A stretch of 41,502 nucleotides of DNA from a candidate division WOR-3 bacterium (GCA_016934535.1 JAFGSQ010000024.1:1-41502); one strand, 5' to 3'. Shown: positions 1 through 41,502, numbered from the stretch's first letter. Made by a program: numbers and translations. Notes: generated by a model not told the origin, from the letters alone.

Positions 1-1
1 A

Positions 2-1333
2 ATCGCTCCGACGATAAAAAACAACATTATTACAGACTGCTCGTACGGTATCCATTTTCAGAATACCGGAAACACCATAGCTCCCAACCTTGATTTCAAT
101 GACGTCTGGAACTGCGGGCAGAATTACATAAATATCTCGGATTCAGGCGAAAATTCAATAAGTGAAAACCCGATGTTTACGGATCATTTGGCTGTTTATT
201 GCGGATCGCCATGCATAGACAGAGGGAATCCGATTTACTTTTTCAATGATCCCGACGGCACGAGAAACGACATAGGCGCCACACCAGTTTTTCAGGTTCT
301 CGGTTACGACGACATCCAAACCACTATAAATGATTTACACGATTATAATGTCATTGCTCTTCATTCAGGAACTTATAGTTTAAGCGAACCTCTTGATTTT
401 CAAGGAAAAGACATTATTTTGATGTCTCATGATTATTTTTCGAGAGCCACAATTACGACATACAACGACACACTTGATTTGTTCGTTTTCGATGAATCCG
501 AAACCGAATCGGCTGAGTTGAGAAACCTTATTCTTGAAGGCGGAAGGATTGCCGTTTGGTGTAAAAACTCTTCTCCCACAATAAGAGGAAACTTGATAAT
601 TAGTCAAAATGTACAGAACTGGGCTGCGATTGCTCTCTCAGGTATGAATTGGGCAAGTTCAGGAAATTCTCCGGCAAGGATAATAAACAACACAATTGCC
701 AATTCTGCAAACGGAGGCATCTCGTCATTTTCAACATCCGCCCCGGAAATAAGAAACAATATAATCATCAACTGTACGTACGGAATTCATAAGCAAAGCC
801 CTTTTTTGCCGCTTGTCAACGACTACAACGACGTCTGGAGCTGCACTAACAATTATATTAACTGCTTGGTCGGATCAAATTCGATATCTTGTGATCCGGA
901 TCTCAATGAAGATTTCCTTCTTAACGCTAATTCTCCATGCATTGACAGCGGTGATCCTGACACTGTATACAACGATCCAGACGGATCCCGAAACGATATG
1001 GGCTGGTTTCCTTACTGTCAATTATCATATGACCAATATGCATGTAGTGAATCGGATCATTCCCCTGTATTGTGGTTTAATTGTTCCAGTGTTTCCGAAG
1101 GATTTTCAATCTCTTTCCATCTGTCGTATCCATCAGATGTCAAAATTGATATCTACAGCGTTGATGGAAGACTTGTAATAAATTTTATGGAAGATTATCT
1201 GAATCAGGGAACACACGTTATCAATTGGAACGGAAAAAATATTTCCGATCAGATCGTGTCCAACGGTGTTTACTTTTTCACTTTCAGAACAGGCGAAATC
1301 ATAAAATCCTTCAAATCTGTTGTTATAAGGTAA
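2..1333 (+). CDS. Secreted parallel beta-helix protein with C-terminal sorting domain (5' end outside window)
   Basis: The reading frame is open from the first bases of the window, so the ATG at 173 is internal and the real start lies upstream. The protein contains two copies of a unit of about 200 residues. Each has an N-rich beta-helix rung ending in YGIH, then a D-x-NDVW motif, then an SPCID-x-G-x-P segment followed by NDPDG-[ST]-RND-[IM]-G. Such units are typical of secreted right-handed parallel beta-helix proteins, often carbohydrate-binding or lyase-like; no catalytic residues can be assigned here. The last 75 or so residues (IDIYSVDGR, then SNGVYFFTFR and a VVIR end) form a T9SS type A / FlgD-like sorting domain, so export and surface attachment are likely. 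It lies 55 bp upstream of another protein with such a tail. The fold class is well supported; the function is unknown. Confidence 0.8.
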   Translation: MAPTIKNNIITDCSYGIHFQNTGNTIAPNLDFNDVWNCGQNYINISDSGENSISENPMFTDHLAVYCGSPCIDRGNPIYFFNDPDGTRNDIGATPVFQVLGYDDIQTTINDLHDYNVIALHSGTYSLSEPLDFQGKDIILMSHDYFSRATITTYNDTLDLFVFDESETESAELRNLILEGGRIAVWCKNSSPTIRGNLIISQNVQNWAAIALSGMNWASSGNSPARIINNTIANSANGGISSFSTSAPEIRNNIIINCTYGIHKQSPFLPLVNDYNDVWSCTNNYINCLVGSNSISCDPDLNEDFLLNANSPCIDSGDPDTVYNDPDGSRNDMGWFPYCQLSYDQYACSESDHSPVLWFNCSSVSEGFSISFHLSYPSDVKIDIYSVDGRLVINFMEDYLNQGTHVINWNGKNISDQIVSNGVYFFTFRTGEIIKSFKSVVIR

Positions 1334-1340
1334 AAGCATG

Positions 1341-1368
1341 TTGCAAATTTGTATTTAAGTTATACAAT
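1341..1368 (+). promoter_or_regulatory. Candidate sigma70-type promoter for the LVIVD protein
   Basis: TTGCAA at 1341-1346 is followed after 16 bp by TACAAT at 1363-1368, which matches the sigma70 consensus at 4/6 and 5/6 positions. The predicted start near 1375 leaves a leader of about 14 nt carrying a strong Shine-Dalgarno (AAGGAGG, 1377-1383). The same bases form an inverted repeat TTGTAT/ATACAA (1349-1354 and 1362-1367), which could be an operator or coincidence in AT-rich DNA. Confidence 0.4.
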
Positions 1369-1388
1369 ATTAACAAAAGGAGGCGGTT

Positions 1389-2690
1389 ATGTTTGGTACA
1401 ATTCTGAGTTTTTTAATGTCGCTAGTCTCAACTCCTGAAGGCGCATTTACTTTGACAGGTCAATACGACACCCCTGGCTGGTCTCGTGATGTATTTGTTA
1501 GAGATAATTACGCCTACGTCGCTGACTATGATATGGGTTTGAGAATTATTGACGTTTCAAATCCCTCCAATCCCCAGGAAATCGGATTTTGCTCGACACC
1601 CGGATATGCATTCGGTGTTTTTGTAAAAGACAACTACGCTTATATTTCCTGCGATGTATATGATTATTTCTGTATTGTCGATATTTCGAATCCTTCAAAT
1701 CCCGTCATCACCAGCTACACTCAAATATTCGGCTCGGGATACAATGTTTTCGTATCAGGAAATTACGCTTATCTTGCCGTCGGTGATTACTTGGGCGGAT
1801 TGTACATATACAATGTTTCCAATCCGTATGAGCCTGCAATGACAGGATATTATTGGACATATTCCTCAATTGGGGTTTATGTTGTTGACAATATTGCTTT
1901 GCTTGCGGCCGGTTACCTTTTCACAATCGATGTAACAAATCCCAACAATCCGGTGCCGTTAGACAGTTATTATGACAATTACAACGAATACGCATACGAC
2001 GTCTGTTGTGAAGGCAATTACGCATATTGCACCTTTGATTACGGCAATAAAACAAGTGAAGAAAATGACGCTTTGTTTTATTCAAAACTTCCAAAGTCAA
2101 ATAATTCCGAATGTCTTGTTTCAAACGGCGGATTGAGGATTATTGATATAGCAGATCCTGCGAATATCCAACTTGCTGGCTACGTCAATACTTCCATGGA
2201 CGCTTTTGGAGTATCCGTCAATGACGGGTATGCTTTTACCACGGGCTGGATAAACGGGGGAATACAGGCTGTAAATGTAATAAATCCTCTCAATCCTTTT
2301 CTTGCGGGATCATACAACACTCAGGGTGAAGCGAGAGATGTTTTCTGTTATGATAATTATATATTTCTTGCCGACGGTCAAAGCGGTTTGAAAATATTCC
2401 AGTATTCGGCGCTTGGAGTTGAAGAACAACCTGACAACAATGTACATAACAACAGTCTGACTATTACACAAAACCAAAACCGAGAAGTAACTTTTAATTA
2501 TTTTCTCGAAGGACCTGCCCAAATTGAATTAAAGATAATTGACGTTTCAGGAAGAATTGTTTTTGAGTCCTCAGCAGGATTTCATGGCGGGAATCAACAA
2601 TTCACATTCCGTGCTGAAAAAGCGGGCACATATTTTTTGATTTTCAAGAATTCAGAAAATATTTTAAACAAAAGCTTTATTGTTTTATGA
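1389..2690 (+). CDS. Secreted LVIVD-repeat seven-bladed beta-propeller with C-terminal sorting domain
   Basis: The start follows AAGGAGG with a 5-nt spacer. The N-terminus ([19 protein letters not shown]) is a short signal peptide. Seven repeats of about 42 residues follow, each with a V-x-DNYAY-[VIL] strand and an [IV]-[IV]-D-[VI]-S-NP-x-NP turn, the LVIVD signature; seven repeats would close one propeller. Repeat 5 carries an extra insert of about 28 polar residues between its two halves. The C-terminal 75 residues (LKIIDVSGR, then AGTYFLIFK and KSFIVL) are a T9SS type A-like sorting domain. LVIVD proteins are extracellular or surface proteins without a known enzymatic activity; a binding role is inferred. 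The gene converges on the deacetylase-like gene with a 32-bp gap. Confidence 0.85.
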
Positions 2691-2722
2691 TTTGAATTTA
2701 CTGACGCTTATGGGCGTTGCTC

Positions 2723-4066
2723 TTAAACATTGAAGATTTTTTTTAACTGTTCAATGTCCGTAAATTCAGCGTTTTGACTTTTAAGTAAATCAAGGATTTC
2801 AGTGTATTTCTCGAGCCCTTTTTCAAATCCCCCTTCCTCGCAATTAATGTTGTGCCAAAGAAGAGTGAAAAGCCCTCCCGTGAATTTGATGTGACCAATG
2901 ATCTCGTTCACAAGATCTTTTTCGCTGGAAACTTTGTTTCCTATGTATTTCGTGTAAGTCCTATCCATGAAATTCAACGGAAAAGCCGTGATTTTCAAAC
3001 TTTCTCCTTCTGTCAAAGGATGAAAAGGAACGGTTATACCGCCCCTGAATCTGCACGAATCGAAAAATCCCATAGAAAAATCGTTCTCAATTCCGGCTTT
3101 TTCCGAACTTATCCAGCTTTCAGGAAATACCATGTTAATGTAATGCTGTCTGTTGGAAGTCACTTTTTCACCCAAAAACTTTTCAAGCAACATTTTCTCT
3201 TCCATCATTTTATTGGGATCTTTGTTTGCGTAAAAAGAAGTGTGAAGTGCTAAAGAATTTCCTGATTTTTTCAAACGCTCGAAAAGCCACCCCGTTTTTT
3301 CGACAAAAACTGTTCCGCTTTTCTTAAAAACAGCTTTCAAAAAATTACCACTGTCGGTTAGAAAGAAATAAACTGATCTCGCGTCTTTTTCAGCTTCAGC
3401 TTTTTCAAAATCGCCGATGCAATTTAAATAGGGATTAGACCTGCCAAAAACCCTCAGAAAAGTTCTCATTGAGAAAACAATTTTAAGTTTTAATAAAAGC
3501 TGGAAGCTTCTCGCCAGCAAAAACAATCTCCAGGACGACAAATAGTCAATGTCGTGAGTCAATAATACATAAAATTTATCTTCACTGTTAAAAATAAATT
3601 TTTCGGTTTTCAAATATCCGTATGCAGATTTCAATATTTTTGCATAGTAATTTACGCTGGGAATACTCAAATCTTCATACAAAACATTTTCTCGGCTTAT
3701 CACGCGTCCGTATTTATCCAAAGGGCTTTCTTCTTCATATTCGAGAGAAATAAGATACTGCGAGGATCGGACAGGGTCAAAGCGCAAAGCAATAGAATTC
3801 AATTCTTTCGAATAATAAGCCGCCGCCGATCCGTCTTCAAAAAACAGCATGATCTCGCCTTCAAAATCGGTTTCCGATGTGAAATAAACCGGTATCTTTT
3901 TTTCATCGATCACTATGACTTTTCTTTTTTTTTCAGTTGATAATATTACTATTTTGTTCTTCTTGTAACTGTCAGACCATTCGATCGATGACGCATATTG
4001 CGTTTCAGCAGGTAAAACCGAATCGAACAGTTTCAATATCTGATCTTGTGATTTTATAAGGTCCAT
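2723..4066 (-). CDS. Polysaccharide deacetylase-like protein (NodB-related fold)
   Basis: This is the last gene of the minus-strand cassette that begins at 7512. A good Shine-Dalgarno (AAGAGGTGAC) precedes the ATG. Residues 1-150 or so form an alpha/beta N-terminal region resembling the one found before deacetylase domains in polysaccharide loci. The second part has LTHDIDY (the THD-x-D metal motif of NodB-type carbohydrate esterases), then NSLALHTSF (the G-x-x-H-position strand) and a late LLWHN motif. Between them lies ARSVYFFLTDSG, the usual strand with acid and aromatic residues. Family members remove acyl groups from glycans or act as diverged homologues in surface polysaccharide clusters. 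At 447 aa it is longer than a bare NodB domain (about 200 aa) because of the N-terminal part. The substrate cannot be told. No signal peptide is seen, so it is probably cytoplasmic. Confidence 0.7.
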   Translation of the reverse strand: MDLIKSQDQILKLFDSVLPAETQYASSIEWSDSYKKNKIVILSTEKKRKVIVIDEKKIPVYFTSETDFEGEIMLFFEDGSAAAYYSKELNSIALRFDPVRSSQYLISLEYEEESPLDKYGRVISRENVLYEDLSIPSVNYYAKILKSAYGYLKTEKFIFNSEDKFYVLLTHDIDYLSSWRLFLLARSFQLLLKLKIVFSMRTFLRVFGRSNPYLNCIGDFEKAEAEKDARSVYFFLTDSGNFLKAVFKKSGTVFVEKTGWLFERLKKSGNSLALHTSFYANKDPNKMMEEKMLLEKFLGEKVTSNRQHYINMVFPESWISSEKAGIENDFSMGFFDSCRFRGGITVPFHPLTEGESLKITAFPLNFMDRTYTKYIGNKVSSEKDLVNEIIGHIKFTGGLFTLLWHNINCEEGGFEKGLEKYTEILDLLKSQNAEFTDIEQLKKIFNV

Positions 4067-4077
4067 GTCACCTCTTT

Positions 4078-5154
4078 TTATAGGGAAAGAAAAAATGAGT
4101 TGAAATCAATGTTTTTACTCCGTATGAAATCAGAATCTTTGCTTTTTATGTATATGTCAAAATTCATTTTTTTTCCAGGAAATAAATATCTTTTTAAACA
4201 TGACATGACCTTGTTTTTTTGACTTTTATAATAAGGCATGGAAAATTCAGGAAACACGACACATGATACTTTTTTTTTCTTGGCAAGGTATAAAATATAC
4301 TCGAATATACCTGAATACAGATTCAAATCCGCAACGTTCCAATATACTATCCAAATTGAGTTTTCCGGCTTTGTGCTTTTCCAAAGAATTATCCTTTTTT
4401 TGTTGTCCTCAAATTCGAGATTAATCAATCTTCCTGATTTAAAAAACCAGGAAACTGTTTTTGGATCAAGAGATATTCCCCACTGATTTTCAGTATATTC
4501 TTTTGTATACAATGCTTCTTCCGGTTCGTTTTCACTGTAACGAATATTTCCTGTTGAAACATTTGTAATAGAATTTTTCCAACTGTTCAATTTGTCAGAC
4601 ATTATGTTCAAAGCGAATAAAATCTTTATCGATATTTTTTGAAACGCGTTTTCAGCTGTTTCTTCCATGCTTTTATGTGAGATAATATTAAGGTACATTT
4701 TTTCCGACATGGAAATCTTTTTAAATCCGGACAATTTATTTATTAAACAAACACCGGGGTTCATGCTGATCGCATGAATTGGATCCACACCGTCTATCAT
4801 TGCCGCATTGTATAAACTCATAACCATACCTGAAAGAAGCGGCGTATCTTTACTCCCGTCGAAAACTGCTGATTTTCTGTATTTTTGATCGAGAATCATG
4901 GCTTCCGATTTGCCGGATTTCATTTCTCTTCCATCTTTTATTATTTTCACGGGAATTACAGAGCAATGACCGATAATTTTTTTTCCATCGTAAGCGAATG
5001 AGTGGTATGAATAACCGTAAGGATTTTTATTGAATTTATTCAAGCAGTAATCAAAATCAGCAAACCGTGAATCGAATTTCCCGTACAGATCCGAAACAGT
5101 TTTGATTATTTCTTCACTCAATGGTCCTTTGACAGCTTCTACAGATAGACTCAT
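4078..5154 (-). CDS. GNAT-like N-acyltransferase domain protein
   Basis: This 358-aa soluble protein overlaps the upstream ligase gene by 4 nt and ends 11 nt before the deacetylase-like gene, so it is translated as part of the cassette. Residues about 50-115 show the N-terminal half of a GNAT fold: HSFAYDGKKIIGHCSVIPVKI as paired strands, then a strand-helix with EAMILDQKYRKSAVF (the place where GNATs bind the acyl donor after the V-x-P-x-x-R/Q-x-x-G step). The remaining 200 residues look like the second, diverged GNAT-like half common in polysaccharide-locus acyltransferases. Working with the ACP and the ligase, it is the best candidate for moving an acyl group onto a sugar amine. The fold assignment is fair; the reaction is an inference. 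Confidence 0.55.
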   Translation of the reverse strand: MSLSVEAVKGPLSEEIIKTVSDLYGKFDSRFADFDYCLNKFNKNPYGYSYHSFAYDGKKIIGHCSVIPVKIIKDGREMKSGKSEAMILDQKYRKSAVFDGSKDTPLLSGMVMSLYNAAMIDGVDPIHAISMNPGVCLINKLSGFKKISMSEKMYLNIISHKSMEETAENAFQKISIKILFALNIMSDKLNSWKNSITNVSTGNIRYSENEPEEALYTKEYTENQWGISLDPKTVSWFFKSGRLINLEFEDNKKRIILWKSTKPENSIWIVYWNVADLNLYSGIFEYILYLAKKKKVSCVVFPEFSMPYYKSQKNKVMSCLKRYLFPGKKMNFDIYIKSKDSDFIRSKNIDFNSFFLSL

Positions 5155-6509
5155 GTATCCTTTTTATTTCTTGTTTTTTTTATTACAGAGGATTGCCCGT
5201 AAGATTCCATGAAATTCACCTCAACCGGTATTTTATATTCTTCGAGTTTTTTTCTGCAGTGAGCACGGATTCTTTTTTTAATTTCATTTTTTGTTATTTC
5301 TGATGTAATTAAAACATCGGCAGCGACAATTTTTCCAAGAATCGGATTGTTTTTACCATAAACCACAACTTCGGAAATTTCAGGCATTTCGTAAATGACG
5401 TTTTCAACCTCTAGAGGCAGGACTTTTTCTCCACCGACATTAATCACATCGGATTCCCTGCCCAGGATTTTAAAATACTCTCCGTCAACTTCTACTAAAT
5501 CCCCTGTTGGATAAAATCCTTCTTCGTCAAACGGATTTTCTTCGTTCAAATATCCAATCATTGATGATTCGGTCTTAATGTACAATTTCGAATCAATTAT
5601 TTTTGTTTTCAAAGATCCGTCATTCATTTTTATCCACTTTGAGTCCTTGCTCCTGTTTTTTGTCCTGAAAGAACCCGTCTCAGTCAAACCATATTTCTGG
5701 ATTATCTTTACATGAGGAAATTGCTCATTGAGTTTCATCAAAACGGAATCCATTATGGGTTCAGCTCCGTAAGTAATTATTTTTAGAGAAGATAAATCGT
5801 GTTTTTGATACTCTTTGGACAACAATAAAAGATTTAAAAAAGATGGGGTTGTCGGAAGCAGTTCGATTCCGTACTTTTCAATTGCTCGGCATACCGAATA
5901 CGGATCTCTGTTACGAACAGTAACTACCGTTCCTCCGTTAAGAAGAACATCAAAAAGGGTGTCGAGACCTCCGATATGATCAAAAAACATAAAAGGTATT
6001 GTTCGGAGAGAGGCGTGAACCGTGTTTTGAAATTTTCGCAGGAGTCTTGTCAAATCGTGTAAAACTCCCTTGCTCTTCCCCGTAGTCCCCGAAGTGAATA
6101 ATACAATCCCGGGTCTGATTTGCTTCGAAAAATCTATTATCATTCTGTTTTTGGGATTTCTGCCAGTGTCTGTAAAATTCAATTCTCCGTTCTCGAGAAT
6201 CACTGCCTCGCGTGAGACATCCGCTTCCTCGAAAAACTCACGTTTTCTCTGCGGGGAATTTGCCACGGGAACAATGATGTTGCTGTTTTTTATAAGCGCC
6301 ATCAACAGCGAAATCGATCCCATGCTGAAATCAGTTGCCAGGCCGACTGTTTCGCCGCCAGTTATTCCCTGGGATAAAATACTGCTGTATAACATTCCTA
6401 TTTTGTCTATTAATTCGCCGTACGTTGCTGCTTTATTCTCTTGAATAACAGCTTCTTTGGCCGTATCAATACCTTTGAGTCTTTCAAATAGCCAGGAAAG
6501 TTCATGCAT
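5151..6509 (-). CDS. AMP-forming acyl (or amino acid) ligase, ANL superfamily
   Basis: All core adenylation motifs are visible: LFTSGTTGKSKG (P-loop, about residue 133), a YGLTETG motif (A5), YPTGDLVEV (A7), and GRESDVINVGGEKV with a following VEN (A8). The C-terminus has EYKIPV and a lysine-rich SSVIKKTR, in the place of the catalytic lysine of motif A10. At 452 aa it is compact compared with acyl-CoA synthetases of 500-650 aa, similar to stand-alone ligases that load carrier proteins. It activates a carboxylic acid as acyl-AMP and most likely transfers it to the carrier protein encoded two genes upstream. The identity of the acid cannot be read from the sequence. The gap to the SDR gene is 6 nt and the downstream gene overlaps by 4 nt. 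Confidence 0.85.
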   Translation of the reverse strand: MHELSWLFERLKGIDTAKEAVIQENKAATYGELIDKIGMLYSSILSQGITGGETVGLATDFSMGSISLLMALIKNSNIIVPVANSPQRKREFFEEADVSREAVILENGELNFTDTGRNPKNRMIIDFSKQIRPGIVLFTSGTTGKSKGVLHDLTRLLRKFQNTVHASLRTIPFMFFDHIGGLDTLFDVLLNGGTVVTVRNRDPYSVCRAIEKYGIELLPTTPSFLNLLLLSKEYQKHDLSSLKIITYGAEPIMDSVLMKLNEQFPHVKIIQKYGLTETGSFRTKNRSKDSKWIKMNDGSLKTKIIDSKLYIKTESSMIGYLNEENPFDEEGFYPTGDLVEVDGEYFKILGRESDVINVGGEKVLPLEVENVIYEMPEISEVVVYGKNNPILGKIVAADVLITSEITKNEIKKRIRAHCRKKLEEYKIPVEVNFMESYGQSSVIKKTRNKKDT

Positions 6510-6515
6510 TAAAAA

Positions 6516-7214
6516 CTACCTGACACCGCCGAGATATATGACCTGACCTGTTATAAAATCGCTTTCAGGTCTTATAAAAAAATCTATGACATTTGATATA
6601 TCTTTGAATTCTCCCAATCTTTGGATAGTTTGACGTCCGATCAAAGAATCCATTTTTGATTTTGGAACATTTTTAATCAAATCGGTATAAACAGGTGTCG
6701 GACCAACTGCGTTGCATGTGATGTTGAAAGGAGCGAGCTCTTTTGCCATGATTTCAGTCATGCTTTCGACAGAGCTTTTAGAAGAGGCGTAAGCCATTTC
6801 ACCTTCAAGTCTTAAAGGAGTAGCCACGGTCGCGAAATTTATTATCCTCCCGTATTTCTTTCTCATCATTATTTTTGAGCTTTCTCTCGCAAAAACAAAC
6901 GTCCCCAAAACATTTGTTCTGTATATTTTTTCCATGGAAGCAAGAGGTGTCATAATGAAATGATTCATGGAAGCGATGCCGGCATTGTTTATCAAAACGT
7001 CTATTCCGCCGCTGTCTTTGCTGACCGCCCTTATCATTTTTACAACCGCGCCTTCATCTGATACATCAAGATTGAAATGACTGTATCTTCCGTGTTTTAA
7101 ATCGGATTCTCCACGGCTGCACCCTGCAACGGTTTTCCCTTTTTCAAGATAATATTCGGCAAGATATCTGCCTATCCCTTTGCTGGTGCCCGTTATAACG
7201 AATACATTATTCAT
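6516..7214 (-). CDS. Short-chain dehydrogenase/reductase (FabG-like)
   Basis: This 232-aa classical SDR has the NAD(P)-binding TGTSKGIG at residues 8-15, NLDV before the adenine pocket, NNAG near residue 80, and the catalytic YASSK near residue 145. The residue 13 positions before the catalytic tyrosine, normally Ser, is Thr (NFATVAT), a conservative but unusual change. The C-terminus (GQVIYLGGVR) is in FabG style. It overlaps the carrier protein gene by 8 nt and lies 6 nt upstream of the ligase, so it probably acts on an ACP-bound beta-keto or hydroxyacyl group in this cassette. A nucleotide-sugar substrate is the alternative. The family is certain; the substrate is inferred. Confidence 0.85.
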   Translation of the reverse strand: MNNVFVITGTSKGIGRYLAEYYLEKGKTVAGCSRGESDLKHGRYSHFNLDVSDEGAVVKMIRAVSKDSGGIDVLINNAGIASMNHFIMTPLASMEKIYRTNVLGTFVFARESSKIMMRKKYGRIINFATVATPLRLEGEMAYASSKSSVESMTEIMAKELAPFNITCNAVGPTPVYTDLIKNVPKSKMDSLIGRQTIQRLGEFKDISNVIDFFIRPESDFITGQVIYLGGVR

Positions 7215-7512
7215 CGTGTTTGCTGTTCATCAACTTAAACACATAATCAGTCAAAGCGGCTATCGTTCTGAACGGTGAAGATCTCTGGCTCATGGCTCTT
7301 TCATCCGCAATTACAATTTCTTTTTTATATTCGTCCGATATTTTTTGCTCGACAGATGTCAAAATATTGACGAGCCCCAATGAATCGACGATTCCGTTTT
7401 CTCCATATAGAATTGTGTCATCGCCAGGATTTTTCCTGGTTTTTATGTTCATCTCTTCAGTCGTTTCAACGACAGAATGAATAATTATGGATTTAATACT
7501 TTCGATATCCAC
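7207..7512 (-). CDS. Acyl carrier protein (phosphopantetheine-binding)
   Basis: The start is GTG at 7512 with GGGAG and a 6-nt spacer. At 101 aa it has the carrier-protein four-helix pattern, with the prosthetic-group motif VDSLGL (Ser44 is the predicted phosphopantetheine site), followed by an acidic helix II and a helix IV region (FRTIAALTDYVFKL). It is not placed with fabD/fabF-type genes but leads a cassette with an AMP ligase, an SDR and a GNAT-like protein. It is therefore more likely a dedicated carrier for a tailoring acyl or aminoacyl group than the housekeeping AcpP. It is divergent from the flippase-like gene at 7678. Confidence 0.85.
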   Translation of the reverse strand: MDIESIKSIIIHSVVETTEEMNIKTRKNPGDDTILYGENGIVDSLGLVNILTSVEQKISDEYKKEIVIADERAMSQRSSPFRTIAALTDYVFKLMNSKHDE

Positions 7513-7542
7513 TCAAACTCCCTGTCAATAAAAATTTTGAAT

Positions 7543-7548
7543 ATTATA
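7543..7548 (-). promoter_or_regulatory. Candidate -10 element for the ACP-SDR-ligase operon
   Basis: On the minus strand this is a perfect TATAAT, about 31 nt upstream of the GTG start at 7512. The -35 region at the right distance is only TTATAG-like, so the box is strong but the promoter as a whole is partly supported. Confidence 0.35.
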
Positions 7549-7586
7549 GACACCAAACAAAATAACTATAAAACGTACTTCTCGGA

Positions 7587-7615
7587 TTGTGCTGAATTTT
7601 TACCTATGATATATT
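7587..7615 (+). promoter_or_regulatory. Candidate sigma70-type promoter for the flippase/YfhO glycan operon
   Basis: TTGTGC (7587-7592) is followed after 17 bp by TATATT (7610-7615). The predicted start near 7622 would give a leader of about 55 nt for the gene at 7678. It sits in the 165-bp divergent gap facing the ACP operon, so both glycan transcription units could be controlled from one region. Confidence 0.4.
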
Positions 7616-7677
7616 ATTGAACAATTTATGTCAACTTTTGGGACCATTGAGTAACGTTTTGGAATAATTCAATAATA

Positions 7678-8628
7678 ATGAAGAGTAAAATATTCAATGC
7701 ATTAATGCTTGCCCTGCTTTTGATTTCAATCGCTTTTTTAATTAAAAACATATATGGCAATTGGAATCAAATCAGAAACGTTTCATTTAAACCTAACTAT
7801 ACTCTTTTGACAGCCTCATTTTTACTTGAAATATTCATCCAGTTCTTCGGAGTTTTTCTGTGGCTGAGAATTGTCAGACTTTTTAAAGTCAATGTGTCGT
7901 ATAAAAAAGTGTTAAAAATCTGGTTTGTTTCATCTCTCGGCAGATATATTCCTGGAAAAATATGGCATTTCGCCGGAATGACATATTTTTTAACAAAGGA
8001 AGGCGTCAACACTGAAGTCTCTTTCACTTCATCATTTATTGTACAGATATATTCTATTCTAACAGGGGCGATAATCGGCGCTTTCACCTTGGTCTCAATT
8101 ACTAAAAATCTCAATCCCATAGCTTTGGGAATTTTCATAATTTTATGCTTCGTTCTTGGATTAATTGTTTCGAATAAAAAATTGATTAACTCATTTTTAT
8201 ATTTTATCGCCGAAAAAAGAAAACAGAAAAAACAAGAGATTGAATTCAGTTCCTTTTATCTGCCTTTATTCCTGCTTCTGTATGTTTTCTTTTGGTTTGT
8301 AAGAGGACTTAGTTTTTATCTGTTCATAAAATCTTTTACGATGCCGGAAGTGAATGCACGCGTGTTTTCCTGTGAGTTTTTAACGGCCACATCTGTATTT
8401 TCAGCAAGCTATATTTCAGGTCTCCTCTTTTTACTTTCTCCAGGCGGAGTAGGAATCAGAGAAGGCGTAATGTCATCGTTGTTGAATAAATGCATGGGAA
8501 TCTCTATTGGGATTTCATCAATGATAACTGTTTTTAACAGGATCATGCTTACCGTAACAGAATTGCTTTGTCTTTTTATCAGCCTGGCAATCAACTGGAG
8601 GAAAAGTGGGAAAACAATCAAAAAATGA
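7678..8628 (+). CDS. Lysylphosphatidylglycerol-synthase/flippase-like integral membrane protein
   Basis: This 316-aa protein has about eight hydrophobic segments. The hallmark SLGRYIPGKIWH (about residues 84-95) and the late LLFLLSPGGVGIREG motif are those of the LPG_synthase_TM / UPF0104 family. That family includes the membrane half of MprF and putative lipid-linked sugar flippases near glycosyltransferases (AglD-like). No soluble aminoacyl-transferase half is attached. No clear Shine-Dalgarno precedes the ATG. It overlaps the YfhO-type gene by 23 nt, so the two are translationally coupled. The probable job is moving or handling a lipid-linked intermediate for the GT-C enzyme downstream. 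Confidence 0.8.
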   Translation: MKSKIFNALMLALLLISIAFLIKNIYGNWNQIRNVSFKPNYTLLTASFLLEIFIQFFGVFLWLRIVRLFKVNVSYKKVLKIWFVSSLGRYIPGKIWHFAGMTYFLTKEGVNTEVSFTSSFIVQIYSILTGAIIGAFTLVSITKNLNPIALGIFIILCFVLGLIVSNKKLINSFLYFIAEKRKQKKQEIEFSSFYLPLFLLLYVFFWFVRGLSFYLFIKSFTMPEVNARVFSCEFLTATSVFSASYISGLLFLLSPGGVGIREGVMSSLLNKCMGISIGISSMITVFNRIMLTVTELLCLFISLAINWRKSGKTIKK

Positions 8629-11041
8629 CCTCAAAGTATCATTTAAGTTTAAAACCTATTGGTATGTGATCATTATAGCCGTTTTATTATTGATTTCATT
8701 CGGTTATATGCTGCTTCCGGGAAGAATGCTCGATTGCGGAGATCAGCTTCTCGGGTACTCAAACAAATTATTCTCCTCTTCTAATATGCTCCACGGAAAG
8801 GGCATCCCCTTGTGGAATCCTTATCTTTTTTCCGGATTGCCTTTCATAGGGGCAATGCACGGAGACATACTTTATCCTTCTCTTTTTCTTCGCCTGATTT
8901 TTCCTCCTGAATATGCGCTTGCGCTTTTATTTTTGCTTCATTTTCTTTTTGCGGGAATTTTTATGTTTTTCTTGGCGAAAGAATTGGGTTCGGATAATTC
9001 TGTGTCCCTTCTCATAGCCTTTTTGTACATGTTCACCGGAATAATTATTTCACAGGTAAATCCGGGGCACGACGGCAAAGTAATCGTGGAATCTTTCACG
9101 CCAGCTGTTTTTTTGTTTCTCACAAAAGGGATTCGCACGAGAAGATTGTTCTATTATCTTGTCAGCGGGGGATTTATCGGACTGTGCCTTTTGGCGCCGA
9201 ATGTCCAGTTGACTTATTACATGTTGATGGGAACCTTGATATGGTTTGTATCGGAACTCGTAGGTAATTATAAAAAAGATTTTAAAAATTACTATAAAAA
9301 CATTTCTTTTGCTTTGATAGCTTTGGGATTCGCTTTAGCGGTTTCTGCCGCTCAATTTATACCATTTCTCGAATACAGCTCTCTCTCACCAAGACAAACA
9401 ACCAGAGGATGGGAATTTGCAACGAGTTGGTCAATGCCTTTACCCGAATTTTTCGACGCGATGATTTCCGGATTTTCAGGTATTAAAGAAAAATACTGGG
9501 GTGAGAATTTTTTTAAACTGCACACAGAATACATGGGTGTCATTCCGTTTTTATTCGCCCCTTTGGCTTTATTCTCAAAAAATAACCGAGACAGGAGAAG
9601 AGCATTTACGTTGGCAGGAATATCCGCCTTTTTCCTCATTGTTTCATTTGGAGGTCACACGGCTTTTTATAAACCTCTCTATATACTTATACCGGGATTC
9701 AATAAATTCAGAGCGCCCAGCATATCTTTTTTCATGTTCTGTTTCTCTCTAATTGCATCGACGTCTTTGACCATGAAAAACATACTCGCATCAGAAATTA
9801 AAAAGATGCCTTTGATTGTATTTTCGATCTTACTTTTAATTCTGATTGCATTGAGTCCGGCCCTGGCCTCAAAAATTGCTCAAAACTCCGATAAAATTGC
9901 TTTAGCTGCTCAAAACACGAAAGAATTAAACAGCGGAGCGATGATCTCATCTTTCGTTTTAATTTTTTCTGTTGCATCCATACTGCTCTGTTTAAAATAC
10001 CCCGAAAAAAAACGCTACATTTTCTTTCTTTTCTGTTTCGTCGCTTTTACTGATTTATACAGAACTAACAGCAAATTCGTACAATTCATCAGGGATGATT
10101 CAGGTAAATACCTTTCGGCGGAAGAAATATACAAACCGGATTTTTCCGTTAATTTTGTAAAAAACAACGATTCTCTTTACAGAATAATGCCAACTACATA
10201 CTTCGATCTGCTGATAACTCAAAACGGAGTTCGTCCTGTTGACAATCATTCCAGCGACAACTACCTGATGGCGAACGGACTTTATTCGCCGGGCGGATAT
10301 CACGGAAACCAGCTTCAGAGATATCAGGACCTCATAGGTCTTCCGCAGACTATAATGTTCCAGAACGGAGGACTTCTGTCGGAAAACATAAATCTTTGCA
10401 GACTTCTCGGCATCAAATTCCAGCCTCTCAGCAAAATCCTGTACTCGGAAATCGTGAGACTTTCCTCCGAAGATCCCGACAGGGCCGCTCAGCTCGCAGA
10501 CATGTTCGGGCTTTGTAAAACCGGTCGCATCAGGATGGATTCAGGCGTTGTCGTAGACGCGGGCAACATGGTTTTGCTTGTAGACACTCTCGCTCTGCCT
10601 AAAGCCTTTCTCGTTCCTTCATGCAGAGTAATAACTGATGACGAAGCCTGCCTGGCCGCAGTCCACGACGAAAACATCGATTTCTCCAGGACTGTTATTC
10701 TCTCTGAAGAGCCCGGTATTGCCGGCTCATCAGGAGGAAGCGCCGAGATAACAGAATACTCGCCCGACCGAATAAAAGTTTCAATCACTACTGAAGGGCC
10801 CTCTTTTCTCGTCATAAACGACAATTACGCCCCGGGTTGGAAAGCATACGTAGACGGAAATAATACCGAAATTTTAAGGGCGTATTACTCTCTTCGGTGT
10901 GTTCCGGTTTCATCGGGCGGAGAACACGAATTGCTGATGATTTACGATCCTCTTTCTGTTAGAATTGGATATGCAGTTACGCTTGCGGCTATAATCTTAT
11001 GGTCAATCCTCATGATAATCAGCTGGAGGAAAAAAATATGA
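8606..11041 (+). CDS. YfhO-family GT-C-type membrane glycosyltransferase
   Basis: The start is GTG with GGAGG 4 nt upstream, inside the end of the preceding gene. The first 500 residues hold about a dozen transmembrane segments, with the early loop DCGDQLLGYSN and WNPYLFSGLPF that is characteristic of YfhO proteins. The last 280 residues are a soluble domain ending in one more transmembrane helix, with NDNYAPGWKAYVDG, the usual YfhO C-terminal motif. In Firmicutes, YfhO uses undecaprenyl-phosphate sugar made by a GT2 enzyme (CsbB) to glycosylate lipoteichoic acid. Here the next gene is such a GT2, joined by an ATGA overlap. The acceptor in this organism is unknown. GC content is visibly higher in the soluble half than in the membrane half. 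Confidence 0.85.
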   Translation: MGKQSKNDLKVSFKFKTYWYVIIIAVLLLISFGYMLLPGRMLDCGDQLLGYSNKLFSSSNMLHGKGIPLWNPYLFSGLPFIGAMHGDILYPSLFLRLIFPPEYALALLFLLHFLFAGIFMFFLAKELGSDNSVSLLIAFLYMFTGIIISQVNPGHDGKVIVESFTPAVFLFLTKGIRTRRLFYYLVSGGFIGLCLLAPNVQLTYYMLMGTLIWFVSELVGNYKKDFKNYYKNISFALIALGFALAVSAAQFIPFLEYSSLSPRQTTRGWEFATSWSMPLPEFFDAMISGFSGIKEKYWGENFFKLHTEYMGVIPFLFAPLALFSKNNRDRRRAFTLAGISAFFLIVSFGGHTAFYKPLYILIPGFNKFRAPSISFFMFCFSLIASTSLTMKNILASEIKKMPLIVFSILLLILIALSPALASKIAQNSDKIALAAQNTKELNSGAMISSFVLIFSVASILLCLKYPEKKRYIFFLFCFVAFTDLYRTNSKFVQFIRDDSGKYLSAEEIYKPDFSVNFVKNNDSLYRIMPTTYFDLLITQNGVRPVDNHSSDNYLMANGLYSPGGYHGNQLQRYQDLIGLPQTIMFQNGGLLSENINLCRLLGIKFQPLSKILYSEIVRLSSEDPDRAAQLADMFGLCKTGRIRMDSGVVVDAGNMVLLVDTLALPKAFLVPSCRVITDDEACLAAVHDENIDFSRTVILSEEPGIAGSSGGSAEITEYSPDRIKVSITTEGPSFLVINDNYAPGWKAYVDGNNTEILRAYYSLRCVPVSSGGEHELLMIYDPLSVRIGYAVTLAAIILWSILMIISWRKKI

Positions 11042-11751
11042 AAGCCCTCGTAGTGATACCGACTTACAACGAAATTGAGAACATTGAAAAAATATTAATC
11101 AAGATACTCGAACAGGACGACAGACTGGATGTCCTCGTAGTTGACGATTCTTCTCCCGATAACACAGGCGAAAAAGTCCTCGAAATGAGAAAAAGCAGAC
11201 CGAGGATACATCTCAAAAGACGTTCCGGAAAGATGGGGCTCGGAACGGCTTATGTCGACGGATTCAAATGGGCAATAGAGAATAAATACGACTGCGTTTT
11301 CGAAATGGACGCGGATTTCTCTCACGACCCGACGATGCTTCCCGTATTTCTCGAAAAAATAAAGAAATACGACCTGGTAATAGGTTCAAGATACATAAAC
11401 GGAGTCAGCGTAATCAATTGGCCCATGAGCAGGCTTCTTTTGAGTTATTTCGCCAATAAATACGCCTCTCTTGTCACAGGCTGCCCCATAAAAGACCTTA
11501 CCGGCGGATTCAAATGTTTCAGAAGACAGACGCTCCAATCTCTCGACCTGAACAGGATCCATTCCGACGGATATTCCTTTCAAATTGAAATAGATTTCAA
11601 AGCCTACGCCAAGGGTTTGAAAATAAAGGAGATTCCTATTATTTTCGCCGACAGAACCGAAGGCAAGAGCAAGATGTCGAAAAAGATAATCTGGGAAGCA
11701 ATTTTCATGGTCTGGCGTCTCAGAATGGCAAAGATTTTCAGAAAATTATGA
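11038..11751 (+). CDS. Polyprenyl-phosphate sugar synthase, GT2 family (Dol-P-mannose synthase-like)
   Basis: I place the start at the ATG at 11038, which overlaps the YfhO stop as ATGA and follows AGCTGGAGGA; a GTG 39 nt upstream in frame has no such support. The 237-aa protein shows the GT2 A-fold motifs: VVIPTYNE, VVDDSSPDNTG, the metal-binding DADFSHDP and VIGSRY-x-x-G. Conserved DLTGGFKCFRR matches DPM1-type enzymes. It lacks the C-terminal transmembrane pair of CsbB/DPM-GtrA types and so is the short, peripheral form. It would transfer a hexose from a nucleotide sugar (GDP-Man or UDP-Glc type) to polyprenyl phosphate, giving the donor for the YfhO-like enzyme. It overlaps the next gene by ATGA. 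Confidence 0.88.
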   Translation: MKALVVIPTYNEIENIEKILIKILEQDDRLDVLVVDDSSPDNTGEKVLEMRKSRPRIHLKRRSGKMGLGTAYVDGFKWAIENKYDCVFEMDADFSHDPTMLPVFLEKIKKYDLVIGSRYINGVSVINWPMSRLLLSYFANKYASLVTGCPIKDLTGGFKCFRRQTLQSLDLNRIHSDGYSFQIEIDFKAYAKGLKIKEIPIIFADRTEGKSKMSKKIIWEAIFMVWRLRMAKIFRKL

Positions 11752-13136
11752 TAGTCAGCAAAACCGAAAAAATAAACAAATTTTTCTGTCTTTGGGACAT
11801 ACTTGCGACAATTCTTCTTTTCGTGTTTCTCCAGTTTTTCGTTCAGATGTTTTTCGCCGAGACGACCTATCAAACTGCCTTGCAGAGACTGCAGAGGCTT
11901 CCCTGGGTACTGCCGCTTACTGCAGTTCTCTGGGCTTTTTTCCTGAATGCCTATCAAACATATCCGAAATCAGAAACCCGTAAAACGGCTGAACTTCTCC
12001 TCCCTGTATTGAAATCAATTGTAACTTCGGGAAGCATTTTAGGCCTATTTTTCTTTTTGACGAAGTCATACATACAAAGCAGGTCGGTTTTCGTTTTGTT
12101 CATGCTTGCGGATCTCGGCATAATACTGTTAAACAGATTCCTGCTTCTAAAGATAAGGAACAAGCTGATGAAACTGAACATAATCATCATCTCCGACGAA
12201 CGCAACAGCAGAAACATAGAAAAGATAATAAGGAAAAATCTTTCAATAGGAAAAAGGATACTGGATATCATCAGAATCAAAGAAGAAATCACCGATGAGA
12301 GAATGAGTGAAATTTTCGACAAAATAAGCCTCGGAACTGTGGATTGGATAGTAGTAGGACTCGGTCCTTCCAACTACGTACATTTTAAACCTCTCGTCGA
12401 GTTCTGCGAAGAAAAAGGCGTGCCCGTCTCTCTGCTGATAGACACTTCGATAAAACCTAAAATATCCTGGCTAAAAGTCGAAGAGATATCCGGTTTTCCG
12501 TTTTTCACTTTTTACACGACTACGGGAAGAGTGTGGGGACTCATATCCAAAGACATTATTGACAAAGCGCTTGGAGTACTCGGAATTATTGTTTTATTTC
12601 CTCTTCTGGCTCTCATAAGCGCAGCCGTAAAAATATCTTCACCGGGAACTGTAATTTTCAGCCAAATCCGGAGCGGACTTAACGGGAAACCTTTCAAAAT
12701 GCTTAAGTTCAGAACAATGCGGGAAGGTTCCGAAGAGCTTCTTCCATCTCTTCTTGAAAGCAATCTTATCCAGGGTTGTGCGTTCAAACACCCTAAAGAT
12801 CCGAGAGTGACAAAAGTCGGCAAATTCCTGCGCAGGTGGAGCCTCGATGAACTTCCACAGCTCGTTAACATAATTAAAGGGGAAATGAGTTTTGTCGGTC
12901 CGAGACCCCCTCTTCCAGAAGAAGTAAAAATGTACAAGAACTGGCAGAAAAGAAAATTGTCCATGAAACCGGGACTGACTTGCCTTTGGCAAATAGGCGG
13001 CAGAAGCAAAATACTCGATTTCGACAAATGGGTCAAATTGGATCTCGAATACATTGACAATTGGTCGCTGTGGTTAGATATTAAGATCATGATCAAGACT
13101 CTTCCCGCCATAATAAGCGGGATGGGTGCTTACTGA
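11748..13136 (+). CDS. Polyprenyl glycosylphosphotransferase (WcaJ/WbaP-type initiating enzyme)
   Basis: This 462-aa protein starts within an ATGA overlap. It has four N-terminal transmembrane segments (to about residue 130), a soluble Rossmann-like middle region, a membrane re-entrant helix near residue 270, and the C-terminal catalytic sugar transferase domain. The catalytic domain shows SPGTVIFSQIRSGLNGKPF, KFRTM, LRRWSLDELPQL, VGPRPPLPEE and KPGLTCLWQ. These are the signature motifs of the polyprenyl-phosphate hexose-1-P transferase family. The reaction is transfer of sugar-1-phosphate from a nucleotide sugar to undecaprenyl phosphate, the first step in exopolysaccharide or O-antigen repeat assembly. 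It ties this operon to surface polysaccharide synthesis. Confidence 0.92.
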   Translation: MIVSKTEKINKFFCLWDILATILLFVFLQFFVQMFFAETTYQTALQRLQRLPWVLPLTAVLWAFFLNAYQTYPKSETRKTAELLLPVLKSIVTSGSILGLFFFLTKSYIQSRSVFVLFMLADLGIILLNRFLLLKIRNKLMKLNIIIISDERNSRNIEKIIRKNLSIGKRILDIIRIKEEITDERMSEIFDKISLGTVDWIVVGLGPSNYVHFKPLVEFCEEKGVPVSLLIDTSIKPKISWLKVEEISGFPFFTFYTTTGRVWGLISKDIIDKALGVLGIIVLFPLLALISAAVKISSPGTVIFSQIRSGLNGKPFKMLKFRTMREGSEELLPSLLESNLIQGCAFKHPKDPRVTKVGKFLRRWSLDELPQLVNIIKGEMSFVGPRPPLPEEVKMYKNWQKRKLSMKPGLTCLWQIGGRSKILDFDKWVKLDLEYIDNWSLWLDIKIMIKTLPAIISGMGAY

Positions 13137-13152
13137 TAAACACGGAGGTATT

Positions 13153-15300
13153 ATGTTTATATTAGCATTCCTCGCTTTTTTATTATCCGCCGGAGACGGG
13201 ATAACGATTTACACTTCTCACGCTCAAGTCAACAGACTTGAGTTTCTCGGCGGGAAACTAGTCACAATGAGTTCGGGAGGGATCTGTGTTTCCGACTCCT
13301 CGGGACACGAAGTAGTTATTAATAATTCCGACGGACTTCTCGACAACAACGCTATGGACGCAGTCTTCGACGAAAACGGGAACCTCTTCGCCGGGACTTC
13401 CAGCGGGTTGACTGTTTTTTCAAGGGACTTCTCGGAATTCATTCAGCTGACCTCTTTTTTTCAGGGTATACCTCACGGTGAAATCAGGGAACTGGAATAC
13501 AGAGACGACACACTTTGGGCCGGAGGAGAGAACGGCTGTTGGTGCTGGAACACCGGGGGCAATCCTCTCACATTTTCCTACGGACATTCATCGAGATTTT
13601 TATCGGACAGAACCGTCAACGCTCTTTTACTGAACGGAGATATTCTCGCGGCGGGAACAGTAGGCGAACTTTTTTTCATACCCGCCGGAACATTCGGGGA
13701 CACAACAACATACTCCGGTTTCTCAAAAGGATTAAGCGCGCAGGAATCAGTTCTCTCAGTTGTCGTTTACAACGACACTGTATGGATTTCGACGAGCAGT
13801 TACGTTAAATTCCTGTCGGGAGACAGTTTCGTCTCTACAGGGATAAATTCGCGAAAAATGCGCTTGTCCGTCGTTAGAGACACTCTTTTCGTCAACGATT
13901 ACGAAAACTGGTCGGTCAAAAGATGGAACAACGGAACGTGGAATCAATACGGTCCGGGAATTCCGTCGAGACCGGTCAGCGTTTCTTTGAATCCCGACGG
14001 CCGTTTATGCGCGGGAACAGCCACTCTGTCGAATTATTGCTACGAATCAAATTCGTGGAGACAAGTCATGCCTCCGGGGCTTTTTAAACCGCTCGTTTCA
14101 TCCGCCGCCATGCTCCCTAACGGTATAATAGCCGCCATACATTTCGGCAACGATTACGGAGACGCTGTCTCCCTGAGATATCCGGACGGAGAATGGGAAA
14201 TATTAACTTCTCTCAACTACGACACAACCGGTGACTGGGGAGCGGGAAGGTTTATTTCCGTCAGGAACGATTCTACTTTTGTAATAGGGGTCTGGGGCAG
14301 GCCGGGCGCTCTGATTTTCCTTTATCCCGGTAAAACGAGCGCCGACTCCTCCCGTTTCGAAAAACTGGCTCTGCCATACACTCCAAGCGATCAGCAACAG
14401 CCGATAAGCGCTTTGACCGTCGACCCCAACGGAGACGTATGGTGCGCTTCTTTCGACAATCAGGGCCCGTATCTATTCAGGGTAAAACCGGACAACTCGG
14501 TAATAACTTATTACAACAATCTTTTTATATATATTTATTCAATATGCATGCTCAAAGACGGAAGAGTGGCTTTCGGAACGGCTCATTTGAACGCCAACGG
14601 TTTCGCAAGCATTTTCAATCCGTCGGATTCCTCCGTTTCCCCTGAAATACTGACGCTGTCCGGAAACGACATAAACTCAATAGACAACTTTAAGGACCAT
14701 CTTATCTTCATAGGGTCCAACGGCGGTATAAACACATTCGACTTAACCTCTTACACGGTCACAGACACAATAACTAATTCAAACACACAGGGCGGTTTGA
14801 TAGGTCCTTCAGTGGTTTCTCTCCTCTACATTCCCGGAAACGGTCTTTGGGCGTTGTGCGATAACGCGGGGCTCTCGCACAGGAAAGAAGACGGCACCTG
14901 GGAAAAATTCGAACAGCCTTCGACTCTTCCGGGCATTCCTGTAGGAGATAACAGAGGGGGTCTTTTCTATCATGCCGATTCAGGTATTCTGTTAGTCCCG
15001 ACGAGCAAGGGACTTTGCCTGTTTCCAGTAAAAAGCGAATCCGACGCAACCGAGGGTGAACTGCTTGTTTTCCCTAATCCGTGGCGCCTTGACTGCCCAT
15101 TGACTTTAGTGACTGACAGCGCAGAATATTTTTACATTTATTCTATGGACGGAATGCTTGTATATTCTTCGGCTTTATCAGACAATGGAAATCTAGTAAT
15201 ACAACCTCAATCGCTAAGCGAAATTGCGTCCGGTCTTTATTTCGTCGTCGCTAAATCAAACAAGACGACTGCGAGAGGAAGGCTCGTTATCGTAAGATAA
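13153..15300 (+). CDS. Secreted beta-propeller protein with C-terminal sorting domain
   Basis: I choose the ATG at 13153, preceded by GGAGG (13144-13148) and starting a signal peptide (MFILAFLAFLLSAGDG). An in-frame GTG at 13126 lies inside the previous gene and would bury the signal. The 715-aa protein has repeated blades of the sort V-x-x-GDTVW-[IA]-[GS]-T or LWAGG, each ending in a W-x-x-G or FDLTSYTV type strand. These resemble the sensor propellers of hybrid histidine kinases, but no kinase follows. The end (LVFPNPW, YSMDGMLVYSS, ASGLYFVVAK, LVIVR) is a T9SS type A-like sorting domain. It is co-transcribed with the glycan assembly genes, so an exported envelope role is likely; the ligand is unknown. 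Confidence 0.8.
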   Translation: MFILAFLAFLLSAGDGITIYTSHAQVNRLEFLGGKLVTMSSGGICVSDSSGHEVVINNSDGLLDNNAMDAVFDENGNLFAGTSSGLTVFSRDFSEFIQLTSFFQGIPHGEIRELEYRDDTLWAGGENGCWCWNTGGNPLTFSYGHSSRFLSDRTVNALLLNGDILAAGTVGELFFIPAGTFGDTTTYSGFSKGLSAQESVLSVVVYNDTVWISTSSYVKFLSGDSFVSTGINSRKMRLSVVRDTLFVNDYENWSVKRWNNGTWNQYGPGIPSRPVSVSLNPDGRLCAGTATLSNYCYESNSWRQVMPPGLFKPLVSSAAMLPNGIIAAIHFGNDYGDAVSLRYPDGEWEILTSLNYDTTGDWGAGRFISVRNDSTFVIGVWGRPGALIFLYPGKTSADSSRFEKLALPYTPSDQQQPISALTVDPNGDVWCASFDNQGPYLFRVKPDNSVITYYNNLFIYIYSICMLKDGRVAFGTAHLNANGFASIFNPSDSSVSPEILTLSGNDINSIDNFKDHLIFIGSNGGINTFDLTSYTVTDTITNSNTQGGLIGPSVVSLLYIPGNGLWALCDNAGLSHRKEDGTWEKFEQPSTLPGIPVGDNRGGLFYHADSGILLVPTSKGLCLFPVKSESDATEGELLVFPNPWRLDCPLTLVTDSAEYFYIYSMDGMLVYSSALSDNGNLVIQPQSLSEIASGLYFVVAKSNKTTARGRLVIVR

Positions 15301-15301
15301 T

Positions 15302-17314
15302 ATGGGAGCCTACATCCAGCTTTCGGATTTTCTTTGTTCAGCTGAATCAAGTTCTTTTTACTCTGAAAAGCTTAAAAAGCAAGGTTACGGACCATTCGCT
15401 TCCCACACGCTTAGGCTGACAAGATCTGTATCCGGCGCATCTCATTCGAAACAGGCTTCTTTATTCGTCGAGAAACACAGAAAAACAGGTGTTATAAGAG
15501 TTTCTTTCGAAGGCAATTTAAAAACCGAACTGTCGGATATGCTTTTAAAGACTTTGACCAAAAAAAGTTCCGAAAAAAACATTGATCTCGAAAAAACTCT
15601 CTATCATCTGTATTCGAGGATTTCGGAGACTGATCCTGATCTGATCCCCATTCTCGATGCGTCAGTCTATAAACTGGCTGAAATAGCTACCGCTCCAGTA
15701 TTGTTCTCGCTTCCTGCAAAAGACGCTGTAAACAAAGCCAGTTCTGTAGCGGGAAGGCTAAGAGAAGCCCTCAGAAGCGTCAGAAAACTTTTAAAAAGCA
15801 GAAACACCTCTTTCAATCTGTGGCTCGATCTGACAATTTTACCTGTTGTAGGACCTGTGTGGGATGATCTTTCACTTGAAATTGCGTCAAACATAATTAG
15901 CGAACTCGGTCTGCCACCGACTATTTTTTCGTCAATTTACAAATCGGTTTCCAAATACGCTATATCCAGAGAAATCGCCAAGTTCACCGATGAAAAACCG
16001 CGATTCAGCTCGGAAGACCTCTCAATACTTGAAGAGAGGATAAACAGACTCGGTTCGGAAATCTCGATTGAGGACCTGAAAAAACTTGAAAAATCGGCCA
16101 AAAAAAATCCTGTTGAAATCGGCAGAAGCTTTCATTTGATGTCCGAAAAACAATCACTAAGTTTTTCTGATGTAATAAACTCATTCGAAAATCTTTTCGA
16201 ACTGATAGCTTTTCCTCCGGGAGACCTGCTCAATCTGATTTCAGACGAGCTCACTCAGCAATACAGGTTCATTTCTAAAATTGATAAAAAAGATTCCAAA
16301 ATTGAACAGGAAAACATAATTCTTAGAAACCTAAACCTCGCGGGAAAAAAATACATGGCTGACGCAAAAGGCGCGCTCGATGGCGTCAGAGCTATTATTG
16401 TAGGTGTTTTCGAACCCATAATGACCGCAAAATCCTTTATCGAGACACTGAGAATCTGGCCTGACGAAGAACTCAACGAGAGTTGGAGCCCCTGGGACGT
16501 AGCCAATCACGCCGCTCTTGTCCTGGTCGAAAACGAGAATTTCTATCGTTTCGGACTACAAGGAAAAGTCATTCTCGATAGGGACAAGGACCAGCCGCTA
16601 TTCAAAGAAATTAACGAAAAAATAAACTCTTCGTCGGCAATCCTCACTCTCGTCTTCGGAGACATAGAGACTACATCGGACGAAGACACCGAAGGTCTGT
16701 TTTCGAGCGTCTCTGAAATAATAGACCACATTAGAAAAGCGAATCTTTCGATCCGGTCTTTTGGCCCGTTGACTTTTGCTGTTACGGCTGATAATTCCGA
16801 GGGAGGAGCCATGAAGATTGCCAAAGTGCTTGACGCGCTCATACCCTTCGACGAAACTCCCGTGCCGGGGATAGGCATAGCTTCAGCTCCCTACGGAGAG
16901 GGTTTCTTAGCCAAGACTTACTCCGAAGGCGTTCTCGTAGCAGCCGGAGAAACAGTCAAACGCTCCATGATACTTTCCAGGCTTTCATGGAGCGTCAAAA
17001 GGGTTCTGTGTGATCTTTCATCGACTCTTTCCCTAATAAAATATTGCGACGAATTCAGGATACTCCCATACAGAAGCGCTTCCTTTCCGCAGTTTGACGA
17101 CCCGAAGGAAATTCTCGCGAATATTCTGTACAGAAGGACAGAACCTCACGACATCGCTATGATGTCTCCCCCTCTTCACTTTCAGTTTTTCGGAGCTCTG
17201 AACAAGTCCCGCCAGCTGATTTCAACGGACGATTACGGCGGAGATTTGTCAACTCTGACGGGAAGCAACATAGAAGGTCCGGTTTTTTCGATCACGAAAA
17301 AGCGTCCGGATTAA
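15302..17314 (+). CDS. Uncharacterised 670-aa soluble protein with a possible degenerate nucleotide-cyclase-like domain
   Basis: I do not recognise this protein as a whole. It starts 2 nt after the preceding stop with no clear Shine-Dalgarno, so translation is probably coupled. No signal peptide or transmembrane helix is visible. Residues 1-440 or so are mostly helical and charged. Residues about 445-570 read like the class III cyclase fold: a strand ILTLVFGDIE, a helix, a strand pair LSIRSFGPLTFAVT, a helix GGAMKIAKVLDAL, a strand GIGIASAPYGEG and AAGETVKRSMILSR in the position of the VN-x-AAR helix. The metal Asp, Asn and Arg pattern is not intact, so activity is unlikely. Its stop shares the four bases TTAA with the convergent GT4 gene. 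Confidence 0.6.
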   Translation: MGAYIQLSDFLCSAESSSFYSEKLKKQGYGPFASHTLRLTRSVSGASHSKQASLFVEKHRKTGVIRVSFEGNLKTELSDMLLKTLTKKSSEKNIDLEKTLYHLYSRISETDPDLIPILDASVYKLAEIATAPVLFSLPAKDAVNKASSVAGRLREALRSVRKLLKSRNTSFNLWLDLTILPVVGPVWDDLSLEIASNIISELGLPPTIFSSIYKSVSKYAISREIAKFTDEKPRFSSEDLSILEERINRLGSEISIEDLKKLEKSAKKNPVEIGRSFHLMSEKQSLSFSDVINSFENLFELIAFPPGDLLNLISDELTQQYRFISKIDKKDSKIEQENIILRNLNLAGKKYMADAKGALDGVRAIIVGVFEPIMTAKSFIETLRIWPDEELNESWSPWDVANHAALVLVENENFYRFGLQGKVILDRDKDQPLFKEINEKINSSSAILTLVFGDIETTSDEDTEGLFSSVSEIIDHIRKANLSIRSFGPLTFAVTADNSEGGAMKIAKVLDALIPFDETPVPGIGIASAPYGEGFLAKTYSEGVLVAAGETVKRSMILSRLSWSVKRVLCDLSSTLSLIKYCDEFRILPYRSASFPQFDDPKEILANILYRRTEPHDIAMMSPPLHFQFFGALNKSRQLISTDDYGGDLSTLTGSNIEGPVFSITKKRPD

Positions 17315-18567
17315 AAGCTTTCATACCTGATTTTGTCGAGTTCTTCGCAAAGACTCCCCGTGAGTTTTTTCCTGTCGTAATCAGGATGCGATCTGCGTGA
17401 ATTTAACGACCGCCTTGATTTTTTTTTGATCAGGTCTTTTATTTTCTCAGAAAGTGTTTCATGGTCGTCGGGGGAAACCACATCTCCGGCTCCGGTCTTT
17501 CTCAAAACTTCTGCGGCGTCAGTATTGTTCGGAATCGAAGCGATTATCGGAAGTCCCGTTCCGAGATAATCAAACAGCTTGCCAGTTGAGACGGCATCTC
17601 CTTCCGAAGGAGAAATGTAAAACCACAAAACATCAGATTTCATTGCCTCTTTAATTGCGTCTTTGTGACTCAGGTAGCCAAGGCTCTCAATTTTTACTTT
17701 CAGACCTTTCTCTTCGGCCGTTTTCAGAGCGCTGTCGGAATTTTTTCCTATAAACACAGCTTTGATATTTTCAAATCTGAGCAGGTCCAGAGCTCTGAGA
17801 AGGACGTCAGGTTTTCTCCCTCTCAAAAGCGAACCCATATGACAAACTGTGAATGTCTCCCTGCTTTGCAGAACCATTTCGGGAAAATCATCCGGATCGT
17901 AACCGTGAGAAATTACGGCGGTGTTTTTCGTGCCGTGCCTTTCTAATATGCTGTTTCTGATTTTTTCGTTTATAGTTATGATCAAAGACGAATTCCTGAC
18001 TACCGATTTTTCCAGTTCAAGATTGAACCACGCGTGGTATTTCGTCGCGCTCGGAAATAGTTTTTCGTCAATCCAGGGATCTCTGAAATCTATGGCGAGC
18101 GGCAGTCCGCATCTTTTACTGACCAGAAGTCCGGCGAGGGCAGATGAAAAAGGAGGAACAGAACACATGACAGCGTCGAATTTGATTTTCCCGCAAAGTC
18201 TCACAGCGTAATCGGCGCAGAAGGGCACCCAGCCGATCTCCGGATCTGGAAACGCGAAAGAACGTGATTTTCCAAAATTTGAAAGTTTTTCCTTTTTTGG
18301 CGACAGAAAAAATTTTTCGAAAAATGGAAGATGAAAATGGTCCAAAGAAGGTATTCTGTGGATATCAGTTTTATTCCTGATTTCTTCATACATTTTTCTG
18401 TCGAAAGCGAAGTACCATCGAGGTCTGGATGTCAGTACAGTAGCTGACCAACCGAAATCAGGCATGTATTTGCAGAATTTAGCCTGTCTCTGAACGCCCG
18501 ACAATCCGAGAGGGGGGAAAAAATATGATATGAAAAGAAGTTTTTTGACTGTTTCGGTTTTTTTCAA
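17311..18567 (-). CDS. Glycosyltransferase family 4 (GT-B fold)
   Basis: The protein (418 aa) has the N-terminal GT4 signature FISYFFPPLGLSGVQR, a middle LAIDFRDPW motif, and the C-terminal donor-binding region VCHMGSLLRGRKPD, then SPSEGDAVSTGKLFDYLGTGLPII, where the glutamate of the E-x-x-x-x-x-x-K/E-type motif sits. It transfers a nucleotide-activated sugar during glycan synthesis. The start is TTG at 18567 with no Shine-Dalgarno. The frame is closed just upstream by the TGA that ends the previous gene in the same frame, so reinitiation is likely. It is the last gene of the long minus-strand run and converges on the glycan operon. Confidence 0.85.
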   Translation of the reverse strand: MKKTETVKKLLFISYFFPPLGLSGVQRQAKFCKYMPDFGWSATVLTSRPRWYFAFDRKMYEEIRNKTDIHRIPSLDHFHLPFFEKFFLSPKKEKLSNFGKSRSFAFPDPEIGWVPFCADYAVRLCGKIKFDAVMCSVPPFSSALAGLLVSKRCGLPLAIDFRDPWIDEKLFPSATKYHAWFNLELEKSVVRNSSLIITINEKIRNSILERHGTKNTAVISHGYDPDDFPEMVLQSRETFTVCHMGSLLRGRKPDVLLRALDLLRFENIKAVFIGKNSDSALKTAEEKGLKVKIESLGYLSHKDAIKEAMKSDVLWFYISPSEGDAVSTGKLFDYLGTGLPIIASIPNNTDAAEVLRKTGAGDVVSPDDHETLSEKIKDLIKKKSRRSLNSRRSHPDYDRKKLTGSLCEELDKIRYESF

Positions 18568-18573
18568 GATGAA

Positions 18574-19578
18574 TCAGCGTTTCACGGCATCATACAGGAT
18601 TTTTCCGCCGACTCTTCTGAAATTGATATCAAAATATCCGGTCTCGAGTCTGTCTTTGTAAGGATAAACTCCTTCGGCGACAATTGTGCCGAGTATTTCC
18701 TTTTCGTGAACCTTTTCTTCTTCTAAAGATACAGAGCCCCTGCCAATGAGGAATTCGTCTCTCGAAAGGAAAATAGCGGTTAAAGTCAGTGATGCGCTCA
18801 GCAGAAAAATAATCACGGCAAAAACAATAACCGTCATAAAATTAAAATCTATCTTTTTGTCCGGGTCTTCCCCTTCCGTCTTCTTCTTCAAAATACCTAT
18901 CGCTTTTTTCTGATTCAGAGACGCCAGAATTTTGTAAATCTTGACCCTCGAGGGTATCGGCAGATGAAGAATTTCGCCCAGATATTTCTTGTTCCCGACG
19001 AAATTATAAAGAAAACGCTCTTCCCTTGTGAGTTTTTCAACTGAAACACTGTTCACAGAGATAAGCGTTTCTTCGTCGCCAATTGATTCAACTATAAGCT
19101 CCATGTTTTCGACGGACTTCAGGTAATCGTTCCAGAGCGATTCTATGTCCTCTTCAATTTCGAGTTCCGATTTATGATAGAGCAGCTCGTTTTCAGCGAA
19201 CGTAGTTCCCGCTATCTCTTCGTTTTTAAGGGAAAAGACATTGAACGCAATGTCTCGTATCTTGCCTTTTATAAATCTTATTCTCTTTTCAGGCGACAGG
19301 TTCCCCGAACCTGATAAAAGCTCTCCGGTGCTCAGATCTTTTTCCTGCGCAGTTTTTTCGAGTCCGGAGAATTCTTCGTCGCTTATCAGTTCGCTGTTAG
19401 TCTGAAGGTAGAACCAGAGAGGCACGGCCTTCCCGTCCTTTGTCTGCCAGATTGCGGCACTGATCTTTCCCGATGAAATGTTAAGAAAAATGTTGTCTCC
19501 CAAAGATGTGATTATGGAGAATATTCCGTTTCTCTCTTCTTTGCTCAACTTTATCATCATATCGTATATCATGCTCAT
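18574..19578 (-). CDS. PATAN/DUF4388-like protein with one transmembrane helix
   Basis: Residues about 9-125 resemble the PATAN (DUF4388) domain: an N-terminal NGIFSIITSLGDNIFLNISSGK hairpin with the typical 'G-x-[IL]-x-A-x-W' region, then ISDEEF and STGELLSGSGNLSPEKR helices. That domain occurs in response regulators and gliding or motility-associated signalling proteins. Residues 150-235 are helical and acidic, then a transmembrane helix (about 245-268, FMTVIVFAVIIFLLSASLTL) and a C-terminal beta-rich part outside. The protein starts 2 nt after the TPR/zinc-ribbon membrane protein and probably works with it. The domain assignment is by pattern only and could be wrong; the function is unknown. 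Confidence 0.5.
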   Translation of the reverse strand: MSMIYDMMIKLSKEERNGIFSIITSLGDNIFLNISSGKISAAIWQTKDGKAVPLWFYLQTNSELISDEEFSGLEKTAQEKDLSTGELLSGSGNLSPEKRIRFIKGKIRDIAFNVFSLKNEEIAGTTFAENELLYHKSELEIEEDIESLWNDYLKSVENMELIVESIGDEETLISVNSVSVEKLTREERFLYNFVGNKKYLGEILHLPIPSRVKIYKILASLNQKKAIGILKKKTEGEDPDKKIDFNFMTVIVFAVIIFLLSASLTLTAIFLSRDEFLIGRGSVSLEEEKVHEKEILGTIVAEGVYPYKDRLETGYFDINFRRVGGKILYDAVKR

Positions 19579-19580
19579 CG

Positions 19581-21530
19581 CTACGCCCCTTCATTCCTTG
19601 AAATCAAATATGAAAACAAGCCGAAAAGTACGTAAACAGAGGCAAAAACAGCTAAAGACAATATTAATAAAAAACCGCTCATTCCTTTTGCATTCACGTA
19701 ATAAACGGTAAACAAAGTTACTATGCCTGCGGTCACTGCCGCGAAATCGAATCTGAATCCTTTTCCTTTTATGTTGTGAACGAAACCGGGAAGAAGCATC
19801 GAATAAGCGAAGTAAAGTCTCTTTCTCTTGTTCTTCAATGATTCTGAAATTTCATTCACTATTCCTTTTTCGTCGGCGAGTTTTCCAAGTTTTTCAACTC
19901 TGGAAATGCAACCTGAACAAAGCAGTGTGCCTTTCTGGCTTCTCTTGCATAGATTGCAAACCGGAGCTCCGCAGAGGTCGCAGAATTCAACAGTAATTTT
20001 CCTGAAAGCGACAAAGTTGAAGAAAAGCCCGGCCATCAGAAAAACCGACATCATCAATGCGGTTTTCCTGAGTCTCGTTCCGAATACAGCAGAAAACCTG
20101 TTATCGTATACGGATCCCTGAGAAAATATCCGGGAGGGAACGAGCATTTTCTGCGGAATTATCTCTATAGTCAAAAATTCCGAAGTCGGCAACAGAGAAA
20201 GCATGCCGAAACTTTTTTCCTCGAGAAATCCCGGTGACAGTTTTTCCAGATTCAATTTGAAAAGTTCGGACTTGTCTTTTTGGAAAGTTTTGAGGTAATA
20301 CACGTAGAGATTGTAATTAATTTCGGGGTCGGTGCTGTCAATTCTCCACGCGCTCTGAAAACAATTATACGCCGAATCTCTTATCCCCATGTCGAAAAAT
20401 ACACAACCTCTGTTGTTTAATATTATCTGTTTCGGCATAGCGGGTGCCGCGCGGGAATACAGTTCCAGAGCCGATCTGAAATCCTTGTCTCTGCGACACA
20501 GAACAGCCGATGCGAAAACTTCTTCTTCAGCGGCTCCTTCCTCAGGATAGGGATTACCTCCTCCTTCGAGAAAAAGTATTTTCTCGTAAATGCTTCTTCC
20601 AGGTGAATTTAACGAAAATCCCCTCAGTGCGGCGCTGATTTCAACCGATAGAAGAGACAGAATAAAAGCTCCGAGTCCCGCCGCTGTCATTGTAATTTTT
20701 TCTTTTTTCCCGAGCATTGAAAATGAAATTCCAAAAAGAAACGAACCGAGATAGAAAGGTTTGCTTGCGAGAATAAAAAATGACGACAGAATCAGCGAAG
20801 ACGAAAATTTCGAAGAAAGATCGAGGCGCAGAAATTTTTTGGAAAGATGATATATGCTGTGCCAGATATACACCGCGTTCTTGAAAAAGGCGCATATAAT
20901 AATGTAGAAACCGAAAGCAAGCAAAAATACCGCGAAAGCATATAGAGGAGTCTGAATAAAGTCGAGGGCGTTGTATGGTTTTCTCAGCAATGAAAAGTAC
21001 GCTATAACTTCAGACACCAATTTGGAAAACTGCTTTTTTTTCCAGTAAATAGACATAATCTCCCTGGAAACCGCCTGATTTTCAGCGAAACTTCTCGACA
21101 GATTCAGAAATCGCAGTTTTTCATCTTCGCTGACGGACTGCCCGGCTTTAAGATAAAAATATCCGCTGAGATGTTTTGACCCCTTCATTCCTTTTGAAGA
21201 AAGGATATCGCTAATCCACTGCAGTTCTTCTTCCTTTACTGAGTCATTGTCTGAAAGCATGAAAAAATAGAAATGAAAAAAAAGATTGTTAGATGCGATG
21301 CTGTCAGCTTTTTTGAGGCTTTCTCTGTCGTCAGAGAGTACAAAAATCCTGAAAGCGTTGTCTTCATGCGCTCCGCTGAGTATGGTTTCAAGCTTTTCTT
21401 CCGGAATTCTCAGGATGCTGTCAATTGAAGATGTCTGGAAAGCTTCATAGATCTCTATCTGTGCTTTTAGAAGGTCGGCGGGAACAGCAGAACTGAAAAC
21501 AGAAATCACTAAAAAAGTTATCAGAGCCAT
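19581..21530 (-). CDS. TPR membrane protein with a six-cysteine zinc ribbon
   Basis: This 649-aa protein begins with a signal peptide or anchor (MALITFLVISVFSSAVPA). Helical repeats follow, then three transmembrane segments between about 185 and 300, a TPR block near 330-405 (SALELYSRAA, NNRGCVFFDMGIRDSAYNCFQSAW), another transmembrane segment near 475, a cysteine cluster C-x2-C-x4-C-x2-C-x9-C-x2-C near 500-525, and two or three C-terminal transmembrane helices. The zinc-binding module should lie in the cytoplasm with the TPRs on the opposite or the same side depending on topology, which I cannot settle. It overlaps yraN by 10 nt and is followed 2 nt later by the PATAN-like gene. I do not recognise a named family. 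Confidence 0.6.
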   Translation of the reverse strand: MALITFLVISVFSSAVPADLLKAQIEIYEAFQTSSIDSILRIPEEKLETILSGAHEDNAFRIFVLSDDRESLKKADSIASNNLFFHFYFFMLSDNDSVKEEELQWISDILSSKGMKGSKHLSGYFYLKAGQSVSEDEKLRFLNLSRSFAENQAVSREIMSIYWKKKQFSKLVSEVIAYFSLLRKPYNALDFIQTPLYAFAVFLLAFGFYIIICAFFKNAVYIWHSIYHLSKKFLRLDLSSKFSSSLILSSFFILASKPFYLGSFLFGISFSMLGKKEKITMTAAGLGAFILSLLSVEISAALRGFSLNSPGRSIYEKILFLEGGGNPYPEEGAAEEEVFASAVLCRRDKDFRSALELYSRAAPAMPKQIILNNRGCVFFDMGIRDSAYNCFQSAWRIDSTDPEINYNLYVYYLKTFQKDKSELFKLNLEKLSPGFLEEKSFGMLSLLPTSEFLTIEIIPQKMLVPSRIFSQGSVYDNRFSAVFGTRLRKTALMMSVFLMAGLFFNFVAFRKITVEFCDLCGAPVCNLCKRSQKGTLLCSGCISRVEKLGKLADEKGIVNEISESLKNKRKRLYFAYSMLLPGFVHNIKGKGFRFDFAAVTAGIVTLFTVYYVNAKGMSGFLLILSLAVFASVYVLFGLFSYLISRNEGA

Positions 21531-21898
21531 AGATTGTCCGTCAAAGCGTTTTCAATGTGAGTCAGTTCTCCTGATTCAAGGTCAACACAAATAAAATCCA
21601 GCCTCACGTCGGTTTTTCCCCACATTCCGTTTTCAACAAGATACTTTTTTACGGCTCTGAGAAACGTTTTTCTTTGCTTGGCGCTCCAGGATTCAAGCTC
21701 ACTGTCCCAGCTATCTTTGCTTCTCGTTTTAACTTCAACAAAAACAGCGGTAGTCCCATCACGCGCTATTATGTCTATCTCAGCCTTCCCCTCTCGAATG
21801 TTTCGCTTTTCGACATTGTATCCTTTTTTTTTCAGATATTCAACGGCGATATTCTCGCCATAGATCCCCGTTTGAATTTTCAGGTTTTTTCCCGGCAC
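21521..21898 (-). CDS. yraN: YraN/UPF0102 family endonuclease-like protein
   Basis: The 125-aa length and motifs fit UPF0102: GENIAVEYLKKKGYNV, RNIREGKAEIDIIARDG and AVFVEVKTRS, which place the PD-(D/E)-x-K-type residues (Glu, Asp, E-x-K) of this restriction-endonuclease-like fold. The family is found beside rnhB and rplS in many bacteria; its physiological role is not settled. The start is GTG at 21898 with AGAAAGGA 5 nt upstream. This lies 59 nt inside the rnhB coding region, a longer overlap than usual. Conservation starts within about 10 residues of this start, which supports it. Confidence 0.88.
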   Translation of the reverse strand: MPGKNLKIQTGIYGENIAVEYLKKKGYNVEKRNIREGKAEIDIIARDGTTAVFVEVKTRSKDSWDSELESWSAKQRKTFLRAVKKYLVENGMWGKTDVRLDFICVDLESGELTHIENALTDNLWL

Positions 21899-22502
21899 TT
21901 GAATCCTTTCTGAGAGGTTTGAAACTCATCCTGTGAATGGGTGAAGGACCTATCCCATCAAGGGCTTCGAGGTGTTTTTTTGAAAGATACCCGGCGTTTG
22001 TCGAAAATCCGTATCCCGGATACAAAAGATCATAAAGCTCCATCATTCTGTCTCTTATGACTTTAGCAATTATGGATGCCGCTGCGATTGAATAACATTT
22101 TGAATCACCTCTGACAACAGTTTTCTGAACGATTCCGGGCACTGGTATTTCAAAAACGCCGTCAACAAGTATGAAATCCGGTAAAACAGACAGAGAAACC
22201 ACGGCGTTTTTCATGGCTTCAAGAGAAGCTTTTAGGATGTTTATCAGATCAATCTTCTCGGGAAGAACGTAACCTATGCCGATTTCAAGAGCGGCGCATT
22301 TTATTTCGTGATAAAGAATCTCTCTTTTGTTCCTGGTAAGCTTTTTAGAATCTTCCACGCCCTTAATTTTTTTTTCTATAGGCAATACGCACGCCGCAGC
22401 CACTACAGGGCCTGCGAGAGGACCCCTTCCGGCTTCATCGACTCCGCATATAATTCTCGCCCCTTCTCTTCGTGCTTTCCTCTCAAAGAAGAGGTTCGGC
22501 AA
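21840..22502 (-). CDS. rnhB: Ribonuclease HII
   Basis: RNase HII cuts the RNA strand of RNA-DNA hybrids and removes single ribonucleotides misincorporated in DNA. The protein (220 aa) shows the family's N-terminal catalytic motif CGVDEAGRGPLAGPVVAAA (Asp and Glu of the active site), DSKKLT, the mid-region ILVDG with a catalytic Asp, KCYSIAAASIIAKVIRD, and GYGFSTNAGY. The C-terminus extends about 20 residues past the HRMSFKPL end typical of the family; those residues are the ones overlapped by yraN. It sits 2 nt after rplS. Confidence 0.95.
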   Translation of the reverse strand: MPNLFFERKARREGARIICGVDEAGRGPLAGPVVAAACVLPIEKKIKGVEDSKKLTRNKREILYHEIKCAALEIGIGYVLPEKIDLINILKASLEAMKNAVVSLSVLPDFILVDGVFEIPVPGIVQKTVVRGDSKCYSIAAASIIAKVIRDRMMELYDLLYPGYGFSTNAGYLSKKHLEALDGIGPSPIHRMSFKPLRKDSSAGKKPENSNGDLWREYRR

Positions 22503-22504
22503 AA

Positions 22505-22849
22505 TTACCGCCTTTCTTTTATCTTTGTAGCTTTGCCTTTTCGTTCTCTCATGTAATAAAGCTTAGCTCTTCTCACTTTCCCTTTTTTGAGTAATTTTAC
22601 GCTTGATATTATGGGCGAGTGAATAGGGAAGACTCTTTCGACGCCGACTCCGTCCGAAATTTTTCTTACCGTAAAAGTTCCCCTTGCTCCTTTTCCATTA
22701 TTCATGGCTATGACTGCGCCTTTAAAAAGCCTAATGAGTGTTTTATCGCCTTCTTTAATCTTTATCCTGACTGCAACAGTGTCGCCGACGGATATGTCGG
22801 GAACTTCCTGCGTCATCTGGGACGCTTCGATAGCTTTCACCCTTTCCAT
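22505..22849 (-). CDS. rplS: 50S ribosomal protein L19
   Basis: The 114-aa protein matches L19 along its length: [16 protein letters not shown], the [12 protein letters not shown] strand pair, [23 protein letters not shown] and the basic C-terminal [16 protein letters not shown]19 sits at the 30S-50S interface. It follows trmD by 4 nt in the widespread trmD-rplS order and is 2 nt upstream of rnhB. Confidence 0.97.
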
Positions 22850-22853
22850 TTTA

Positions 22854-23531
22854 TCACCTTTTTTCCCTTTCCTTTTTTTTTCTTTTTTCTGTTCTTTCTA
22901 TCCTTCTCGACTCCCGCCAAAGGGCAATTTTACCATGGTCTCCCGACAAAAGGACATCGGGAACTTTATTTCCTTCAAACATTGAAGGCCTGGTGTAAAG
23001 TTCCTCTTCGCACAGTCCGTCCGTGGAGAAGGAATCGAGGATCAGATTTTCTTCATTGTTGAGAACTCCCGGAATGAGCCTTACAACAGCTTCGGCGATT
23101 ACGAGAGCCGGCAGTTCTCCTCCGGACAACATATAATCGCCAATCGATATCTCTTCATCGACGAAATTATCTATGAACCTCTGATCAACTCCTCTGTACC
23201 TTCCACAGACAAGTATCAAGTGCTTTTTCCTGGAAAGCTCCCCTGCTTTTTCGCGGTCAAACAAACATCCCTGAGGGGAAGTGAGAACTATCCATGATTC
23301 GTCGTCTTTAAGTTCCTTAACAGCAGCGGCGAGCGGAGGTGCCATAAAAACCATACCGGGACCTCCTCCGAAAGGGTAATCGTCCACTCTGCCGTGCGGA
23401 TCGTCGGAATAATCCCTGAGATTGACGAAATTCAAAACAGCGAGATTTTTTTCTGCGGCTCTCGACAGTATTCCGAATCCGGCGTAAGGCATTATAGCTC
23501 CCGGAAATATTGTAATTATATCTATTTTCAT
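22854..23531 (-). CDS. trmD: tRNA (guanine-N1)-methyltransferase
   Basis: TrmD makes m1G37 next to the anticodon of tRNAs reading purine-rich or proline/leucine codons, which prevents +1 frameshifts. The sequence shows IDIITIFPG at the start, [13 protein letters not shown], the trefoil-knot SAM region [13 protein letters not shown] and [15 protein letters not shown], then the C-terminal [19 protein letters not shown] domain. The length (225 aa) is normal apart from a lysine/arginine-rich tail. The ATG lies only about 11 nt after a stable hairpin, with no free Shine-Dalgarno, so its translation is probably regulated or coupled. Confidence 0.97.
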
Positions 23532-23566
23532 TATAAAGAAAAGCCGCCAGGGGAAACCCTGGCGAC
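23532..23566 (-). terminator. Hairpin plus T-rich tract between khpA and trmD (attenuator or partial terminator)
   Basis: Read on the minus strand, GTCGCCAGGG pairs with CCCTGGCGGC (23566-23557 with 23552-23543) around a TTTC loop: ten pairs, nine Watson-Crick and one G-U. TTTTCTTT follows directly and the trmD ATG begins three bases later. This has the form of an intrinsic terminator, but it stands inside a conserved operon, so partial termination or control of trmD translation is more likely than a full stop. Confidence 0.7.
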
Positions 23567-23576
23567 GTATTAAGAT

Positions 23577-23828
23577 TCAGTCCAGTATTTCGAGAATGGC
23601 TCGTTTTCCGGTTTTCATAGCCGCGGCAGAGACTATATGTCTGAGAGCTTTTGCCGTCCGGCCTTCTTTACCTATAATTTTTCCGAGATCGCCTGAACCG
23701 ACTTTGAGTTCGAGATAAACTGTTTTCTGATGGTCGGTTGTTGTCACTTTGACCTCGCCGGGATCGTCGACGAGTTTTTTCGCAATGAACTCTACCAGTT
23801 CCTGAACCGACTGATTTGAATTGTTCAT
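23577..23828 (-). CDS. khpA: KH-domain RNA-binding protein KhpA (YlqC family)
   Basis: The 83-aa protein is a single KH domain with the RNA-binding GKIIGKEGRTAKALR loop (GxxG) and the family end MKTGKRAILEILD. KhpA proteins bind RNA, often as a dimer with KhpB, and influence cell division and envelope growth in Firmicutes. It sits 10 nt after rpsP, the standard neighbour. The next gene would usually be rimM; here a hairpin and trmD follow. Confidence 0.95.
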   Translation of the reverse strand: MNNSNQSVQELVEFIAKKLVDDPGEVKVTTTDHQKTVYLELKVGSGDLGKIIGKEGRTAKALRHIVSAAAMKTGKRAILEILD

Positions 23829-23838
23829 CTTCCGCTCC

Positions 23839-24087
23839 TTACTGAGATTGTTCTTTTTTGTGTCTGCGAATTAGGGATGAAACCGTTTCGGTTACGGAGG
23901 CTCCTTTTTGCACCCAGTTTGTGAGTTTTTCGTAATCCAAGCTGAACTCAGCCGGTTTTCTCGGATTGTAATAACCGAGCTTTTCGATGCACTTTCCGTC
24001 TCTTCTGTGCCGCTTGTCTGCGACAATTATGTGGTAAAAGGGCGAATTTCTTTTTCCGAATCTCGCAAGATGTATTCTAACTGACAA
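23839..24087 (-). CDS. rpsP: 30S ribosomal protein S16
   Basis: S16 normally begins (M)SVRIHLARFGKR, and this points to the TTG at 24087 as the start. It has GAGGAGGT 8 nt upstream. An in-frame ATG at 24132 would add 15 residues unlike the family and has no ribosome site. The resulting 82-aa protein contains the family core FYHIIVADKRHRRDGKCIEKLGYYNP and ends in a short basic tail. It stands 50 nt after ffh and 10 nt before khpA. Confidence 0.95.
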   Translation of the reverse strand: MSVRIHLARFGKRNSPFYHIIVADKRHRRDGKCIEKLGYYNPRKPAEFSLDYEKLTNWVQKGASVTETVSSLIRRHKKEQSQ

Positions 24088-24137
24088 AGGTTCGATACCT
24101 CCTCTTAGTATTATTAGTGATGAACGAAACATTTATA

Positions 24138-25472
24138 TTATCTTTTCTTTCTTTTCTTTGTCAAGCCCTTTGTCAGGGCCATTTTTGCCAAAGATTGCCT
24201 GCCTATTATACCTTTGAGCATTTTTTTCGACGATTCAAACTGTTTTACCAGGTTAGTCACGTCTGAAATTTGAGTTCCGCTTCCGGCCGCTATCCTCTTT
24301 TTTCTGCTCGCGTTAATTATTTCGGGGTGCTGTCTTTCTCCGGGAGTCATTGAAAAAATCAGGGCTTCGATTTTGTTTATTTCTTTTTCGTCAATTTTCA
24401 CGTTCTGGACGGCAGTGCCCGGCAGCATAGACAGAAGGTTTTCGAGAGGTCCCATTTTTTTCAGAGTTCTGAGTTGGTAGACAAAATCCTCCAGAGTAAA
24501 AGAAAGATCCGCCATTTTTTTTGCCATCTTTTCCGCTTCGACCTGGTCCGACGCTTCCCTGGCTTTTTCTACCAGCGAGGCTATGTCTCCCATGCCGGTT
24601 ATTCTGGAAGCCATTCTTTCGGGGAAAAACTCAGATAATTCTTCGGCCTTTTCCCCTGTCCCTACGAATTTCACAGGCGCTCCCGTTGCTATTTTCATGC
24701 TGAGAGCTGCGCCGCCTCGCGCGTCTCCGTCAAGTTTTGTCAGCACAATTCCTGTGATGCCGACTTTTTTGTCGAAGGATTCTGCTACTTGCAGGGCGTC
24801 TTGACCAGTCATGGCGTCCACCACGAGTAGTACTTCATGCGGCTTGAATTTGTCTTTAATGTCCGCGAGTTCCTCTATCATTTCTTCGTCTATGTGCAGT
24901 CTTCCGGCCGTGTCGAGCAGGACCGCTCCTTTCATATTTTTTCGCGCTTCGGATATCGCGACTTCGACGCTTTTCATTGCGCTTTCTGTGTTTACTGGCG
25001 AGAAGGACAAGCCATATTTCGCGCAGAGCACTTCGAGCTGTTGAGAAGCAGCGGGTCTTTTCACATCACAAGCGGAGAGGAGAGGGTCTATTCCTTTGTT
25101 TTTCAGAAACAAACCGAGTTTTGCGCATGTTGTCGTTTTGCCGCTGCCCTGCAGTCCGACAAGCATAATCAGAGGAGGATTTCCGCTCAAACGCAGTTCC
25201 TGTTTTGAGCTTCCGAGCATGATCCTTATTTCGTCGAAGACAATTTTTGCGACTACATCACCGGGAGAAATACTTTTTAGAACTTTTTCTCCGACAGCTT
25301 TTGTTCTGATGTTTTCACAAAAATCGCGGGCAATCTTATAATTTACGTCTGCTTCCAGCAATATTCTTCTTATTTCCCTGAGGATTTCGTCAACATCCTT
25401 TTCCGTTAGATGTCCTCTTCTTTTCAGTTTTGCGAATACTTCAGAAAAGTTTTTTGTCAGGTTTTCAAACAC
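24138..25472 (-). CDS. ffh: Signal recognition particle protein Ffh (SRP54)
   Basis: Ffh binds 4.5S RNA and signal sequences of nascent membrane proteins and delivers ribosomes to FtsY. The N domain, GTPase motifs GLQGSGKTTTCAKL (G1), the DTAGR (G3) and TKLDGDARGG (G4) are all present, followed by GTGEK (G5 region). The C-terminal methionine-rich M domain (from about residue 320) holds the RNA-binding SMTPGER and RIAAGSGT motifs. The length (444 aa) is typical and the protein ends in a KKRKKR tail. The start overlaps glycerate kinase by 16 nt. The ffh-rpsP order is common across bacteria. Confidence 0.97.
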   Translation of the reverse strand: MFENLTKNFSEVFAKLKRRGHLTEKDVDEILREIRRILLEADVNYKIARDFCENIRTKAVGEKVLKSISPGDVVAKIVFDEIRIMLGSSKQELRLSGNPPLIMLVGLQGSGKTTTCAKLGLFLKNKGIDPLLSACDVKRPAASQQLEVLCAKYGLSFSPVNTESAMKSVEVAISEARKNMKGAVLLDTAGRLHIDEEMIEELADIKDKFKPHEVLLVVDAMTGQDALQVAESFDKKVGITGIVLTKLDGDARGGAALSMKIATGAPVKFVGTGEKAEELSEFFPERMASRITGMGDIASLVEKAREASDQVEAEKMAKKMADLSFTLEDFVYQLRTLKKMGPLENLLSMLPGTAVQNVKIDEKEINKIEALIFSMTPGERQHPEIINASRKKRIAAGSGTQISDVTNLVKQFESSKKMLKGIIGRQSLAKMALTKGLTKKRKKR

Positions 25473-26590
25473 TTGACTTGTCCTTTTTTTACAATTTCAA
25501 AAACAATTTCAGCCATTTCCCGTGCCGTCCTCGCAAGATTGTTCTCCGCGGATTTCAAAGCTTCATCGAGATTCATTGGCCCCGGCAAAATGGATATCAC
25601 TTGTGACCCTTTCAAGCGGGCGTCAATCCAACCTGTCAGCGTCAGAACAGAGACGCCTGCAACGGAGGCTTTTTTCGCCACGAAACCGGTTATTTTTCCG
25701 GAACCGGAAGTTGTGTCGACTTTTCCTTCTCCCGTCACGGCGAGAAAGCATTCAGACAGTCTTTTTTCAAATGAAGCCAAAGAAGCTACGTATTCTGCTC
25801 CGCTGACAGTTCTGCTGTCGAACAAAACTTTCATTAATGAGGGAACTCCACCGGCGGCTCCTCCGTGTTTTATCTTTCCAGCGTCTTTGCCGGTTTTTTT
25901 TAATAACACTTGCCTGAAGTTTTTGAATGATTTTTTTAGAAATTCAACCTCTTCATCCGTCGCCCCTTTTTGTCTCGAAAACACCTCCACACCGCCCTTT
26001 TCTCCCAACAGCGGATTTTTGACGTCGCAGAGAACGATAAACTCGGCTTTGAGGGCGCAAGAGAATATATTTGCTGTGTCAATTCTTCGGAGACGCATCA
26101 GATCGGCTCCTCTTGACTTGATTTTTTTCCCCCTCGAATCAAAAAACCCGGCGCCAAGGGCTTCCATGATCCCCGTTCCTCCGTCTGCCGTCGCAGATCC
26201 TCCCGCACAAAGATATATTTTTCCGGCTCCAGCTTCCAAAGCTTTTTTTATTACTACACCGGTTCCATATGTGCTGCCGAAAAGTGCGGGTTTCGAAGTC
26301 GGGTCTACCAGTTTCAGACCCGATGAAAGGGCAAGTTCAACGAGGGCTGTTTTTTTATCGAGCATTAAAAATTCAGTTTCGATGGGTTTCCCGAAAGGAT
26401 CGAATGTCCGGACTCTTTTTGTAACCCCTCCGGAAAAATATTTCACGGCCTCCAGAGTCCCGTCTCCTCCGTCAGCGAGTGGAAGTTCTATCGTCGAAAA
26501 ATATTTTACGAACTCAGCGGATATAATCCTGCAAGCTTTTACAGCTCCTAAAGATCCTTTGAAGCTTCCCGGACAGACAAGTACTTTCAC
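25457..26590 (-). CDS. Glycerate kinase (GlxK/GarK family)
   Basis: At 377 aa it matches the family length and motifs: VCPGSFKGSL at the start, PLADGGDGTLEA, a GSTYGTG region, the glycine-rich LCAGGSATADGGTGIMEALG, and AVTGEGKVDTTSGSGK near the end. The enzyme phosphorylates D-glycerate, usually at the 2-position in this family, feeding lower glycolysis. It overlaps ffh by 16 nt and the propeller gene by 4 nt. A long open frame on the other strand is its shadow. Confidence 0.93.
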   Translation of the reverse strand: MKVLVCPGSFKGSLGAVKACRIISAEFVKYFSTIELPLADGGDGTLEAVKYFSGGVTKRVRTFDPFGKPIETEFLMLDKKTALVELALSSGLKLVDPTSKPALFGSTYGTGVVIKKALEAGAGKIYLCAGGSATADGGTGIMEALGAGFFDSRGKKIKSRGADLMRLRRIDTANIFSCALKAEFIVLCDVKNPLLGEKGGVEVFSRQKGATDEEVEFLKKSFKNFRQVLLKKTGKDAGKIKHGGAAGGVPSLMKVLFDSRTVSGAEYVASLASFEKRLSECFLAVTGEGKVDTTSGSGKITGFVAKKASVAGVSVLTLTGWIDARLKGSQVISILPGPMNLDEALKSAENNLARTAREMAEIVFEIVKKGQVKCLKT

Positions 26591-28635
26591 AATCCGAAGT
26601 AAGCGTAGGACTGATTGAAATGCGAATCTATCGCTTTTATCATGATGACTCTGTCCGCAACACCCGTGAGCGTCACATGAAAATTCTCAGTCTTCGAGTC
26701 GAACACTCCGTCTTCAGGTTCAACTTCCGTCCAGTTTATTCCGTCAAAACTGAACGAGACATTTACTATCCTCGACCTTGAATCTGCCGCCGAAAAATTC
26801 GCCGCAGTCGCTGAAGTCGAAAATGATACTATCTGAGGTCCGGTATTGTCAATCGTGAATGTTTCCGTAAAGGCCGTGTCGCATAAAAAAGAGCCGGCGG
26901 AATTGGACAAGCTGTCCGAGGCTATTACCCTGAGAATATATTCTCCGTCTGCAAAAAACAACCGGTTGAAAGCGAAGTGTTTTTCTTTTAACTGCCATCC
27001 TATTTTCATCCAGTCCGTTCTGTTTTTATCTCTTATAAAAACCTCGTATGTAATGCTGTCACCGTCAGGATCGCTCGCTTCAAAAGATACCCCCTGATGT
27101 GTCGGTTGTATCGAAACAGGATTTTGAGGCGTCTGCCATCCCCCCAGATTCATCATTCGTCTTTCGGCGTCGCCAAGAGAATTTACCCTTAATTCCGGCA
27201 CTGTCTGCGAGACACCGTAGGAAGCCGAACCCGGAGCAAATACAACAGGTCTCTGGAGTTCCGGTTTCCTGTTCCCGGAGGAATAGAGAAATTCGAATTT
27301 CTCTACGTAACCGTCAAAGAGCACTCTGAATTGGATCCTCTCTCCGGGCGGCAATTCGTCTTTCACGGAACCGAAATCCGTTGTTTCTCTGGTCCAATCC
27401 GACCACATAGCGTCAGGAGAAGCCGTGTTTCCTGTTCTCGCCTGGATTCTCACATTACCTTCTCCAGTCCACAAAAATTCTCCCCACACGGGAAAATCTC
27501 CCGCGTCGAGAGTCTGAGTCGTGTAAATTCCTTCGCCGGAACGGTTTTGACTCATTCTGAATAACGTCAGCGGGTTTGTTCCGAGAAGCATTGGTCCGCT
27601 GTGAACGGATCCGGCCCAGGCGGTAAAAATTCTCTCTTCCGGAGCCCTGAAAGAACTCAGTTCGTTTTTTTCAGTGTCGAAAATAAGCACAGTCCCGTCC
27701 GGAGATCCTATAGCGCATATCTCTTTTTCAGAAATCCAGAAAAGCGATGTCACAGGAGGGTTGGGCGAAGCGAAAAGCGCTTCAGATCTTCCGTCTTGAT
27801 ATTTAAAAACACGCGAAACGATTTCAGCGGAAGACGGTGGAACGTTGAAGTAAGGGTCCACAGTCAGCCTTAAAGATGTAAGACCGGTTATGTCTATATT
27901 TCCGGATATTGACGAATAGACTATAAAATTTCCGAACGTACAGATGCTGTTCACTTCCGATCCCTCCGGATCAGCTGCGGCATACGCCGTAGCTGACGAA
28001 AGCGAATAAGCAAAAAGAAAGCCCTTTCCAGATGTTCCCGCGTAAAGAGTGTCGCCGCTGACTGCGAGGCACACTGCAGCTTTGTCGCCGGTCTCGACAC
28101 TGTCCAGGAGAATTCCCTCCACAGACAGTAAAAAGATTTTTCCACCGGTGGAAGTGGCTAAAGCGAGTTTGCCGTTTTCAACGCATATCATGTCCCAAAC
28201 AGACATTGAATCCCTTTTAAAAATTATCTCTGCCTCATTTCCTCTGATCCGCAATATCTCGCCACGGGGAGACACTGCCGCATAAACGTCTTTTCCGTCT
28301 GTGCAGATCCCGAACACTCCCCCGCTTTCATATTGAACCACTGTGTCCAGGTCGCTGCCGTTCCCGTTGCATGCGAAAACGGCTGCCGGCGAAGCTGAAG
28401 AGATGTAATACTTTCCCCTGCATTCCACCATACGCCAGCCGTAAACGACGTTCATCTGGAGTAATTTATTTATCTCACGCGAAACGCTTATAGTGCCGTT
28501 GTAGTTCAGTAGAACATTTTCAAACTTTCCGGGTGTAAAATCCGAATAAGAATTGATGATCCAATTCTGGGTTTTGCCTGCAAAAGCACCATGAAAAATA
28601 AATATCAAACCTGCGGCAATAAATCGAATCTTCAT
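26587..28635 (-). CDS. Exported WD40/propeller-like protein with C-terminal Ig-like domains
   Basis: The ATG follows GGAGGGAAG and opens a clear signal peptide (MKIRFIAAGLIFIFHGAFA, cut near residue 20). Residues 60-380 show propeller-type blades with recurring patterns such as GTDGKDVYAA, SGDTLYAGTSGKGFLFAYS and IGSPDGTVLIFD. Residues 380-480 form a beta domain (GNVRIQARTGNTA). Then follow fibronectin/Ig-like modules: SFEASDPDGDSITYEVFIRD and the end FSFDGINWTEVEPEDGVFD. No C-terminal sorting domain is visible, unlike the other propellers in the window. It overlaps the S55 gene by 4 nt and probably works in the same exported pathway. The function is unknown. Confidence 0.75.
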   Translation of the reverse strand: MKIRFIAAGLIFIFHGAFAGKTQNWIINSYSDFTPGKFENVLLNYNGTISVSREINKLLQMNVVYGWRMVECRGKYYISSASPAAVFACNGNGSDLDTVVQYESGGVFGICTDGKDVYAAVSPRGEILRIRGNEAEIIFKRDSMSVWDMICVENGKLALATSTGGKIFLLSVEGILLDSVETGDKAAVCLAVSGDTLYAGTSGKGFLFAYSLSSATAYAAADPEGSEVNSICTFGNFIVYSSISGNIDITGLTSLRLTVDPYFNVPPSSAEIVSRVFKYQDGRSEALFASPNPPVTSLFWISEKEICAIGSPDGTVLIFDTEKNELSSFRAPEERIFTAWAGSVHSGPMLLGTNPLTLFRMSQNRSGEGIYTTQTLDAGDFPVWGEFLWTGEGNVRIQARTGNTASPDAMWSDWTRETTDFGSVKDELPPGERIQFRVLFDGYVEKFEFLYSSGNRKPELQRPVVFAPGSASYGVSQTVPELRVNSLGDAERRMMNLGGWQTPQNPVSIQPTHQGVSFEASDPDGDSITYEVFIRDKNRTDWMKIGWQLKEKHFAFNRLFFADGEYILRVIASDSLSNSAGSFLCDTAFTETFTIDNTGPQIVSFSTSATAANFSAADSRSRIVNVSFSFDGINWTEVEPEDGVFDSKTENFHVTLTGVADRVIMIKAIDSHFNQSYAYFGL

Positions 28636-30254
28636 CTTCCCTCCACTACGATCCTGTTGACGACTGCTCCGCTTACGACAGAGTTCACCTCAATTTCGAG
28701 GAAATTTATTACGTTCAGAGCCGTAAAGTCAGGTATCGCGTTTATGTTTCCGTATTTCAGAACGCTCATGACCGACACCGGCGTTTTTTCGAAAGATTCC
28801 TCTCCGAAAGCCATATCAGTCTGCTTTTCATAAAGAACGATATAAATCTTGTTGTTAGAAGGAATTTTTTTTATGGCTTCCAAAAGCCCGTCAAAACTCC
28901 TGTAATCCACCCATAGAGGATTTTCCATTGAGAAAAACAGGGAAAGATTCATGGCGTCGCAGGCGATTATTCCAAGAGTGTCCGGAGCCAATATTCCCTC
29001 TGCCGCCATATCCACGCTCAGGACTTGTGTCCTGGAATCGTCCAAAATTAGGGAGACCGTCACTGAAAAAGTTTCCCCTTCCCGGATTCTCGATGAACTC
29101 AGCATTAAATCGTTAATTTTCGCCGTTCTTGGTTCTCTGTAATTGTGTACAGTTATATCTACAGAATCAGGATAAATCATGCTGTATGTGTTGGACGACA
29201 GGACATTCAATGTAAGCATCATGCCGTATGACCAGCTTTCGTTGACAGCATTTATGCCGTTGTATGAATTGGAAAGCGTAAGTTTTTGCTCCCGTGGAAG
29301 ATAAATATTTGTGTTAATGTCGCAAAATCCTCCGTAACTGTACAATGAACTGGTCTGAACGGCGCTCAAAGCTAGCACTGGAATGAGAACGGGCGTGAAC
29401 AAAGCGCTTCTGCAAACCCAGAATTCGTATTTTTTTTCCGTCCCTTCTGAAGTGACCGTCACTTTTACAGGCGTGATCTCAGGCACTGGTCCTATTATTC
29501 CTGACACTCCAGTCGATACGTCGCTTGTCAGAGTTCCGATCACGGCTGTCGGCGAAGTCATTTTGAAACCGAGTGTCGTGAGCGGCATTACGGTATTGAC
29601 AAAACCTCCCGCCATAGGGTATCTGCACGCTCCTTCTCCGAGAAATGGGTGCCCGAAGCCGATCACCGTGTCTCCATTTACAAGGGTAACCGTTCCCGTG
29701 GCGGCTACCGTGGCGTCTCCGCCGGCGAGAATTACGCTCAGGACGCCGCCGGGAGTTATTTCAGTCTCTTCCTGTATCTGGCGCGAGCCTTCAGTCAGTG
29801 TAAAATTCCCGGGAAGATTGCTCTCGAGAAGGATTTCAGCTGCAGCTGACAGCCCTGAACTCATCAGGCACACTTCATAGTTTTTAAGCCTCTCGCTTTC
29901 CGTAAATCCCGACAGTCCGAACCTGACATCTTCCAGCATCTCGTCTATAGGTGTTATTCCCGCTATCGGTTCTCTGCTGTCCTGCCATGCAGCTGAAATG
30001 GCGCCTATGAGTTCACCCTGGTAATAAACGGGACTGCCGCTCATCCCGTAAAGAACACCTGTTCTTTCGAGATATTCGCCCTCGCATCTTGCTATTATCA
30101 TGTTGCCTGAAATTCTTCCTGAGTTTATTGTCGTCATGTAAGTCAGGTCGAAAGTGTCTATCTTCGTGCCTTTGAACACGGACAATCCTGTTAGGCTTGC
30201 TCCTTCCGGTATCGTGACAGCGGAAATCAGACATGAAAAAAATATAGTGAACAT
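28632..30254 (-). CDS. Exported SpoIVB-like S55 serine peptidase domain protein
   Basis: A short signal peptide (MFTIFFSCLISAVTIPEGA) precedes a domain with YGMSGSPVYYQGELIGAIS, the S55 nucleophile motif with the Ser in SGSP, then PIAGITPIDEML and GDTVIGFGHPFLGEG with the candidate His. This is the order known for the S55-type domains of non-sporulating bacteria. Bacillus SpoIVB cleaves SpoIVFA after crossing the membrane; the target here is unknown. Residues 250-540 are a beta-rich C-terminal part that I do not recognise. It is coupled by a 4-nt overlap to the propeller protein. Confidence 0.8.
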   Translation of the reverse strand: MFTIFFSCLISAVTIPEGASLTGLSVFKGTKIDTFDLTYMTTINSGRISGNMIIARCEGEYLERTGVLYGMSGSPVYYQGELIGAISAAWQDSREPIAGITPIDEMLEDVRFGLSGFTESERLKNYEVCLMSSGLSAAAEILLESNLPGNFTLTEGSRQIQEETEITPGGVLSVILAGGDATVAATGTVTLVNGDTVIGFGHPFLGEGACRYPMAGGFVNTVMPLTTLGFKMTSPTAVIGTLTSDVSTGVSGIIGPVPEITPVKVTVTSEGTEKKYEFWVCRSALFTPVLIPVLALSAVQTSSLYSYGGFCDINTNIYLPREQKLTLSNSYNGINAVNESWSYGMMLTLNVLSSNTYSMIYPDSVDITVHNYREPRTAKINDLMLSSSRIREGETFSVTVSLILDDSRTQVLSVDMAAEGILAPDTLGIIACDAMNLSLFFSMENPLWVDYRSFDGLLEAIKKIPSNNKIYIVLYEKQTDMAFGEESFEKTPVSVMSVLKYGNINAIPDFTALNVINFLEIEVNSVVSGAVVNRIVVEGR

Positions 30255-30263
30255 TTATCCTGC

Positions 30264-30872
30264 CTAAATTGAAACAGCCACGTTGTTCATGTTGAACAGC
30301 ATGTGGTCTAAATGGTACCCTTCGGATTCGGCAATTTTAGTCAGACCGATGGTTTTGTTGAATCTGTTAGAATAACCTTCCGGAAATTCAGGGAACTGAA
30401 GAATGAACCACTTATTGTCTTTCGCTTCTATGCGGATAATCCTCTGGTCGTACGCAGTCTTGTGAAGGTAAGTTTTTCCTTTTACAGTCACTCCGAAATC
30501 GTTTATTCTGACCATCACTGTGGCGAGATGAGCTCTTTCCTCGACGATCCTTTTTTCCGGTTTGTTGCCGGTAGGAATCATGGGTTTGAGATCGAAAAGA
30601 AATATGATGTCTGCCGCCGGAATCTGATAACTCGTGTATACTCTCAAAGGGGGATTGTCCCATCTGCTTTCTCCCTCGACGACAAGTTCCGACACTTCCA
30701 CGTCTCCTCCGTGAGGAGAACCGTAAAAATTAAGAAAATCTTTACGCCCGACGTTGGACCCATTGAGCAAAAAACCTTTATCGATGCTTCTTACGAAATT
30801 TTCGTCAATCCATCCCACTATCTTTGAAGTTTTTGTCATCACGAGCGTTTTTCTCATCCCCGGCATGAGCAT
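30264..30872 (-). CDS. Uncharacterised 202-aa soluble protein
   Basis: I do not recognise a family. The protein is soluble, with alternating strands and charged turns, no signal peptide and no cysteine pattern. Conserved-looking segments are GFLLNGSNVGRKDFLNFYG, NPPLRVYTSYQIPAADIIFLFD and HLATVMVRINDFGVTVKGKTY. The ATG at 30872 has GAGGAGGAATCT upstream, but lies 68 nt inside the PHP gene in another frame. An ATG at 30839 would reduce the overlap but has no ribosome site, so I keep the longer form. It is 9 nt upstream of the S55 gene. Confidence 0.6.
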   Translation of the reverse strand: MLMPGMRKTLVMTKTSKIVGWIDENFVRSIDKGFLLNGSNVGRKDFLNFYGSPHGGDVEVSELVVEGESRWDNPPLRVYTSYQIPAADIIFLFDLKPMIPTGNKPEKRIVEERAHLATVMVRINDFGVTVKGKTYLHKTAYDQRIIRIEAKDNKWFILQFPEFPEGYSNRFNKTIGLTKIAESEGYHLDHMLFNMNNVAVSI

Positions 30873-31713
30873 AGATTCCTCCTCTTTCTTTCAACTTTTC
30901 AATGATATTATAATCAATGTCGTAATTGAATTTCAACATATCTCTTCCCGAAATGCCGTGATAATCAGTTCCGGCGGTCATAATCAATCCAAAGTCTTTT
31001 GCCTGCCTGGAATATTCGAATATCTGGATGTGAGTGTGCGAAGGATAATAGACCTCTATGCCGTCGAGGCCGTTGTCTACCAGTGAAATAAATATTTCCT
31101 GATAAACCTCTCTGGACGTATATCCTTCACCCGGGTGAGCAAGAACTGCCACTCCGCCGGATCCGTGAATCATCTCTATGCCCTCCTTTATCCCGGATCT
31201 GTATCTCGGAGCGTAAGCTTTTCTGCCTTTGGCTATGTATTTTACAAAAGCTTCGTGATGGTTTTTTACAAAACCTCTGGCGAGCATCGCCTCAGCTATG
31301 TGGAGGCGTCCTATATTCACTGTTTTTCCAGCGGCTCTGACAATCTCGCTGTAGTCCATGTCAAGTCCGGCTTCTCTCAGCTTGCTCAAAATCTCGCGGT
31401 TCCTGTCTTCTCTTGAAAGAGATATTTTTTTCAATTTATTTCTTAAAAGAAGGTCGTCCTGGTTGAAAAGATAACCCAAAAGATGGCAAGTGGCCTTGTC
31501 GCCGACTTCCAGGCTCAACTCTACGCCGCTTATAACCTCTACTCCGAGCTCCTCGCCTTTTTTCTTTGCGCATGACACGCCCTCTACCGTGTCGTGGTCT
31601 GTTATCGCTACGATTTTCAGGCCGGATTTACAGCATTCGGACACGGTTTCTTCAGGACTTGTCAATCCGTCCGAATAATTGGTGTGCACGTGCAGGTTTA
31701 TCTGAGGAAGCAT
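30805..31713 (-). CDS. PHP-domain phosphoesterase (TrpH / RNase AM-like)
   Basis: At 302 aa it is a stand-alone PHP domain with the metal-binding motifs NLHVHTNYSDG (H-x-H), ITDHDTVEG, GVELSLE, NIGRLHIAEAM, VLAHPGEG and GTDYHG. This set matches the TrpH/YciV group, whose members remove the 3'-phosphate from 3',5'-nucleoside bisphosphates and act as 5'-3' exoribonuclease on short RNAs. Other PHP phosphatases cannot be excluded. It is 6 nt after purN. The last 22 codons overlap the next gene. Confidence 0.85.
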   Translation of the reverse strand: MLPQINLHVHTNYSDGLTSPEETVSECCKSGLKIVAITDHDTVEGVSCAKKKGEELGVEVISGVELSLEVGDKATCHLLGYLFNQDDLLLRNKLKKISLSREDRNREILSKLREAGLDMDYSEIVRAAGKTVNIGRLHIAEAMLARGFVKNHHEAFVKYIAKGRKAYAPRYRSGIKEGIEMIHGSGGVAVLAHPGEGYTSREVYQEIFISLVDNGLDGIEVYYPSHTHIQIFEYSRQAKDFGLIMTAGTDYHGISGRDMLKFNYDIDYNIIEKLKERGGIYAHAGDEKNARDDKNFKDSGMD

Positions 31714-31719
31714 CGTATT

Positions 31720-32313
31720 TTACCGGAGTCCGATCTCGCCCCTGCTTATCTTTCCGACAATTTCCGGATATAATCTGTGTTCGACAGTGAGTACTTTTTG
31801 GGCGAGAGTTTCGGGAGTGTCGTCTTTCAATACCGGCACGGGTTCGTAAGCCAAAGTCCTTCCCGAATCGTAATCTTCATCAACAATGTGTATCGTGGGG
31901 CCGGATATTTTTGTTTTGCTCTTTATTACGGCACGATGAACTTCCAGTCCATACATGCCTTTCCCTCCGAACTGAGGAAGCGGCGCGGGATGAATGTTTA
32001 AAATCCTGCCTTTGAAATCCGAAAGAAGAGGACACTTTACGAGTTCGTCGTATCCGGCCAACACGACAAAGTTGATTTTTAGACTGTTAAAAAGCTGCGA
32101 CATGTAAAAATATCTCTTCTTTGGATAATTGTTCCTCGAAAAGATAAAGACCGGCGTCCCGTTATCTCTCGCGGCTTCAATTCCTTTGGCCGTCGACCTG
32201 TTTGAGACGACGCAGATTATCCTGCCGTCAATTCCTCCGGCGTCGCATGCTTCCTTGAGAGCCAGCATGTTCGATCCCTTGCCTGAAATCAGGACGGCAA
32301 TTCTAAGGGACAT
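31720..32313 (-). CDS. purN: Phosphoribosylglycinamide formyltransferase
   Basis: PurN transfers a formyl group from 10-formyl-THF to GAR in step three of purine synthesis. The family begins (M)-x-[LI]-[RK]-IAVLISGKGSN, so the ATG at 32313, with GGAG 6 nt upstream, is the start; an upstream ATG at 32370 would run into the previous gene. Visible motifs are SGKGSN, LAGY, LNIHPAPLPQF-x-G-x-x-MYG (catalytic Asn and His), and SGPTIHIVDEDYDSG (catalytic Asp region). LAGYDELV differs slightly from the usual LAGFM-R-L. No other purine gene is in the window. Confidence 0.93.
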   Translation of the reverse strand: MSLRIAVLISGKGSNMLALKEACDAGGIDGRIICVVSNRSTAKGIEAARDNGTPVFIFSRNNYPKKRYFYMSQLFNSLKINFVVLAGYDELVKCPLLSDFKGRILNIHPAPLPQFGGKGMYGLEVHRAVIKSKTKISGPTIHIVDEDYDSGRTLAYEPVPVLKDDTPETLAQKVLTVEHRLYPEIVGKISRGEIGLR

Positions 32314-32329
32314 CCCTGGCTCCGCGGCA

Positions 32330-32941
32330 TCATTGCCTGAAAAACGGCAGGACCGACATGAAAACGGCAATAATTGAAGCTATGAGCGCCACTATGGATG
32401 CTATCAGCGGTTTTATGTCATTTTTCTGTTTGGCAATATCAGATATCAGGTTTTGCTGTTCAAAATATTTTTTTTTCAGGGCTTCAATTTCCCTGGTCAG
32501 GTCTCCGGTGTTTTGCTTTCTGTGGTCGTCGAACCTGCTCGGTCTTTCAAATCTGTCGCCGCTTTTTGAAAAATCTTTTTTAGGTTTTTTGAACTGCTGT
32601 GAAGCCTGCCTGTTGTCTCCGTATTTGAATTTCGCTTCGCCGTTTCCGGAAAATCTTTTTGAATCTCCGTAAGAATTTTTCTTTGGATAATTCTTCGACT
32701 GTCTGTTTTTATTCTCTATGGAAATTGAATGCTCTCTGCTTTCGATCGGCTTGCTCTGCTGTTCGCCTTTATTTTGGACCGCATCGTTTGCCTGCTTTTC
32801 CATTTCTTTAGCCATCACTGGGATTTCTGTGTCTTTGGGTCTTTCTACTTTCACTTCGGTCTTCGTAAAATTATCCGTGTTAACTTCCACATCGTGCGCG
32901 GATCCTCTCGATCCAGGTCCTTTTCTCTTTGTCTCATCCAT
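32330..32941 (-). CDS. Basic, low-complexity protein with coiled coil and C-terminal membrane anchor
   Basis: I do not recognise this 203-aa protein. AAGGAG precedes its ATG. Residues 1-145 are hydrophilic and apparently disordered, rich in K, R, N, S, Q and with repeated aromatic-basic pieces (SKNYPKKN, KRFSGNG, FKKPKKDFSK, RFERPSRFDD). Residues 148-175 form a coiled coil (TREIEALKKKYFEQQNLIS). The last 25 residues are one transmembrane helix (PLIASIVALIASIIAVFMSV), which makes it a tail-anchored protein with the disordered arm in the cytoplasm. A composition like this suits nucleic-acid binding or phase separation at the membrane, but that is an inference. It overlaps nadC by 8 nt. Confidence 0.6.
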   Translation of the reverse strand: MDETKRKGPGSRGSAHDVEVNTDNFTKTEVKVERPKDTEIPVMAKEMEKQANDAVQNKGEQQSKPIESREHSISIENKNRQSKNYPKKNSYGDSKRFSGNGEAKFKYGDNRQASQQFKKPKKDFSKSGDRFERPSRFDDHRKQNTGDLTREIEALKKKYFEQQNLISDIAKQKNDIKPLIASIVALIASIIAVFMSVLPFFRQ

Positions 32942-33731
32942 TTTCAGCTCCTTTTTTCACTATATCGAGGGCTATATCGAGCGATTTGTATGAGTGGGTT
33001 AGTTTTCCCACTGAAATGAAATCCACTCCAAGAGCCGAGACGGCTCTCACTTTTTTCTCGTTCATTTTTCCCGAGACTTCAATTTCACATCTTCCGCCGA
33101 TTATTTTCACGGCTTTTTCGATATCCCTCAGCGTCATGTTGTCGAGCATTATCCTGTTCACGCCTGCCCCGAGGGCGGCCGAGATTTGCTCGAGACTGTC
33201 GACTTCGACTTCGACGAATTTTCCCGGAAAGCGTTTTTTTACTTTTGCGATAGCGGAAGACACGTCCGAACCGCATACGGCTATGTGATTGTCTTTTATG
33301 AGCGCCATGTCGTATAGCCCGAACCGGTGGTTCATGCCGCCGCCTTTGAAAACGCTGTATTTCTCGATTTTCCTGGAACCGGGACAAGTTTTTCTGGTGT
33401 CCAAGATTCTTGTTTTCCCCGTCGCCAGGCCAACAAATTTTCCGGTGATTGTAGCTATCCCGGACATTCTCTGAAGATAATTCAGAGCCACTCTCTCTCC
33501 CGTCAAGATCGCTTTCAGTTTTCCTTTTATTCCGATTAAAACGTCTCCTTTTTTTATTTTTTCACCGTCGGTTTTTTTCATTTCAAAAAAACACTTTGGG
33601 TCCAGCATCCTGAATGTTTCTCTGGCAAAATCCAAACCGGCCACTATCCCCTTCTCGCGAGTAATAATAACAGCAGAGGCGATTATGTCATCTTCTACTA
33701 CGGCTTCCGTCGTCACATCGCCTGTGCCCAC
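32934..33731 (-). CDS. nadC: Nicotinate-nucleotide pyrophosphorylase (quinolinate phosphoribosyltransferase)
   Basis: NadC makes nicotinate mononucleotide from quinolinate and PRPP in de novo NAD synthesis. Motifs are GERVALNYLQRMSGIAT, TRKTCPGSR, GGMNHRFGLYDMALIKDNH, VEVDSLEQ, IMLDNM and a VSGKMNEKKVRA end. The GTG at 33731 is the first canonical start, but it lies inside the conserved EEDVGTGDVT. The frame stays open upstream to 33806 and codes ARALEED, the usual N-terminal helix. No ATG, GTG or TTG occurs there; a CTG at 33791 has GGGAG 6 nt upstream. The true protein is therefore probably about 20 residues longer and starts at a rare codon. nadA and nadB are not in the window. Confidence 0.9.
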   Translation of the reverse strand: MGTGDVTTEAVVEDDIIASAVIITREKGIVAGLDFARETFRMLDPKCFFEMKKTDGEKIKKGDVLIGIKGKLKAILTGERVALNYLQRMSGIATITGKFVGLATGKTRILDTRKTCPGSRKIEKYSVFKGGGMNHRFGLYDMALIKDNHIAVCGSDVSSAIAKVKKRFPGKFVEVEVDSLEQISAALGAGVNRIMLDNMTLRDIEKAVKIIGGRCEIEVSGKMNEKKVRAVSALGVDFISVGKLTHSYKSLDIALDIVKKGAENG

Positions 33732-33812
33732 GTCCTCCTCCAGAGCACGAGCGACACAGACACTAATTTCTTCTTCTGTAAATATTATCAGGAAATTCTC
33801 CCGGTCTCAGAA

Positions 33813-34916
33813 TCAGGCGGTTTCAGAAAACAAAACAGTGCGGTTTTTCCCGCGTCTTTTTGCTTCATACATCGCTTTATCGGCATAAAACAGCAATTCG
33901 TCTTCATTCTTTATCCCGCCTATCTTTGAAGCTTCGGCAACTCCGAGGCTTATTGTTTTCTTAAAATTCGTGCTTCCTGTTTTGAATTCGATTTCTGATA
34001 TTTTTTTTCTTATTTTCTCGGCGATTCGTTTCGCCTGATCTTCGTCCGTATTAGGAAGCAAAACGAGAAACTCCTCTCCACCGAAACGGCCGGCCGTGTC
34101 TTCTTTTCTTATCCCGTCAAAAATGACGCCGGCAATTTTTTTGAGTACTTCGTCGCCGACGAGATGGCCGTATTCATCGTTGCACTTTTTGAAATCGTCA
34201 ATGTCTATCATCACGCAGGACAGAGGGGAGCCGTGCCTTTTGGTTCTGCTGAATTCCTTTTCGAGGGAGTCCATTACGTAAGCCCTGTTATGGATGCCTG
34301 TGAGCCTGTCAGTTATAGCCGTCCTGTAAAGTTCAGCATTCTTTTTCTGAAGCTCCGAGTTAAGGTTTTCGATTTTCTCGTTGATGTTTTTAAGATCTTC
34401 GTTTCTTTTCTCCAGTTCAAGTTTAGCGTTTTCCAGCTGTTTGTACAGGTCTTTTATCTTTTTTAGATATCCGAGAGTCAGTACGCTGACACCGTCGGAT
34501 CTTCTCAATTTCTCGATTATCTCATCTACGATGTTCGAATACGTTTTCGGAAGAACTTCGAATATCTTCGAAAGTTCCCTGGGTTCTATGACGGCTATTT
34601 TTGTGTCTGAAACCGCGTAAACACTGGCAGAAGTTGTCTTGTCGTGACCCAGAACACCCAGCTCTCCGAATATTTCACCTTCTTCCCTGTGAGCTATGTG
34701 AACTTCCTTGTCGTCGGACATTGATTTGGCGACCTTTACCTGGCCTTGAAGAATGAGATAAAGATTTCCGGCTTTTGAATTTTCCTGAATAATGGTCTCG
34801 TTAGGTTCGAAATCCGTTATTGTAAAAAATTCCTCGGGTATCTTTTTTATGTCATTTGCGGCTACGTTTCTGAAAAAACGGTTTGCCGCCAGTTTGGAAA
34901 TTACAATTTCGTCCAT
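33813..34916 (-). CDS. Cyclic-nucleotide-binding-like domain plus GGDEF diguanylate cyclase
   Basis: I place the start at ATG 34916, downstream of the promoter at 34944-34973; an ATG at 34994 would precede that promoter. The 367-aa protein begins with a CRP/cNMP-binding fold (about residues 10-130) with FEPNETIIQENSKAGNLYLI and GEIFGELGVLG. In the phosphate-binding cassette the CRP arginine position is Thr (HDKTTSASVYA), so cyclic nucleotide binding is doubtful. A coiled coil (about 160-215) leads to the GGDEF domain. Its active loop is GGEEF (279-283), with an RKED product-inhibition site exactly five residues before it. The enzyme should make c-di-GMP. It is divergent from the double-cyclase gene and heads the long minus-strand run. 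Confidence 0.9.
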   Translation of the reverse strand: MDEIVISKLAANRFFRNVAANDIKKIPEEFFTITDFEPNETIIQENSKAGNLYLILQGQVKVAKSMSDDKEVHIAHREEGEIFGELGVLGHDKTTSASVYAVSDTKIAVIEPRELSKIFEVLPKTYSNIVDEIIEKLRRSDGVSVLTLGYLKKIKDLYKQLENAKLELEKRNEDLKNINEKIENLNSELQKKNAELYRTAITDRLTGIHNRAYVMDSLEKEFSRTKRHGSPLSCVMIDIDDFKKCNDEYGHLVGDEVLKKIAGVIFDGIRKEDTAGRFGGEEFLVLLPNTDEDQAKRIAEKIRKKISEIEFKTGSTNFKKTISLGVAEASKIGGIKNEDELLFYADKAMYEAKRRGKNRTVLFSETA

Positions 34917-34943
34917 ATTTTCGCCTGATTTGAGCAAAAGGAT

Positions 34944-34973
34944 TCTATAACATCGAATGTCTTTTTTCAACAA
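34944..34973 (-). promoter_or_regulatory. Promoter for the cNMP/GGDEF gene and the long minus-strand run
   Basis: Read on the minus strand, TTGTTG (34973-34968) is followed after 18 bp by TATAGA (34949-34944). The -10 box has an upstream TGT, giving an extended -10. The predicted start near 34937 leaves a leader of about 20 nt before ATG 34916. It stands back-to-back with the plus-strand promoter, the two -35 boxes being 14 bp apart. Confidence 0.5.
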
Positions 34974-34987
34974 CTCTTTGCTTTCTG

Positions 34988-35015
34988 TTGACAAGCCAGG
35001 CCCGTTAACTATACA
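34988..35015 (+). promoter_or_regulatory. Near-consensus sigma70-type promoter for the double-cyclase gene; leaderless mRNA likely
   Basis: A perfect TTGACA (34988-34993) is followed after 16 bp by TATACA (35010-35015). The expected start point, 6-8 nt downstream, falls on or next to the ATG at 35023. There is no Shine-Dalgarno before that ATG, which agrees with a leaderless transcript. Confidence 0.6.
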
Positions 35016-35022
35016 TAATCCT

Positions 35023-38000
35023 ATGCGCGATTTGATCCCTCAATTCATAGCGGCAAATTATTCCAACGGAGTTAAATGCGGCAAATTTGACGGTGCAGTC
35101 ATTTTCGCAGACATATCGGGATTCACGGAGATGACTAAAACCCTCATGGAAAAAGGCACCGAAGGTATAGAAGTACTCACCCTTACCATAAACGACGTTT
35201 TTACCCCGGCTCTTTCTATCGTCAGTTCCTCAGGCGGATTCGTGACGGTTTTCGGAGGAGACGCTTTCTACGCCGTTTTCGATTCCTCTTCAGACGATTT
35301 TACATCGAGAGCTCTTTTTTGCGCGCAGGAAATCACGAAACTGTTCGAAGAGTCAGGAATAAAAAAGACATCGTCAGGCGTATTCACTCTATCAGTCAAA
35401 ACCGGTCTTTCCCTCGGTGAAATCAACTGGGGCATAATTGAAAATCCATTTCAGAACTCGTATTATTTCAAAGGGCCTCCGATAGATTCGGCGGCAAAAA
35501 TCCAGAGTTTCTGCAAAAAAAACTCTGTCGCCGCAGACGGTTTTTTCGCGGCTTCTTTCAAAGACCGCAGGATGTTTCATCAAACAGAAAACGGCGTCTT
35601 TTCAACGCTTTGTAAAGTTTCTCCCACAAAAAACAGGCTTCATCAAAAAAAGACCGCTTTTTCTGTTGCTAAAAGTTTCTTCCCTGCCGGAATTTTAGAG
35701 ACTACGGTTAAAGGCGAGTTCAGAGAGGTAGTAAGCGTTTTTTTTTCTTTCAAAGACACTCCTTTTACTTCCGATAACATATCAAAAACAATAAGCCTCG
35801 TCGCGAAGACCGGAGGATATTTCAACAGAGTGAGTTACGGCGACAAAGGCGGTTTCGTTCTCGCTTTTTTCGGCGCACCCTCCGGTAAAGAACTGCTCTG
35901 CGAAAGAGCTTCAAAAATGGCGCTTTCCGTCTCGAAAATACCGGATTTTATGATTTGCGCCGGAATTTCTTTCGGAATGTGCTTCGCCGGTTTCACAGGA
36001 AGCGAAGAAAGAGCAGAATACACCTGTCAGGGTGAAAAAGTTAATCTCGCAGCGAGACTAATGTCGCTCAAGGACGAAAACCTGCCCCGGGAGCCCAGAA
36101 TTCTCATAGATAAGGAGGTCTTCGGTAAAATTAAAGACGGGTTCTCTGCGGAATTCCTGAAAAACGCCACCTTGAAAGGTTTCGAAGAACCGGTTCCTGT
36201 CTATCTGCTGAGTGATGACAGAGAAGAAAGATCCCGCGTTCGTAAAGGCGGGAAAATAGTCGGAAGACAGAAACAGCTCAGAGCCGCATCTGACCTTTTA
36301 ACGAAGGCAAAGGAAGGCGCCGGAGGAGTATTGATGCTGAAAGGAGACGCGGGGACAGGAAAAAGCTTTTTTATAGAGGAGCTGGCGTCGCTTCATCCTT
36401 CCTTCACTTGGATATTCATGCCCTGCGATCAGATATTCAGATCTTCTCTGAATCCCGCTTCTCATTTCATCAAGGATTTTTTTTCCATATCAAAAAATGC
36501 GAATTCCGAAAATACTCTTGAATCGATAAGGGAAAAGACAAAAAAAATTATGATGAGCGGCGAAATCCGCGACAAGAGAGAACATGATATAATCGTCTAT
36601 TATTTTGCAACTCTCGCGGGACTGAACCCAAAAGACTCTTTTCTCGACTCTCTCAATCCGAAGAATAAAAAAGATGAAACCGTCTATTATGTCAAATCGC
36701 TCATAAAGTCGATGTCCCAAAATAATCCGACGGCGGTTTTCATAGACGACCTTCACTGGATTGACGAAGATTCGAAGGTTCTTCTCAAGGATATTTGTTC
36801 AAACACCCTGAACTTACCTCTCGTCGTAATAACGGCTCAGCGCCCGATTGATGAAATTGTTGAAAGATCTTTCATGCAGGACCTGCCGGGTCGGGTGACA
36901 CAAATTATGCTCGAACCGTTTTCCCGCAGTGATTCATACGAACTCGTCCGCGAACTTCTCGGCTCTGACGAAGTCCCGCTGTCTACACTCGACAGAATAC
37001 ACGACAAATCCGAGGGCAATCCCTTCTTCATTCAGCAGACAGTGAGTTTTCTGACTGAAAATAAAATTTTGTCCGATGATTTCAGATTTTCAGAGGGCAC
37101 GGATTTCATACCGTCAGACGTCCGGACAATTATCGTCTCCAGGGTGGACAGATTTGAAAAATTCCTGAAAAATGCCGTTTTGAAAGCTTCCGTCCTCGGA
37201 AGAGAATTTTCATCTGATATCCTGGCCTCCATGGATCTGGAAAGACCTCTCGAAAATGTTATTGCCGATGGACTCCGGACAAATGTATGGAGAAATATCG
37301 GAGGACGGAAATTCGAGTTCACGCACGCACTCATAAGGGACTCGGTTTACGATATGCAGTTAAAAAGCGACCTGAGGGCGCATCATGCCAGAGCCGCGAG
37401 AATTTACGAAAATTTGCCCGGGGACAGGCGGGAATCCGATCCGGGTATAATTGCCCATCACTACGATATGGCTATGGACTCGGAAAAAGCGCCCTTTTTT
37501 TTGAAAAAAGCGATTGAAAAAGCTGAAAATAACTTCGCAACAAGTGATGCACTGCGGTTTTGCGACGCTCTCGACAAATATCTTCCTCCGGGAAAAGAAA
37601 AAATCTCAAACTCAATAGAAAAAACAAAACTGATGCTTTTGGATGGAAATCTCAACGAAGCGGAGATTTTCGGAGAAAAAATTCTTTCGGAAATCACAAA
37701 AAGCCGCGAAAACGATTTTCTGCCGAAATGCCTTCTCCGTTTGATAGAGATCACTCAAAGACTTTTCAAACTCGACAAAAACATGTCTTATATTAAACAG
37801 GCCAAAAAATATCTGGCGACATTTAAAGACGAGGATTTCGAAATGGACATCCTCAAAGCCACCGCTTTTTATTGGCACAGCAAGGAAAATATAAAAAAAG
37901 CGTTTGAATATTTTGAAAAAGCCCTCGATCTTTCCCGCAGACTGAAAGACAAAAAATCGGAATCACACCTGCTGTCGGACATAGCAATATTCTGCGGCAA

Positions 38001-38892
38001 TGAACTCGGATTCGACAAAGTGCTGGATTATCTTTTTGAAGGTCTGAAAATCGCCGAAGAAATCGGAGACATAAAAAATGAAGAGATAATCTACTCAAAC
38101 ATCGCTCTTTCATACCAGGAACTTTTCCTCGACGTCGAAAAAAGCTTCGAATACTATCAAAAAGCGATGTCTCTTTCACAAAAGTTCGGTGACAAGCCGG
38201 CGCTGATGAATGAACTGAATAACATTGCTATAATTTATCAACTGAAAGGAGATGACGAATCCGCACTCGATTGCTTCAACCGGTCCCTCGACATGGCTGT
38301 TGAAAAAGGACACAAAATGGCTTCAGTTAACGCTCTTGGAAACCTGTCGGCTTACTTCAGATTCTCGGGTAATTTCACAAAATCCCTCGGTTACATAGAA
38401 AGAGCAGAAAGAATGGTAGAAAACACGCCGATGGAAGAACTGCTCCTGAGGATACTCATGGACAAATTCGAAACAATTCTCGGGCTTAAAGATTTCGAGG
38501 CAGCGGAAAAACTTCTGGAAAGGATAAATTTAATACACCGAAAACTTCACTCCTGTGACTGGGAAAAATACGCCTTCGGAAAATTGAGAATTTTTTACCT
38601 CACTACGGGTGAAAAACATGCGATAATCTCAATGGAAAATGAAGCGGAAAAAATAAAGGAAAAGTCTGTCAAGGCGTCTTTTTACTTGAAAATATGGGAA
38701 ATCACAGGTTCCAGTAAATACGCGGAACTGTCACGCGAATTTTTCACAAGAATAATAGAAGAGCCTCCTGAAAACTACAAAGATTTCTACTGGATTCTGC
38801 AAAGAAGAAAACTTGAAAAGTTTCTCGAAAAAAATTCAACCGCAGACGGGAAGCCGGAAAGTGAAAACACTTCCGGCACATCCTTCGGATGA
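35023..38892 (+). CDS. Double class III nucleotide cyclase with AAA-type ATPase and TPR domains (ADCY10-like architecture)
   Basis: The start is the ATG just after the promoter; an upstream ATG at 34957 precedes it. The 1289-aa protein is soluble. Cyclase domain 1 (about 22-170) keeps both metal Asp residues (FADISGFT Asp30, GGDAF Asp80) but has GPPIDSAAKIQ where Asn and Arg should be. Domain 2 (about 230-400) lacks the first metal Asp (VFFSFKDTPFT) but keeps Lys275 (GDKGG), Thr334, Asn341 and Arg345 (VNLAAR). One composite site would form between them. A P-loop ATPase follows: Walker A GDAGTGKS (near 441), Walker B AVFIDDLHWID (near 570), GNPFF motif, then winged-helix-like and TPR regions (about 850-1200). 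The Lys/Thr pair points to ATP and cAMP. It overlaps the histidine kinase gene by 57 nt. Confidence 0.9.
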   Translation: MRDLIPQFIAANYSNGVKCGKFDGAVIFADISGFTEMTKTLMEKGTEGIEVLTLTINDVFTPALSIVSSSGGFVTVFGGDAFYAVFDSSSDDFTSRALFCAQEITKLFEESGIKKTSSGVFTLSVKTGLSLGEINWGIIENPFQNSYYFKGPPIDSAAKIQSFCKKNSVAADGFFAASFKDRRMFHQTENGVFSTLCKVSPTKNRLHQKKTAFSVAKSFFPAGILETTVKGEFREVVSVFFSFKDTPFTSDNISKTISLVAKTGGYFNRVSYGDKGGFVLAFFGAPSGKELLCERASKMALSVSKIPDFMICAGISFGMCFAGFTGSEERAEYTCQGEKVNLAARLMSLKDENLPREPRILIDKEVFGKIKDGFSAEFLKNATLKGFEEPVPVYLLSDDREERSRVRKGGKIVGRQKQLRAASDLLTKAKEGAGGVLMLKGDAGTGKSFFIEELASLHPSFTWIFMPCDQIFRSSLNPASHFIKDFFSISKNANSENTLESIREKTKKIMMSGEIRDKREHDIIVYYFATLAGLNPKDSFLDSLNPKNKKDETVYYVKSLIKSMSQNNPTAVFIDDLHWIDEDSKVLLKDICSNTLNLPLVVITAQRPIDEIVERSFMQDLPGRVTQIMLEPFSRSDSYELVRELLGSDEVPLSTLDRIHDKSEGNPFFIQQTVSFLTENKILSDDFRFSEGTDFIPSDVRTIIVSRVDRFEKFLKNAVLKASVLGREFSSDILASMDLERPLENVIADGLRTNVWRNIGGRKFEFTHALIRDSVYDMQLKSDLRAHHARAARIYENLPGDRRESDPGIIAHHYDMAMDSEKAPFFLKKAIEKAENNFATSDALRFCDALDKYLPPGKEKISNSIEKTKLMLLDGNLNEAEIFGEKILSEITKSRENDFLPKCLLRLIEITQRLFKLDKNMSYIKQAKKYLATFKDEDFEMDILKATAFYWHSKENIKKAFEYFEKALDLSRRLKDKKSESHLLSDIAIFCGNELGFDKVLDYLFEGLKIAEEIGDIKNEEIIYSNIALSYQELFLDVEKSFEYYQKAMSLSQKFGDKPALMNELNNIAIIYQLKGDDESALDCFNRSLDMAVEKGHKMASVNALGNLSAYFRFSGNFTKSLGYIERAERMVENTPMEELLLRILMDKFETILGLKDFEAAEKLLERINLIHRKLHSCDWEKYAFGKLRIFYLTTGEKHAIISMENEAEKIKEKSVKASFYLKIWEITGSSKYAELSREFFTRIIEEPPENYKDFYWILQRRKLEKFLEKNSTADGKPESENTSGTSFG

Positions 38893-40584
38893 AACACTTA
38901 TGTTTCCTCCGTGAAGTTCGACCAGTCTTTTGACTATTGAAAGACCGAGGCCTGTCGTCTGTTCTCCGTTTGTTCCCAATCTCCTCGCTTCGGTGAATTT
39001 GTCGAATATTTTTTTTTTCATGTCATCGGGAATCCCTATTCCGTCGTCGGCTACGGAAACGACGGCCGATTCTGAATGATCAGCATTCTCTTTTCTCAAT
39101 GTCACTGATATTTTTCCGCCTTTGCTCGTGAATTTGAGAGCGTTCGAGAAAAGATTCTGCATAATCTGCCAGAATCTGTTGAAATCGACGCGGCAAATAC
39201 ATTCTCCGGATTCGTTTATCCATTCAAAGTCGACGCCTTTTTTCTGTGACAATCTCCTAAAATCTCCTGAAAATTCCGTTATCAGGCCGGATATGTCAAG
39301 TTTCTGAAGATCGAGCGAAAAATCCTCGCTTTCGATTTTGTTGACTTCAAGTATGTCATCGACAAGAACGAGAGCCCTTGTTACGTAATGATTGATTACA
39401 TTGATCGTCTCTTCAACCTCATCGTTGAGTTTCTGCTGCAGGGACAACATCTGCGACAGAGGCAGAATGGATCCTATAGTACCTTTGAGGTCGTGAGAGA
39501 CCACTCTCAGTATTGTGTCTTTGGACATGTTTATAGCGAGCAGTTCTTCGTTTTTTTTGGCGAGTTCCGCATTCTGGTTTTCTATTTTCGCGTAAGCACT
39601 CGCCAGTTCTTCATTTTTCATTTTATATATTTCCGCTTCCCTTTCCTTGACCCTAACTTCGAATCTTGCGTCCATTTCAGCTATTTTCGCGGTTTTTTCC
39701 TCGTTGAAAATGGCTTCCATTTTTTCAGCGCGGACCCGGCTGAAATAAAGAGCGTTTTGCAAATCTCCTTTTGTCTCAAATAACTCCGAAAGTATTTTTG
39801 CCGAATTCATCTGCCCCAAATTGTTTTCCGTGGAAAAATAAATGTCAAAAGCCTCTTTTGCGTATTCTAAAGATTTTTCAACATCCCCTTTTTCTTTCAT
39901 CACAAGGCCAATATTAAAAATCGCAGGAGCCTCCCCGTTTCTGTCTCCTAACTCATGCTTTAATGATAGAGCTTTTTCGTAAAATGTCAGGGCTTCGTCG
40001 AGATTCCCAGTTTCCCTGTATATCTCTCCGATGTTGTTGAAAATAAATGAAAGCGCTCTTTTGTCGCCCGTCTTTTCCGCGATTGTCCTCGCCCGTTCCA
40101 GGTATTCGAGACCTTTCTTGAATTCGCCGAAGCTTCTGTAGACGTTTGCTATGTTGTTACAGCTCTGCTGAATCCATTTGTCTACATTTTCCTTTTCTCT
40201 TATTTCAAGGGATTTTTTCATATATGTCAGCGCTTTTTCCCTCATATTCATCTTGGCAAAGACAATGCCTATTCCTTCGTATGAACTGGTCAGGGGATCA
40301 GTGTCCGTTTCCGTCTGGGCGACTTTGTGAAAATATTCGAGGGCCTTGTCGAAATCAGACATCTGAAAGCAAAGAAAACCGAGACGCAGAAGAGCCTTGC
40401 TTTTTTTCCCGTCTATGCCTTTTTTTTCACATATCTCAAGGGCAGTCAGAGCGCAGTTGAATGAAGGAACTATTTCGTATTTGTCGAAAAATTCTCTTGC
40501 TTTTTTGAGGAGAAAAGTGACCTTTCCCTCATCAGATGAAAGAGTCTCTACTTCGTCAAGGACATTTTCAGCTTTATCTGCCAT
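38836..40584 (-). CDS. Cytoplasmic TPR-sensor histidine kinase
   Basis: Good AGGAG precedes the ATG. Residues 1-290 or so are TPRs (repeats such as NNIANVYRSFGEFKKGLEYLERA and NNIGEIYRETGNLDEALTFYEKA), followed by a coiled coil (about 300-350). The H-box is VVSHDLKGTIG (His364), and the HATPase has NLFSNALKF (N), DDGIGIPDD (G1), KIFDKF (F) and TTGLGLSIVKRL (G2). There is no transmembrane segment and no receiver domain, so its partner response regulator must lie elsewhere. TPR-kinases of this type probably sense protein partners. The 3' end is antisense to the end of the double-cyclase gene. Confidence 0.9.
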   Translation of the reverse strand: MADKAENVLDEVETLSSDEGKVTFLLKKAREFFDKYEIVPSFNCALTALEICEKKGIDGKKSKALLRLGFLCFQMSDFDKALEYFHKVAQTETDTDPLTSSYEGIGIVFAKMNMREKALTYMKKSLEIREKENVDKWIQQSCNNIANVYRSFGEFKKGLEYLERARTIAEKTGDKRALSFIFNNIGEIYRETGNLDEALTFYEKALSLKHELGDRNGEAPAIFNIGLVMKEKGDVEKSLEYAKEAFDIYFSTENNLGQMNSAKILSELFETKGDLQNALYFSRVRAEKMEAIFNEEKTAKIAEMDARFEVRVKEREAEIYKMKNEELASAYAKIENQNAELAKKNEELLAINMSKDTILRVVSHDLKGTIGSILPLSQMLSLQQKLNDEVEETINVINHYVTRALVLVDDILEVNKIESEDFSLDLQKLDISGLITEFSGDFRRLSQKKGVDFEWINESGECICRVDFNRFWQIMQNLFSNALKFTSKGGKISVTLRKENADHSESAVVSVADDGIGIPDDMKKKIFDKFTEARRLGTNGEQTTGLGLSIVKRLVELHGGNISVSSEGCAGSVFTFRLPVCG

Positions 40585-40637
40585 CAGACTCCTTTCGAAA
40601 CTCTCAACCGATTTTAAACGAGTTCATTCAATATTGT

Positions 40638-40662
40638 AAGTGCAATTATTTTTTTGGCACTT
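40638..40662. promoter_or_regulatory. Short dyad upstream of the histidine kinase gene
   Basis: AAGTGC (40638-40643) and GCACTT (40657-40662) form a perfect 6-bp inverted repeat with 13 bp between. It lies 54 bp upstream of the kinase start, within the region where its promoter must be. It could be an operator, but the arms are short and no clear -35/-10 pair was found nearby. Confidence 0.25.
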
Positions 40663-40687
40663 TTACCGGTCTGATGCAATTTTTCAC

Positions 40688-40719
40688 AAAAAAAAGGGGG
40701 CCAAAGCCCCCTTTTTTCA
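40688..40719. terminator. Bidirectional intrinsic terminator
   Basis: GGGGGC (40696-40701) pairs with GCCCCC (40706-40711) around CAAA, and the stem is extended by eight A on one side and six T on the other. It reads as a terminator in both directions. Its natural role is to end the minus-strand transcript of the secreted protein whose stop is at 40789. Confidence 0.9.
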
Positions 40720-40788
40720 TCTCGTACAGAGATTATCTTTTCTAATTCATTTTGCTATGTCAAATGTAATTTTAACTATCGTTAAAAT

Positions 40789-41502
40789 TTATCTGACAAT
40801 ATTGACCTTCAATGATCTTTCTGTTCCGTTTACAGTCGCTCTGAGGAAGTAGAGACCTGATGAAATATCTTCAGAGTTAAATCCGAGACTGTGATTTCCC
40901 GCTGAAAGTGTTCCTGAGAAGATATTTCTTACATTTCTTCCCGACACGTCGAACAGTGAAACTGAAACGTCGGATTCGGTAACGACAGAAAGGCTGAAAA
41001 CAGATTTCGCTGTGACAAAAGTCGGACATGCGAGCCTGAACTGAGAAGGAACGGTTATTCCGATCTCGTCTACGCCGACCGAAGTCCACGTTCCAAAACA
41101 GGCTACCCAGACATCCTGCGTGGAAGACTCTCTGGAAGGTGCCCATGATCCGGTAAACTCGTAAGCTCTTCTGCTTACGGCTCCCGGAGGAACTGCGCTG
41201 GTTCCTGTCGAAAAAGTGGTTTGATTTACAGTGATCTGACCGACGTAAAAAGCTCCGTCGTTTATTACGACTGCAGGGCTGACCGGCGCTTTGAACCACA
41301 ATCCGGCTTGTGCAGTCGTCACAGGTAATCTCGTCGAAAACAGTATTGTTCCAGGTCCGCCGTCGGTTCCATCGTCGTCCATAATAATCAGTTCGACATC
41401 ACCGTTTGCATCAACAGAAGCCGGGAAGAATCCTACTGAATCTATAGTGAAGGGATAATTCGGGGGTTCGTACATGTTGCCGTATCCGGATGAATCTCCG
41501 TT
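40789..41502 (-). CDS. Secreted protein with C-terminal sorting domain (5' end outside window)
   Basis: The frame is open to the last base of the window, so the ATG at 41475 is probably internal and the start lies beyond. Residues visible before the tail form a beta-rich module of the kind found in secreted or surface-anchored proteins (VELIIMDDDGTDGGPG, WFKAPVSPAVVINDG, FYVGQITVN). The end (VSVSLFDVSGRNVRNIFSG, SSGLYFLRATVNG, KVNIVR) is a T9SS type A-like sorting domain. It is followed on its strand by the terminator at 40688. Function unknown. Confidence 0.8.
   Translation of the reverse strand, partial: NGDSSGYGNMYEPPNYPFTIDSVGFFPASVDANGDVELIIMDDDGTDGGPGTILFSTRLPVTTAQAGLWFKAPVSPAVVINDGAFYVGQITVNQTTFSTGTSAVPPGAVSRRAYEFTGSWAPSRESSTQDVWVACFGTWTSVGVDEIGITVPSQFRLACPTFVTAKSVFSLSVVTESDVSVSLFDVSGRNVRNIFSGTLSAGNHSLGFNSEDISSGLYFLRATVNGTERSLKVNIVR

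Follow-up and report, generated by a model that had tools for sequence, protein, structure and literature searches.

Accounts of how animal soluble adenylyl cyclase (sAC, ADCY10) arose usually connect it with single-domain bacterial cyclases. A close relationship between sAC and bacterial cyclases was reported (PMC3085406), and PMC3918592, which cites Kobayashi et al. 2004, describes the domain structure as conserved between bacterial and eukaryotic sACs. In the single-domain types, the Asp/Asp and Asn/Arg pairs stand together in one domain, from which a homodimer is expected. The DNA analyzed here (the window, a stretch of 41,502 nucleotides from a candidate division WOR-3 bacterium) encodes a protein that differs from these types in having two unequal cyclase domains per chain. 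It is probably a soluble class III nucleotidyl cyclase of the sAC type with one composite site, gated by a STAND-type ATPase and TPRs, and its product is most likely cAMP.

The Locus and Its Domain Layout

A sequence-only reading of the window had placed a gene at 35023–38892 and given its product two cyclase domains, a P-loop ATPase and TPRs in the order known from ADCY10. The gene is real: a plus-strand frame is open over 34957–38892 (1311 codons, stop at 38892), and its ATG at 35023 is where an orthologue from a candidate division WOR-3 MAG (L013, 51% identical) starts with Met. Since this start is common to the orthologue, it is preferable to 34957. The residue numbers used here refer to the 1311-aa frame and equal those of the sequence-only reading plus 22. 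The Pfam matches on the product are two segments of Guanylate_cyc, one AAA_16 and one TPR_12, which confirms the domain order (Table 1). The closest solved relatives of the TPR solenoid are the TPRs of GPSM2/Pins.

Table 1. Coordinates of the tandem cyclase, its domains and residues, and the adjacent genes (window numbering).
Feature	Coordinates	Strand	Remarks
sAC-type tandem class III cyclase	35023..38892	+	1289 aa (conserved start); upstream-open to ATG 34957, 1311 aa
C1 cyclase domain	35080..35556	+	residues 42-200
C1 metal Asp D52	35110-35112	+	aligns with human ADCY10 D47
C1 metal Asp D102	35260-35262	+	aligns with human ADCY10 D99
C2 cyclase domain	35713..36216	+	residues 253-420
C2 R291	35827-35829	+	adenine Lys column, human K334
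C2 K297	35845-35847	+	Lys of invariant DKG (DKGGF), aligns with human K340
C2 T356	36022-36024	+	aligns with human T405
C2 N363	36043-36045	+	aligns with human N412
C2 R367	36055-36057	+	aligns with human R416
AAA_16 / STAND-type P-loop NTPase	36256..36831	+	residues 434-625
Walker A GDAGTGKS	36343-36366	+	in AAA_16/STAND; plus Walker B-like VFIDDLHWID
TPR solenoid	37879..38502	+	residues about 975-1182
Cyclic-nucleotide-binding domain + GGDEF, divergent neighbour	33813..34916	-	GGEEF, RxxD I-site; frame open to TTG 34994
Cytoplasmic TPR histidine kinase, convergent neighbour	38836..40584	-	3' end overlaps cyclase by 57 bp

Fold and Domain Pairing

Profile alignment and structure prediction both relate the cyclase domains to ADCY10. 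When a profile built from 21 tandems was compared with the PDB, ADCY10 was the best solved relative with 187 bits over both domains, and the next molecule, CyaB, had 91. An AlphaFold model of residues 21–432 was obtained with 78 alignment rows, mostly distant single-domain cyclases from viral contigs, and is of moderate confidence (pLDDT 73.9, pTM 0.73); an earlier model made from a two-sequence alignment (pLDDT 31.8) was discarded. In a Foldseek search of the PDB, ranks 1–24 were all human sAC (TMq 0.65–0.71, about 460 columns), followed by the AC9 core, and single-domain cyclases had TMq values of 0.31–0.37. Because the values over both domains are far above the single-domain ones, C1 and C2 appear to be placed as in the sAC pseudo-dimer, and the head-to-tail pairing on which the sequence-only reading depended is thus present in the model. 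The predicted domain packing is approximate, as the full-chain fit of the model to sAC has an rmsd of 7–10 Å.

The Split Catalytic Site

The catalytic residues were assigned in an alignment of 56 tandems from four family genomes with distant bacterial tandems and the human ADCY10 stretches from the PDB search. The two metal Asp read from the sequence as Asp30 and Asp80 are D52 and D102. An intact cyclase domain has Asn and Arg at the positions matching human C1 173 and 177. Here, the alignment puts D177 and K181 at these positions, so that the loss of both residues from C1, which had also been read from the sequence, is borne out. In C2, Thr334, Asn341 and Arg345 of that reading correspond to T356, N363 and R367. 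Its Lys275 (K297) was taken from the wrong column, that of human K340; it is R291 that aligns with the adenine-contacting K334. The metal Asp pair, the Thr, the Asn and the Arg are retained in the orthologues despite an overall identity of 46–51%. The proposal of one catalytic site within a single chain therefore stands, since the composite site is complete for the metal-binding and transition-state residues.

The same division of residues extends to the relatives. Asp/Asp in C1 together with Asn/Arg in C2 was found in 47 of the 56 same-family tandems and in all 26 distant ones, and none of these 82 bacterial tandems has Asn and Arg in C1, which leaves no second catalytic site in any of them. 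This pattern is far beyond chance and, as judged from the alignment, the one-site architecture is maintained. The complete residue set of an adenylyl cyclase is present in 22 of the 56 family tandems, and in another 10, including the window protein, K334R is the sole difference. The metal and Asn/Arg residues are kept with changed purine-reading residues in 15, and a metal or Asn/Arg residue is lost in nine.

With nine of 56 paralogues degenerate, a non-enzymatic role is possible in the tandem family, and the cyclase domains of the window protein could then be a pseudo-enzyme that binds ATP and serves the STAND/TPR part as a regulator or scaffold. Degenerate paralogues do occur in the same genomes (L032, L087, L074 and L020), and a class III cyclase-like ATP-binding protein of P. 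aeruginosa (6yii) is among the lower-ranked fold matches. However, the retention of the metal Asp pair, Thr, Asn and Arg described above argues against this reading, and a pseudo-enzyme is improbable, slightly more so than the change of substrate discussed below.

Three of the degenerate tandems, L032 (G000), L087 (G002) and L074 (G001), are apparent orthologues in which the first Asp of C1 and the Arg of C2 are lost and the P-loops are intact. They appear to be conserved pseudo-cyclases.

Substrate

Of the adenine-reading Lys and Thr of ATP-specific adenylyl cyclases (human K334 and T405), the Thr is present as Thr356, and the Lys is replaced by R291. Orthologues L077, L060, L061, L091 and L092 also have Arg at this position, and Lys occupies the column in 24 of the 56 family members. 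Because an Arg that is kept in the orthologues stands for the adenine Lys, the choice of substrate is not assured. The sequence-only reading had suggested ATP use and regulated cAMP synthesis; this is favored by the purine-reading Thr and weakened by the Arg at the other purine-reading position. The incomplete pair lowers the claim of ATP specificity but leaves membership in the tandem family unaffected.

The Arg could mark a cyclase with a changed preference, for GTP or a pyrimidine nucleotide, and its retention in the five orthologues suggests that the change was selected or fixed. In guanylyl cyclases, the second purine-reading residue is usually Cys or Ser, and in sAC-type adenylyl cyclases it is Thr. 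T356 conforms to the latter, and the exchange of Lys for Arg keeps the charge. PADLOC gave weak matches to PycC, a pyrimidine cyclase family; these reach an E-value of 4e-11 at best, cover a single domain and are generic class III homology, no Pycsar effector gene is adjacent, and the neighboring cyclic-nucleotide-binding (CNB) protein is a GGDEF protein. In favor of a shift in substrate, the Dictyostelium sAC homologue is reported as a guanylyl cyclase, according to the title of reference 39 in PMC6660944. On balance, a changed substrate is unlikely, and ATP would probably be the substrate of an active enzyme.

A Pycsar defense system was also considered and rejected, as the PycC matches are partial and weak (E 4e-11 and worse) and neither a PycTM nor a PycTIR effector is adjacent.

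Ancestry of the Two Domains

It was found that each half of human ADCY10 pairs with the corresponding bacterial half. Human C1 scored 97.4 bits with the bacterial C1 HMM and does not appear among the matches of the bacterial C2 HMM; human C2 scored 79.5 bits with the C2 HMM and 14.7 bits with the C1 HMM. In a FastTree phylogeny that also contained 11 single-domain cyclases, the 83 C1 domains and the 83 C2 domains each form one clade that includes the matching human half (support 0.999 and 0.996). The same two clades were recovered by IQ-TREE from 51 domains with bootstrap values of 99 and 100, and with values of 82 and 86 when the catalytic motif regions (39 columns) were left out. Given this half-by-half pairing, a common ancestral tandem appears to be the source of the split site, rather than convergence.

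The competing explanation is that a single-domain cyclase was duplicated in bacteria and gave them a split site of their own, so that the likeness to ADCY10 would be convergent. A possible source of such a tandem exists, since single-domain cyclase-STAND-TPR proteins (L015, L018 and L017) are encoded in the same genome. However, the trees and HMM scores pair the human and bacterial halves, even without the catalytic motifs, and convergence, already disfavored on these grounds, is very improbable. A shared tandem is thus preferred, and the human halves are nearest to L132, L134 and L135 in the FastTree phylogeny and to L137 in the IQ-TREE one, not to the window's family. Human ADCY10 is the sole eukaryotic sequence in these trees, and the direction of transfer is outside their reach.

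Distribution and Paralogue Expansion

The genome of origin (2.23 Mb, 100% complete, 3.9% contamination) has 22 PF00211 matches. About 14 of its proteins are sAC-type tandem cyclases, of which one is truncated by a contig end. Proteins with a single cyclase domain are also encoded, and several of these carry STAND and TPR parts. Comparable tandem sets were found in three related genomes. The tandem profile matched strongly in 41 of 386 sampled genomes (37 of the 333 good ones) from many families. Pfam also found AAA_16 in the distant tandems L132, L134, L135 and L117, and TPR matches in L132 and L117, the sequences analyzed ending before the C terminus. It had been argued that similar bacterial multi-domain cyclases exist and that the novelty of the window protein lies in its degree of match to ADCY10. 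The first part is correct, but the likeness is not peculiar to the window protein, which is one of 14 tandem paralogues in its genome and belongs to a type present in about one in ten sampled bacterial genomes.

A query with the single protein for related loci returned one relative only, and the tandem alignment run against viral contigs returned weak single-domain cyclases only. More than 400 candidate class III cyclases were matched on IMG/VR contigs (L144–L223), mostly of one divergent single-domain type.

Taken more broadly, and tentatively, the unequal C1–C2 pair of animal sAC may have been made already in bacteria, and the WOR-3 family may have expanded it to about 14 cyclases in each small genome, working in parallel under STAND/TPR gating. 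Some of them (including that of the window, with Arg for Lys) could be substrate-shifted or non-catalytic signal modules.

Neighboring Genes and Cyclic-Nucleotide-Binding Proteins

The divergent pair of a cyclase and a cNMP-binding-GGDEF gene was seen in genomes G000 and G002. Genomes G001 and G003 have the two homologues at contig ends, which is consistent with the same pair but no proof of it, and nadC follows the cNMP-binding-GGDEF gene in G000, G001, G002 and G003. The protein is possibly a switch from a cyclic nucleotide to c-di-GMP. In the window's genus, the Arg of its phosphate cassette is replaced (HDKTT, with Thr in the window, and DDKIT); the homologue L226 of the other genus, in G003, has the canonical Arg (NRPRSA). 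The GGDEF neighbor was lowered as a candidate for the direct receiver of cAMP because of this replacement.

The GGDEF neighbor is one of five cNMP-binding proteins encoded in the genome of origin. The other four, a CRP-like regulator, a CNB-MscS channel and two stand-alone CNB proteins, have the canonical cassette Arg. The MscS-type channel on contig G000:C65 (L035) has a C-terminal cyclic-nucleotide-binding domain with a canonical phosphate cassette and is a candidate cAMP-gated channel.

On the other side, the TPR histidine kinase adjoins the orthologous cyclase in four of four family genomes of both genera, with overlapping 3' ends. A TPR histidine kinase also lies beside a second cyclase (G000:C37:64629-69062); L026 and L081 show a similar kinase beside a tandem cyclase other than that of the window. 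Elsewhere in the window, positions 7678–18567 hold an envelope/polysaccharide-like cluster with LPG_synthase_TM, GT2, bacterial sugar transferase and GT1, in which several large ORFs (8606–11041, 13126–15300 and 15302–17314) have no Pfam match.

Proposed Mechanism and Its Meaning

In the mechanism proposed, C1 and C2 of the same chain would pack against each other head to tail and share one composite site. C1 would give this site the two metal-binding Asp, and C2 would give it the transition-state Asn/Arg as well as the residues that read the purine. The symmetry-related second site no longer has the residues for catalysis. Together, the STAND-type ATPase and the TPR solenoid would act as a sensor and switch that sets the cyclase output, the input probably being a protein or a small-molecule signal. 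The product, most likely cAMP, may be read by the CRP-like regulator, the CNB-MscS channel and the stand-alone CNB proteins that the genome also encodes.

With a bacterial family that has the two-domain, one-site form, it becomes possible to test whether the tandem came first, in bacteria. The natural composite-site variants of this family, among them a change of the adenine-pocket Lys to Arg and the loss of the bicarbonate residues, can be used to separate catalysis from regulation. Fourteen such proteins in a genome of 2.2 Mb are a remarkable investment in one type of signaling enzyme.

Comparison with Known Systems

ADCY10 (PDB 4clf, 4oya and others) shares with the window protein the C1-C2-P-loop NTPase layout, the one composite site, the metal Asp of C1, the Thr/Asn/Arg of C2, the DKG hairpin in C2, the fold and the domain-by-domain phylogeny. 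They differ in that the identity across the catalytic core is about 20–22%, the adenine Lys334 is Arg in the window protein, and the human domains are closest, among the sequences sampled, to other bacterial tandems. The bicarbonate-binding residues of the ADCY10 structures, K95 and R176, are replaced by Val (V98) and Ala (A180). A Thr was reported as a predictor of whether sAC-like cyclases are regulated by bicarbonate (PMC3383692). This is probably T356 in the window protein, so that regulation in another mode is possible.

AC-beta of Plasmodium falciparum likewise has two sAC-like domains with the motifs spread over both and an expected intramolecular heterodimer (PMC3383692), but it is eukaryotic and has charged insertions in its catalytic domains. 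The TOMM kinase/cyclase fusion protein (TIGR03903) matches residues 403–879, the STAND ATPase region; the match scores 143 bits against a curated cut-off of 706, and the window protein is without a kinase domain.

In a limited literature search, which makes for weak evidence of novelty, no description was found of a bacterial tandem with domain-by-domain kinship to ADCY10 or of a 14-copy expansion. Single-domain cyclases of the sAC type in bacteria (Kobayashi et al. 2004, as cited by others; also L015, L018 and L017) have the class III domain, the STAND ATPase and the TPRs in common with the window protein. Bacterial sAC-type cyclases have thus already been described, and what is added here is the ancestry of the tandem split site and its expansion.
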